64,000 nt of DNA, from NCBI RefSeq assembly GCF_905475395.1, contig NC_058337.1, positions 139,915,879-139,979,878 of the forward strand, read 5' to 3'. The notes beneath the pieces were generated by a model. That model had not been told where the DNA came from. It did not search any database and saw nothing but the letters and a program-made list of their open reading frames with translations. This DNA comes from Chrysoperla carnea. Lineage: Eukaryota > Arthropoda > Insecta > Neuroptera > Chrysopidae. The translations under genes were made by a program, and so were the position numbers. The first letter of the stretch is position 1. Each line of letters begins with the position of its first letter. Of this stretch, positions 1 through 64,000 are shown one piece after another.

Positions 1-352
1 TTTTATTTTTCTCTTCTCTTTTCTTTATCTGCGGATGGAAGCCAAATCGTTGCCACTTTTTAATATAAGCAGATTTTTTTGGTGTTGAATTTACTTGATG
101 GATGCTGGTCTGGTGATGGATTTTAGGGGGATCGGGCTTTAAATAAATATCCAATTCAGCCTTATTTATCTCTGTAATTGAATCATTTTCCGAATTAGAG
201 TTGGAAATAGAAGGAAACGATATATATTCCTCCAAGTTTAAGGGGGTATAGTTTTCTGTTGGGAAATGGAAAGAGTTGGGAAGGATAATATTATTTATTA
301 TTTTGTTTTTTTTTAAATCCCTCTCCATTCGTATGGCAGCCTCTAACAACAT
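1..352 (-). CDS. Hypothetical protein, partial (runs off left edge)
   Basis: Reading the minus strand from the ATG at 352-350, the frame stays open for 117 codons to base 1. An in-frame TGA at 376-374 lies upstream, so this ATG is the likely start. The product is polar and charged, with a helical N-terminal part (MLLEAAIRMERDLKK) and a basic, aromatic stretch near the edge (AYIKKWQRFGFHPQ). A possible 63-nt 5'UTR intron lies at 451-389: GTAAGT donor (minus strand of 446-451), pyrimidine-rich tract, AG acceptor. I recognise no domain. The codon mix and intron signals suggest a genuine exon, but a degraded transposon gene is possible. Confidence 0.4.
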   Translation of the reverse strand, partial: MLLEAAIRMERDLKKNKIINNIILPNSFHFPTENYTPLNLEEYISFPSISNSNSENDSITEINKAELDIYLKPDPPKIHHQTSIHQVNSTPKKSAYIKKWQRFGFHPQIKKREEKNK

Positions 353-812
353 TTGATCGGTTTTTTCACAATGTCAATCGCTCATAGACTAATTAAAAGA
401 AAAAGAAAAAAATGAAAAAATTTAAGAAAAAAAATATTTTAAAACACTTACATTTTTCGTTCCATAGACCATTGTTAATCTTCGTTCACTTTTAGACTTG
501 TGCTTAGCAGAATATAAAAACAAATTGATTTTTATGGCTTTATATACCCAAAAAAAATTTTTGATTATAGCTAAATATTCGTATTTGAAAAACTAGTCTT
601 TATTTTTAATTACCCTGATGAACTTTAAAGTCAAGTTTCCGTAAATACTTCAAGTTTATTGAAAATAGAATAGAATAAATTAAAGATGTCCTTCACTATT
701 TTCAGGTGCAAAGTTTATTAATCTTATCAAAATAATTATATTCATATTATAATTGAAAAAACCAGTTTTGAAAGTTTTCATGTATACAACTTTTTTGACG
801 TATACTTAACTA

Positions 813-885
813 GCCTCTGTGGCCGAGTGGTTAAGTGATCAGACTCGCACCCAGGAAACCAGCGTTCAAATCCCACTGCTATCTC
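813..885 (+). repeat. tRNA-like segment (tRNA pseudogene or SINE head)
   Basis: The segment has a good internal A box (GTGGCCGAGTGG, 819-830) and a B-box-like GCGTTCAAATCCC at the spacing of a Ser/Leu-type tRNA. The 3' end does not pair with the 5' end GCCTCTG, so it cannot form an acceptor stem. It is better read as a tRNA pseudogene or the head of a SINE. Confidence 0.4.
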
Positions 886-1477
886 TTGTTTTTCTAAAAA
901 AGTATATTTCTATACTAACATCTTCACTTCATACGTCAATTGGGCAGCAACTACCGAGTGAGAAGGTTCTCATTGTTGAATTAATTGTTGAAACAATACG
1001 TCATTATCCGTTCAATGAACTCAAAATTGCATTCCTAAAAGTGCATCCCAAAAAGTGCATCCCAAAAGTAAACAATGCAATGACTCTTCGGGCAATGCAC
1101 TTTCCCAAAAAAATGCATCCAATGCAGTTCAATGACCTCTGCACTCAAGACAATGCACTCAAGGTCATATAAGAAAACTACGTCACAGTCCAAAGTCCAA
1201 AATGTGCCAGAATCCGCAATTTACCCCTACTAATTTTCATTTGTTTATTTTAGTTTGAAGGATTTTATCGATTTTTCTAGCAATAATCAACAGCCTATGT
1301 CATGACTATATAGACTACGCCAAGGCCTTTTGTTATTACCAACAATAATAATAGAGACAAAATCGATTTTAACGACATTGCTGGGACCAATAAATTTTGT
1401 CATTATACCCGATGGTCGTTATAAGCTATACATACTAACTTATTTCCTTGACAATTAGTGGGTATCTTTTTCAACCT

Positions 1478-1522
1478 TTACTTTTAAACCCAGCGAAGCG
1501 GTTGGGTATCACTCTTGTAATA
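1478..1522 (-). repeat. Fragment of repeat family E (CCCAGCGAAGCGG end)
   Basis: Contains 'aaacccagcgaagcgg' followed by 'gggtatcactct', the same terminal sequence seen at 53930-53965 and 57780-57815. Confidence 0.6.
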
Positions 1523-2686
1523 AATACAATATGTTGCGATTTATATAGATAATTATTTCTTGCAGACTTATGTTTATAAAATCTTAGCAACATTTTCTCA
1601 GCCAAACAAGTCGTTTTAATGTACAACATTCATCTTTATTGTCAGGTGATGAGTCACTATGACTTATAAAAAAAAAAACAATAAACTTTAATAATTTTGG
1701 CATGTAAAAACAATGCATATTACTTCCTCGGTTTACACAGTTTTATCAAATTGATTTACATTCTACAAAGAGTTTAGGAAATTATGAATAGGGTTGCTAC
1801 CTGCTCGGGCCTCGCCCGGCAGTGAAGAACTTAGAAAGTTATACTGGCTAGCAAATTGCGTGTACAGGGTCGAAAAAGCAAAAATTAGCATTATGATTGC
1901 TGAATCGTCACAACAATGGATTTGACCTCAGCAACTAGAGTAGTGAGAATTGATTTTGTTCATGATTTTAGTGTTTATACGATTTTTCAGCTTATTTTGT
2001 TGGTATCACGATAAGAAGTCAGTTGTAAAACTTTTATATTCGTTTAATTTAAGTCACGTTCGTACAGAATTTTCATGTTTGTTCGTTTTGTTCGAGTTAT
2101 GCTTGTGCAAAATTTTTATCTCTACCTGTAATTAAGTGTTGATAGACACTTAAGGATTAATGCCAAAACAAACTGACTGATAGTTTTCGAGCAAAATGAT
2201 GGACAAAATGTGCAAATTTCGAATATATTTGTATTACTTCATACTTATATTTTTGATGTAGATGAAATAAATTAAATATGACCAAATTGGACTTCTTCTC
2301 ACTGCAATAATTCTAATACAGACTGAAAACTGCTTATGTAAAAATTTCAAGTAAAATTAACCTGTTACAAGTTAAAAGAAATATGTGAGAACTAATCAGC
2401 AAAATTAATGCGATTACGTGGCTTAGAGTTATAATTTTTAACAATGGCATATAACTAACCAAATAATTAACCTGAATAATGAGATTTTTATTGAAAATAT
2501 AAAACTTCATTTGACAATAACAATAAAATTATATTTAACAATTATATTTTATTATGAATAATTAATTAATGAATAATTATGAATAATTTATAATAATTAT
2601 TAATATTAAAATAATTTACATTAGTAATAAAAACTATGGAAATCTATGTAAACTTAACAAAATAATTTTAATTAAATTTAATTTTT

Positions 2687-3238
2687 AAAACAAGTGAAAA
2701 CATTGACTGAGTAAATTGTTGAAATACCATGTATAGACAGTGTTGATTACTCTATCAGATTACACATACATACATGTCACACATATATAACTGATTTTCA
2801 CATATAATACATACTAATTTGCAATCTCACGGGAAAACAGTGATGTTTACGAAAAACTGTTTCCATCAAATGTTGTTTATTTTTTTATAAGGAACATTTT
2901 TTACATTTAAACTCTTGTTCTATCTTTAACGGTTTACAAGATGGGTCCTGTGTACCCAAAACCAATTGGCCTATGTTGCTCATTTACGAACTTGACCTCA
3001 CTTTTTACGTCCTAAGCACGCTATAAAATTCAGCTTGATATCTCTTTTCGTTTTTGAGTAATCGTAATGACAGACGAACAGACGACAAACAGACAGACAG
3101 GCAACCGAAAATGGACTAATTAGGTAATTTTATGAACACCTATACCAAAATTTAGTTCATGGCATTAATATTTTTAAGCGTTACAAACTTGTGACTAAAC
3201 TTAATATACCTTGGTATATTTCATGTACATGGTATAAA
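2687..3238 (+). repeat. Repeat family A, copy 1 (near full length)
   Basis: About 550 bp. Landmarks in order: TACCATGTATA near the start, 'ctaacggtttacaagatggg', a short GACA/GACG run, 'ggactaattaggt', 'gcgttacaaacttg', ending 'acatggtata'. The start motif and the end motif TATACATGGTA are inverted copies, which suggests a non-autonomous DNA element. At least ten more copies or fragments lie in this window. No coding capacity. Confidence 0.8.
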
Positions 3239-3699
3239 AATAGTCAATCGTGATTTTTCCTATTTGAACCGGTATGCAAGAGAAGTTTGACAAAACCACA
3301 CTAGGCTCTTCCACTTTGTGTTTATCTGAAATTCCTTGTAAAATTCATGTATGCTTTGATCATAAAATAATTTTTGATGTTTTTAACGATTCTGTAGTAA
3401 CTTTCAAATCATCTTCATATAATATATCATAACATTGTTGTTTTGTTATAATACATGAAATTGCTCAATTTTTATTACCATATGTTATAATTTTAATAGC
3501 GATAATCTTTTTCGATGTTACATACAATACACAACACAAACCAAAACACTAAATAGGTGTAGGGCCATTTCAGGTATTTGACAGTTATTTATGAATGATT
3601 GAAGACCGTGTTAAACAAATATTTCTTCTATGAAAAAATTTATTCTAAATTCTGAGATATTCTAATTTCTGAGATAGCGGAAAGGTGGTAAAACACATA

Positions 3700-3780
3700 T
3701 ATGGTATCACAATGGGCTCCATAGCCTAAGTGTGTCCTTCGTGGACAGCCAATATAACCTAACCTAACCTAACCTAACCT
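3700..3780 (+). repeat. Short interspersed fragment ending in (AACCT)5, telomere-like
   Basis: 3756-3780 is five perfect AACCT units, the complement of the canonical insect telomere repeat TTAGG. The preceding 'catagcctaagtgtgtcc' resembles a decayed tRNA-type A-box region, so the array may be the tail of a short retroelement rather than a true telomere relic. Confidence 0.6.
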
Positions 3781-4334
3781 GGTATTATAAAATAGCGTGC
3801 CAAATTTCATGGAGAACGAATTTAAAGTTTTTTTTAATGTATTAATATTCACCATGTAATAATCCATGTAATAATTCTTCAAAAGCTTCTTTTTGTTCCC
3901 AAAGTTGACATTTTTTACTTTTTTAAGTACCTGACTAAATATTTTCAGTCGTCTTGAAATGACAAATACTAAGCCCGGCTCTAGACCTAAGACAACATAT
4001 GAAACCGATCATAAAAGTCTGAAAATAAATAAACAAACTTACTAAAACGTATAACGTATAACGTTTTTATGTTTGAATTTTTATGAAACAAAACAATAAT
4101 ATATTCTACACTTCTACACTACAACAAGAATGTATGAATAGTTTATAACCCTCAAAAAAAATTTATAGTTTAAGACAAATATAAAGTCTTACGAATAAGC
4201 AAAAAAATTAATCAAACATCGATGTTTTTTCTCGATATTTTTGAAAGTCGATGAATCGATTATTTTATTTTTGCTAGTTAAAATAATCGAAAAATTGTGA
4301 AAATGAAAAGTAAAAGTACACAGAGATATATTTT

Positions 4335-4410
4335 AACAAGTGAAATTTACAAAATTTAAAATGCCCCCGCCAAATTTTTCGGATACGGAACCCTAAACTC
4401 GCATTTGAAA
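4335..4410 (+). repeat. Repeat family B, fragment
   Basis: Shares 'ggatacggaaccctaaactc' and 'gcatttgaaa' with copies at 29240, 31767 and 44200. Confidence 0.65.
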
Positions 4411-4976
4411 TTTAGACATTGTGATTAAAAACTATTTAAAATCTTTAGACAATCTTATAGTTTATAATAATACCATATAAATATAAGGTTGTCGATGATA
4501 TCAAAACAAAATTTTTACTAAATTATGAGTTCATCGAAGATCCATCATTTGCTGAACAAAGACGACTATAGTTAGGGTATTGATGATTGAAGAACGATAT
4601 CTATATTATCAAATTTAAAAGCATCACTTGCACACAATATGTTATTGTATTGTAAAAGTCAAATATAAAGTCATTCATATGTTTGATACCGAATATGATA
4701 AATAATTTAAATGACGTTTTTTTTTTTAAAGAAATTCTTGATTTAAGAATGTTAATATAAGTTAAAATATCTTTGGAAATCAAAAAATATTAATAAAACT
4801 GCATTTCAATTCATATATTTAAACTAGAAAAGAAAAGAAAAACGGGAAAATTGCATGCAATATAAAAATATGATATTTTCTAATTGCATAAATATCGTAA
4901 ATATCTTTGTCTTATTTTAAGAAAAAAAAAATTCGATATTTATCGGTTATTCTAGAAAAAATTTCAATCATTTATA

Positions 4977-5558
4977 AACAAATGAAAACAAACAATTGAG
5001 TGAGCTAATTGTTGAAATACCATGTATAGACAGTGTTGATTACTTTGTCACTATACATACATTTATACATACATACATGTCATACATATATAACTGATTT
5101 AGCCATAACATACATCCTATACAATTTGCGCTCTCACGGGTAAACAGTTACATGTTAACGAAAAAATGTTTCAAACACATGTGGTTTATTTTTTTATATA
5201 GAACATTTTTTACATTTAAATTTTGGTTCTATCTCTAACGGTTTACAAAATGGGTCCTACGGACCCAAGACCCAATTGACCTATGTTGCTCATTTACAAT
5301 CTCGAAGTCAGTTTTTACATCTTAAATACGCTATAGAATTTCAGCTTGATATCTCTTTTCGTTTTTGAGTTTTCGTGATGACAGACTGTCAGGCAGACGA
5401 CAGACAGACGACAGACGACAGAGAACCGAAAACGGACTAATTAGGTGATTTTATGAACATCTATACCAAAATTTTGTTCATAGCATCAATATGTTTAAGC
5501 GTTACAAACTTGGGACTAAACTTAGTATACCTTGATATATTTCATATACATGGTATAA
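4977..5558 (+). repeat. Repeat family A, copy 2 (near full length)
   Basis: Same landmarks as at 2687-3238, including TACCATGTATA near the start, a GACAGACGACAGACAG stretch and a terminal 'acatggtataaa'. Confidence 0.8.
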
Positions 5559-8500
5559 AAAGAAAACCGACAAAGATATAAATAGTACACAAGAAGAAAA
5601 ACAATATTATTTGTTGTAGGAAACATTTTTCCATCGGAAATATATTTTCGTAATCCATAAATATACTTTCGTTAATAATATTAAAGTTTAATAAACTACT
5701 TTTCATCTGATTAAATATACAACTTTTTTATTAGTTATTTTTGTTTTCTAACTAAATAAAAATAATATTATTTAATGACATCGAACAACATTATCGTTGG
5801 TCAATCGAAACAAAATATAACTAAGACTCCTGTTCTTCATAGATCTAGGTAGATGTGCTCACCTTAAGAGCTTATTAGTGTAACACAGGGAAATCCACAT
5901 AGCAATTGAATATACTTTTATGAGTAGTGCAAATGAGGTAGATGAGTAGTGCAAATGAGGTAGATGTTAATTTTTTTCATGAAATAGGTAATAACTCCAC
6001 GGAGACGGTATAGGTAAGTACCTAAAATTTTTCGATATCAGGCTTGGTTTCTGAAACATCAGAGGCTGAAAGTTTGATTTTTGTTATAATTTTTTAGAAT
6101 GCTTAAGTTTATCGAAACAAAACAGTTTTGGAGTGCATCGAAACTAAACTGAATAATTTTGAAGAGAATAAATGCTGGGTAAACTTAGCAGAGTCATTAT
6201 GGACTGACTCAAGAATCGAAGGTAACGTAGGGGCTAACAAATAAGCCCAAAATGGATGTATATACTCCGATAAACGGCTCAAAACCTAATTTCTTTGAGT
6301 ACCGAAAACCACAATTAAAAACAAAATAAAGGTATATATGGTCCAAGAGTCGAACGAGTTTTTGGAGGCTCTTATAAAAGGCTCCTATTCATGGAAAAAA
6401 GGCTTTACATCACTTTCAACTGGGGAAAATCATTTAATTTTACTAACCTGCTTACTGGCCAGTGTAAACTCAATAAGCAAGCATAGGTAAACAAAATCAA
6501 TTTAGGAGGGAACGCAGATTTTGTCATGAAGTAAAGGTAGTTGGGGCGTACACATTCTGTACTCCCCTCTCAAACGACACCATCCCTTGAGATAGACTGA
6601 TTTCTATTCAAAAGAAATAAATGAAATGTAGAGCTTCTGACAGTTGAAGCACAGGAAATACAATAGATCAAATTGGTGGCAGTACAGAAGATCGTCTAAG
6701 ACTTACTCCTCATTCAAAGTTAATCAAATTTACACTAGGATTTTTTACTGAAACACGTTGGTGGTTATTCGCTTCGAGAAAACATTACCAAATTTTTATA
6801 GAAGTTCAAAAAAAAGGATCTTGGAAATAGTCTTTAATACCATATACCCTTAAATTTGTTATAAATATATGCATTTGTCTGACCTCTATAACCAAATATG
6901 TCTGAATTTTTTTGAACCATCGTGTCTTTGATATACCAGCCTACAAAAATAAAATATTTTATATTCAAATTACAGAAAGTATCATGCTGTGCGTATTGTA
7001 TATGCGCCTCTGATAATATTAAAACCCCTTTTGCGTGGAAGCCAATGTTCACTTTATAAAATTTCTTTTCTTACAAACGCAACACATATATTGTAAATTA
7101 TTTACAACAAAAATTATTTTATTAAAGTTATTCAGTTTATGCATATTACAGTATGTGTTATCGATGGCACAGATCTGCAAAAAAAGTATATTATACATTC
7201 AGGGAGAAAATGTAAAGAATATCTCAGATCTCTTGGTTAATGTGTCGAAGTCGAGGGTGACAAACACGAGACGATAGACGAAGTTGCCACACAACACGAG
7301 AGCAAGTAACGAATGTCGCGGATCTCATATTTGTCACCCTCGGATTTACATATTCTTAGCTACATGAGATATTTTTAGAAAATTATATGGTTATTTGGGT
7401 GCTAAATCACAAAATAATATCCATTCCCTCCTATGACGTTCAATTTTAAAGCAAAAAAATGGCTCAAATGAAGACTTTGAGATCTGCAATATTCCAGTGG
7501 ATAAAAATCTATAAGAAGCCATTAAATTTAACAATTTTCAAGACTGCGAGGCTCCTTCTTTAGTCACCATCCCTCTGATTTTTCAGAATTATCGACTTTT
7601 CAAATGATTTTTGCAGAAACACTTGATATGATAGTTTTTTAACATGTAAGCCTTTTTCAATGAGTAAACATCTAAAATAAGCAATTCTAAAATCCTAAAC
7701 CTAAGCTTTGCCTATAATACATTTATACCTATGTATTACATATTTAATCTGAATAAGTTCAAATAGAATTTCGCTGATTTCCATCTTATCTCACTGTAAT
7801 AAATGCAACTTTTAAATTAATTATAAAAGTACTATGAAACACAAGCTCGATGTCACACCCTGTAGGTGTTAAGTTTTGTATTTAATTGTTATAAGCGACA
7901 AGCCCCGGTACACTTGTTACACCAAAAATATATTAATAAATTGAGTTTAATGAATTTGTCATGTTGTTTAAGGCAGTTTTTTACGGCTTCAATAACAGGT
8001 GAAACGTTAACATGAATTTTGATTGCTTATTTATTCATAAAAAATTTCACCACGCTGCAAAACTATAAAATCCAAAGAAATTATTCCAGGAAAAACATAG
8101 TTTGAAAAAAAGTTGATATTTGACTGATATTAAAAAGAAACTAAGCCTTTATGAAGACTTTAGCCAGTTAATTTTCTATGTATTTTCGCAAGTTTCGCTA
8201 AAAAGTTCCGCAAGCTAACTTGACAGATGTAAGCTTTTAGGTGCTCCAACGTTGAAGGTTTGTTGATCCTTCTACATCAAGAGATCTTCAACGTTATAGC
8301 ACCTAAAAGTTGACATCTGGTAAGTTATAGACAAAATCACCCCTTTCCCCAAATTTAAAAGCACCGACTCTTAAGAAAACCCCACAAAAAGAAATTCAAT
8401 GGCGTATTCTTGGCTGTACACATGCCTTATCCTATTTTCAAGGCTTCCAGTTTCCTCGAGCTTTTGCTTAATGATGCGATTTGTTCGCTCACTAGGACGA

Positions 8501-10223
8501 TTCAATTGACCATAATTTTCCCGTAAAAGTTTATCCACAGTTCTTACAGAATTGTTATTTCTAAGTAGAACAAGTGAACAATTTGAACTTTGCTTTGAGC
8601 TTTACTTTTAAATTATGTAAATTTCATTTAATATCGATTTTATTTCACTTAGTGTGAAAAATTAAATATGCGTTTATGTCAATTAAAAATTGTAAATAGT
8701 GAGTTTGGTAATAGATAATCCACTTAAAATTTATCTATAATTAAACATGTCATTATTTTTAATGTAAATTTGGGATTTGATTTCGATTTGCATTTCTATT
8801 CGACATAAATTTTTATCATATATATGGAAAAATAGGTTACGATTTAAATTTTTCGATGATACTGATTTGACTTAATTATTTTTTAACTATTTTGCAAACG
8901 TAATTACACAACTAATTATTCACATGTCATATTCAAATTCTAAAATTAAAACTTAAATTTTTTAGTCTGCCAGAATTGTGTGTGTTTTAAGGTTAATTTA
9001 TTTGTTGGAAACACAGTGATTTCTCAGAGTGCTATCATAAGAAGTACTAATCTAACCGGCGAAAAAATCCGATTGTTGTATTTTTGGGATCAAATTAACC
9101 AAATATTCGAGTTTTATCGCAATTGGAAACAAATTTTTGTCTTGATTTCTGGTGATTTTTAAGGAAAAATTTTGTTTTGGAATATGATGAAACTCATTAT
9201 ACAAGAAATTTTTACGCATTTTGTTTTGTTTTGTATCCCGTTCAGGACCATTAATTATAATTGATCAGATCAGAATCAAGCCCAACGTTTTAAAGATGAT
9301 TAAACTCGCTTTATTATTCATAGCAAACCAGACTTTGATCTTGATTGTGTAATCTTAAGACATTATGTGTTATGTATTACACAATTTAATCCCCCCGGTA
9401 TGTATAACTTGATACCTCATACGTCTAAGTGTCTCTGAATTGGAGAAATAATTTGATTAATATGTTGTTGTTGTTGTTTTTTTTTTTTTTTTCTTTATAA
9501 ATAAAGACAACAAAATATTTTTTTTAGTATTCGCTACCCAATTAAATCAATTTACAATCAGTCATTGTTTTATGATAGTCCCCTCTATATTCTAAAGTGA
9601 CACATACTAATTTCATAGGTATGTGAATTCATAAATCTTTCTATTTTTGCCATTGTTACATCTCTCGAATGAGGCCTCAGATCGAAATTTGGTAAAGAGC
9701 TTTTCCATTTGTCTTGATAAGCTTAATTTACTGGTATAATTTTCTGCTATCAATAACAGAACACCTTGTATAATGTTGATAAAGTGAAAACATGTTTTCC
9801 TCACGCCCACGCGTGTGTACTAATAACGGAACATATTATGCAACACACTATTAATGTGGGTGTTAAAACCACAGGCAATACTCATTTGATGAACCTAAAA
9901 ATAAAAAATAAAAATTGAAATTTGTGTATGATGATGTTTTTTTGCGATGTAACATTTAAAGTCATCTCCACCGATCGACCACGACCGTACAACCATACCG
10001 ACCATAATATACATGCAATGAACATAACAAACTACGTTATAAACGGGACATTAATTTGATTAAAAATTCATATACGCGTATACTGAAATATTGAGTTTTT
10101 AAATTAGCTTATCAGAAAATATACTCATATGATGTTGGTCTGTTCCAACTGCATCCAGCTACAAATATAATTCACACAATCCTATCATCGCATTGTAACC
10201 TAATCATGAGGAAGAGACTTTTT
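5559..10223. other. Intergenic, no gene recognised
   Basis: About 4.7 kb of AT-rich sequence. A 41-bp-arm hairpin lies at 8217-8326. A 23-bp unit (aaatgaggtagatgagtagtgc) is repeated around 5930-5965, and a loose inverted repeat with ATATCTCAGATC lies near 7200-7370. Open frames at 6834-7277, 8980-9162 and 9613-9810 are short with no protein-like character. Confidence 0.55.
8217..8326. repeat. Imperfect inverted repeat / hairpin
   Basis: Arms 8217-8257 and 8286-8326 (41 bp each, few mismatches) share 'ttttaggtgct' and 'aacgttgaag', separated by a 28-nt loop. The transcript could fold into a long hairpin. It may be a tiny fold-back element. Confidence 0.7.
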
Positions 10224-10733
10224 ATATCATGTATATGAAATATACCAAGTCCCAAGTTTGTAATGCTTAAAAATAATGATGCTATGAACAAAATTTTGGT
10301 ATAGCTCTTCATAAAATCACCTAATTAGTTCATTATCGGTCGTCTGTCTGTCTATTGTCTGTCCGTCTGTCATCACGATTACTCAAAAATGAAAAGAGAT
10401 ATCAAGTTGAAATTTTTATAGCGTGCTTAGGACGTAAAAAGTGAGATCGAGTTCGTAAATGAGGTCAATCAACATAGGTCAATTGGGTCTTGTAAACCGT
10501 TAGAGATAGAACAAAAGTTTAAATGTTAAAAATAATCAAAATAAACAACTTTTGTTTGAAACATTTTTTCGTAAATATCACTGTTTACTCGTGAGGGAGC
10601 AAATTAGGCGTACATATTGTAGTATGTAATTATGAGAATAGTTATGTGTGGTATGTATGTATGTGTAATGTGATAGAGTCATCAACACTGGCTATGCATG
10701 GTATTTCGACAATTAGCTCAGTCAATTGTTTGT
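10224..10733 (-). repeat. Repeat family A, copy 3 (reverse orientation)
   Basis: Reverse complement of the family A consensus, from 'gtatatgaaatatacc' to 'ccatgcatgg...caattgtttg'. It abuts copy 4 head to head. Confidence 0.8.
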
Positions 10734-11169
10734 TTACCATGCATAGTCAGTGTTGATTTCTTTATCACATGACACATACAAACATGTGACACATACATAA
10801 CTGATAATCAAGTATAGTATATATTATAAAATTTCCGCCTAATTGGCGCCCTCACGGGTAAACGTTGTTAAAAAAAGTTGTTTAATTTTTGATAAGGAAC
10901 ATTTTTTACATTTAAACTTTTGTTCTATCTCTAACGGTTTACAAGATGGGTCCTACGGACCCAAGCCCCAATTGACCTATGATGCTCATTTACGAACTTG
11001 ACCTCACTATTTACGTCGGACGGACGGACGGACAACCGGAAATGGACTAATTAGGTGATTTTTTGAACACCTTTACCAAAATTTTTTTCCTAGCATCATT
11101 ATTTTTAAGCTTAACAAACTTGGGACTAAACTTAATATACTATGTATATTTCATATATGCATGGCATAA
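10731..11169 (+). repeat. Repeat family A, copy 4
   Basis: Forward copy starting next to copy 3. It runs from 'taccatgcatag' through 'gtttacaagatggg' and GGACGGACGGACGG to 'tgcatggcataa'. An internal part before the GACG run is shortened. Confidence 0.8.
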
Positions 11170-11765
11170 TAACGACTGTGGGCAGGTAAAACAGACTTAA
11201 ACTGATGTGTGTTGGTATGTTGGTATGTATGTTCATACTCTGTTTCTAAAACGTTGATTTGATTTACTTTAATTCTTATTTAAGTGGAATATGAAATAAT
11301 TCAATTAAATGGCAAATAGAATATATTTCATGTTAAATAGTCATTTTATTTCGAATTCATTCATTTGATAATACATTGTTTGGGCGGGCGGTAACGATAA
11401 CTAGCTCAATTAATTTAAGTAGGTCGCAAAACAATATTTAAGATGTTTATCCATTTCAATTCAAACGTTTATGCATTTTAATTTGAATGGCTATCATGTT
11501 ATCTATGATAGTTAACCAATTACGCTTACGCTATTAATAATTGGTACCATTTGAAGCCTATATACAATTTTATTTCATATGACATACATTTCTGACAGTG
11601 CTAACAACATTAAGGGTTTGTAAAGAACGGCGCTTGACGTTAATTTAATTTGTTTAGTACTTTTTTTCTCAAATACAACTTGTGCACAATTGCCAGCCGA
11701 TGGAAAATATGAAGAATGAATTGTAGGTACAAATAAAAATATAGAAGATCAATCGCCAAAATTTA

Positions 11766-11932
11766 TTATACCATGTATATATGTAATATGCAAGGTATAC
11801 TAAGTTTAGTCCCAAGTTTGTAACGCTTAAAATTATTGATGCTACGAACAAAATTTTGGAATAGGTGTTCATAAAATCACCTAATTAGTCCATTTTCGGT
11901 TGTCCGTCCGTTCGTCCGTCTGCGGACGGACG
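11766..11932 (-). repeat. Repeat family A, copy 5 (truncated)
   Basis: Starts 'ataccatgtatat' and ends in the TCCGTCCG run at about 11930, so only the terminal third remains. Confidence 0.75.
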
Positions 11933-13957
11933 TTTTGAATTTGGAAACTTGATGAATTGTAATTTCATACTAAGCTCATCCGATAACTGATATTTTGAAT
12001 TCAGTAGAATTTAACTTTTTTAAAGCAAGTGGGTGCTTTGAGCCATTTTTGTGAATTATTAAAGGAGGGGCTGTTTCCCCCTACCTGTCCCTTTTTGGCG
12101 TCACCCATGGAGTAATATCCTCAAGAGCAAAATGCGTAGATTTGAGTAACCGTGTACAATTACTTATATCGTTTTATATCCGGGACATCACTAAAAAAAG
12201 TATAAGATAGTTAAAATAAATTTAATATTGGTTTGTAACACGAAACAAGACTAAGTTATAGTTCGAATGTTGATACAAAGAAAATAGGGTTTGATAAAAA
12301 TTGAAACGAAATTTATAGTTAATTGATATTGCAATGTTGTATTAGGGTGAAATGAACAAGTACTAATAAGAATGGTTGTTAACCGAGATATTCTCTCGAA
12401 CTAGATTATTCTAGCCACGAGTTAACCGTACTCAATCTCATATATGTAACAAGTTCAATTCATTCATAAATGTTTACGTGGAAGCGTGAAAATTAATTAA
12501 TCTGAAATAGAAATCTGAATTAAGAGAAAACAATGAAAGCAGTATTTAAATTTTTAATAAATTCGAGTTTTATTCTTTACTAATAAAAAAGATTAAATTC
12601 AATTTCGTAACCAACATTCTTTCACAATTATTCAAAAAAAAAAATAGTCCATACAAAGGCAAAGAACAGAATTATATATACAAGTGACTTGATTCGACAA
12701 ATTGCGTACCGCATTCAACAAGTTCAAAAATAGTGAAGTAAAAAAAACAAAAACATATTACAATGAATGCATACCACATTTTGTCAAACCAAGCGACCAT
12801 TTTAGTTTATACAAAATGATATAGTCCCTATAAAGGAGAGTTAATCATATTTTAAAAGGATTAAAAATAATCCTAAGTTTACTCAATAAACTCTATAAAA
12901 TATTAAATATTAATGACATAGTCAAAAATACAAAATGATATCGTCTCTGTAAAGAGAGTTAACCATATATTAAATGGATTAGAAGAATCCAAAAAGTTTA
13001 CTTAATAATCTTTAAAAAAAGAATAAATATATAAATGACATAGTCTAAAATAATGAGTTAGTCATATATAAAAGAAACAAAATGTTTCAAAAAAAAAATT
13101 AGCAAGGATGATTTATGCAACAACAAAAAAAATAATTAGTTACAAATTTCTCATTTAGAAAAAACAATATAACAACAAAAAAGGTTCATGTTAAACTATG
13201 TTCTGGAGTGTTAAATTCATCACACACCAAGAACACATGAACTTCCCAAAAAAGTTACATAAATCATTCCAATACTATATAAAATAACATTTTTATATCA
13301 TCTATCTAAAGTTGCTTACAATTCAATAAAATAATCTTATTTGATTGTCATTTAGCACTTAGATTGAATTAAAAGAACAAGTATCAAATTTATTAAAGAA
13401 ATAAGATAAAGTTCAAAATGAAATTAAAATATTTAATGCATGTTTTTTATTTCTCACCACAACATTTTGAAATTGAATATTAAATTAAATGACTTTTATA
13501 CATATCCTTGTTGCTCGAAGAAAGATGTATATATATTTTTCTTTATTCCATGTTGTTGAGTGTTAAATTGAAGTCGTCCTTTGATTTGGTTCTGCGTACA
13601 CACACTGCCCGTATGACACACAGTGACTAGCTTTTATATATGAATTTAAATAGCTGTTTCTATAATTTATATGTTAGCTATGTATACATCTTTCCTTGTC
13701 CAACAATTACTTGTTTTTTTCTTTTTTATGAAAAATTCATACATACAAAAATACTGTAAGTATTTTTAATATTTCAGAAATTAAAAATGAAAATAGAAAA
13801 TATTAATATTTTTCATACATATCATTATAAGGATTTTTTTAAGAAAATTAATTTAACTTATATATATATTTATCTGACATCTGTGCATCGGTAAAGTAAT
13901 TATTAAACTAATGATTGGAGTCTTAGCTAAAAGTAATATTTGATTGTGTTTCACTCA
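11933..13957. other. Intergenic, probably including the 3' LTR of the gypsy remnant
   Basis: No gene. Reading the minus strand downstream of pol, a purine-rich AGAGGTGG tract (13965-13958) is directly followed by TG (13957-13956), as expected for a polypurine tract and LTR start. The outer LTR end cannot be fixed because no second LTR copy is visible. A tandem duplication of about 120 bp lies at 12808-13045 (two copies of a 'gagagttaaccatat'-containing unit). Confidence 0.45.
12808..13045 (+). repeat. Two-copy tandem repeat of about 120 bp
   Basis: Both copies contain 'acaaaatgatat.gtc', 'agagagttaa.catat', 'ggatta', 'aagttta' and 'aatgacatagtc'. The copies have diverged. Confidence 0.65.
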
Positions 13958-13981
13958 CCACCTCTAAAAAAAAAGTTCATC

Positions 13982-16030
13982 TTATAACACTTCAGCACGT
14001 TTCAAGTGTGTGACATGTGTTCTAGTTAATTCGTTAGTTTTTGGATCAATTAATTCTACACTAACTGGAGTTGTAAAACGGACGATTCTTTTAACATCGC
14101 TGAATCGAGGTGAAAATTTTCTGTCTTCGTTGATGTTTGATGCTGTAGGTGGTAGTCTAACCCGTACAAGTTGATTAACGTGGAATTTAACATCAGTTGG
14201 AGCTTGATGTTGTCGTGCTTTTCGCATTACAGTAGCTTTATGCAGTGCCTGCTGGACCATATCCACACTAGGAGGTTTTTCCATAGCCAAAATATCGGTG
14301 GTATTTAGTAATAAATCCAATGGTTGACTCCAAGTTCGACCCAAAAAAACTGCTGCTGGTGAAGCTTTAATAATTGAGTGATATGTCGAATTGTAATTGA
14401 ATATTATAAATGGCAATATTTTATTCCAGTCCTTATGTTTCATTTGGTATTGTTTGATTACGCAGGTTAAATTTATTTTTATATTTCTGTTTATTCTTTC
14501 TGTGATATTACCTTGAGGACGGTAAGGCGAGGTATAACCAATGCGAATTCCATTTAATAATAAAAATTGTGTATATTTATTAGACTTGAAGCTTTTAGCA
14601 TTATCGCTAATTAAAACTTTTGGAAATCCAAATACCATGAAGAGTTGATGTAAAATTTTAATTACCACTGCTGACGTTGCTTTCCTAGTGGGGTAGGCCC
14701 AACAAAACTTGCTATAAGCATCTGTAATAACAAAAATATATTTGAAGCCATTATCTGCAGAAGGTATTAGGGGTCCAATAAAGTCCACATATAGTTTGTT
14801 ATATATACTTTTTTCACTAATTGATGCATCAGGTGCTGAGATTTTATAGTTTATTGGTTTACAGGTAGCACAAACACTACACTTTTTAACATAATCTACA
14901 GTTTTTTTATATAAGTCAGGATATGTAAATCTTTTGGCTATCTCACGATATGTTTTCGTGACGCCTGAATGACATCCAAATACTGAGGAATGAAAGTAAT
15001 CTAATACATAGTCCAATAAAGAATCTGTGAGAACAATACGTTTATTTCTATTGCGCCCAACAAAACGAACTAATAAGCCATCGCGAATTGCAAAATTTTG
15101 TACATTTGAACCTGATTTAATTAATTGGTAAATGTGTCTACAATCTGGAGAAGCTTTTTGTTCCTTTTTTATAGATAAAAAACCTTTGGGGTCAGTTAAT
15201 ATCTGATTAAGAAGTGTAATTGGTTCTATGTTTTTTGATTGAATATTTTCCTCAATATTTGTTTCATTTTCACAAAATAATCTACTTAAACAATCGGCTA
15301 CTACATTTTCTGTGCCTCTAATATGTTCTGTTGTAAAATTAAATTTCGAGATAGTTAATAACCATCTGGAAAGTTTATTAAAACGTTGTGGTGTATTAAA
15401 TAAATACACCAAAGCGTTGCAATCAGTACGTAATATAAATTTTCGATCTAAAAGGTAGTCTTTAAATGTATTTAATGCATGTAAAACAGCCAATAATTCC
15501 AGTTGGTATACTGGGTATTTTGATTCTGCTGGATTAAGTTTTCGCGAACAGTATTCAATTGGATGTAGTTTGTTTTCAAATTTTTGCATTAGACAAGCAC
15601 CTACACCTATAGAACTTGCATCTGTAGTTACTATGAAAGGATGTTTGTCATCAAAAATAGGGAATCGTAAAATTGGTGCCGTAGTGAGCACTGTTTTAAG
15701 TTTATTAATAGCATCCACATGTGTTTGCGTTATAATGAATTTAGCATCTTTCTTTTTTAAGGCATTTAAAGGTGCCACTATAGTACTAAAATTCTGTATA
15801 TATCTAGCGAAGAAGGCTGCCATTCCAAGAAATGATTGTAATTCCTTAAGGTTTTTAGGAATAGGCATAGTTCTAATTGCTTCTACTTTTTCAGGATTAG
15901 GTATCCTACCTTCGGAAGAAATTACGTGTCCTAAGATTTTCAAGCGTTGCATAAAAAATTTTGCTTTATTAGGATTAATAGTTAGTTAAATACCTTGGTC
16001 AGATGCTCTTTCAAATTGACGAGAAGTGGA
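13982..16030 (-). pseudogene. Ty3/gypsy retrotransposon pol remnant (RT thumb, RNase H, integrase)
   Basis: A 656-codon frame (15952-13982) carries the end of reverse transcriptase (LGHVISSEG, FLGMAAFFARYI), a complete RNase H (acidic residues D111, E152, D177, D220; motif TTDASSIGVGA), an H2C2 zinc-binding module (H321/H328, C358/C361) and an integrase core with D390, D450 and E485 (VDFIGP, ISDNAKS, PQGNITERIN). The frame ends in a basic C-terminal domain. Homology continues upstream past an in-frame TAA (15988-15986) to about 16030 and then stops. Gag, protease and the RT catalytic YxDD region are therefore missing. The element is 5'-truncated and cannot be autonomous, although RNase H and integrase are uninterrupted. 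Confidence 0.9.
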
Positions 16031-16622
16031 TAAATTTTATGTCCCTATGATAGTTAGCTTATTTACAATAAAAGAATTACATAATAATTCATACTGATGA
16101 TGACTACTTGGTAGTCGAAATACAAAATTTAGATTTATATAATACAAAAAATTGACCTATGAAATTGGAGCAAAAATCGAAATTTATTTAATGAAACCCA
16201 TAATTTACAAAATTTTTTTGTCAAGATCATATTCAACGCATTTTGTTATATAAAAATAGTCAATAAACTAGCCTCTTTCAATTTCTAACGGAAATTCCTA
16301 ATTTTAACTCAAGCACAAACATACCATCGAACACAGAAATATAGATTATAATATGTTTTTCAATTCAATGAAAAATATACATTTTTATACTACATACATT
16401 TATTTACAATGAAACCAGGATGAGTGAGAAACGGCAATAACTGGAAATCATATGCTTAGGTCCCAACACTTTGGCACCTCTGTGAGTAGGACGAAGCAAG
16501 CCTCTATAATTGGGATTCGTTCTTTCGATTTTATCATCATAGCTACCTCCATAACTGAAACAGCGAGTGCTTTTTATATGCAATATCCTCTGTAACTGAG
16601 ATAACATCGTTTTGTCTGTTGG
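16031..16622. other. Intergenic flank between gypsy remnant and Polinton-like element
   Basis: No supportable gene. A 67-codon minus-strand frame at 16404-16607 has some protein-like character (NPNYRGLLRPTHRG) but no recognised domain or gene context. Confidence 0.45.
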
Positions 16623-16628
16623 TCTACT
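16623..16628 (+). repeat. Target-site duplication, left (TCTACT)
   Basis: TCTACT directly precedes the element's terminal AG and is repeated exactly at 27907-27912. Six base pairs is the duplication length known for Polinton/Maverick elements. Confidence 0.85.
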
Positions 16629-17939
16629 AGTAGAAGAGTCAAGTCACTCCTGGGCCAGTTTGACCTCAAGTAACCCCACTTTGATGGTACACTTTTCAAA
16701 AAAGGGCAAACCTAGGTGAATGTTGGAAACCTCGGTTGAATGCGAAGTTGGAGGGGATAGATGACGTCATTGACCAATAGTAAATCAAGATGGCGTTGGG
16801 AGGTGTGGTGGGGCGTGGCTGACAGAGCGTTAGTGTGTTTCTTGGTGGAAGTGGGGCTTAAAGTGGTGGGCGTGGTTGACAGGAGTGTGTTTCTTGGAAG
16901 TGGGGGTTAAAGGGGGCGGGAATTGGACGTTAGATAATCGAGCCCACTTTCAACCCAGTTGGATGGTACACTTTTCCAAAAAGGGCAAACCTCGGTTGAA
17001 TGCGAAGTTGGAGGGGGGACGTCATTGGGTTAGACCAATAGTAGCGCTGTAAAAATCAAGATGGCGTTGGGAGGTGTGGTGTTGGGGAATAATGGCTGCC
17101 TAAGCATTGATGACGTCATTGGCTTTGACCAATAGTAGCGCTGTAAAAATCAAGATGGCGTCGGGAGGTGTGGTTGAATTGGTGTGGAGGAATGGCTGCC
17201 TAAGCATAAACGGGGAATTACCAGGTGACGTCATTGGCTTTGACCAATAGTGGCGCTGTAGTCGGCGGAGAGTGAATGGAGTGAACGGGGGGGCGGGACG
17301 TTGACATTAGTCAGCAATTTTCAAGAATATGTTAATTTGACCTTGAAAAATATTGTAATTTGACACTTTAAATATACATGATAAAATTCAAGATACGTGA
17401 CCGGATGTTAATATTTTTTTTTTATTGAGTCAGCGATGTAATATGACACTTGAAATTTACATAATAAAAATACATGTTCAAACTTGTTTGAATGGACTTT
17501 GATCTTAAAATAATTTTACACGTGTCAGCAATTTTCAAGAATATGTTGAAATAGATTTGACCTTGAAAAATATGATATCATCATCTTGTAACAAGTTCAA
17601 ACTTGTTTGAAATAATTTTACATGTGTCAAAACACGTGACCGGATGTTAATATTTTTTTATGATTAAGCAATGTAATATGACACTTGAAATTTACATAAT
17701 AAAAATACATGTTCAAACTTGTTTGAATGGACTTTGATCTTAAAATAATTTTACACGTGTCAGCTATTCTCAAGAATATGTTGAAATAGATTTGACCTTG
17801 AAAAATATGATATCATCATCCTGTTACAAGTTCAAACTTGTTTGAATAAAAATACATGTTCAAACTTGTTTGAACATGTTTAAACTTGTTTGAATCGCAT
17901 TAGATCTTAAAATAATTTTACACGTGTTATGAGATTAGA
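16629..17939 (+). repeat. Left terminal inverted repeat of the Polinton-like element
   Basis: Mirrors 26686-27906, with some indels making the left copy about 90 bp longer. The outer ~700 bp are much more GC-rich than the surroundings and contain repeated modules ('tttccaaaaagggcaaacct', 'gctttgaccaatagt', 'atcaagatggcg'). The inner ~600 bp are AT-rich, with at least six copies of TTCAAACTTGTTTGAA and several ACACGTGT palindromes. The mirror ends at GAGATTAGA (17931-17939). Confidence 0.9.
16757..17300 (+). promoter_or_regulatory. Cluster of CRE, CCAAT and YY1-like motifs in left inverted repeat
   Basis: Three perfect TGACGTCA sites (16762-16769, 17111-17118, 17226-17233) and a fourth imperfect one near 17018 each sit next to 'ttgaccaatag' (CCAAT box) and often 'caagatggcg' (YY1-like). 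GGGGCGGG runs occur near 16915 and 17290. Viral terminal repeats commonly carry such sites for transcription or replication. Function here is inferred. Confidence 0.55.
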
Positions 17940-18076
17940 ATAAAGGTTTTATTTAATAAAAATCTTATAAATATTTTTTTTGTATTTATTAATGATTAAA
18001 ATTTACATTTTAAAAAAAATTTACAGAAAAAAATTATTATTATGAATCTGAAAAAACACACAAAGTATTGGTGACA

Positions 18077-18799
18077 CTACAGTTCAATAAATTCATCAAA
18101 TCCATTCCTATAACGACCTGCATTCATAGAGAAATTTTTCATTATTACAACAAATCCATTTGGTGAACTCCAACAATGTCGACATAAATCATGAAATTTT
18201 TGAAAATTCATATCAGAGCCAACATGATCGTAGAATATGTGTTTTAGATTCATTTCGTCCGTTTTGAATAACACCAAGCAATTAACATTGTCCCTTATGT
18301 TATGCTTTGGAACACGTGCGTAGCTCTGACATAGGTAGAAACAATCAATTTTTCGATGACGACCCATACTAAAGTATTCTCTAATTCTCTGTTGTGAATG
18401 ACAGCTCACATCATCAAAAATGAAAAGACTTTTTTCTCGAGCTTCATTCGGACTAAGAATTTCACTAGTATCACTAAATGGAAAATATCCAACCCCTTCC
18501 ACTAATTTTAAAGTCTCTTCTAGTAATTGATATTTCGGTTGGTAAAGAGATTTACTGTACACATAAATGTTTTCAAAGCGTAAACCGTTTTCATCATAAA
18601 TTAAATTCAACATAACATTGGTTTTACCACAACCACTAGGGCCACATATTATTGTTCGTAGTGAATCTGAAAATAGAGGACCATGATATGTTTGTGTATC
18701 TGTATTTTCTGGTATTAAATTTTCAACACTCAGAGCGGGTTGTTGTTTATGAAAACGCATTTTTAATGTAACTAAGACTAAAATTTCAATACAACCCAT
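18077..18799 (-). CDS. FtsK/HerA-type genome-packaging ATPase
   Basis: A 240-aa P-loop ATPase of the viral A32-like/FtsK-HerA class, expected to drive DNA into capsids. The Walker A motif GPSGCGKT is at residues 53-60. A Walker B strand LFIFDD is at 125-130, followed by a polar S/H region, as in Polinton ATPases. The usual length of this family is 220-260 aa. The second methionine (Met14, nt 18760) begins the part that looks conserved, so the true start may be there. The gene points towards the left inverted repeat and is divergent from the phospholipase gene. Confidence 0.88.
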   Translation of the reverse strand: MGCIEILVLVTLKMRFHKQQPALSVENLIPENTDTQTYHGPLFSDSLRTIICGPSGCGKTNVMLNLIYDENGLRFENIYVYSKSLYQPKYQLLEETLKLVEGVGYFPFSDTSEILSPNEAREKSLFIFDDVSCHSQQRIREYFSMGRHRKIDCFYLCQSYARVPKHNIRDNVNCLVLFKTDEMNLKHIFYDHVGSDMNFQKFHDLCRHCWSSPNGFVVIMKNFSMNAGRYRNGFDEFIEL

Positions 18800-18851
18800 T
18801 TTATAAACATTTAAATATATGTGAACTTAATTGTTTAAATCATTTAGTAGT
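18761..18851. promoter_or_regulatory. Divergent promoter region between ATPase and phospholipase genes
   Basis: The gap between the two start codons is 52 bp (18800-18851), or 91 bp if the ATPase starts at Met14. It contains 'catttaaatatatgtg', a TATA-like AT tract usable in both directions. No other promoter is needed to explain both genes. Confidence 0.4.
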
Positions 18852-19616
18852 ATGTCACATCAGAAGCAACAACACAAAGGAAGAGGTATTGTTAACACAC
18901 TTATAAATAAATTACCGTTTGAGTTACACATACCAACTTATCAATATTGTGGACCTGGAACTAAGCTGGCAGAACGATTAGCGCGTGGTGATAAACCAAA
19001 AAACGCATTGGATCAGGCTTGTATGGTACATGATATAGCATATTCAAAAAGTAAAGACTTAAAGGAGCGTCATCTAGCAGATAAACAATTAGCTGAAGCC
19101 GCTTGGAAACGTGCCAAAGCATCTGATTCAACAATTGGTGAAAAAGCATCCGCTTTATTCGTTACAGGCGCCATGAAGACAAAAACTTCACTTGGTATGG
19201 GATTAAAAAAGAAAAAGACGAAAAAGACAAAGAAAACTATAAACTTTACAGCATCAGTGCGAAAGGCACGAAATGCATTGAAAAAATCACAACCAACGGA
19301 CTTAAAAGCAGCTGTAAAAATAGCAAAAGCAGCCGTGCGAGGTCAACGTATTAAAGCACCCACACGTGTAATACCAGTTCCAAAGTCTGGTGGTGTACTT
19401 CCATTAATTCCAATATTCGCAGGACTCTCTGCTTTAGGTGCTTTGGCTGGTGGAGCGTCGGGTATTGCTAAAGCCGTTACAAATTATAAAAGTGCTCGTG
19501 ATCAACTTAATGAGAGTCAAAGACACAACAAAACAATGGAAGCTATAGCAATGGGTAAAGGCTTGTATTTAAGACCGTACAACAAAGGCATGGGATTATA
19601 TTTAGCAAAAAACTAA
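18852..19616 (+). CDS. Virion protein with parvovirus-type phospholipase A2 domain
   Basis: A 254-aa protein. The first ATG of the frame is at 18852; an in-frame TTG 21 nt upstream is not needed. Residues about 24-90 match the phospholipase A2 fold used by parvovirus VP1: calcium loop YCGPGT (32-37), catalytic helix DQACMVHDIAY with His60-Asp61, and a later Asp77 in HLADKQLAEAA. A lysine-rich stretch (KKKKTKKTKK) follows, then a small-residue hydrophobic segment (PLIPIFAGLSALGALAGG) that could contact membranes. LAGG-A fits the adenain cleavage pattern (L-x-G-G-x). The likely role is endosome escape during cell entry. The C-terminus ends in the slippery heptamer before the TAA at 19614-19616. 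Confidence 0.88.
   Translation: MSHQKQQHKGRGIVNTLINKLPFELHIPTYQYCGPGTKLAERLARGDKPKNALDQACMVHDIAYSKSKDLKERHLADKQLAEAAWKRAKASDSTIGEKASALFVTGAMKTKTSLGMGLKKKKTKKTKKTINFTASVRKARNALKKSQPTDLKAAVKIAKAAVRGQRIKAPTRVIPVPKSGGVLPLIPIFAGLSALGALAGGASGIAKAVTNYKSARDQLNESQRHNKTMEAIAMGKGLYLRPYNKGMGLYLAKN
19607..19613 (+). promoter_or_regulatory. Candidate -1 ribosomal frameshift site (A AAA AAC)
   Basis: In the phospholipase frame the codons read gcA AAA AAC taa, which is a canonical X XXY YYZ slippery heptamer one codon before the stop. A -1 slip enters the open protease frame exactly where its conserved region begins. I did not establish a downstream pseudoknot by eye. Confidence 0.55.
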
Positions 19617-19975
19617 TTGAAACGCTACCACGTAGAGCACTTTACGATACGGAGCTACGTGCGTATGCTAAACAATTTAAAATTCCGTATTTTCGTGGTG
19701 TTTTTATGCGTGACACCCTACCCAAAAGACCATATAAATATGAAACAGGAATTATCAACCATGATGTATCCAAAAATAGTGGTACACACTGGACGGCATA
19801 TAAAAAGTACAATCGAAGTGTCATCTATTATGATAGTTTTGGAAATTTGAGACCGCCAGTGGAAGTCATTAAATATTTTAACGGATGTGACATTCAATAT
19901 AATTTTGATAGGCAACAACAGTTTAATACTCCGATTTGTGGACATCTATGTATACAATTTTTATTAAATAAATAA
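19613..19975 (+). CDS. Adenovirus-type (adenain-like) cysteine protease, entered by -1 frameshift or lacking its own ATG
   Basis: A C5/Ulp1-type cysteine protease that matures virion proteins. It is about 120 aa from the slip site, short but close to compact Polinton proteases. Motifs: FRGVFMRD, catalytic His in GTHWTAY, Asp in YYDSFG, and catalytic Cys in ICGHLC near the C-terminus. The first ATG of this frame (19706) falls inside the conserved FRGVFMRD block, so starting there would remove the conserved N-terminal part. The frame is open back to a TAA at 19556-19558 but contains no earlier ATG. The slippery heptamer at 19607-19613 gives the simplest solution, a phospholipase-protease fusion. 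Alternatives are non-AUG initiation, splicing, or a one-base indel in the A run. Confidence 0.82.
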   Translation, partial: LIETLPRRALYDTELRAYAKQFKIPYFRGVFMRDTLPKRPYKYETGIINHDVSKNSGTHWTAYKKYNRSVIYYDSFGNLRPPVEVIKYFNGCDIQYNFDRQQQFNTPICGHLCIQFLLNK

Positions 19976-20012
19976 ACCAGCAAGTCTTGTATTCACTTCA
20001 TTCAAAATCAAG

Positions 20013-20690
20013 ATGTCATACATGCTTACTTTTACAGGGAATAGCTCTTTTTTAACAACAGACTATTCTCCACCAATTGAATTAGATAAAAATGAAAATT
20101 ATGAAATGGGTCTAGTAGATTTACAAGGGTACAATTCCATACCTAATATACACAGCTACAATAACATGTTTTATTACGATGATAAAGTCATAGAAATACC
20201 ACCAGGATCTTATGAAGTTGAAGATATTGAACGTTATTTAAAAGAAGCTGTAGGCGATGAGGTGACACTACAAATAAATGCTAATACAAATACTTTAAAA
20301 TGTGAAATAAAGTGTACTGTGATAATAAACTGTGAACCATCAGATTCTGTTTGTCGCATGTTGGGATTTAATAAACGAAAACTAGATGCAAATAAAAGGC
20401 ATGAAAGTGACAATACAGTTAATATTTTACCTGTAGAAACAATTTATGTTCAATGTAATATTACAAATGGATCGTATCATAACAATGAAATCAGTCACAC
20501 ATTGTTTCATTTTTCACCAAATCTACCACCAGGTTATAAAATTGTGATACATCCTATGAATGTTATTTATTTACCAATCAACTGTCAAACTATAAGCAAC
20601 ATTACGCTCACGTTAGTGGATCAAACTGGTAAATTAGTTAACTTTCGAGGTGAAAACATTACAATTGGATTACACTTGAAAAAGATATAA
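20013..20690 (+). CDS. Minor capsid (penton-like) protein candidate
   Basis: A 225-aa protein starting at the ATG 37 nt after the protease stop. Its beta-rich N-terminal half (MLTFTGNSSF, YEMGLVDLQGYNSIPNI, FYYDDKVIEIPPGSY) matches what I know of the small jelly-roll proteins next to the protease in invertebrate Polinton-like elements. Position before the large capsid gene supports this. The TAA at 20688-20690 overlaps the ATG of the next small gene by one base. Function is assigned from context and pattern; no catalytic motif exists to confirm it. Confidence 0.65.
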   Translation: MSYMLTFTGNSSFLTTDYSPPIELDKNENYEMGLVDLQGYNSIPNIHSYNNMFYYDDKVIEIPPGSYEVEDIERYLKEAVGDEVTLQINANTNTLKCEIKCTVIINCEPSDSVCRMLGFNKRKLDANKRHESDNTVNILPVETIYVQCNITNGSYHNNEISHTLFHFSPNLPPGYKIVIHPMNVIYLPINCQTISNITLTLVDQTGKLVNFRGENITIGLHLKKI

Positions 20691-20869
20691 TGGGTTTTGT
20701 ATTTAATCATCCTACACGTTATGTTGGAGGCAGTGTTTCTACAAACCGTCTCATAAAACAACCTCAATCGAGCAACAATAGAATAAATAATCACAAACAG
20801 TTATCATACGAAAATAGAAAATTTCTTCAATCAATTGGCTTAAAACTAAAACGGCCAATTGTTGGGTAA
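20690..20869 (+). CDS. Small basic virion-associated protein candidate, 59 aa
   Basis: The ATG at 20690 overlaps the preceding stop codon (TAATG), an arrangement typical of termination-reinitiation. The 59-aa product begins MGFVFNHPTRYVGG, has a polar Asn/Gln-rich centre, and ends in a basic helix followed by LKLKRPIVG. Its placement between two capsid genes and the tight overlap argue for a genuine gene. I do not know its function. It could be a capsid cement or core peptide. Confidence 0.6.
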   Translation: MGFVFNHPTRYVGGSVSTNRLIKQPQSSNNRINNHKQLSYENRKFLQSIGLKLKRPIVG

Positions 20870-20941
20870 AATTTAGTTGCTGGTTTAAAATAAAGAAATC
20901 AGTTATACGAATAAAATTCAATTGTATTAAGAAGAAGAAGA

Positions 20942-22138
20942 ATGGCAGAAATACTAGAAGTGACCAATGTACCTGAGTACGATAATGTTATTACAGGACT
21001 AGAGTATCACAACCACCAAGCTTATAATTCATCGAAATTTGAATCAAGCGATGAGAGTAGAATTTGCATTCAATCACAAGACTTGTACACATTACCAAGT
21101 GAAAGTGTTTTAAATATCGAAGGTCAAGTGACTGATGATGATGATACAAATGCAGCCAGCTTCATATCGAATGCTATATCATTTATGTTTCATGAAATTC
21201 GTTATGAAATTGGTGGTAAGGTAATTGATGTGATTAATAACGTAGGCATCGTTAGCACTATAAAAAACTATCTATCCCTAAACGAAAATCAAAGTAAAGC
21301 TTTAGAGAATGCTGGCTTTGGTGAAAATTTTAAAAAGAATGCTGCTGGTTACTTCAATGTTCGTATTCCGTTGAAAATGTATATGGGTTTTTTTGAAGAT
21401 TATCCTAAAATTCTCGTAAACATGAAACAAGAAATCGTTATTGTTCGTGCAAATGATGATATTAATTGTTTTACCTCAACTGTCGCAACAAGCAAACCTA
21501 AAATTAAAATCAACAAATTAGAATGGTGTGTTCCATACGTTAAAGTGTCTGATAAAATGCGAGTCGAATTATACAACTTAGTCAATCAAAATGATGATTT
21601 GAGGTTATGGTTTCGATCAATGGAATGTCTACTTATACCAGAACTACCATTAACTGATAGACATGTGTGGAGTGTTAAAACTAGTGTAGAATGTCCTAAC
21701 TACGCTGTTATCTGTTTCCAAACAAATCGTGACCGCAACATTTTAAAAGATTCCAGTCAGTTTGACCATTGTAACATAACAAATTTGAAAGTCTATTTAA
21801 ATGGTGAAGCCTACCCATATGTGAATTTGAATCTAAATTACACAAATAATCAAACAGCGTTACTGTATGAAATGTATTGTAATTTTCAAAAATCGTACTA
21901 TAGACGCTCTATAACAGAACCATTGCTAGATAAAGAAACGTTTATAAATAAATCACCTCTATTTGTCATTGACTGTTCGAAGCACCCAGAGTCACTTAAA
22001 TCTACAACAGTGGACTTGCGCGTTGAGTTTGAAGCTAGTGTTAATTTCCCAGCTAAAACGCGTGCGTATTGTATAGTGTTCCATGATCGATTATTTAAAT
22101 ACAATCCACTCACGAATATTGTGAATAGAGTAGTTTAA
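20942..22138 (+). CDS. Major capsid-like protein (probable double jelly-roll)
   Basis: A 398-aa beta-rich protein starting at 20942 after an AAGAAGAAGAAG purine run. It is the largest product of the element and sits in the expected capsid position. It has no catalytic motifs, many alternating hydrophobic strands, and a pattern (FMFHEIRYEIGGKVID near residue 80, then a long second half ending AYCIVFHDRLFKYNP) consistent with two stacked jelly rolls. Classical Polinton major capsid proteins are longer (500-650 aa), so this is a compact version or a divergent family. It is followed after one base by the next ATG. Confidence 0.65.
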   Translation: MAEILEVTNVPEYDNVITGLEYHNHQAYNSSKFESSDESRICIQSQDLYTLPSESVLNIEGQVTDDDDTNAASFISNAISFMFHEIRYEIGGKVIDVINNVGIVSTIKNYLSLNENQSKALENAGFGENFKKNAAGYFNVRIPLKMYMGFFEDYPKILVNMKQEIVIVRANDDINCFTSTVATSKPKIKINKLEWCVPYVKVSDKMRVELYNLVNQNDDLRLWFRSMECLLIPELPLTDRHVWSVKTSVECPNYAVICFQTNRDRNILKDSSQFDHCNITNLKVYLNGEAYPYVNLNLNYTNNQTALLYEMYCNFQKSYYRRSITEPLLDKETFINKSPLFVIDCSKHPESLKSTTVDLRVEFEASVNFPAKTRAYCIVFHDRLFKYNPLTNIVNRVV

Positions 22139-22139
22139 A

Positions 22140-22628
22140 ATGGCGTACATAGTGGACGTACAGGGTTTCAAAGTAAACAATGAATTCATCGTTAAAGAAC
22201 TTAGTTTTGTGGATACAAATGGGAACCATTTTGGACATTATGTATTCAAACCACCATTTCCATTTAACACATTAAGTGATTCAGATAAGAAACAAACAAT
22301 TTGGCTCTCAAATAATTACCATGGCTTATACTGGAATCAAGGAGCCACCGATTATTGTGAGTTATCAACCATTTTAACACATATTGCTAATCATAATGTA
22401 ATATACTGCAAAGGTGAAGAAAAGAAAATTTGGATTAAAAAATTAATTCGAAATTCAACAAGGGCAGTCCACATTGAAAATTTGGATGGTGGAAAACCAC
22501 TCCATAAGAATGACAGTGTATCAAAAGCTCTATGCATCTATCAACATAAACATTGTACTACAAATATTATTATGTATTTATTACATTATTTTTTTAATAG
22601 ATCTTTATACGGAGGTGCTTGTTGTTGA
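22140..22628 (+). CDS. Uncharacterised conserved-looking protein, 162 aa
   Basis: Starts one base after the capsid stop, so it probably shares the transcript. The N-terminus (MAYIVDVQGFKV, KELSFVD) followed by a WLSNNYHGLYWNQG block and an IYCKGEEKKIWI strand suggests a small alpha/beta fold. The spacing recalls an RNase H/exonuclease-like fold starting with a DxQG motif, but the later acidic residues are not clear enough to claim activity. Genes of this appearance accompany capsid-type genes in other invertebrate elements as far as I recall. The C-terminus is Cys-rich (GGACC). Confidence 0.6.
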   Translation: MAYIVDVQGFKVNNEFIVKELSFVDTNGNHFGHYVFKPPFPFNTLSDSDKKQTIWLSNNYHGLYWNQGATDYCELSTILTHIANHNVIYCKGEEKKIWIKKLIRNSTRAVHIENLDGGKPLHKNDSVSKALCIYQHKHCTTNIIMYLLHYFFNRSLYGGACC

Positions 22629-22899
22629 TAAATTAGTGTTAATGATTAAAAAAGTTTTAACAATAAATAATATTAAAAAATAAAATAATTGTCTTTATTC
22701 CTATTTTGTATTTTGTTTTAATCTAAAATTGTAATTTTTTTTAAATAAAATTTTTTTTTATCTTATCTGTAGTACAAGTTGATTTATTATTCCTTATAAA
22801 GAGCATATTATATAGGTTGATTGATGATACTTGTTAGGTTATTAAGCGCTGTTTATCAACTGTATAGGTCATTTAATTTGTGATCTTTCATGTGATAAC
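22629..22899. other. Intergenic region of the element with promoter of the next gene
   Basis: AT-rich, with AATAAA near 22744 that could end the capsid transcript. The last ~140 bp, from about 22765 through the next ATG, is duplicated at 25531-25705. Confidence 0.5.
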
Positions 22900-23874
22900 A
22901 TGCTTCAGACAACGAATCAGCTAGCTAAGTTGAGAGATATTATACAGAAAAAGTATAACGCACTCAAAGCTGATGAACAAACAGCGACCATTTCATTAGA
23001 AAAAACATTTAAGCCCATCACTGATCCGTTGAATAAGCTAGTAGAAAAACAAGAGAACAAAAATGATTTTACTCGAATTAATATAAAACGCAAGATGGAA
23101 GATGATACCTTAGAAGACAATAAAGATGAACTATTAAATTATACGCCAATGAAGGCTAGAAAATTATTTGAAGATACTCCAGTAGTCACAAAACAAAATC
23201 TATCAGACACCTATGAGGATGATGCATTACACACTCCTGATGTTGTATTTAGGGAGATTATAAAATCACCAGAGAATAATCAGCATGCACTTCAGCATTT
23301 TACAAAGACTTATGGAGATATGGCCGGTAAATACATTTATTTTATATTATCGAATAAAGATGATAAGCTTATCGATAATACTTACGGATTACGTTATGAT
23401 AATGCTGCTGATAGATTATATGTAGGTAATTCAGTTGTTCACATTAAGCATAACGATATACAAGTCAACGAAAAATGGTACGACGGGACATCAGGTTTAT
23501 ATGAGCTTTTAGTAAAACAGATACCAAAACATTATTCAGAGCAAGACATGCGTAACTATTTAGAAATTGTAACATCAACAAACGCTAATAGACGGAATTA
23601 TGACTCTCGGGGTCAAATTCAAGGAACTAGAGGTTTAAAGTATAAAAAAATCATTAAGAAACATCTATACCCATCGGCTCCTGCTTCTGGTAGCGGTCTA
23701 ACATTATCACGAGTAACTAATAATCCCATAGATTATGTGTACTGGAATACAATCGACGAACTTTGCGACAGATTACGGCTGTTATGCGCATCACGTGACG
23801 CGGGAAATTTCAACCATCAAAATGAAATCAATAGTTTGATACAAGAGTTAAGGGAAGAAAATATAATATACTGA
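22900..23874 (+). CDS. Uncharacterised element protein, 324 aa (C-terminal helical module)
   Basis: Starts at the ATG in 'gataacatgcttcag'. The N-terminal ~50 residues look helical or coiled (LAKLRDIIQKKYNALKADEQ). An acidic linker containing TPMKARKLFEDTP follows, then a globular centre (DMAGKYIYFILSNKDDK, VNEKWYDGTSGLYELLV) and a C-terminal helical module (DYVYWNTIDELCDRLRLLCA ... INSLIQELREENIIY). Proteins with this centre and tail are common, to my knowledge, in insect repetitive DNA, without assigned function. The same C-terminal pattern recurs in the zinc-finger gene downstream. A terminal-protein or virion role cannot be excluded. Confidence 0.65.
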   Translation: MLQTTNQLAKLRDIIQKKYNALKADEQTATISLEKTFKPITDPLNKLVEKQENKNDFTRINIKRKMEDDTLEDNKDELLNYTPMKARKLFEDTPVVTKQNLSDTYEDDALHTPDVVFREIIKSPENNQHALQHFTKTYGDMAGKYIYFILSNKDDKLIDNTYGLRYDNAADRLYVGNSVVHIKHNDIQVNEKWYDGTSGLYELLVKQIPKHYSEQDMRNYLEIVTSTNANRRNYDSRGQIQGTRGLKYKKIIKKHLYPSAPASGSGLTLSRVTNNPIDYVYWNTIDELCDRLRLLCASRDAGNFNHQNEINSLIQELREENIIY

Positions 23875-23879
23875 AAACA

Positions 23880-24000
23880 AGACTGGTTTCTAAACAGACC
23901 AGTATTAAACAGATCAAAACCAGTATTAAACAGATACAGACCAGTATTAAACAGGTTAAAACCAGTATTAAACAGACCTGTTTCTAAACAGACCTATTAT
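23880..24000 (+). repeat. Short interspersed array with CAGTATTAAACAG units
   Basis: Four to five copies of 'accagtattaaacag' alternate with CTGTTTCTAAACAG hairpin-like units, between two coding genes. Related units form the array at 25700-25870. Confidence 0.8.
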
Positions 24001-24054
24001 TTCAAGATACACCATCAATCAGTTCACAACCGATACAGTTTTTTTTTGATAAAC

Positions 24055-24963
24055 ATGTTTAAATGTGAATACTGTGATCTCATATTTTCTCGGAAATTTA
24101 ATAAAAATAGACACATCCAGCGTTGTCACACCTCTGATTTCAACAATGCTATTCAAAATATATATAATGATAAAGATTGTTCTATTGCTGAATCTAGTAA
24201 AAGAAAACGAACATTGAGCAATTCTTCAAAGAGTTCGGAATCTATCGTTGCTAAAACTTCAAAGTTAAAACCAAATGATGATGAATCATATGATGATATT
24301 TCATTTAATGAATCAGAGGGTAGCAATCAAAGGTTCAACAATGCTATTCAAAATATACATAATGATAAAGATTGTTCTATTGCTGAATCTAGTAAAAGAA
24401 AACCAACATTGAGCAATTCTTCAAAGAGTTCGGAATCTATCGTTGCTAAAACTTCAAAGTTAAAACCAAATGATGATGAATCATATGATGATATTTCCTT
24501 TAATGAATCAGAGAGTAGCAATCAAAGGTTCAACAATGCTATTCAAAATATACATAATGATAAAGATTGTTCTATTGCTGAATCTAGTAAAAGAAAACCA
24601 ACATTGAGCAATTCTTCAAAGTGTTCGGAATCTATCGTTGCTAAAACTTCAAAGTTAAAACCAAATGATGATGAATCATATGATGATATTTCATTTAATG
24701 AATCAGAGAGTAGCAATCAAAAGTTTAATCTGAAAATGAGTAGTGATAGAAGCAAATTGGATAATTCACAAACTAAACAATACAAGGAATATGAATCAGC
24801 TATGAATAGTAAGAGTGTCCTAGAGGTTGATGAAAATATTTCTTATTATAATATTGATCCCAATGTATTAATTGATACATTAAGAAGTCTATATTCTACT
24901 GATGTTGGAAAAGAAATACTGTCTATAATTCATCACTTGCGAAAAAAAAATATAATTAAATAA
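24055..24963 (+). CDS. C2H2 zinc-finger protein with triplicated 65-aa repeat
   Basis: A 302-aa protein from the ATG at 24055; an upstream in-frame TTG at 24046 is not required. A single N-terminal C2H2 finger (CEYC ... HIQRCH, residues 4-25) is followed by three almost identical 195-bp/65-aa tandem repeats (24139-24333, 24334-24528, 24529-24723), each with a basic SSKRK patch and an acidic DDESYDDISFNES patch. The C-terminus (DPNVLIDTLRSLYST ... ILSIIHHLRKKNIIK) resembles the C-terminal helical module of the 22900-23874 protein. Possible roles are DNA binding at the inverted repeats or transcription control, both inferred. Confidence 0.7.
   Translation: MFKCEYCDLIFSRKFNKNRHIQRCHTSDFNNAIQNIYNDKDCSIAESSKRKRTLSNSSKSSESIVAKTSKLKPNDDESYDDISFNESEGSNQRFNNAIQNIHNDKDCSIAESSKRKPTLSNSSKSSESIVAKTSKLKPNDDESYDDISFNESESSNQRFNNAIQNIHNDKDCSIAESSKRKPTLSNSSKCSESIVAKTSKLKPNDDESYDDISFNESESSNQKFNLKMSSDRSKLDNSQTKQYKEYESAMNSKSVLEVDENISYYNIDPNVLIDTLRSLYSTDVGKEILSIIHHLRKKNIIK
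24139..24723 (+). repeat. Tandem repeat, three copies of 195 bp, in frame
   Basis: Copies differ at only a few bases, so the expansion is recent. The period is a multiple of three and the reading frame is preserved. Confidence 0.93.
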
Positions 24964-25263
24964 CAAGTTGATATTAACTTTTAACATAAAATTAGTAATT
25001 TCTTATTAAAAATCATTTAGTAATACGTTCTATGAATAATTTTTCTATTAAAAATAAAACAGTCTATCAAGATAAAACATTTTTATTATTTTAAAAAATA
25101 CATCCATCATATTTCCCAATCCTAGGTATAAGTGTAGAAGATGTTTGTGAATCAATATGAATTCTAATTCAAAATAATGAATTTACCTTAAATGATGACT
25201 TAAAAATATCAAGTTCATAATTTGATTAGATTCTGGAATAAGTGCAAACATACAAATACTCAA

Positions 25264-25510
25264 ATCAAACCGATACTGCACCAAATTACTCCGATATTAC
25301 TCCAAATTACTCCAAATTACTCCGATATTACTCCAAATTACCCCCAAATTACTCCGATATTACTCCAAATTACTCCGATATTACTCCAATATTACTCCAA
25401 ATTACCCCAAATTACTCCGATATTACCCCAAATTACCCCGATATTACTCCAAATTACTCCGATATTACTCCAATATTACTCCAAATTACTCCAAATTACT
25501 CCGATAATAC
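25264..25510 (+). repeat. Minisatellite, 10-11-bp ATTACTCCAA / ATTACTCCGAT units
   Basis: About 23 alternating units in an uninterrupted run. No other array of this unit was noticed in the window. Confidence 0.92.
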
Positions 25511-25530
25511 AGCAGGGTAAATTTTTTTAT

Positions 25531-25705
25531 CTAATCTGTAGTAAAAGTTGATTTATTATTATTCCATGTAAAGAGCATATTATATGGGTTGAATGATGAT
25601 GCTTGTTAGATTATTAAGCACTGTCTATCAACTATATGGGTCACTTAATTTGCAAGCATTCATGTGATAACACGCTTCAGACAGCGAAACAGCTAGCTAA
25701 GTTGA
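25531..25705 (+). pseudogene. Duplicated promoter and first codons of the 22900-23874 gene
   Basis: Matches about 22765-22935 with point changes, including 'gagcatattatat', 'catgtgataaca' and 'cagctagctaagttga'. The start codon is changed (ACG for ATG at the equivalent place) and the similarity stops after about 12 codons, where the 16-bp array begins. This is a truncated duplicate, not a gene. Confidence 0.85.
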
Positions 25706-25870
25706 ACCTGTTTAGATACAGACCTGTTTAGATACAGACCTGTTAAGATACAGACCTGTTTAGATACAGACCTGTTAAGATACAGACCTGTTTAGATACA
25801 GACCTGTTTAGATACAGACCTGTTTAGATACAGACCAGTATTAAACCGAGCTGTTTCTTATTAGACCTGT
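25706..25870 (+). repeat. Minisatellite, 16-bp CAGACCTGTTTAGATA units
   Basis: About nine units, a few with one changed base or lacking a T, followed by degenerate units containing 'cagtattaaac' that connect it to the array at 23880-24000. Confidence 0.9.
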
Positions 25871-26207
25871 TTAGATTTTATATTTATTTTTAAAATTACA
25901 TCATAACCTATTGAGAACTCAGTATGAACGGTGTTTTTGCGAACATACTTGTAACAATAAAAAAAATGCCATAGTGGACCGCTTTTGTGAACATATTTGT
26001 GTTTTATAAAAAAAAATAAAAAATATCACATTGTAAAAATATTATTTTTATTGTAAGTTTCTTATTTAAAAAAACAGTGTTGTATTATAAATATTTAAAA
26101 ATAAAAATACATAGATTTTATAAAATGATTTTTTATTCGGAAATTTCTGATGTATAACAATAAAATATATATATCTTGCAGTAACAAAATTCAATATAGG
26201 AATGATT

Positions 26208-26573
26208 TTAAAATAATGCTTGACTTTCTTCTTCGATGTCAACACAATCTTCGTTAACATCATCTTCGAATAGGCGCAGCGTTAATTGGTGACTTCTTCC
26301 AATTTTCTCCTCCACCATCAAATACCCCGGTTTTGTGTTAAATAATTTAATCATGTTGTCCGTCAACACTGCAAACCTAGATGGTAGAAAAACACCCTCG
26401 TTTTCTGTACCATCTAGGCTTATATCCAGTAAAACTTTTATTGATGGCCCATGTATCGTTAGAATCCGCTCCATTTTTAGTATTTTTAATTTTTTTTTCA
26501 GTGGCAAGTAGTCCATTTTTATGCATGGTCGCACTAAACAACTATCTAATAATTTTAATTCTGCTCTATTCAT
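26208..26573 (-). CDS. Small protein, possible OB-fold ssDNA-binding type, 121 aa
   Basis: A minus-strand gene next to the right inverted repeat, ATG at 26573. A core of short beta strands (LKILKMERILTIHGPSIKVL, GVFLPSRFAVLTD, GYLMVEEKIG, LTLRLFE) with an acidic C-terminal tail (DDVNEDCVDIEEE) resembles OB-fold ssDNA-binding proteins, which often have acidic tails. This is a pattern-level inference only. A TATA box (minus strand of 26632-26640) sits about 60 nt upstream. The gene is transcribed towards the interior of the element. Confidence 0.55.
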   Translation of the reverse strand: MNRAELKLLDSCLVRPCIKMDYLPLKKKLKILKMERILTIHGPSIKVLLDISLDGTENEGVFLPSRFAVLTDNMIKLFNTKPGYLMVEEKIGRSHQLTLRLFEDDVNEDCVDIEEESQALF

Positions 26574-26631
26574 TTTGATTAATATTATGAATATTTAATG
26601 AAAACTGATATTACCGTAATGTCGAGCGCCT

Positions 26632-26640
26632 TTTTTATAT
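26632..26640 (-). promoter_or_regulatory. TATA box of the 26208-26573 gene
   Basis: ATATAAAAA on the minus strand followed by the GC-rich AGGCGCTCGAC. The distance to the ATG leaves room for a start site near 26605 and a ~30-nt leader. Confidence 0.5.
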
Positions 26641-26685
26641 GATTACCACCACTCCAAAAATCCCCCCCACCAGCAGAAATTATTA

Positions 26686-27906
26686 TCTAATCTCATAACA
26701 CGTGTAAAATTATTTTAAGATCTAATGCGATTCAAACAAGTTTAAACATGTTCAAACAAGTTTGAACATGTATTTTTATTCAAACAAGTTTGAACTTGTA
26801 ACAGGATGATGATATCATATTTTTCAAGGTCAAATCTATTTCAACATATTCTTGAGAATAGCTGACACGTGTAAAATTATTTTAAGATCAAAGTCCATTC
26901 AAACAAGTTTGAACATGTATTTTTATTATGTAAATTTCAAGTGTCATATTACATTGCTTAATCATAAAAAAATATTAATATCCGGTCACGTGTTTTGACA
27001 CATGTAAAATTATTTCAAACAAGTTTGAACTTGTTACAAGATGATGATATCATATTTTTCAAGGTCAAATTAACATATTCTTGAAAATTGCTGACACGTG
27101 TAAAATTATTTTAAGATCAAAGTCCATTCAAACAAGTTTGAACATGTATTTTTATTATGTAAATTTCAAGTGTCATATTACATTGCTTAATCATAAAAAA
27201 ATATTAACATCCGGTCACGTATCTTGAATTTTATCATGTATATTTAAAGTGTCAAATTACAATATTTTTCAAGGTCAAATTAACATATTCTTGAAAATTG
27301 CTGACTAATGTCAACGTCCCGCCCCCCGTTCACTCCCCGTCAAGCACCACTATTGGTCAAAGCCAATGACGTCACCTGGTAATTTCCCGTTTATGCTTAG
27401 GCAGCCATTCCTCCCCACCAATTCAACCACACCTCCCGACGCCATCTTGATTTTTACAGTGCTACTATTGGTCAAAGCCAATGACGTCATCAATGCTTAG
27501 GCAGCCATTATTCCCCAACACCACACCTCCCGACGCCATCTTGATTTACTATTGGTCAATGCCGAGGTTTCCAACATTCACCTAGGTTTGCCCTTTTTGG
27601 AAAAGTGTACCATACTTTGGGGTTGAAAGTGGGCTCGATTATCTCATCTAACGTCCAATTCCCGCCCCCTTTAACCCCCACTTCCAAAACCGCGCCCACC
27701 ACTTTAAGCCCCACTTCCGCCAAGAAACACACTAACGCTCTGTCAGCCACGCCCCACCACACCTCCCAACGCCATCTTGATTTACTATTGGTCAATGACG
27801 TCATCTATCCCCTCCAACTTCCGAGGTTTCCAACATTCACCTAGGTTTGCCCTTTTTGGAAAAGTGTACCATCCAACTGCGCTGAAACATACATGACTCT
27901 TCTACT
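26686..27906 (-). repeat. Right terminal inverted repeat of the Polinton-like element
   Basis: Inverted copy of 16629-17939. It begins TCTAATCTC (26686-26694) and ends TGACTCTTCTACT. Modules occur in mirrored order with a few indels, for example one palindromic repeat unit and parts of the outer region differ. Confidence 0.9.
27280..27810 (-). promoter_or_regulatory. Cluster of CRE, CCAAT and YY1-like motifs in right inverted repeat
   Basis: Perfect TGACGTCA at 27367-27374, 27482-27489 and 27796-27803, each next to 'ctattggtca' (CCAAT on the minus strand), and 'cgccatcttgat' blocks. This mirrors the left cluster. Confidence 0.55.
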
Positions 27907-27912
27907 TCTACT
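27907..27912 (+). repeat. Target-site duplication, right (TCTACT)
   Basis: Exact copy of 16623-16628, directly after the element's terminal CT. Confidence 0.85.
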
Positions 27913-28139
27913 TACTTATTCTTATTCGCAAATTCCGCTATTAACTAATTTTGAACCTCAAGTTTAAGTTTTGCTTTGCTATCATTCGGATGTTTATTTG
28001 AAAAACGCCGAAAAGAAAGGCTCAATTCGTTATCAGTGTGTAAAAAACTGAGACCGTGGGTAAGTAGAATACCTCTAAGTTAGGTTTGGTTAGAGTGGCT
28101 GTTCTGTGGTGGGACACAGCGTGGGCCGATCCCCGGCCA

Positions 28140-28620
28140 TTACTCCATGAACCATTTGGAGCTGTTTAAGAATAGCAGGAGTGCTTTGACGACGGCGGAC
28201 TTAAGGTCGGAGAGGTCGTCAAAGAGAGGCTGGCTTAAGTAAGTCCATCTTCTCGTGGCAAGAACTGGGTATAGTGACAGAAAAGATGAGACATTGTTTC
28301 TGCCGCCCAACCAGTGTCCTGTAACAACCGCAACAACTTTGCTAACAGATGCCCTTGATAGTGATATAAGATCTTCGGAACGCCTATGATTGTACTCAGA
28401 CCATGTCTGTCTTATATTATAGTACCGCCTCCACCTAAGATTGGCCTTTTTTAAGAAATCCTCTTTGAGGAGCAACTTGCAGTTCGCAAATGGTACTGAT
28501 GCTTGTGTCTGGCAGTGTTGTGCCATTTCTAGCAAAGTCGCCGGTTTCACAATTTTCTTCCCATACCAAGTTTACATTCATTTGTTCCGCCAGCTCATTT
28601 ACGGACGCAGTCCGGAGCTA
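28140..28620 (-). pseudogene. LINE ORF2 3'-end fragment (RNase H tail and C-terminal domain)
   Basis: A 136-codon frame (28550-28140) contains LSRASVSKVVAVVTGHWLGG and a terminal RRWTYLSQPLFDDLSD block, the pattern of the region after RNase H in Jockey/R1/I-type ORF2 proteins. An NELAEQM-like RNase H end lies upstream near 28600 in another frame, so there are frameshifts. The Cys/His motif expected before LATRRW is lost by a deletion and frame change. A second fragment of the same family lies at 43325-43560. Confidence 0.7.
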
Positions 28621-31024
28621 CCTTTGAGAATATCTCTTAACCAGGTTCCACTGTATATAAATGTAAGTCGTAGAGTGGTAGATGAGTAACATAAGTATAA
28701 AAAAATAAGATAGTCTCTCACTACACTATCAGGTTGTTGAACTAAATACAATAAACGGAGAATTATTATTATTTATATTATTATATTATGAATATAACTA
28801 CACAAAGTTGTTCAAAATCTGTTATTTATGTATAAAAATTATGTCCATTCAAATTAATAGTCACAAATTTTTACCTCATAACCATTGTAAAATAGACTTT
28901 CACGATACACATACCATATGTTAAGAAAGCTATTAGTCCGTAAGCCCACTCCTGAAAACTTTATTCATTTCATTAACGTTCACTCTTTGAACATGTATAC
29001 GAAAGACCATCGTATAATAACTTGAAAATGGTTGATCGACTCTTGTTGGCTCCGATTTCGTGTCGGGCAAAGATATTCCTCCGGATTTAAGCGAAAATAT
29101 ATAAAATTATATAATAATAGTTATATAATTCTTGTGCTTTCCAAGAAAAAAAAATTAAAAATTTTTTATTTTATCAGAAAATCTAAAAACACGACAATTG
29201 AATTAGTTGAATATTTGATTACGCAGTCGTTAAATTCGTTAAAAGACCTCCGACAAATTTATCGGGTACGGAACCCTAAACTCGCATTTGAAACATATCT
29301 AAGAACATTGTCCATTAAATTGCCTTTTTCCTTAAAGTCTTTTCCAAACTGAGCCGATTTGGAAGATCTTCGCCAATTTTTAGTTTTGTTCGGGTACGAA
29401 ATCTTAAATTCGCACATAGCTAACATAGCTAAGAGAACTCTCCATTAAATTTCCTTTCAAACAAAATCAAAAAAATCAAAATCGTTTCATCCGTTTAGGC
29501 TCTACGATGCCACTGACAGACAGACAGACACACACATAGCGGTCAAACTTATAACATCCCGTTTTTTACTTCACGGGGTTAAAAATAAAATTGTTGTCTA
29601 CCCAACGTCCTTGGCAAAACCTTGGAGTTATTGCATATTAATTTAAACCTTAATTTTTTAAGAAATTCCCAATTCTTTTATCTAGTTTGCTTCAAAGAAG
29701 CAATTTGCAATTTAATTTTTGTAGATGAAAAAAAATTTTTTTCCCTGTTTTCAACCATTGGAACAATAGGTTTTTTTTTTCACATATCAAAATGTATAAC
29801 TCGTAAACATAAGGTTTTATTGAATATCGGAAAAAATTATTTTTCCATAAATTATTCGATAACCTTCTTATTAGAATAACAAAAAATGAACAACTGTCAA
29901 TTTGAAGTTTGGGAATGTAATCAAAAATTTGCCTAGCCCCGAAAAAAACAATACCCCGAAATCGATAATTTTCTTATGTAAGACGTTGTCTTACAAGAAA
30001 TAAACAACACGCGTAAAGCAAAGTTTTTAGGCATGGGCTTACGGGCTATAAATTAATGTTGCAAGGTGAGCATTAAAAAAGAATTCTTAGTTGACAGTAT
30101 TAAATATTAATTTTGACGTTTAATAAAATTTATAAATAATATAAAATTTTATTTGACAATTATTTATGATAATGGATATGAATTTTTCGAAAAAATGTTT
30201 CGAACAAAAATATGTTTTTTATTTTTATTAGACACATTTTTTGGAATTTAAAACTTGATCTTTAACTGTCTTCGAACAGACATCCAATAAAACTTTCTGT
30301 ATTTCTAAAAAGCTGTAAGGCGTATAAAACTAAACTTTAAATTACGAAAGTGTTCCCCACAAAAATGGCAACGACTTTTGTTAAAACAATTTTCTTTAAG
30401 AATAACTTAGTTATCACAAATTCAATCAAGTTGTAAAGTTTAAAGTTTAAATTGTAGTTAATTTTCTTTGATTAAACTTTTCTTCTTATAAAAATTTAAA
30501 ATAAGTCTAAATTTAATAATAAAGTTGTCAAAACTATAAACGATAATAATCGAGGTTTCATTTCGTTAATGAATCTTGCTGCTTAATTAGACAATGGCCA
30601 ATCAAATGAACTTTGAACGTGAGGGTAACAAATCGAAGATTAAATTTTGACAGATATATAATTTTTTCAAGTCATGTTTTAAATCAACAAAATATTAAAA
30701 TAAAATACAGGTGGAATAAGGAAAGAAAATTGGAAGCTTTTTCTTCAAATCCAGTACAAAATAAATAATTACAATTTTACAAAATAAATGTTTTTTAAGA
30801 GATAAATGTTCCGAAAGAGTCAATTTTTTAAATGCATTTTTGGTATCGATTTTGTTGTAGGTATTAAGGTATTAAAGATTTTGTTACTCAAAACTTCAAA
30901 CGAGCTTTTCTCGAAACTGAATTTTAGAGCAAGTACCTTCAATTTTCAAGTATTTGAGTTAAAATTTTAACTGCAGATTAAATTTTAATACTTAATGCAC
31001 ATGGCTTATATAAATAATTTTACT
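28621..31024. other. Intergenic, AT-rich, with one repeat family B copy
   Basis: No gene supported. Open frames at 29032-29352 and 29622-29879 overlap repeat sequence or are Phe/Asn/Lys-rich composition artefacts. Confidence 0.6.
29240..29585 (+). repeat. Repeat family B, copy 2 (near full length)
   Basis: Begins 'ccgacaaatttatcgggtac', contains 'gagccgatttggaag', 'catccgtttaggc', a GACAGACAGACACACACA run and 'cttataacatcccg', and ends in 'cggggttaaaa'. The two halves resemble each other. Possibly the 3' region of a LINE. Confidence 0.75.
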
Positions 31025-31040
31025 TAAAGAGTTAAAATTA

Positions 31041-31337
31041 TAATAATAATGGGGTTTAACCTCCGTTTCTCTGACATTTACGTCTATAACAGAGGCCACC
31101 CACATCATTATTTGTTAATCTTATTTATTTAATTACAAACATATTTACAATTACATTCTGATGTGGGTGTAGTCGGTTACTTCGTTCTAATTCAAGCGAC
31201 GACAATGTGATCAATTCTGCACTCCCATTAATTATAAATTGTTCACACTGCCGCTGCCTGGATTCGAACCCGCAACCTAAGTCTAAATGGACAAACAGTC
31301 AAGGGCAAACGCCTTAGACCGCTTGGCCATTTAGGCT
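31041..31337 (-). mobile_element. tRNA-derived SINE, copy 1
   Basis: On the minus strand the head carries A box (TGGCCAAGCGG) and B box (GGTTCGAATCC). A ~210-bp body follows ('gggagtgcag', 'cacattgtcgtcgctt', 'ggtggcctctgttata') and an (ATT)n tail. It is flanked by a perfect 16-bp target duplication, taaagagttaaaatta (31025-31040 and 31337-31352). No coding capacity; moved by a LINE in trans. Confidence 0.92.
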
Positions 31338-31766
31338 AAAGAGTTAAAATTATTTGAATTAAAAATTTTACACGGAATTATTAAGAATACAAAACCACTT
31401 GACTTAGCTGATCCCTATGTTATTATATTATTAGCCCATTCTGAATACTTTTTAAACACATTGTATAAATAAAACATGCCCAGATCTGATTTAGTTGTTT
31501 AAAAGAATGACTACTTCATATAAATTTCATTTTTCAGTCTGCTGTTTTTATTGATATTATTATTATTATTAAAAACAGATCCAGACTTTGAAAGACATTG
31601 TTAATAGTGACCTTGATGGCCTACTTGGTTAACTCATAAATCTTAATGTGAACGTGGGATTAAATTCAAATCGTGCAACTTGGTTACATGAATTTAGATA
31701 GAGGTTGTTCAAAAAGATTGAAACGCCCCTAAATTTTAGGAGAACAAATTATCACAATAAAAGTGG

Positions 31767-31955
31767 TAGAATTTTCCATACCCGAAAAAAATTAAAATTG
31801 GCGATGATCTTTCAAATCGGCTCAGTTTGGAAAAGGCTTTAAGGAAATAGGCAATTTAATGGAGAGTGTTCTTAGATATGTTTCAAATTCGAGATACGGG
31901 TTCCGTACCCGAAAAAATTTGTCGGGGGTTTTTTAAATTTTGTAAATTTTATTTG
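31767..31955 (-). repeat. Repeat family B, copy 3 (reverse, partial)
   Basis: Reverse complement of the first half of 29240-29585, including 'tcaaatcggctcagtttgga' and 'ggttccgtaccc'. Confidence 0.75.
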
Positions 31956-32439
31956 TAAATGAGTAGATTATGTGTTTTAGTAAAGGTTTTAGAATAATAA
32001 TTACATTTTCTACCAGTATCTGAGCAGCATTTAGAATAAGAGTGTTTAAGTTAAATAAATAAAGTTTTATCTAAAATCCCTACTTTTCTAATATAAATTA
32101 AAAAAACATGATTTTACACACTACCGTGACGTGAAGGGTTAAGTTAAAATATTACGATGATACAGATCTCTTATTATTTGAACGAAGGTCATGTGAATCT
32201 TTCACACTTTAAAAAAATCGATTAAAGGTTTAACGGAACGAAACCTGAAAAGGTCTCGTAGTTTAATTTCGTAATGATATTGAGTTAAGAAAGTACAAGC
32301 AATGTAGCAACTTTCGATAAAAGGCACAAATTTTTTTAAAATTTTTTTTTAAATACGTTTAAGATAGTTGGTTCATTTAAAGAACTGAAGAATTCTTCAA
32401 AATTTTAATATTAGTAATTAAAAGCCCTATTCAAACGCT

Positions 32440-32740
32440 TTACATTTAAACTTTTGTTCTATCTCAAGCGGCTTACAAGATGGGTCCTACGGACTCAAGA
32501 CCTAATTGACCTATGTTGCTCATTTACGAACTTAGCGTCACTTTTTTCGTCCTGAGCACGCTATAAAAACTTGATATCTCAATTCATTTTTGAGTTATCG
32601 TGTCCACAGACATACAACCGAAAATGGACTAACTAGGTGATTTTATGAACACATATACCAAAATTTTGTTCGTAGCATCAATATTTTAAGCGTTACACAT
32701 TAAACTTAAGCGGGACTTAACTTAATATACTTTGTATTAT
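32440..32740 (+). repeat. Repeat family A, copy 6 (5' part missing)
   Basis: Starts at 'tttacatttaaacttttg' and runs through 'cttacaagatgggtcctacg' to 'gacttaacttaatatac'. The GACG run is reduced. Confidence 0.75.
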
Positions 32741-33022
32741 CTATGTTTGTTTAGATACTATATTTTGTATACAAATTTTAAACATCAAAGGATTTCGATT
32801 ATAATTGGGGATCGGATAAAATTTTTTTATCACTTCAGATGAAGTATTTTCACTGGACGTGCAGAAAGGTGAAGTTGATTTTTAAAAACTGTTACTAATA
32901 TGCAAGATATGAACGTCTAAAATTCCTAATTAATCAAAGAGGAAGATACTCAAAAGTGACGTCATGCGTGGGTATTGTCATAGATAATAAGATAATACAT
33001 ATAAAACTTTGTTTTGCTAAAA

Positions 33023-33331
33023 AGAGCCTAAATAGCCGAGCGGTCTAAGGCTTTTGTCTTTGTCTGTTTGTTCATTTATACTTAGGTTGCTGGTTCGAAT
33101 TCAGGCACCGGCAGTGTGAACAATTTATAATTAATGGGAGTGCAGACTTGATCACATTGTCGTCGCTTGGATAAGAACGAATTAACCGACTCCACCCACA
33201 TCAAAATGTAAATGTAAATATGTTTGTGATTAAATAAATAAAGATTAACAAATAATGATGTCGGTGGCCTCTGTTATAGGCGTATATGTCAGAGAAACGG
33301 AGGTTAAACCCCATTATTATTATTATTATTA
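33023..33331 (+). mobile_element. tRNA-derived SINE, copy 2
   Basis: Same family as 31041-31337 in the opposite orientation: A box TAGCCGAGCGG, B box GGTTCGAATTC, shared body, and a longer (ATT)n tail. A perfect 15-bp target duplication, tttgttttgctaaaa, flanks it (33008-33022 and 33332-33346). Confidence 0.92.
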
Positions 33332-34028
33332 TTTGTTTTGCTAAAAGGAGATGGGCAATCTTTGATTACTTAGAACTTCTTCGTTTTTTTACTTTCAAAA
33401 TTTGTCGTGGAATCAAGTCTAGTTTTATATTTTTACGGGTAATTGTTGTTTTTGTTTTATGATACAATGTTTGGTTAAGGAAAGATAAGGTTTGGGTTCG
33501 TGAAACAATCCAAGAGAGAATAACTGAACCCTAAATAAAAAATAAATTTTTATAACAAAAATAATATCATTCTTTAACTTTGTAAATCATAACCTCCACA
33601 AAATTTTATATGAATTAATTTTTTTAATTCTAAAAATACTAGTGAGTGCTATGCCATTAAAATAGTTTATAAAAGTACTACTAGTAACTATATTCAAATT
33701 AGACAGTAAGTTGCAGCTTACTTTAAACAATATTTGAGTTTAAATTGTTGAAAATTTCTTCGAAATATAATTTTTTCTTTCTTAGAATACTTAAATAACC
33801 TTAAAGTAGGAATGCAAATAACGAGCAGGCGTCTTTTTACTTTTTTTCGTGCAGTTTTTCGGTAAAAACATTTTCTGACGTCAATGGCACGAGAGAGCTA
33901 ATTTAAATATTTTTTTATTATTGCAATTAAATTTTTTACTACTTCACGATTTTGTCGTAAAAACAGTTTGTAGAAGCAATTTTTTTCAGAACAAATTCAA
34001 TCATCACCATATATATCGTTTATATCGA

Positions 34029-34110
34029 GCTGCGGTGTCCGAGTGGTTAAGGAGATGGACTTGAAATCCATTGGGTTCTACCCGCTCAGGTTCGAATCCT
34101 GTTCGCAGCG
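34029..34110 (+). tRNA. tRNA-Ser (TGA)
   Basis: 82 nt. The acceptor GCTGCGG pairs with TCGCAGC (one G-T) and the discriminator is G. A box GTCCGAGTGG, anticodon loop CTTGAAA with anticodon TGA, a variable arm of serine type, and TTCGAAT in the T loop are all present. Intron-less; looks functional. Confidence 0.92.
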
Positions 34111-34190
34111 ATTCTTTTATTTTAAATTATTCTTATTTAAATGCAAATATAATTCGATTCACTGATTGCTGCATTCATGTTAGATATGGA

Positions 34191-34268
34191 GCTGCGGTGT
34201 CCGAGTGGTTAAGGAGATGGACTTGAAATCCATTGGGTTCTACCCGAACAGGTTCGAATCCTGCAGCG
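34191..34268 (+). pseudogene. tRNA-Ser (TGA) pseudogene, shortened 3' end
   Basis: Identical to the upstream tRNA through the anticodon and variable arm, but a few bases are missing at the T-arm/acceptor junction ('cctgcagcg' for 'cctgttcgcagcg'), which destroys the acceptor stem. Confidence 0.82.
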
Positions 34269-34971
34269 ATTGTTATTTTAAATTTTAATATGCCAAAATA
34301 TCGAAAGTGGAATTTAATTTGAGGGATGTAGCTTCTGGATTTCAAGTTTGTCAAACTGACATCACGATTAACTTTTTAAAAGAGAAGATAATTTGTTTTC
34401 ACTTACCCCATTTTGTGGGGGTATAATTGGATACATCTAAAAAAATATAATCATACCACGTTCCCAAAAGCACGTATAATTTTCCATATTTAGACTGTGA
34501 TTCCTCAGATATATGAAAAAATCCGTGTTCTAGGGTTTTTGCGCCCATAGGTACTGTTGCTTTACTTATCAGGAATTATCAAAATAGATAGTTATAGTTA
34601 TGTTGGTTAAAACATGAAATTTTGGGTGTTTCATGCTTCCATACCGGATTAATGCAATAATCTATTGAAGAAAATCCGTGTGCAGACACTCACTTTCAAA
34701 TAATTTTTCTAAAGATGAACACAATTTATCTAACGATAAATTTTACGAAAATGTCATTAACGTTATAATATTCTTCTTCCATCATCTTTTAAATTTGTCG
34801 GGAAATTTGTTTGAATTTTCCTTTTTTCTTAAAATTGTGTTCTCTGTGAACAAGAAAAATTGTGATAAACTAGATTTGTTGATTCGCTTAGATAAAAATA
34901 CAATTTATTTGCAACTGGTGCAACCCAGCCAATTTAAATAGACTGTCTAGACATATAAAAATTTAAATAAA
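34269..34971. other. Unique spacer inside the tRNA inverted duplication
   Basis: AT-rich. The 87-codon frame at 34678-34941 begins at a non-ATG codon and is Phe/Asn/Leu-rich; I do not consider it a gene. Confidence 0.55.
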
Positions 34972-35053
34972 CGCTGCGGACAGGATTCGAACCTGTGCGG
35001 GTAAAACCCAATGGATTTCCAGTCCATCTCCTTAACCACTCGGACACCGCAGC
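34972..35053 (-). tRNA. tRNA-Ser (GGA)
   Basis: 82 nt on the minus strand with a perfect 7-bp acceptor stem (GCTGCGG/CCGCAGC). The anticodon loop reads CTGGAAA, giving anticodon GGA, a one-base change from the TGA copies. Possibly a functional isoacceptor switch. GGA tRNA-Ser genes are uncommon in eukaryotes, so it may equally be a mutated copy. Confidence 0.75.
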
Positions 35054-35133
35054 TTGATATCTAACATGAATGCAGCAATCAGTGAATCGAATTATATTTG
35101 CATTTAAATAAGAAAAATTTAAAATAAAAGAAT

Positions 35134-35215
35134 CGCTGCGGACAAGATTCGAACCTGTGCGGGTAGAACCCCATGGATTTCAAGTACATTTCCTTAACCA
35201 CTCGGACACCGCGAC
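35134..35215 (-). pseudogene. tRNA-Ser (TGA) copy with stem mutations
   Basis: The 5' acceptor is GTCGCGG against 3' CCGCAGC (two mismatches), and the anticodon stem has a G-to-T change (GTACTTGAAATCC). Probably inactive. Confidence 0.75.
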
Positions 35216-35491
35216 TCGATGTATTTGACTGACATGGTAATGGTTCAAATATGAAAAAAATTGTTTCTAAAAACTGTTCTTACGACAAAATCGTGTAAGT
35301 AAAAAATTTAATTGCAATAATAAAAAAATATTTAAATTGACACGCTCTCTCTCTAGCCGTTGATGTCAGCCTTGTCTTTTTATTGGATCCCTGTTTAAAG
35401 GTTATTTAAGTATTCTAAGAAACAAAAAAAATTATATTTCGTAGAAATTTTCAACAATTTCAAATCAAATATTGTTTAAAGTAAGCTGTCA

Positions 35492-36629
35492 GAAAAAAGA
35501 AAATTTTTCTCTAACTATGTATTACAAAAATGTTTTACGTTGAAAAATTTTCGTAACCAATTCTGTTTAGTATTATTCACAATCATATATGTAAGTTTTA
35601 AAAAAATAAAATAAATAAAAAAAAGTCGTGTTAGATATGCCCGCTAGATGTCAGGTGAATAACTTTTTGAATCAGTTCAAAAATTTTCACTATTAGGGTC
35701 ACCTAACTTACAGAAAAATTGATTTAGTAATATTAGCCGAGAAATTTGACAGTCATTAAGTTGAATAATTGAAATTTTATTTACTTTAACTTGTTTCTAG
35801 AAGTTGTGTTTTTTCTTCTAAATATCTTTAAGGTATTTTCAGCATGGTATTTGCAGCTTTTATGCTAAAGTGTGTTAAAATTTTTTTTCGAAAGAATTTA
35901 ACGAGAAATTAAATTTAAGAACCTAATATGGCTTACTATCAAATCATAAATTTACAGAAATTTTGACCAATTTACGTCATAATTAATATCTCAAACACGA
36001 AAATTAATATTAAATTTGGAAAATCTGTCAAAAAATCCATTAATGCTGGAAATACCTTAAGGTGATTGTAAAAAAGTTTAATTGATTGCACGGTACATTC
36101 AAATAAACCAAATACATATTTTGTAGTCAAGTAATCAGTCTACAATACCACGCAACTACAAAAATTTATAATATATTGTATGCAAGTGATACTTATAAAT
36201 TTGATAATCATCAATTCTCTAACAATAGGCGTCTCTGTTCATCAAATGATCTTCGATGGACTCATAATTAAATTAAAATTTTGTTTTTATATCATCGACA
36301 ACCTTATATTTTTTTGGAATTATTATAAACTACAAAATTATCTAAATATTTTAGATAGTTTTTTTATCACACGCTCTAGATTTTTGGATATAGAAATATC
36401 CAATTGAAAAAGATAATCTATATTCATCATTTTTTTAGCCAACTTTGAAAGATAAAATAATACTAAAAAGCCCGATGACCTAGGAATTTTTTGTGATTTT
36501 TGAAACTTTGTTAATCAAAAAATGTATTTATAAAGTTTTATTGAAATCCCTAGTATTATCCAATCTTTGCATATCTCCTTAATATCTATATATTTTCAAA
36601 TTACTTTCGTAAAGTAGAAACTTCAACAC
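35492..36629. other. Intergenic, AT-rich, nothing recognised
   Basis: No gene or repeat could be supported. The 75-codon frame at 36180-36407 is Ile/Leu/Phe-rich AT composition. Confidence 0.55.
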
Positions 36630-37174
36630 AAAACAAGTGAAAGCAAACAATTGACTGAGTTAATTGTTAAATACCATGTATAGACTGTTGATTATGCAAT
36701 CGTTTGTTTTTTACGTTATGTAAGTAAAGAGAGATAGCTAGTCATACATACATGTCACACACACGACTGATATTCTCATATAATACATATTATATAATTT
36801 GTCAATGATTTGCGCTCTCAAGAGTACACAGTAGTGTTTACGAAAAATTGTTTCAAACAAAAGTTGTTTATTTTTTATAAAATTTCTTACATTTAAACTT
36901 TTGATCTATCTCTAACTGTTTACAAGATTGGATTTTACATTTACGAACTCGACTTCACTTTTTACGTCCAGAGCTCTGTGTAAAAATTTCAACTTGATAT
37001 CTTTTTTAGTTTTTGAGTTATCGTGATGGCAGACGGACAGACAGACAGACAGACGTACAATAGGAAATGGACTAATTAGGTGATTTTATAACACAAATTT
37101 TGTTCATAGTATCAATATTTTTAAACTCGGGACTAAACTTAGTGTATCTTGATATATTTCATATACATGGTATA
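36630..37174 (+). repeat. Repeat family A, copy 7
   Basis: Full-length landmarks from 'aaaacaagtgaaagcaaaca' through the GACAGACAGACAGACG run to 'tatacatggtataaa', with several internal deletions. Confidence 0.8.
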
Positions 37175-37552
37175 AATATATGGAATTTTCGAATTTTACT
37201 TTTTCGAGGTGAAAACAATAAATTTGTAACAGAAAGTATATAAATAAAGCAACAAAAAAATAGTTTACAATGTCCTGTAAGTTGTATGTATGCTTGTAAG
37301 CTGCTTGTCATATGTCACCAAGTGTCTCTTTTTCTAATCTCTTATTCTAAACTATTTCACTGGCGGTCTACACAACGAAAACAATATTTATATGGAGTAC
37401 AGAGTATTATGATGTCACATTTTATTGTTGTTTTGAAATATTGGTTACCTGAATGGTTATTAAAGTTAAACTGTTCTAAATTTCTTCAATGAATAAATTT
37501 TCAAAGAGCCCTTCGAAAAAAAAAAACAGATCGAGAAAATTTTTTCGTGATA

Positions 37553-37865
37553 TTTAAATTTGGTTCAAATATTTTATTTCAACTAAGCCATTATTTTAGT
37601 AATTAATAACTGTTTAATTACTTAAAATTATTTAATAAGAGTACAAATTCAGTGAGACAAATTCAAATTTTTAAAATGGAAATTCAAATTTTAAAACGGA
37701 CGTGACGTCATGGTATGTGGCTTGTCTGATTTGTTGACATACTGTATGGTATTAATTACTTATATTTTGTATGGTATTACATTGAGTTATATTATTCTAC
37801 GGCTTTTTATTAGAAAACTTAATAATAACGTGTGTAAATTCTATGTTGTAAATTCATTTTTTTTA
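37553..37865 (+). repeat. Repeat family C, copy 1
   Basis: About 310 bp shared in direct orientation with 54520-54858. Landmarks: 'ccattattttagtaattaat', 'catactgtatggtattaatt', 'ctacggctttttattagaaa'. Confidence 0.85.
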
Positions 37866-37894
37866 ATCTTATATATTTAAACGAGCAATTCTTG

Positions 37895-37979
<85 letters not shown>
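37895..37979 (+). repeat. (TA)n microsatellite
   Basis: Almost pure TA for about 75 bp, directly followed by the repeat at 37980-38525. The antisense Ile-Tyr frame here is spurious. Confidence 0.95.
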
Positions 37980-37981
<2 letters not shown>

Positions 37982-38525
37982 ACGATCTTGGAAATGGCTC
38001 CAACGATTTTCATGAAAATGCGTATGTAGGGGTTTTTTGGGGCGATAAGTCGATCTAGCTAGGTTTCATTTATCAGAAATGCCGTTTTATCCGTCTTTTC
38101 ATGAAAAATTCATCAGACCTCTATTGGTGTATAACGTAGTTAATGAAATACAATGCAAATTATAACATAACAAAAAGGAGGCGTTTGAGTAGTCTAAAGT
38201 GAAAAATATGACTCTTACTGACATCTATTGGCGAATAACCGAGCGAAGCTCGGTCATCCATGAAAATGAGTATGTAGGGGTTTTTTGGGGCGATAAGTCG
38301 ATCTAGCTAGGTTTCATTTATCAGAAATGTCGCTTTATCCGTCTTTTCATGAAAAATTGAAACATACAATGTAAAATAGGACTGTGCCTGACATCTATTG
38401 GTGTATAACGTAGTTAATGAAATACAATGCAAATTATAACATAACAAAAAGGAGGCGTTTGAGTAGTCTGTTATGACTCTTGCTGACATCTATTGGCGAA
38501 TAACCGAGCAAAGCTCGGTCATCCA
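37980..38525 (+). repeat. Two-copy tandem interspersed repeat, Helitron-like end
   Basis: Two copies of a ~249-bp unit start at 'catgaaaatg.gtatgtaggg' (38010 and 38259) and end at the hairpin ACCGAGCGAAGCTCGGT plus 'catcca'. A (TA)n run before it and a GC hairpin near the 3' end recall Helitron-like or microsatellite-associated elements. No coding capacity; class uncertain. Confidence 0.6.
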
Positions 38526-39111
38526 GATATTGTAAATTATACGTTGAACTGTCACCAATTGACAGGTCATCACATATTAATACGTCATCAGTAGAGAGCG
38601 CTAAAAGAACTACGTTTAAACATCTGAAAATTATTATCTATTTTAAATATTTTTTTACACTTAATTACAACAACTTTGAAATGAATTAATAATAGAAAAA
38701 AATACATGAATTTTCCCTATAGACGGAAATATCGTTTTAGATTAGTATGGACGTGGCGAAAACAATGCCAACAGCATTAACAGGTTCCATTGTATATCAA
38801 CTTAAACAAAGAAAACAGTTTATATACACAGTTTTACTGCTCTAGTTTTTCTTGAAACTCTTCATTCGAGAACATAACTTTAAATCATTTAGGAAAGTTC
38901 TGTATATATCGTTGTTTATGTTCTAAGGAAAATATAATTGGCTTGATTTTATAGATAATTACATCAATTTTAATTGATAAATATATGCAAAACATCACAC
39001 AGAAAATTGGAGGATTTATTTTTCGATTTTTTGTTTTTAATGTCTTTTATCCGTTTTCTACACAGTACAGCTTTGAGAGACTTTTTTTAAAACACTCAAA
39101 TTACCTCTTTA
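38526..39111. other. Intergenic, AT-rich
   Basis: Nothing recognised. The 89-codon frame at 38985-39254 runs into repeat family A and is not a gene. Confidence 0.55.
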
Positions 39112-39437
39112 CAGAACATTTAAACTTTTGTTCTATCTCTAACGGTTTACAAGATGAGTGCTACGGATCCAAGACCCAGTTGACCCATGTCGCTTATTTA
39201 CCAACTCGACTACACTTTTTACGTCCTGATTACGCTGTAAAAATTTCAGCTTGATTTATTTTTTCTTCGTTTTTGAGTTATCGACTTGACAGACGGACGG
39301 ACAACCGGAAATGGACTATTAAGGTGATTTTATGAATACCTATAACCTAATTTTGTGCGTAGCATCAATATTTTAAGCGTTACAAACTTGGGACTAAACT
39401 TAATATACTATGTATATTTTATATATGCATGGTATAA
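39112..39437 (+). repeat. Repeat family A, copy 8 (5' part missing)
   Basis: Starts 'agaacatttaaacttttgtt' and ends 'tgcatggtataaaaa'. Confidence 0.75.
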
Positions 39438-39742
39438 AAACCAATCATTTATTTATATATTTTCTGATTTTATATAAAAATTAACAGATATGAAGTTACA
39501 AGTAACAGCTTTAATATCATACAATTTTAATTGTTTTAATTAATAATAAAACACTAATCAAATAACATTTAATTAAATCATATCAAAGTTTTTTAAATAT
39601 TTAGTATACCTAGCAGTAATTTACTTCTCGAGTTACAACTATGCGTACAAATATGATCTCTATTGTATTACACAATACAGTGTGTATACCAAAGATTTGG
39701 TAAATGGTATTAAATTTTTAAAACATGTTTTTTCAAAATTGA

Positions 39743-39915
39743 AATTTACAAAATTTTAAAAACGCCATCGCCATTTTATAGTTTTTCGGATACGGAACAT
39801 AGCTTAAAACACTGTCCATTAAATTACCTTTCAAAGAAAACCAAAAAATTCAAAATTAGTTCATTCGTTTAGGCGCTCTCACATAGCGATCAAACTTATA
39901 ACACTCCCATATTTA
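39743..39915 (+). repeat. Repeat family B, copy 4 (partial)
   Basis: Contains 'ttcggatacggaac', 'cattaaattacctttcaaag' and 'aacttataacactccc', with the central and GACA parts deleted. Confidence 0.65.
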
Positions 39916-39953
39916 GTTTTAAAACGATTCTCAATTTAGTTAGAGAAACGAAC

Positions 39954-40151
39954 TATATAAGATGTCGCAGTGGAAGTCTTTTTGTTGAATCGGATGGGAT
40001 ATGGCGCGTAAATTCAAACGGAGATCTACTAAATCAATATTAGTTATGTGATGTTGGCTCTACTGTGAACGACTTAAGTGTCAATTCATATTGCATAGAA
40101 CGTATTGTGTGTCGAGTGGTTTAGAAAAACAAACAAAAAAAAAACGTAAGT
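39954..40151 (+). promoter_or_regulatory. Possible host promoter and untranslated first exon
   Basis: TATATAAG at 39954-39961 is followed by ~180 bp of richer sequence, then a consensus splice donor (ACGTAAGTG; GT at 40146). A pyrimidine-rich acceptor (TTTATTTATTTTAG) ends at 40800 and precedes an ATG at 40804 opening a 21-codon frame. No protein family recognised. Signals like these occur by chance, so this is only a candidate. Confidence 0.25.
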
Positions 40152-42130
40152 GATCTCAATTAAATTCAATTCTGTTTATTTAATTTTTTTTTTTTTTTTT
40201 TTTTTATTTCCTTTAATGTTCCTATTATTCACAATTTTATTTTTATTTTTTTTATCAAATGTACAGTAAACAAAAAAAAAACAACTTAGCATAATTTATT
40301 TTGACATGTGGATCATTCCACACCTAACCTAAGAATTTTGTATTTGATAAAATTAAAAAAAATTTAATATTTGTTTAAAGGGGACATACATTAGTACTAA
40401 TATTGACAATGAGGGTTCCTGGTGAATTTCCTTCAAATTAAAGGCGCATACAGATATATTACTATATTATTTTTCTTTGAATAGAAATATGTATATGTTC
40501 ATTCGGACAAGAGCCATTTGCCGTAACAGTACGGGCGAGGTGTATGGATCTTCGATTCAATTTAGATCGTCTTCACCACCACCTAGCGCCGTGAAATGGA
40601 GAGTGGTTGTCCCTTGTCGTTAATAGGCGGCTATTGGCCAACACCAATGGGACAAGGGCCACTAGACGGCGTGATTAATGGATGCACCAGGAATCACCAC
40701 ACACGGTAATTAAAAAAAACTTAACTAATATTATTTCCTAAATCTAAAATATTTGGTAAACCTCCAACCTTTTATTAATGTCACTTTTTTATTTATTTTA
40801 GAATATGTCCTTTTTGGCCGACAAATTAGTTGGTAAAGAGGAAAAATTAAATAAAATACGACTTACATAATCGATCACGAAATAGGACCGGGGGTTGAAC
40901 AACCGGACGACCAGGAGAGAAACGCAACAGCACACAGCGGAATCACCAGGTGATCCTTGAGGTATTCCAGATTTTTCGTTAACAATTGGTGTTGATCGAA
41001 TCGGCCTGCAGGCGGTGGTGTTGCTGCTGATGGGCGATGTTGAACGTCCAGATAAAGGATGATATGACCATGCGGTCGCCCACTCGTAACTGGTCTCAGC
41101 AGGTACTCCACGTGAATATTTATCGTTTTTATTTTAATTTGTTTTTGTTTTATTGTTCCTGTTTAATCATTCGTTGTCGATTCATTAACTATAATCACGA
41201 TGTCGGTCCAATTTAATTAATCTTCGATTTTATTTTCTTGTTTAATAATCGTTGTTGATTCATTAATTCTAAACACGATGTCGGTCCAATTTTAATTAAT
41301 GTTCGATTTTATTTTATTTTGTTTAATAATCGATGTCGATTGATTAATTTTGATCACGATGTCGGTCCAATTTAATTTATGTTCGATTCTATTTTATTTT
41401 TATATTTCACCACGAATGAGTATAATTCCGAGCTCTTCACTTGCTCGATGCAAAGGTTAAAGTCTCTCCTTTTTTTCATCAAAAAAAACCATCAGGTCAC
41501 TTGTTGATTCGTTGTTTTTGTTTTTTTTTTTATTAGTGCCTGGTGCCGCCGTGATCCAATCACGACCTTTCGCGCCGTGTTTACCGCCTGCGATGCTGCG
41601 TGCGATTCTGTGTTTGTACGTCGTGTGCCTGGCCATCCGGGTATCAGCTTTCGGCCATTTTTTTATTTTGATGAATTGTAATGAAACCAATTGTATTTTA
41701 AATGCATCAATAAATAAAAAAATTTAGTTATGACCTTTCTCTTTTTTTTTTTTTTAAATGATTTTTGGGGAACTTAAGTTTTAATTTTAATTTAAATTTG
41801 CATATTTACTGACATTTTGTTTTTTTTTTTTTTGTAAATTTTTGTAAATTTTTCCTCTTTTTTTTTTTTTGTTCGGTGGGTGTGATGTAGCCTAAGTCGA
41901 AACTCCTTGTATAAACACAATTCCTCAAGCATTCATTCTTTGGACCCAATTGGCAACAATTAATGAAGTTTTAATTAATTTTACTTTTTTTAATAAAAAA
42001 AATTTTATTTTATTTTTATTTTTATTTTTTTTTTGTTTGTGTTGTAGCCTTGGATCCAGGAGGGTATTATCCGAGTGGAAATATGAGTATCGTCTCAGTT
42101 TGAGGGTTAAAAATAAATTCAAACATTGAT
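40152..42130. other. Unresolved GC-richer, homopolymer-rich region
   Basis: Contains GC-richer islands (40500-40710, 40880-41110, 41530-41660) separated by long poly-T runs and a three-copy tandem repeat (41160-41405). Frames at 40875-41111 (minus) and 41457-41727 (both strands) have no recognisable domain. An LTR-element remnant or host untranslated exons would both fit. Confidence 0.35.
41160..41405 (+). repeat. Three-copy tandem repeat, ~85-90-bp unit
   Basis: Each unit contains 'cacgatgtcggtccaatttt' (with variants) followed by 'ttcgattttatttt' and 'tttaataatcg.tgt.gatt'. Confidence 0.8.
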
Positions 42131-42477
42131 ATCCAATTGAGTTAATGCAGGGTATTTTACTTGTTTACTTTGTTAGTTGTTATTTTCCCTTTTTCGATTC
42201 TCTATTAAATAAAATATGATCTATTTACGTACAAAAAAAAAACATGTTTCATTTCTCTTCCATTACATAATAATTAAAAAGGATGTGATTGTTTTCAACT
42301 AGACATACAAATCAAATTGGTAAAGAACTAATTATAATAATCACTTAAATATACATTTAATAATATTAATTAATACTTGATATTGAAGTAACTGCTGAAA
42401 TAAATAAATACAGTTAGAATTGATTATAACGACATCGATTAGGAAAGATCGTGACTGAATCTCTATATAAAGGTATA

Positions 42478-42600
42478 TTACATACCGAGGGAGAAAAAAT
42501 AAAGAATGTGTCAGATATCATGTTCATTGTCGCTCGAGACGAAGCCGAAGGGAACAGACATAAGAATCTGAGACATTCTTTACTTGCTCGGTGTGTAAGC
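42478..42600. repeat. Small fold-back element
   Basis: About 120 bp with inverted ends: 'cataccgag', 'aaagaatgtgtcagat' on the left and 'atctgagacattcttt', 'ctcggtgtg' on the right. Imperfect TIRs of ~35 bp. Confidence 0.6.
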
Positions 42601-42848
42601 TATCTAGAACTGGAGATATAAATGTCGCAATTTAATGAAACTCGAGCCCTTTTTTTTGATCTTCTAAGTGTTGTAGAATTTTTTTATTGAAAGGTAGGAG
42701 GTCGAAAATTTGTGGGACCAAATGCTTCATGCAACAAGCCATCCATTTGAAAACCTCAGCTACATTCGTGGTATCTTCACTATAACTGATTTTGATTATA
42801 TATTTATCTACAAAAAATAAAAAATAAAATAAAAAGTCTGCATATAAA

Positions 42849-43145
42849 GTTTATTAAATTACTTGAAGTATTCCATTTGATATACATAATTTGTATAATT
42901 GATGAATTGACAGCAAACAATGCTCATATAGTCACATACCTATAAGAACTATAAGAACAGACCGATATAACACAAATGGTAACACATAACACATATTCTA
43001 ACGATTATAATCATTTATTCGTAATATTTTAATTATTCATTTTGTATTATAAAATATATATATATATATATGAGCATTGTTTGCTGTCAATTCATCAATT
43101 ATACAAATTATGTATATCAAATGGAATACTTCAAGTAATTTAATA

Positions 43146-43148
<3 letters not shown>
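42849..43148. repeat. Perfect 82-bp inverted repeat around a 136-bp centre
   Basis: 42849-42930 and 43067-43148 are exact reverse complements over 82 bp. The right arm runs directly into a TA microsatellite. Confidence 0.95.

Positions 43149-43212
<64 letters not shown>
43149..43212 (+). repeat. (AT)n microsatellite
   Basis: An uninterrupted AT run of about 64 bp. Confidence 0.95.
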
Positions 43213-43215
<3 letters not shown>

Positions 43216-43324
43216 TGTATAATATCTATGTTATATGATCATATACGTATCCAGTAATACATCTATCATTCGTTCATACCTGATGTATATGGGGTGTTCA
43301 TAAAATTGTGTTGGGTGTTCAACT

Positions 43325-43560
43325 GTTCGCATAGTTGTTGCGACTAGGACAGTGGTTGTGCGGCAGGCATGCTATACGTCTGGGCCTGGCAATGTATGCC
43401 GACTATTACAGGAGCTGTCACAGTGGTGAAGAGAAGGAGACAATGTCTCACCTTTTCTGTCACTGCCAAGCTCTTGTCATGAGGATATAAGCTTACTTGA
43501 ACCAGCCTCTCTTTGACGACCTCTCCAATCACATATGCACAAAACTTGATAGATATGTTT
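43325..43560 (+). pseudogene. LINE ORF2 C-terminal fragment, same family as 28140-28620
   Basis: One plus-strand frame gives a Cys/His motif region (YADYYRSCHSGEEKETMSHL followed by FCHCQAL) and, after an in-frame stop, AYLNQPLFDDLSN, matching YLSQPLFDDLSD of the other fragment. This copy keeps the Cys/His motif that the other lost. The antisense frame listed by simple ORF calling is spurious. Confidence 0.7.
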
Positions 43561-44199
43561 TCGTACTAACCTAATTTTATATTTAAATCAAACGTAAAGA
43601 TATGTTATTTTAATTTGTATATTCGCTTGATTTACACGATTATACATATATTCCAACTAAGTACAATTTTATTTTCCATCAATAAAATACATGACTTTAA
43701 ACTAAAATCAATCACTTTCATAGGGGTAATGATTTTGTGTACTTAACTTCAGTGATTTTGTACCAATGAATTCATATTTTAATTTCAATCCCATTCTATT
43801 GTAAATATAAATATTTAGCTGTACTTGTTTCGATTGTTTGGCAGATTGCCGGTAACATAAACATATATAACATACGAACAGTACAACATACCTTGCTTGT
43901 TCAGTGTTGAATGTTATTTAATTTATTTGTAAATTTTTATTTTTTAATAAGTACTTAGTGCAAGTACACAGAAATGTGATATTTGTGTTGTGATTTTTAA
44001 ATCATATCTCTACCTTCTACCTCGTTTAGGGTTTAGAGTACTTTAAGTCACATACATACACATATTTATATGTAATTATTATTTTTCAAGGAATTTTTAT
44101 GTTTTTTTTTTTAGAGAGAGAGAGAATTTATCATTTTTTCTGCTACATTACTTTTAGGGAGTGGGGGAACAAGTTAATAAAATGAATTTTTAAGAAACA
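43561..44199. other. Intergenic, AT-rich
   Basis: No gene or repeat recognised beyond a GAGAGAGAGA tract near 44115. Confidence 0.55.
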
Positions 44200-44580
44200 A
44201 GTGAAATTTACCAAATTTAAAAATCCCCCGACAAATTTTTTTGTTACGTAACTTTCAACTCGCATTTGAAACATATCTAAGAACACTCTCCATTAAATTG
44301 TCTTTTTCTATAAAGTCTTTTAAAAACTGAGCCGATTTGGAATATCATCGTCAATTTTTAGTTTTTTTTGGGTACTGAACCCTTAATTCGCACTTGAAAC
44401 ATAGCTTAGAACATTCTCTATTAAATTACCTTTCAAATAAAACAAAAAACTCAAAATCGGTTCATCCATTTAGGCGCTATGATTCCACAGACAGACAGAC
44501 TGCCAGATACACAGAAGGACACACACAAATAGAGGTTAAACTTATAACACCCCTTTTTCTTAGTTCGGGGGTAAAAAAAT
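44200..44580 (+). repeat. Repeat family B, copy 5 (near full length)
   Basis: Same order of landmarks as 29240-29585. It ends 'cttataacacccc...gggggtaaaaa' and has GACAGACAGAC plus a GGACACACAC run. Confidence 0.75.
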
Positions 44581-45030
44581 GGTATATTAAAGACTAAAAT
44601 TTTGGATTAATAATTCACAATCTAGTACCCATTTAAGTTTTTAATGAATAAAACAAATCTGTATATTTTTCGATGTGACATAGTTTTTGAAATATCGAGG
44701 ACTGAAAATTTTGATTTAGTTATTCAGTATTTTGAAAATTTAGTCAGAAATCCAAAAACTTTATTCTTACTGTTTGTCTAAATTAATCATCGAAGTAGAA
44801 AATTTGATTAAACAATTTGAACGCTCAATCGAACGAAAAATGAAAAAGAAAAAGTAACTAACGAATTTATAACGTAAATTAATCCACTTCGTGTCAAGTA
44901 ACAATGACAAGAATTGAGTAATTAACGTACACGTTACTCACAACTTTAATACTTTTACAAAATATGAAATATAAAATATAAAATTTCTGATTGAAAAAAA
45001 ATAATTAATTAATTTTTTTCTCGATAAAAA

Positions 45031-45865
45031 TTAGCCTATTAAATAGTAAAATGGCGTGCCATATAAAAGAGAGATTGATATAAGATAAGATGAGAAAAGA
45101 GAGATGAGAATTAAAATTATGATGATAACATAATAAGAATGTATTATTATTATGTATCATCATAATAATAATGTATTATTATTATGATGATACATAATAA
45201 TAATACATTCTTATTATGTTATCATCATAATAAAAATGTATTATTATTATTATGATACATAATAATAAATCAGTTAATTTTATTTGAATTAGATTTAAAA
45301 AAAAATGATTGAATTAAAATTATGTACATAATGGAAATAGAGAATTAAAATTATGTGCATAATAAAAATGATTGAATTAAAATTATGTACATAATGAAAA
45401 TAGAGAAATAAAATTATGTACATAATAAAAATGATTGAATTAAAATTATGTACATAATGGAAATATATCGCACGCCGTTTTACTATTTAATATGAATTAA
45501 AATTATGTACATAATAAAAATGATTGAATTAAAATTATGTACATAATAAAAATGATTGAATTAAAATTATGTACATAATGGAAATAGAGAATTAAAATTA
45601 TGTACATAATAAAAATGATTGAATTAAAATTATGTACATAATGGAAATATATCGCACGCCGTTTTACTATTTAATATGAATTAAAATTATGTACATAATA
45701 AAAATGATTGAATTAAAATTATGTACATAATAAAAATGATTGAATTAAAATTATGTACTAATGAAAATGATTATTATTATGATGATAACATAATAATAAT
45801 GTACTATTATTACGATCATTTTTTTTCGGACATTAAATAGTAAAATGGCGTGCCATATTATATGT
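45031..45865. repeat. Compound satellite-like element bounded by ATTAAATAGTAAAATGGCGTGC
   Basis: The motif occurs forward at about 45033 and 45832 and inverted ('gcacgccgttttactattta') near 45470 and 45655, so the ends are inverted repeats of a MITE-like unit with an internal duplication of about 185 bp. The interior holds ~15 copies of a 31-bp 'gaattaaaattatgtacata'-type repeat and the palindrome at 45117-45230. Confidence 0.8.
45117..45230. repeat. Perfect 114-bp palindrome (56-bp arms, 2-bp centre)
   Basis: 45117-45172 and 45175-45230 are exact reverse complements, built of ATAATAATG/CATCAT-type simple sequence. It could extrude a cruciform. Confidence 0.95.
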
Positions 45866-48576
45866 ATATACAGTTATTAGTTAATAATAACAATTATTTG
45901 AAAATTATCAATTAATTTGATTTATTATAAATATTAATTAATTGTAAAATATTCAATACTGAAAATATACATTTAATATTATATTATCGATAAATTAAAA
46001 TATATATATTTAGTATGACGATATAATTGAATTCAAGTTTATAATTATAGTGTTTAAGATTAGATATTATATCGTATCATAATGATCACTTCTTTGGTAA
46101 TATTATTTTACGCTATCTATTTGCATGTAAACATGTTTACATCAAACACTGTTTACAGTGTTTACACGTTTAAATTGTATCATAAACTATAACTGTCATC
46201 TACTGAGCATAAAAAACCGATTTCCGACATTTAAAACAAATATCACTGAAAAAAAGATATTTTGAGTAAAACAATTTGAGAGTGACAATTTGTCACATTT
46301 GAGAGTTACAATAATTCGATTTTTTTCCCTAAATTCTGAACTTTTTTCCAAAAATCTTATTATTATACTGGCCATGCTTACCTTTCTACATAATTTAGCC
46401 GATTATTTAAATCATTCTGACCAATTTCTATCCCTATAAATTTTATATGCTTCTCCATACAAGTTAATACTATAAGTCAATTATACTGCTTAGTACTTAT
46501 AGTTAGTACGACTTATACTTAACTAACGAAAGTACACGAACAGGCCCGAAAATTTTTGAATTATAATTATAAGTTATAAGTTATTTTACTATATTTGAAA
46601 AAGTACTTCAAAATGTTGATTTTGCTAATAAAAAGCCAGCAAAAATTTTTTGCGGAAAAATGCACACGCATTTTGCCAAAAAAATTAAAATAAAATTTAA
46701 ACCTTTTTTAAACTGTCAAAAACGCAGGTATCCAATTTGATGACGTAATATCGATATAATTACACGAAATAACACAGATAAGTTTGACAGATATATTCAT
46801 ACACATCTGATTATAATAAATATAAATACTTATTATCTATGGATATATTATACCCAGCTGTCTACACTGAATTAACTGATGGTCTATGTTTCATACCGAT
46901 ATGACATCACAGCAGGGCTTGTCCGCGTTTTAGGGCACGTGATATACAGTTTAAAAATTATGATTTTTAATTATAATATTATAAAAGAAAAATGTGCTTT
47001 TATGGCTCAAAATTAGAATATTTAAGTAAATTTTTACATAAATTTTAACTTTTTTCAAATTTCATTATTTATTTTTGACTAACGATAATACCCTATTCGT
47101 GTTAAAATATTTTACTTAATTTACACGTTAAAATATCACACTTTAAAGATTGATGACATTAAAAGTGTAAATTATGTAAAACACGTTAACGTACAAACAA
47201 TACCGGTAAATTTTATTAGATAGGGGATAGAAATGCAGAAGCAAAGTCAACCCCTTTATACTCTCAATGTAATATTACTAAAATATAATATAATTTGATT
47301 TAATTTTCGTTTAGTAAATAAATAAAAGATACACGTGGCGTTACATGTATCAAATATTTACATATTTAATTTAATTTTTTTTATTTTCTGACCTTTTCAA
47401 TTGGGTAATAAAAGGGTTAGGATTATTGAAAAAAATACAATAATTATATCCTACGCTCAAAATGGCCTTTTGTCCGAAAGCAATTTGACTTTTTTTTCAA
47501 GTTGATCGCCCTTGTTGAACGATGTTGAAACATTTAATTTTATTAATAAAAAAAACATTAAGTGATAAACATGGTTGTTTTTCATACCCGTTATATAATT
47601 TTATAAAACACATTGAAAATTATTTATTTATTGACATAGGATTAAAAATTTTATAATTAAGGGGGTTTAATATGGTTTTTAGGGGTTTAGATCGAAAAAT
47701 TCATTGCATTCTTCTTTATCAACATATTTCATTTTTATAGTTGGTTCCATTTAGCCCGTCAGCACTCGCGTTATGACCATTTTGCTCACACTCGATTTAA
47801 AACATAAGTAACTTACATTTTCCAAATGGTATATGCGATTGAATCTTATAATTTTATCTATTTTTCAAATTATGAATTTTTCAAATCTATATACATCTTT
47901 TTAAATATATTTTGTTCCAGTCTTTCAGAAATTGTGAGAACTACTCTCATCACGAGAGTAAAAGTGTAGACAAAAAAATATTAGCCTGTGAAACTTTCGG
48001 TCCAATTCGTATATTTTTAATTAGATAATGCATTAAAAAATAAATTTATATAAAATTATGTAGATATTATGATTTACAAATAAGGATGCTTAGTTTGAAA
48101 AAAAGTATCTTCTTGGGTAACAACAAAAAAAGACGGTAATATTAGTTTGTTTATATACTAACACTGGTCTATATGCATTGAATTGACATTTTCGAGCACG
48201 ATTATGTAACAACACTAGTGATATAACTAGTGTCAAGAGTAGGAAATTGTTGTTAAAAACACTATGGATACAAAGTTACGATACGGCGATTTTTCAATCG
48301 TAAATATTATACAACAAAATAGTCATAAAACTCAAAATATTATTATAACGATACTGAAACAATATTATAGTAGGTGTATGATTGACAGGGTGTAACAGAT
48401 ATGTTAAAATAAAATAGTTTTGTATTGTATTTCAATATAAAATTCTTATTCAAGCTATAACTTATTTTGTAGGCGTATTAAGATTTTACTGAAATTTTAC
48501 TGGTCAATTTGGATAGATTCTCAGAGAAAAACCGCATTTTTCGACGTTTTAAACGTCTTGAGCATAAGGGTCTTTT
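45866..48576. other. Intergenic, AT-rich, nothing recognised
   Basis: About 2.7 kb. No protein-like frame, tRNA-like motif or known repeat was seen. 'aaacatgtttacatcaaacactgtttaca' near 46130-46170 is a minor palindromic stretch. Confidence 0.5.
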
Positions 48577-49280
48577 TAAGGGATAGCATTGAAAAGTTGA
48601 ATATAAGTTCAGATAGTATTTTTTCAAAAATAGTAGAATACCCTATTAAGGATGTATGAGCATGCTAGTGGGGGCACAAATTTAAAAAAAGATATTTTCA
48701 ATTTTGATGATAAATTTATATTATTACTTGACGATATAAGACGAAAAGTAAGAATAAAATTTTTCGATATCTGGCTTAATTTTCAAAATATCGAAAATTG
48801 AAAATTTTGTTTAATTATTTAGCTTTCGATATTTCGAAAACCAAGACACATATCGAAAAATTTTATTCTTATTTTTCGTCTACATTCATGAAGTTATAAC
48901 AAAATTCATCATCAAAGTTGAAAATAAGATAAAAATATGTTTACTTTCTATTAAAAAGTTTTTTTTAATTTGTTTTCATTCATTCCAAATGAAAATTATC
49001 AAAAACTTCCAAAATATGTCGTTTTTTGAGATTCCTCCATAAGAGCCAATGTATTTTATATCGATTTTTAATGACTTTTTTCTTAAAAATTTGCACGGAT
49101 ACATAAGCTGAAATTTTAACCACATATTCTTTGAGTAAAAGAGTACCTACAAACAAATTTTGAGACTTTAAATCAAACATTGTTGTCATGCTCATACATC
49201 CTTAAGGGATAGAGCATTGAAAATTTGAATATAAGTTCAGATAGTACTTTTTCAAAAATAGTAGAATACCCTATTAATAT
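48577..49280. repeat. Direct duplication (~75 bp) flanking a TTAA-type MITE
   Basis: 48577-48649 and 49202-49280 share 'aagggatag', 'gaatataagttcagatagta' and 'caaaaatagtagaatacc', placed on either side of the MITE. Confidence 0.85.
48650..49201. mobile_element. MITE, 552 bp, TTAA target duplication
   Basis: Terminal inverted repeats GGATGTATGAGCATG / CATGCTCATACATCC (15 bp, perfect) are directly flanked by TTAA on both sides (48646-48649 and 49202-49205), the piggyBac-type target. The inside holds no gene; it has AT-rich sequence with a TTCGATAT inverted repeat. Confidence 0.85.
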
Positions 49281-51689
49281 ACAATCATATGGCGTGTGGA
49301 TAGTATTTGTATTTACAAAAATTTCAATGTACTTGTTATATACGCAGCACTAATGTTACACAATACGTTAGCTACATAGCTACAGATATACTGCTATAAG
49401 CGTGTCGGCGCGCGCACAACATGTTGGTAATGCGAACCCATAACATTTTCCCCTACCAAAAAGTGCCTAACATCGCTAGAGTTTTTACTTCAAAAATGCA
49501 CATTCACCGAACTTGCTAAAACTGCCGAACTACTTGAAACACCCTGTGATACTCTTGTAACGTTATAGTAATGTTTTGAACATTATACATATAGATGCAT
49601 GGTGTATATGTTGGGTATACGATCATTTTATTATAATGTAAGCGATAACAATAGTTATTAGAGTTTTGGTTTGAGCGGTTTGAGTAATAACTGTATTTTT
49701 TATATACTATTAGATTTGATTGTATTTTGTTGGTTGTAGTACCAAAAATCAAAATTTATGATATTTTATATAGGTAATGTCGCCAAAACTATTATACTCA
49801 TATTACATATTTATTTATGCCTTTTTTTACAGATATTTTGTTCATTTTGTTTTTGAAATTTATTTAAAAATAAAAGATTATTGACACTGTCTTTCAAATA
49901 ACAAAATTTTAGGTTAACAACCCTACAACCTCATTTAACATTGACAAAAAAATTCTTAAAATTCTTCGTCTCAACCTCATCGCGAGATCATGTAGGGCGA
50001 ATGGTGTCACGAATGTGACACAACTACCATACGGGGTTGAGTGGTGAAGTTGACACAAAAAATTTTTTAGAATAAATTTCTAGAAAGCTTAGCCCCAGAA
50101 TTTATTAGCTTTCATTGTTTAATTTTTTTCGACCTAACGTAGAAAAATTGTTAAGAATTTTAAATTTTGTTAATAATTTTATTTTTTCTTTCTTGTTTTA
50201 GGTGAGTACCTGATTTTGTATCCATTTCTACATTCATTCTAATTGTTCGATAGCCAGGTAAGATTTCATTTATTAACTAGCTTTTGGTCCGCGTCAAATT
50301 TGATTTCGATTGATAATTTGAATTGGTTCAAACTCTAGCATAGCTTTTAGTGGTCTAAAAACAAAAACCACAAAAAATTTTGTTGGTAATATCTTTAGCC
50401 CTAAATGTCAAAATCAGTCAATCAGTCACGGAGGGTTGAAAGGGTGAGAAATGTTTTCCCGAAATTTTATATAAAGTTTTAATTTTTTTTCATATTATTC
50501 GAAAACTTAAGATACCTTATTTTAATCCCTGGCAAATTGTTATGTAAAAACTTTTAAAACTTCCTTAATTTTCGTTTTTAAAACATGCAAAAAACCAAAT
50601 TTTTCGATATTTAAGCTGTTTTTTCATCTGGCTGCCATTTGATAAAAAATGGCGTTAATTGAAATCTTATCATGCTCGTTAGAAGATTCGAAATTTTTTC
50701 CGCTCGAAAGTTTGTTTATTTTACTTGAAATTGAGCTAAGAAAAGCTCCCGTTCGAACTTTTTCAAACAAGAGATTCACAAGTTAGAAGCTAAAAATTGG
50801 ATTTTTTTGTTTTGTACTAAACTAAAAGGGACCCCTTGAAATTAATGCTTTTGACAAACTTTCGGGCTAAAAAAGCAGGATAAAAATATATGGACGCGGC
50901 TCTCATTTTTCAGTTCAGTTTGAATCAAATTTTTCATAATAATATGAACTATTTTCTTTTCTTAAAAATAAATTTTCTTAAAAACGAACGATTTTTAAAA
51001 AATCTCAAGTTAGTAAATATTTTTATTCGTAGAAAATTACGAATTTCTCAAAAATATAATTAATTTTTCAGAAAAGTCACGTAGTTAGATAACATAAATT
51101 GTATCTAATGCGTAATTGTATAATTGAAGGTTATTGGATATCATGCAGAAATTTTTAATCAAAAGAACAAATGAAATATTATTCTATTGAAAATAAATTT
51201 TTATTAGAAATGCATTTGTACCATTAAAAGTTCAAGTAAAATTTGTTTTTCAATCACTCATCTCAACCAATAAGAATTTGTTATTCCGTTTTATCAATTA
51301 TTCCCATGTACAATTAGATTTTTGATTCGTATAGATCACTTACAAAAAACGCTTCGATTCATTCATAAATCAAGTTTTCAATGCCAATTTGTATACATTC
51401 AGATTTCTTTGTACATGATCTAGTTCACTATATTCGAATTTAATTGTGTTGTCGGTAAAAATGGTCTTTTACATAGAAACGAGCAACATCATTATGTCAT
51501 ATGTAACAAAAAACTGTTTTTATTTATTGTTAACTTTATATAACAAAAATATTATTTATGCTGTTTGAAATTATTTTTATATTTATTCACAATATTTTTA
51601 TTGTGATCCTACTAACGTTTTTATTTTGAATAAATTTATATGTTATAACATCACTAACTACCTTATGGGATGATAATATCATTCTATAT
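49281..51689. other. Intergenic, nothing recognised
   Basis: Unique AT-rich DNA. Frames at 49516-49752 and elsewhere are short and lack protein character. Confidence 0.5.
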
Positions 51690-51873
51690 ATTAAGGGCTT
51701 CATGCCATTAGTCCATATCTGCCAAAACACAACTTTTCAAGCGATTTAAAGTAATACAATTTGTATACCCTGTATAAATGAAATATACATAGAGGTACAT
51801 AAATTTCGACCCAACGTCGTCGTTTTGTAACGCTTATTCCTACTACGAGCAAATTTTTGATATTCGTTGTGTG

Positions 51874-52230
51874 TATAGTCATGGTAGGGACAATAAAATC
51901 GATGCCAGCGCTTCTAGTGAAAAATTTTGGCGATACAGGAGGCTGTTATGACTAATTTGCAATTCCTTACATGCTAATGTTATAGAAAATGTCAAATTAA
52001 AGTTTATGCATTAAAAATTGTGAAAATAAGAAATCAAATTGCACAAATATCATTTTTCAAATGTAAATTATCATAATTATTTATTTAAATTTGTGAGACA
52101 ATAATATTAAATTTTCAATGTAAGTCATAAATGCAATTCATACAATTACATATGCATCCATACAATTCTATAATTAAAGTAGTGTATCGTTACCATGGAA
52201 ACGCCTCCTATAAAACTCACGCACGGTGCG
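51874..52230 (+). repeat. Repeat family D, copy 1
   Basis: Shares 'catggtagggacaataaaat', 'aagaaatcaaattgcacaaa' and 'atgtaagtcataaatgcaat' with 58236-58555. Confidence 0.85.
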
Positions 52231-52231
52231 A

Positions 52232-52588
52232 ATATGTGTTCATAAAATCATTGGGTCGTGTAAACCTTTAGAGATAGAGCAAAAGTTTAAATATGTTTCT
52301 TACAAAAAAATAAACAATATTTTTGTTTGAACTATTTTTTTGTACATCACTGTTTACCCGTGAGGGCGCAAATTAGATCAAAACTTAAATGCCCTTTTTC
52401 TCCAAAACTATAAAATATAGGTAGCTGAAAAGGAAGCACTTTCGAAATATTCGAAAGCCAATAATTGTGTTGGTTTCTTAAACTCTTCTTTAATTTAGAA
52501 AAAAAAAATTGCAAGAATTGACATTCAACACTTTCTATACATGGTATTTCAATAATTACTCAGTCAATTGTTTATTTTCACTTGCTTG
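52232..52588 (-). repeat. Repeat family A, copy 9 (reverse, interrupted)
   Basis: 'gtgttcataaaatca' to 'tcagtcaattgtttattttc', interrupted by about 140 bp of other sequence at 52378-52520. Confidence 0.65.
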
Positions 52589-52751
52589 AATTGTACTCGC
52601 TTAAACACCCGAACAAGACCCGAAAAAGAATTGAAATAAAAAATTTAATAAAAAATGCTTTTTAAAGGACAAGCTTTTATTGTACTAAAAAGTACAATTA
52701 TCTTCTACTTTTTAATACAATAAAAGCTTTTCCTTTAAAAAGTATTTTTTT

Positions 52752-53004
52752 ACATTGTATATATGAAATATATCGAGGAATACTAACATTAGTACCAAGT
52801 TCCCGGTTATCCGTTTGAATGTCCGTCCGTCCGTCGGTCCATGAAAAGCGTACTTTGGACATACAAAGTGACATGATTTCGTAAATGAGCCACATAAGTC
52901 AATTGGCATTTGTGTCCGTAGGACCCATCTTATAAAGCGTTAGAAATAGCACAAAATTTAAATATAAAAAATATTCTTAATAAAAAAAAAATGAACAACT
53001 TTTG
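52752..53004 (-). repeat. Repeat family A, copy 10 (reverse, partial)
   Basis: Contains 'gtatatatgaaatatatcga', the TCCGTCCGTCCG run and 'gtaggacccatctt'. Two antisense 65-codon frames here are spurious. Confidence 0.7.
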
Positions 53005-53929
53005 CGCCAATAAAAATTTTGACTCAAAAAGACTCGTAAACTTTTAATTTTCGACGTATTCAGTTTCTGGAAATTATTTATTATCTCAGCAATGTACTCT
53101 CAAATAGAATGTACTGGCAAAAAAATCTGAAAATCGACAAATTGAGTTATACGACTTTATGGCATGAAGCCCTCAATATATTAATAGATAGATACCTGTT
53201 TTATCGACAAAGTCAAACATATGTACGCAAAACTGTGATACTTGAAGTACACACTATGTTGAACTGATTTAATAAAAAAAAAACACTTTTGAACGTACAA
53301 ACTATTCTTTTAATGAGCTAAAAAGTATGCATGGCATAGTTTGCAAATTGAATAAAAATATAATATATTATATTTAGTTAATATGAACTTTTCAATGTTA
53401 AAAATATAGGTTACATATCATAATAAAAATATTCATTTTTGTCCTTTTCTATTAAAAATAATTTTTTACATTACAATCATTAATTTTATTTAATTGGATT
53501 GATAACTGAAAAATATGATAAGAAGTAGCGAAACGTATAATTTTAATCAAATGAAATGATTGTAACATATTCAAAAAATATTGTTTAGATTTTTTAACGA
53601 TACTGTCTTTGTACATTTTTATTTCTATAAACTAGTTAATTTTTAAAAGCTTCATTTAAGCATGTTTATTTCAAAAAATTATTTATAAAAGTTTTTAAAA
53701 CTGTTTATAAGAAGATAACTTTTTGATTTTTTTGAAAATAGAAAAATGGAAGGTATACTAAGGGAATACTTAGAAAGTTAAAAAGGAGTAGGGAAAAATT
53801 ATAGGAAGGGAGAGATATGCAACTAAGACTGGCTTAGTTATAGGAACAAATAACGTTAATATTTCGAAAATTTCAAAACAATTATTTGATTTTAATTTAT
53901 ATTATCATTTTTATTATAATACTAGAGTG

Positions 53930-54190
53930 ATACCCACTAGCTTCGCTGGGTTTAAAAGTAAAGATTGATAAAGCATACTCTCGCTTACCGCCTTTCTATA
54001 ACACTCGAAATAATGGTAAGGATTGTTTTACACAGGTAAAATATATGTATGGTTTTCTATTTTTTTAAATGTATAATAGTCGTAATTATTCATTGAGTAT
54101 ATCAGAAAAGATGGCCGTGAAATATTTTATATTGACTATTTTTACAGAAATCTGTAATTTATGGTAATGTCAAATTAAATTAATTTTAAA
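53930..54190 (+). repeat. Repeat family E, copy 1
   Basis: Begins 'agtgatacccactagcttcg' with 'ctgggtttaaa' and contains 'cgaaataatggtaag', 'cagaaaagatggccgtgaaa' and 'gaaatctgtaatttatgg'. An inverted partner lies at 57568-57815. Confidence 0.85.
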
Positions 54191-54519
54191 ATTTTTAATT
54201 TTTATTAATATATCTTTATAAATTATATCTCATGTGTTATTCTGAAGTATGAGCTATATTTCTGTACAGTTTCAAAACCATTCGCTAGTTTTAGCGTGAA
54301 AGCGTAACAAACAAACATGCTTACTTTCGCATTTATAATATATAGATTTATAATATATTTAGTCTATTAAGTATTCATAGACGTACCCAACTTTAAGCTC
54401 AGGGAATGGCGGGGGTAAAGCAAGAATTATTGGTCTATTTCATAAATCCAACAGTTTTTTTTTTGGAAAAAACACATATTTATCCAACTAAGTCAATAGG
54501 GAATATTCATGAAACTCAA

Positions 54520-54858
54520 ATTTGGTTCAAATATTTTTTTTCCTTAACTTTATTTGCTTAAAATTTTAACTAAACCATTATTTTAGTAATTAATATCTTT
54601 TTAATTACTTAAAATTAATTAATAAAAGTACAAATTCAGAGGAGAGAAATTCAAATTTCTAAAACGGAAATTCAAATTTTAATAAGCACGTCACGTAGTA
54701 GTATTTGGCTTGTCAGATTTGTTTGACATACTGTATGGTATTAATTACTTATATTTTGTATGGTATTACATTGAGTTTTATATTATTCTACGGCTTTTTA
54801 TTAGAAAACTTAATAATAATGTGTGTAAATTCTGTGTTCTAAATTTATTTTTTAAAGT
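54520..54858 (+). repeat. Repeat family C, copy 2
   Basis: Direct copy of 37553-37865, with a 30-bp difference near its start. Confidence 0.85.
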
Positions 54859-56284
54859 GTATATTATCCATTAGCAAGACAACAACCTAACGAAGAGCGT
54901 TTCTTAAAAAAAAAATTTCTTTTTTTTTAGCTATAATTATTTTTTTATTTCACAGTTTAATCGTTATATACGCTTATTGCTCAAACTGGACGTTCTAGCA
55001 ATCACCGTATTTCATAATTTACTATAAAACATATAAAACGTATGAGTTTGCGATAGCTTCTCAACAAATAATTTATAACACGCATACGAGTATAGAGTAA
55101 GATCAAAATTGTTTTAAAAATAGGCGCTTTATAGCCAGTAATAATAACAATCCTTTTAAATAATTTAATACCGCGTTAACCTCATTTTGTTGTACACAAA
55201 TTTATATTATAAACTACATAAGAGAGAGTGTTGTACCTGGGATACACATTTACATTTATTTGTGTTTTTAAGTCATTAAAGCCAATTAAAATAGTCATAA
55301 TTAAATATTTTAATTGACTGGGTGTGGAGTTCCTATGGGTTTAATTTTTACCAAATTATGATGAAACAATGGTACAGTATGTTGTTTGATTCAAAACACA
55401 CGACAATGTGTTTTATCAATGTCGTCAACATTTGTAAATACCTGAACAACAGTAAAACAATTTTATTTTGAAATTCTAAAGCATCTTATTTCTATTTTAC
55501 TTGATGATCAATGCCAATGAATTATCATTATTTCGAAAGTTTTCCTTCTTGAATGAATAATCCTTGTTTTTAAATAACGGTTTTCTCATAGATAATAATA
55601 ACCTGTGGATTCGTTAAACTGCGTCACTCAAAGAAAAAGACAGAGGGTTATCGCTTTTCATGACGACAACGGGGAGCTTCAAGGGAACATGGCGTTCGCA
55701 ATTCATTGTCAGTTTCATTTCACTTTTAATCGAAGCTTGTTTGTTAAATTGTTGATTATTTATTAGGTGATGTATAAATTGTGTTGTTATATATTTTTAA
55801 GAGCTTGGGCAAAATTTGTTATAGCGTAAAAAGGGGCCAAAAAAACTTTAGAAAAAAATTGTATCCATGGTACTACACATTACCTTAATAGAATAGATAC
55901 TCTCCGTTCGTATTCTTTTGTAATATATTTACATGATCGTAAAAATATGTTCGATAGATATATATTTCTTTGCCAATAAATTATCAATACTTATCAAGTT
56001 TATATTTTATTATTAGCTGTAAATATATACAAAAGTACTTTAAAAAATCCAATTTTATAAATATGTGTATATATTATCATCAAACTGTATGTATACTGTG
56101 TCTATGTTCTAGACATGGAGTTACATGATGGTTTTAACAGGGTCAATCTATATTCAGTTTTTGTAAGTAGTTTACATTTTGAATTGTGTATGGGCTGATA
56201 AGATATTTGTGCCATCTATTGACAAAAACTATAAATAATTGGGGAGAGTTAAAACAAATGAACATATTATGTCAAAAATTATAT

Positions 56285-56829
56285 TAAAACAAGTGAAAAC
56301 AAACAATTGACTGAGTTAATTGTTGAAATACCATGCATAGTCAGTGTTGATTTCTTTATCACGTTACACATACAAACATGTGACACATACATAACTGATA
56401 ATCAAGTATAGTACATATTATAAAATTTCCGCCTAATTGGCGCCCTCACGGGTAAACAGTGATGTTTACGAAAAAATGTTTCAAAAAAAAGTTTAATTTT
56501 TGATAAGGAACATTTTTTATATTTAAACTTTTGTTCTATCTCTAACGGTTTACAAGATGGGTCCTACGGACCCAAGACCCAATTGACCTATGATGCTCAT
56601 TTACAAACTTGACCTCACTTTTTACGTCCTGAGTACGCTGTAAAAATTTCAGCTCGATATCTTTTTTCGTTTTTGAGTTATCGTGTCCACAGACGGACGG
56701 ACGGACAACCGGAAATGGACTACTAAGGTGATTTTATGAACACCTACGACCAAATTTTTTTCCTAGCATCATTATTTTTAAGCGTTACAAACTTGGGACT
56801 GAACTTAATATACTATGTACATGGTATAA
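56285..56829 (+). repeat. Repeat family A, copy 11 (full length)
   Basis: The best preserved copy: 'acaagtgaaaacaaacaatt', TACCATGCATAG, 'gtttacaagatgggtcctac', GGACGGACGGAC, 'tgatgctcatttac', and end 'tgtacatggtataa'. Confidence 0.85.
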
Positions 56830-57567
56830 TTAGTTATCACACTCTTTAAAAAGGGAATTTTAGGTATGTTTTATGTTTTTAAGAAAAAAAGTATTGAAAT
56901 TTTACATTATTAAAAACAAAAGAATGTCATATGAAAAAAAACAGTTCAGATTAAACCCTTAAATAGTGGTAATAATACTTATAAATATTTTGATTAAAAT
57001 GTATTAGTTTTTGACGCCTTTACAATATTTTTAGAACCCTTTTTTACGTTTACGTCATACAAATTGCCTAGTTGAGTAGAGGACTAATCACGTGACGGCC
57101 GGACTACTTTAAACACAAATTATGTTCAAAAGTTTAGAACACTTACTTTTCTAATACAACTGTAACCATCAAAAAATGTTAATAGTTAAAATGTTAAGTT
57201 AAAGTCTTACACATGAGAAGGCAACACCGGATGGAATAACATTTGAAAAATTAGTAGTTTACAAGAAAAATAAATTATAAAGTTTTATAGATCAACTAGT
57301 ATTTTTAAATTGTATATTCAAGTAAATTGAAAACTTTTTACTACTCAATAAGTAGATTTATATTGTACAAATTTTTATCCAATACTTATTGCAATTTTTC
57401 AATTTATATACTATAATATGGATGTATTATACATAAAAACCTTCCTCTTGAATCACTCTATCTATTAAAAAACCGCATCAAAATCCGTTGCGTAGTTTCA
57501 AAGATTTAAGCGTACAAAGGGACATAGGGACAGAAAAAGCGACTTTGTTTTATACTATGTAGTGATT

Positions 57568-57815
57568 ACCATAAATTACAGATTTCTGTAAAAATAGTCA
57601 ATATAAAATATTTCATGGCCATCTTTTCTGATATACTCAATAAATAATTACGACTATTATACATTTAAATAAATTGAAAACCATACATATATTTTACCTG
57701 TGTAAAACAATTTTTACCATTATTTCGAGTGTTATAGAAGGGGGATATGCGAGAGCAATCTTTATCAATTTTTACATTTAAGCCCAGCGAAGCGGGTGGG
57801 TATCACTCTAGTATT
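57568..57815 (-). repeat. Repeat family E, copy 2 (inverted)
   Basis: Reverse complement of 53930-54190, ending 'aagcccagcgaagcgggtgg' and 'gtatcactct'. Confidence 0.85.
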
Positions 57816-58235
57816 ATATATATTCATCCAATATAAACAGAGTATATATGAAATTTATTGAATAGTTGACAGGTTAATTATATCGATATCAACATTTAAA
57901 CTTGGCTAGGTGTATTTTCGAATATCATATTAAATTCACTGATAATTTTATATCAGTTAGCAGTAACCTAGATTTATCATAATATATAACAGAAATCATA
58001 ACAAACCCCTGTTTATTTCGAGCTAGATTTTAATCTGTATACTGAAGTCATGTGAAGCTTTACTACTAAATTTTTCAAAACTGAAATAAAAGTATCTTTT
58101 TCAAAAATTTTGATCGAAGTCTAATTTGCGATTTTCCGAGAGGTTATGGAAAATGAAATTTTTCCAGCTTTTCTGTTAATTTGACTTTATTTCGAGTCGA
58201 TCGGTAAAAATCCCATCTTTGAAGCATGTATTCGC

Positions 58236-58555
58236 TGTGTGCGTAGTCATGGTAGGGACAATAAAATCGAGGGGTGTTACGATTAATTTGCAATTCTTTA
58301 CATGTTAATGATTAATTTGCAATTCTTTACATGTTAATGTAAAGTATCAAATTAAAATTATTGAAAAACACTAATTAATTAAACTTAATGCATTAAAAAT
58401 TGTGAAAATAAGAAATCAAATTGCACAAATATTATTTTTTAAATGTAAATTATCTTAACTATTTATTTAAATTTGTGAGACAATATTATTAAATTTTCAA
58501 TGTAAGTCATAAATGCAATCCATAAAACGCCTCTTATAAAACTCACCCACAAAAA
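58236..58555 (+). repeat. Repeat family D, copy 2
   Basis: As 51874-52230, with an internal tandem duplication of 'gattaatttgcaattcttta' (about 58282 and 58310). Confidence 0.85.
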
Positions 58556-59067
58556 TCGTTACTGTTAGTACTTAAAGTGCAACAAGGCCCAAATTTTTTA
58601 GAGCTTTAAACTACAAACAAAAATTAAATTCATATTAAAAATCTGATTTTTTCATAGACTTTTTGAGGGATGAAAATCGTAAAAATCACGTTTTGGTGGT
58701 AATGTTGCTAAAATTTAAAAGTAGCTTGGGAGTTTAAGTTAGACAGTGAAACAGTGCACACATAAATTATTGTTGTATTTAAACTTAATAAAAAAATTTT
58801 TACATCAATCACTACTAATACTGACGTGAAAGATACACACCTAACTAATACATATAAAACATTACACCTATATTATATCTACTCACCTTGAGTGAGTAGA
58901 TCACAACAAATTGTATAACAATTTATATGTATAAATTAAAAACAATTTATATTAAAAACAAATTATTTAATTCAAAAAATCATAGAAATAAAAAAAAAAA
59001 AAAAAAAATAAAATCATACTAACTGAATAAGTTACAATATACACCACATACACTGAAAACACTCAAT

Positions 59068-60474
59068 ATGGAATCAAAAAATCAACAAAATACCCAAATC
59101 AACAACCAAAACGCAGTATCATATTCAAATATTTTAAAAACAGAATCCTACCCAACCAAACACCAAGCTATCATAATTCAGAAAATAGACAACATAGAAT
59201 TTACGGAACACATAATAGCTCTACGTAACATTCTACCTTTAAATCAAATCACGGATGCATATCCCATGAGCCTCGGTAGAATCTGTGTATACCTGAAAAC
59301 AAAAGAACTTGCGGATGAAATAACTGAAAATCACAAACAAATTGATATAAAAGGACACCAAGCAACATTGAGAAAACTAGTTACACCTACAAAAAGACTG
59401 ATGATCAGTGTCCCAGCAAATATACCAAATAATGTATTGGTGGACCACCTTACACGTAATAGCATAAAAATAACTTCACCTATAACTAGAGTAAAACTGG
59501 CAAATCCCGAACTAATACACATTAACAGCGGTAGAAGACAAACGTATTACCTTCCACAAGATGAAAAACCCATACCTGACTCAATAACTGTAGACTATGA
59601 CAATGAAACCCATCGAATATTTTTGAGTACTGAAAAATGTGAAATATGCAACAAACACGGACACACAAAAGATCGATGCAGAAATGCACAAATGGAAAAT
59701 TCGATTCAAAACCAACAAACACTAAATTTACATGAACATAACAACAAAATCCCAGATGAGACAGAAACAAATACAAGAAAACGAACGCACACCGACAATA
59801 GTAGTAACCAAGAAACAGATAACGAGCAATATACAACACAAATCTCAAACCCACCAAAAAAAGTAATAATCGAACAAAATAAATCTATCAGTCAAACACT
59901 AGACAACAACAAAACAGACAATTTAAACACTCTAAAAACCTCCCAAAACGAATCACCAACTAAAAATTTAAACACCCATCAGCAAATACACAGCCAAACA
60001 ACTACAACCGAATTACCTACACATCAATCGACAACAGCCTTACAACAGATATCAAAAGCAGATAATACAACCAAAAAACAAAACACAACCATAGATGAAA
60101 AACATGACGAAAAAATAATTCCAACAACACCAAATGCCTACTCACAAAACTCAAATGAAAAAAAATCAAACAAAGAAAAACAAACGCTCATCCAACTAAT
60201 TGACAACATTAAACAAAGTATATTAGATCAACCAGACAAATTTTTACTCAGCTTCGAACAGATCAAAAATTTCCTGACTGAATCATATGGAAAACAAAAC
60301 ATTTCCCCCATCATAAACAAATACACGGACTCCACCGACGACCTTATACATATGTTTAACGATATATACAACTTATTCAATGATAGTTTATCCAAACAAT
60401 TAACAAAAAAATTAATTATAAAAATATCAAAACACACCAAAACTATAGAAACTTCTGATCCAGACAGTAATTAA
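59068..60474 (+). CDS. LINE ORF1 (Gag-like, CCHC zinc knuckle)
   Basis: 468 aa, the RNA-binding Gag-like protein of an I/Jockey-type LINE that coats the element RNA. The N-terminal ~190 residues form a compact domain (IIIQKIDNIEFTEHI, MISVPANIPNNVL, ITRVKLANPELIH) ending in a CCHC knuckle, CEICNKHGHTKDRC, near residue 192. The rest is low-complexity, rich in Asn, Thr, Gln and Lys, with a short helical C-terminus. The coding strand is extremely A-rich. ORF2 follows after 36 nt, as in two-ORF LINEs. The frame is intact. Confidence 0.88.
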   Translation: MESKNQQNTQINNQNAVSYSNILKTESYPTKHQAIIIQKIDNIEFTEHIIALRNILPLNQITDAYPMSLGRICVYLKTKELADEITENHKQIDIKGHQATLRKLVTPTKRLMISVPANIPNNVLVDHLTRNSIKITSPITRVKLANPELIHINSGRRQTYYLPQDEKPIPDSITVDYDNETHRIFLSTEKCEICNKHGHTKDRCRNAQMENSIQNQQTLNLHEHNNKIPDETETNTRKRTHTDNSSNQETDNEQYTTQISNPPKKVIIEQNKSISQTLDNNKTDNLNTLKTSQNESPTKNLNTHQQIHSQTTTTELPTHQSTTALQQISKADNTTKKQNTTIDEKHDEKIIPTTPNAYSQNSNEKKSNKEKQTLIQLIDNIKQSILDQPDKFLLSFEQIKNFLTESYGKQNISPIINKYTDSTDDLIHMFNDIYNLFNDSLSKQLTKKLIIKISKHTKTIETSDPDSN

Positions 60475-60510
60475 ACACACATATAACAACAACAAAAAAA
60501 ACAAACAAAC

Positions 60511-63500
60511 ATGAATAATACCATAATACAATGGAATGTCAATGGCTACTTTAGACGACAGAGTGAAATAAAACAACTTTTAAGAAAATTTCAAAATAAA
60601 ATTCTTTGTTTACAAGAAACACATTTTTTAGAGAAACACAAAACATATCTTAATAATTACAATTGCTACAGGTATGACTATTTGGATGGTGATATCGCAT
60701 CTGGAGGGGTAGCCACCTTTATCCACAAATCAATACACTCCAAAATATTAAACATCCACACAAACCTACAATCCATAACAACAGAGGTTTTCATAACCCA
60801 AAACAGAAAAATTTCTATCTGCAATATATACATACCTCCACATACAAACTTTCAAACGGCAGACATCCAAAACATTATCAATCAACTACCTAGACCATTC
60901 ATACTCTTGGGTGATTTGAATACCCACATGATATCTATTGGAAGCTGTTCAACTAACATTAGAGGCGCCATGGTAGAAAAACTATTTTTCGACAATAACG
61001 ATATCGTGATATTAAATAACGGCAAACCCACACATTTTTCCGTATCTACAGGATCCTTCTCGGCAATTGACCTTTCAATAGCATCGATGAGTCTAGCAAG
61101 TGAAATAATCTGGGATGTACATGAAGATCTTTGCAGCAGTGATCACTTCCCAATAATGATCAGTTTTTTAAATTGTGACATCTCTACACTCTTTGAACGC
61201 TATAGACTCGACAAAGCTGACTGGTCCCAATATTATATATTAACCAAAATTGACTCTGACATGAACACCACTAATGCAAAATTAAGTAATTTAAATAGAT
61301 TAATATACGACGCTGTAGATAAAACAGTCCCAAAAATAGCATATAGCCAAAAAAATTTCCAAGTACCATGGTGGTCCCATCATATACGTGAACTGATTAA
61401 ACAAAGAAAACGAGCCTTACGGAAGTACAAAAAGACAAATAACCTAGCTGATCTCATAAATTTCAAAAAGGCAAGAGCAATAGCCCGCAGGGAAATCCAA
61501 GAACAAAAGCACATCAAATGGAAAGAATTCATCCAATCAATAAGCAGTGACTCTCCTGATAAAGATATATGGAACGGAATCAGAAGGATACAAACTGGCA
61601 AAAATAAACCTGACACGATAAGTTCAATAAATATCGATGGAATCACTATTACAGATCCTAAACTCATAGCAAATAAATTTGCCGAATATTTTGCAAGTAT
61701 ATCAAAACCACCAGATGATGACATATCAAATCACAACCGTCAAATATTCAACCCAACACTTCCCACAGAAAATGACGAAAATTTTCATATAAATGAATTT
61801 GATACAGCACTAAATGAAATAAAACCAACAACTCCAGGTCCCGATAACATATATGTGCCTTTGATTCAAAATTTGCACCCTTCTGCCAAGCAGTATCTAT
61901 TTGAAATATACAACAAAATATGGATGGAACACAAGATACCTGACGAATGGAAACAAGCCATCATAATACCTATTTGTAAACCAAACAGAAATGGTAAAAT
62001 CATCTCCAATTACAGACCCATTTCTCTCACCAATCATATGTGTAAAATCATGGAAAAAATGGTCTCAAAAAGATTAACGTGGATCTTAGAAAAAAACAAC
62101 TTGATTTCACCAAATCAATTTGGCTTCAGACAAAATAGATCAACTTTAGATTGCCTCACCATATTGGACACTCAAATAAAAAATTCATTTGCATGTAAGC
62201 AAAATCTTGATGCAATCTTTATTGACCTTGAAAAAGCTTTTGATAAAACGAACAGAATCAAAATTCTAACTACACTACATTCATGGGGGCTACGTGGTAA
62301 TTTACCTTTGTTTATAGAAAACTTTATGACAAACAGAACCTTTATAGTTAAAATACAAAATCATTATTCAAACATCTATAAATTGGAAAATGGTATCCCA
62401 CAGGGATCTGTTTTATCAGCTATCCTATTTAATATTGCTATAAACGACATAATCGACACTATTCCGAAACCAGTACAGACAATCATTTACGCTGATGATA
62501 TTGTAATCTACATCAATACAGCCAACGGAGCATACGCACAAAAATGCTTACAAAAAGCTATCAACAATATCTACGATTGGACTACAAACAATGGATTAAA
62601 GATATCTACCACGAAGACCAAATATATGTCCTTTCATAAATATAAACAACACAATTTAAATCTAAAAATAAAAAATGAAATCATACAAAGCTCTGATCAT
62701 CACTACTTCTTGGGATTAATCTTTGATAAAAAATTAACTTGGAAACAACATTTAACTGAACTAAAAGCAACATGTATTAAAAAAATGAATATCCTAAAAG
62801 TACTCTCAATGAAAAACACGGGATCAGATCGTAAAACACTAAGGAAAGTCTACAAATCAATCATTCTATCCAAAATTGACTATGGATGCATAATATACAA
62901 TACCGCAAAACCAACAAATTTGAAAATCTTAGATACTGTTCATAATGCATGTTTACGAATAGTGAGCGGCTCATATTACACCACACCCATTAATAGTCTA
63001 CTGTGTGAAATGGGAGAAACAAACCTAAACATAAGAAGAAAATACCTAACTATCAAATATTTCGTCAAACTTTTGGAAAGAAATCTTCCTAAATTTAACA
63101 AAATCCTGACTACCAATCCATACACACATCTATTTCAACAAAAAAAACTACCTCTTCCAATTTACCTTAATGCCAAAAATATACTAGAGGAATATAAAAT
63201 TCCCACAAATTCATTATGTAACATCCTTAATAAAACCAAAATGATTGACCAACCCCCTTGGAAACAAAGTAACATACAAATAAACTTATCTTTAAATACC
63301 TATAATAAAAATACAATTAGTGCTACCGAATTTAAACAACATTTTATTGAACTAATTAACACAAATTTTAAAAACTTTATTCAAATCTACACCGATGGCT
63401 CTAAAATCGAAAATTCAACCGCCTCTGCATTCACAATCAAAAATTCTATACATAAAATTAAACTAAACGCAATATGCAACAATTACACAGCTGAAGCCAT

Positions 63501-64000
63501 TGCCATCCTAACAGCACTTAAACACATTAAAAATAACGAACAAAAACATAATAATAAATATCTAATAATAAGTGACTCCCAAAGTGTTTTAAATGCCATC
63601 CAAAAGACTAGCCACAAAAACATGTCACCAATAATCACAAAAATAAAAAATCAATTTCTTTCGATTTGCAGTGAATATGAGTGTTCAATTGACTTCCTTT
63701 GGGCACCTAGTCATGTAGGTATTTTGGGCAACGAAATTGCTGATACAGCAGCAAAAGAAGGTCACTTCGATGGAGATCAATATAACAAAATACCTTCAAA
63801 CGACATCATATCTTATCTTAAATCATCAATATCCAAAAAAGAAGATAAAATATGGCAAAATACAACAAACAATAAATTAAGAGAAATTAAGACCACGACA
63901 ATACATTGGAACAGTTCTTATCAATCCAACAGGAAAAAAGAAGTTACTCTCACAAGACTTAGAAATGGACACACTAAATTAACCCACTCCTTCTTATTAA
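60511..64000 (+). CDS. LINE ORF2 polyprotein (endonuclease, RT, RNase H), 3' end beyond window
   Basis: I checked the frame from the ATG at 60511 to base 64000: 1163 codons without a stop. Domains in order: APE-type endonuclease (WNVNG near residue 8, Glu36 in QETH, GDLNTH with Asp135, SDHFP at 210-214); reverse transcriptase (PGPDNI, NYRPISLT, FGFRQNRST, DLEKAFD, GIPQGSVLS, catalytic YADD at 660-663, LGLIFDKKLTW); and an RNase H domain (YTDGSK at 960-965, AEAIAI, SDSQSVLNAI, ADTAAKEG near 1077). The presence of both CCHC ORF1 and RNase H indicates the I superfamily. It copies its RNA at a nicked target. All visible catalytic residues are present, so the copy could be active. Confidence 0.95.
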   Translation, partial: MNNTIIQWNVNGYFRRQSEIKQLLRKFQNKILCLQETHFLEKHKTYLNNYNCYRYDYLDGDIASGGVATFIHKSIHSKILNIHTNLQSITTEVFITQNRKISICNIYIPPHTNFQTADIQNIINQLPRPFILLGDLNTHMISIGSCSTNIRGAMVEKLFFDNNDIVILNNGKPTHFSVSTGSFSAIDLSIASMSLASEIIWDVHEDLCSSDHFPIMISFLNCDISTLFERYRLDKADWSQYYILTKIDSDMNTTNAKLSNLNRLIYDAVDKTVPKIAYSQKNFQVPWWSHHIRELIKQRKRALRKYKKTNNLADLINFKKARAIARREIQEQKHIKWKEFIQSISSDSPDKDIWNGIRRIQTGKNKPDTISSINIDGITITDPKLIANKFAEYFASISKPPDDDISNHNRQIFNPTLPTENDENFHINEFDTALNEIKPTTPGPDNIYVPLIQNLHPSAKQYLFEIYNKIWMEHKIPDEWKQAIIIPICKPNRNGKIISNYRPISLTNHMCKIMEKMVSKRLTWILEKNNLISPNQFGFRQNRSTLDCLTILDTQIKNSFACKQNLDAIFIDLEKAFDKTNRIKILTTLHSWGLRGNLPLFIENFMTNRTFIVKIQNHYSNIYKLENGIPQGSVLSAILFNIAINDIIDTIPKPVQTIIYADDIVIYINTANGAYAQKCLQKAINNIYDWTTNNGLKISTTKTKYMSFHKYKQHNLNLKIKNEIIQSSDHHYFLGLIFDKKLTWKQHLTELKATCIKKMNILKVLSMKNTGSDRKTLRKVYKSIILSKIDYGCIIYNTAKPTNLKILDTVHNACLRIVSGSYYTTPINSLLCEMGETNLNIRRKYLTIKYFVKLLERNLPKFNKILTTNPYTHLFQQKKLPLPIYLNAKNILEEYKIPTNSLCNILNKTKMIDQPPWKQSNIQINLSLNTYNKNTISATEFKQHFIELINTNFKNFIQIYTDGSKIENSTASAFTIKNSIHKIKLNAICNNYTAEAIAILTALKHIKNNEQKHNNKYLIISDSQSVLNAIQKTSHKNMSPIITKIKNQFLSICSEYECSIDFLWAPSHVGILGNEIADTAAKEGHFDGDQYNKIPSNDIISYLKSSISKKEDKIWQNTTNNKLREIKTTTIHWNSSYQSNRKKEVTLTRLRNGHTKLTHSFLL

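What the first reader, a model, noticed from the sequence alone, without database searches (positions are those of the whole stretch)
16623..27912. Complete Polinton-type insertion without DNA polymerase B or integrase
Both termini (AG...CT), a 6-bp target duplication (TCTACT twice) and 1.2-1.3-kb inverted repeats are intact, yet the two hallmark replication/integration genes are absent from all frames while the virion module is complete. This could be a virus with a divided genome whose polymerase/integrase partner sits elsewhere, a satellite mobilised in trans, or a distinct lineage with another replication strategy. Bidnaviruses are a known case of PolB and parvovirus-like genes being recombined.
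Basis: partly seen in the sequence, partly recalled or inferred. Interest (0 to 1): 0.88.

Follow-up and report, generated by a model that had tools for sequence, protein, structure and literature searches.

The report
Polinton lacking its copying genes
This stretch of an insect chromosome (probably a green lacewing's) is a shortened virus-like mobile element that keeps most particle-making genes but lost the genes for copying and inserting itself; complete relatives elsewhere in the same genome carry those genes and probably supplied them, so it looks like a freeloader rather than a new kind of virus.

Summary
In detail: a TSD-flanked 11,278-bp Polinton/adintovirus-type insertion (16629-27906) has ATPase, PLA2, protease, capsid and other genes but no PolB or integrase. 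The host genome (probably Chrysoperla carnea) explains it. Four sister copies, 96.4-97.5% identical over the shared part, carry both; 17 of 31 close MCP copies sit with both. Here an exact junction at 25932/25933 removes a fibre-like gene plus INT, and an inverted left-type end replaces the PolB half. The junction recurs with 0 mismatches at three independent loci: a C5 copy with intact ends and its own TSD, and two stripped 6.3-kb forms, one with a TSD. Loss therefore predates insertion, which was most likely served in trans. The reverse class is commoner: 56 of 77 PolB copies have no MCP beside them, and 0 of 56 a full PLA2 gene; 9 of 10 tested have perfect TSDs. Some derivatives (4 of 36) are end-symmetric, like copy-back defective genomes. 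So: a helper-dependent swarm, not a new replication strategy; an obligate divided genome is not shown. By-products: a probable -1 frameshift fusing PLA2 to protease (5 of 5 lineages read) and a Maelstrom/arenavirus-exonuclease-like gene.

The parts
16623..16628 (.). TSD, left copy (TCTACT)
16629..17939 (.). left TIR (about 1.31 kb); terminus AGTAGAAGAGTCA 16629-16641
18077..18799 (-). packaging ATPase, 240 aa
   Evidence: Pfam Pox_A32 3e-9
18831..19616 (+). PLA2 minor-capsid-type protein, 261 aa
   Evidence: Pfam Phospholip_A2_4 7.1e-15
19607..19613 (+). -1 slippery heptamer A AAA AAC just before the PLA2 stop
19559..19975 (+). adenain-like cysteine protease in the -1 frame (first ATG of the frame at 19706)
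   Evidence: PDB adenain and S273R only at E 0.36, no Pfam hit; homologous frame in 4 divergent copies
20013..20690 (+). 225-aa protein at the penton/minor jelly-roll position (no Pfam hit; named by position)
20942..22138 (+). major capsid protein, double jelly-roll, 398 aa
   Evidence: PF21738 3.3e-95; C. carnea LOC123302882 96%
22140..22628 (+). 162-aa RNase H-fold protein with E-C-H-C pattern (Maelstrom / arenavirus NP exonuclease-like)
22900..23874 (+). DUF8207 family protein, 324 aa
   Evidence: PF26634 precomputed on 74 of 75 relatives; no Pfam hit for the protein itself
23976..25705 (.). segment (bounds approximate) absent from the full sister copies read; holds ORF 24046-24963, minisatellites and a degenerate copy of 22753-22933
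24046..24963 (+). 305-aa ORF with a C2H2-like N-terminal finger and 195-bp internal repeats
   Evidence: zf-C2H2 0.0016, below its curated cutoff; 100% identical in the C5 copy
25932..25933 (.). junction where the fibre-like ORF and INT (about 1.6 kb in the sister L028) are missing
26154..27906 (.). right end of left-end type (p121 + TIR) in place of the PolB block
26208..26573 (-). p121, 121-aa unknown protein, otherwise at the end opposite PolB; 110 matches in the genome
26686..27906 (.). right TIR (about 1.22 kb)
27907..27912 (.). TSD, right copy (TCTACT)

Best explanation
It is a non-autonomous, recombinant deletion derivative of a full-length Polinton/adintovirus-type element living in the same genome. 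Shown: the full elements have the order TIR-ATPase-PLA2/protease-penton position-MCP-RNaseH-like-DUF8207-fibre-like-INT-(PolB on the other strand)-TIR; this copy lacks the fibre-like gene and INT at one exact junction, and its PolB half and right end are replaced by an inverted left-type end. Shown: the same junction sits at independent loci, in a second virion-bearing copy and in stripped short copies. Inferred: the event happened on replicating linear DNA; PolB and integrase from full (or, for PolB, PolB-only) copies act on any molecule with these termini, so the derivative was copied, possibly packaged in shared particles, and inserted in trans with the usual 6-bp duplication.
For: Sisters with INT and PolB and own TSDs (PolB exon 2 hits DNA_pol_B_2 at 1.1e-7, above cutoff; motifs in order). 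Collinear 96.4-97.5% identity with four full copies up to 23975. A 401-bp probe over both junctions is whole at 5 places, and the 41 bp round junction 1 match with 0 mismatches at 4 other places, one of them the duplicate. C5 copy: 13,317 bp, intact ends, TSD GCTAAC twice; 6,274-bp form, TSD CCTAAC twice. PolB-only class: 56 of 77 PolB copies without MCP at the expected distance, none of the 56 with a full PLA2, 9 of 10 with perfect TSD, plus L023/L024 (TCTAGA twice). Window v. C5 over 6 genes: 16 synonymous, 7 nonsynonymous differences, pN/pS 0.11.
Against: No transcripts, particles or free DNA could be examined. The low pN/pS may have been inherited by recombination with full copies rather than show selection on the derivative; it leaves out the C5 ATPase (frame broken) and MCP (split between two fetched stretches), and DUF8207 is much looser (21 nonsynonymous, 11 synonymous against the C3 copy). 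The virion-bearing form with this junction is rare: two insertions (C1, C5) plus a duplicate of the first. One of the two 6.3-kb copies (C6:6.45 Mb) and one of 10 PolB-only copies have no matching flanks.
Confidence: 0.86

Rival explanations
1. Obligate divided (multipartite) virus: virion-only and PolB-only elements are the segments of one genome.
For: Clean split: 56 of 77 PolB copies lack MCP at the expected distance and 0 of 56 has a full PLA2; 11 of 31 MCP copies lack PolB. Shared termini; 66 of 77 PolB copies are at least 96% identical to the query exon, nearly all with open frames.
Against: 17 of 31 MCP copies sit with both PolB and full INT, so no division is needed; neither half carries INT; numbers are very unequal; no packaging or co-occurrence data.
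Confidence: 0.07
2. In-situ decay: a full element inserted here and later lost INT and PolB by chromosomal deletion.
For: Broken, truncated and rearranged copies are common in this family.
Against: Junction 1 is shared with 0 mismatches by copies on C5 and C6 with other flanks (and, for two of the three, other perfect TSDs); both TIR ends here are intact.
Confidence: 0.03
3. A distinct Polinton lineage with its own replication strategy, a hidden replicase lying in one of the unknown genes.
For: Several genes have no Pfam match; the 162-aa protein has a weak PHROG hit to a genome terminal protein (E 0.055); the C2H2 ORF and p121 are absent from the four full copies read.
Against: The 162-aa gene and DUF8207 also occur in PolB-bearing sisters; the 162-aa fold is nuclease-like; p121 also sits in PolB-bearing elements; near-identical full sisters exist. 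The folds of p121 and the C2H2 ORF were not tested.
Confidence: 0.02
4. Assembly artefact or haplotig effect creates a seemingly incomplete element.
For: The copy at C1:139566055 is a duplicate with flanks 99.93% identical, so copy number at this locus may be inflated.
Against: The C5 copy has other flanks, another TSD and a different far end.
Confidence: 0.02

Closest known systems
Insect Mavericks with a PLA2 protein (Sf Mavericks, PMC5803895, passages read)
   Same: ATP, PLA2-bearing CAP, PRO, rve INT and POLB, as in the sister copies here
   Different: that paper found no homologue of the PY (double jelly-roll) protein in Sf Mavericks, whereas this family has a clear DJR capsid gene; and this copy has neither INT nor PolB
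Adintoviruses (PMC11071296, section 16 read); Polintons/Mavericks in general (6-bp TSD, AG...CT ends: recalled)
   Same: DJR capsid, packaging ATPase and adenain-type protease; sister copies add PolB and integrase
   Different: this copy lacks both enzymes and has left-type ends on both sides
Meldvirus genomes with adenovirus-class virion proteins but no recognisable PolB and integrase (PMC11071296, section 16 and a figure legend)
   Same: virion genes without PolB/INT already reported as an observation
   Different: the one pictured there (Meld19810) carries a primase-helicase and tyrosine recombinase instead; here complete relatives in the same genome, the shared junction and independent insertions point to trans-mobilised defective copies
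Non-autonomous transposons; copy-back or symmetric defective genomes of adenovirus-like linear replicons (the latter recalled, no call)
   Same: keep the termini, lose enzymes, depend on helpers; end duplications and palindromes
   Different: large, and retaining open capsid genes
Segmented bidna-like viruses such as Vesanto virus (PMC8363768, passages read)
   Same: modules spread over several molecules with similar inverted ends
   Different: no evidence here that the modules travel or are required together

Membership tests
Polinton/Maverick element (as integrated DNA; defining features partly recalled) | 6-bp TSD and long TIRs with AG...CT termini | tested here: met
   19 of 20 further family members tested on C1 also have perfect TSDs
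Polinton/Maverick element (as integrated DNA; defining features partly recalled) | PolB | tested here: not met
   present in sisters
Polinton/Maverick element (as integrated DNA; defining features partly recalled) | rve integrase | tested here: not met
   present in sisters (rve 3.5e-15)
Polinton/Maverick element (as integrated DNA; defining features partly recalled) | ATPase, protease, DJR MCP, penton | tested here: inconclusive
   ATPase and MCP by Pfam; protease only E 0.36; penton by position only
Non-autonomous derivative of a Polinton family | same termini and high identity to enzyme-bearing copies; derived junction at independent insertions | tested here: met
Divided-genome virus | complementary modules on separate molecules with matching ends | tested here: inconclusive
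   complementary classes exist, but full copies also exist and neither half has INT
Divided-genome virus | modules packaged and required together | not testable with these tools
   no reads or particles available
Bidnaviridae | parvovirus-like NS1 helicase and capsid together with PolB | tested here: not met
   DJR capsid, no PolB; no parvovirus NS1 family among the Pfam hits of the nine ORFs scanned

The most novel reading that the evidence does not exclude
The lacewing genome holds a functional division of labour among one Polinton family: PolB-only elements (the majority of PolB copies), virion-only elements and stripped elements are all replicated, packaged and inserted with enzymes pooled from full copies, and arise as copy-back (two-left-ended or palindromic) genomes during protein-primed extrachromosomal replication, i.e. 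fossilised defective-interfering genomes of an active insect DNA virus.
Probability: 0.35. Interest if true: 0.8.

Novelty: new variant of a known kind. Interest (0 to 1): 0.57.

Why it matters
Polintons/Mavericks are argued to be viruses, but particles have not been observed (abstract of PMC8097293, seen in search listings). A swarm in which enzyme-less copies, some of them copy-back-like, are inserted with perfect TSDs is genetic evidence that members of one family share replication and integration proteins in trans, and points to a host where free DNA and particles could be looked for. It may also explain some of the reported virion-protein genomes without PolB or integrase.

Tried and rejected
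Viral-contig scans with the MCP, an MCP alignment and the last PolB exon found no relative. PHROGs gave nothing informative for the unknown ORFs: hits of the C2H2 ORF fall in its repeats (best 6.7e-5, unknown function), and the 162-aa protein has only E 0.055 to a genome terminal protein; NCBIfam was run only on INT, the PolB exons and the ATPase. The last PolB exon has no significant Pfam, PHROG, NCBIfam or PDB-sequence match (best Pfam 0.11, Intein_splicing); PolB rests on exon 2 and on motif patterns (patterns recalled). A second insertion of the window element was first suspected at C1:139566055 and rejected as a duplicate. Downstream RNA structure at the frameshift site is weak (z -1.2 to +1.5 against mononucleotide shuffles, 6 sites in 5 copies). 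The DUF8207 model was searched only in the viral library, where the one significant match is a bracovirus namesake. Literature: no paper holds Chrysoperla plus polinton, none holds the phrases tried for non-autonomous or defective polintons or Mavericks; two hold Maelstrom plus polinton (listing only). These searches cover only the open-licence library.
Full report
OBSERVATION. The element spans 16629-27906 (11,278 bp) with 13-bp termini, a TCTACT duplication on both sides, and long inverted arms including 385 bp at 100%. Pfam identifies a Pox_A32-type ATPase, a PLA2 domain and a double jelly-roll capsid protein. Against the sister copies' genes, nothing of INT or of three PolB exons is found inside; the only INT-like hit in the window is a gypsy-type integrase at 14348-14800, and all else is at E 0.2 or worse. 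The host is probably a green lacewing: the capsid protein matches Chrysoperla carnea LOC123302882 at 96% (species inferred from that name only), and the assembly holds 559,487,470 bases in 337 contigs. The window is the very end of contig C1.

SISTER COPIES. A search with the outer TIR gave 116 matching rows (40 of 255 first-look candidates scored). Seven copies were fetched first (one of them, L033, not to its end). Four (C3:17.97, C1:139.12, C4:34.60, C6:10.99 Mb) hold the same virion genes plus a 231-aa fibre-like ORF, an rve integrase (3.5e-15), p141, PolB and p159; in the C6:10.99 copy the INT and DUF8207 frames are broken. PolB is split into pieces: the 95-aa piece between the two long ORFs hits DNA_pol_B_2 at 1.1e-7, above its cutoff, and occurs at 99-100% in all four and in L024; the last exon has the A, B and C motif patterns in order, which none of the other 15 proteins has together (patterns recalled). 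All four have identical 6-bp flanks of their own.

WHAT WAS LOST AND HOW. Window DNA is collinear with these sisters from the left arm to about 23975 (96.4-97.5% in the long blocks). Then 23976-25705 is extra (C2H2-like ORF and minisatellites). Window 25706-25932 matches up to the start of the fibre-like ORF, and 25933-26126 resumes a few bases behind the INT stop: about 1.6 kb holding nearly exactly the fibre-like gene and INT is missing. After 26126 the PolB block is absent; instead come p121 and a TIR. p121 lies beside the left TIR in the full C1:138.217 Mb element, and 1.2-2.4 kb from one terminus in 10 of 14 non-nested PolB-only elements on C1, PolB being on the other side (one of the 10 has two p121; 31 of 110 p121 rows were used). 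So the window element has left-type ends on both sides. Its p121 is 98% identical to that of the PolB-only element at C1:91.02 Mb, and the 25933-26240 stretch also occurs there at 94%. The likely event is one recombination at 25932/25933 between a virion-bearing genome and an inverted p121-type left end (inference).

BEFORE, NOT AFTER, INSERTION. A 401-bp probe over 25840-26240 is found whole at 5 places: the window, C1:139575271, C5:66421137, C6:6455591, C6:4115529 (40 of 314 candidates scored). The C1 partner is a duplicate: 9.0 kb of left and 9.1 kb of right flank are 99.93% identical. The C5 copy is independent: 13,317 bp, both termini present, TSD GCTAAC twice, virion genes, no PolB, an INT C-terminal fragment only, p121 at both ends, ATPase frame apparently broken. 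The C6:4.11 Mb copy is a 6,274-bp form without virion genes, TSD CCTAAC twice; the C6:6.45 Mb copy is similar (6,271 bp) but without matching flanks. The 41 bp around the junction match with 0 mismatches in all of these. Loss of INT therefore precedes the C1, C5 and C6:4.11 insertions, and since insertion with 6-bp duplications still happened, integrase most likely came from full copies.

CENSUS. From hit lists (lower bounds, by distance and strand, not by reading each copy; 46 of 105 MCP rows, 77 of 78 PolB rows and 64 of 131 INT rows used, divergent lineages dropped), 31 MCP copies of at least 90% identity and 340 aa split into 17 with PolB and full INT, 2 with PolB without INT, 1 with PolB and a broken INT, and 11 without PolB (7 without INT, 4 with INT pieces). 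Of 77 PolB copies, 21 have MCP at the expected distance and 56 do not; 53 have neither MCP nor INT beside them. Of the 56, 0 has a full PLA2 gene beside it, 8 a partial one, 48 none; of the 21, all 21 have a full one (54 of 154 PLA2 rows used). The terminus pattern occurs 154+152 times against 68+69 for the reversed control, so many single hits are chance. Pairing the 100 listed places, all on C1, within 40 kb gives 34 elements: 8 full, 15 PolB-only, 2 virion-only (the window and its duplicate), 8 with none of the three, 1 other. TSD test of 20 of these 34: full 7 of 7, PolB-only 9 of 10, none-of-three 3 of 3 perfect. So enzyme-less forms insert as cleanly as full ones.

END SYMMETRY. Of 36 elements examined by gene position (31 of the 34 C1 pairs, the three outer members of nests left out, plus 5 others), 4 are mirror-symmetric to within 3 bp of distance from the two ends: two PolB at 4136/4134; p121 at 1486/1486 with INT fragments at 3063/3065; p121 at 1347/1345; PLA2 at 2409/2412. 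C5 has p121 at both ends, at unequal distances. A pair of MCP and PLA2 genes on C4 shares one exact centre, but its ends were not checked. Such forms are what copy-back synthesis or end exchange on linear protein-primed genomes would give (family knowledge, recalled); chromosomal inversion-duplication was not excluded.

SELECTION. Window against C5 (both without PolB and INT): 16 synonymous and 7 nonsynonymous differences over 6 genes (PLA2, penton position, 162-aa gene, DUF8207, C2H2 ORF, p121), pN/pS 0.11; window against four full copies 0.20-0.22, DUF8207 being much looser. p121 shows 4 synonymous and 0 nonsynonymous differences between the window or C5 and the short C6 copies. Because the copies recombine, this shows that the genes have been constrained somewhere in the swarm, not that the derivative itself was selected.

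BY-PRODUCT 1, FRAMESHIFT. The PLA2 frame ends GCA AAA AAC TAA, and the protease frame is the -1 frame behind it, with the first ATG inside the protease at 19706. Four divergent copies of the same genome (MCP 33-45% identical) were read. All 5 of 5, window included, have an in-register X XXY YYZ heptamer in the overlap (A AAA AAC three times; AAATTTT/TTTTTTT; GGGTTTT); background is 20 of 1902 codons in the window genes. A hand product over the overlaps gives about 3.5e-5 if independent, which related lineages are not quite. One copy (L049) has an ATG just behind the site, so internal initiation is not excluded there; no strong downstream structure was found. One copy of a divergent lineage (C5:69945770) shows a 412-aa open frame at PLA2 where its nearest relatives show 291, consistent with an in-frame fusion. 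PMC11071296 (section 16 read) suggests slippery sites for penton isoforms and for hexon-adenain fusions; a PLA2-adenain site is not mentioned in that section.

COMPARISON. The full copies resemble PLA2-bearing insect Mavericks (PMC5803895, passages), which however were said to lack a PY/double jelly-roll homologue, and adintoviruses (PMC11071296). The window copy fails two defining features (PolB, INT) and is best called a non-autonomous derivative. That virion-protein genomes without recognisable PolB and integrase exist is already in print (PMC11071296); the source copies, the shared junction, the independent insertions and the large PolB-only class in one genome are what this adds. I found no paper on them in the searches made (mostly listings).

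Noticed in passing
window 19559-19975; L048, L049, L050, L051: Conserved -1 frameshift-type overlap between the PLA2 gene and the protease gene; 5 of 5 copies read have an in-register slippery heptamer.
   Followed up: partly
window 22140-22628: RNase H-fold protein with E-C-H-C pattern resembling Maelstrom and arenavirus NP exonuclease; DVQ where DEDDh exonucleases are recalled to have DxE.
   Followed up: partly
host contig C1, 138.2-139.98 Mb: 27 of the 34 terminus-bounded elements on C1 lie in the last 1.8 Mb of a 140-Mb contig: a trap or piRNA-cluster-like region, or poor purging.
   Followed up: no
host C1:139906852-139912065, just left of the window: Remains of a second, distant Polinton lineage (MCP 34%, PLA2 53%, INT 51%), also present beside the duplicate 366 kb away.
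   Followed up: no
window 7574-37569 and host C1:139557000-139587000: Segmental or haplotig duplication about 366 kb apart near the contig end, flanks 99.93% identical; its extent was not determined.
   Followed up: partly
window 58001-64000: Strong strand skews (GC skew -0.20 to -0.28, AT skew +0.23 to +0.29) at the very contig end with a 468-aa ORF 59068-60474 that looks gag/ORF1-like (CCHC-type knuckle by eye): perhaps an end-targeting retroelement.
   Followed up: no
window 34029-35215: Four tRNA-Ser genes, two on each strand.
   Followed up: no
host C1:138451995-138463921 and 138348619-138363673; C6:3112245-3123455; C6:1425473-1436108: Mirror-symmetric (palindromic) family members, copy-back-like.
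   Followed up: partly
L023:2331-2825; L038:4554-5045: p164, a further unknown gene beside p121 at left-type ends, no Pfam match.
   Followed up: no
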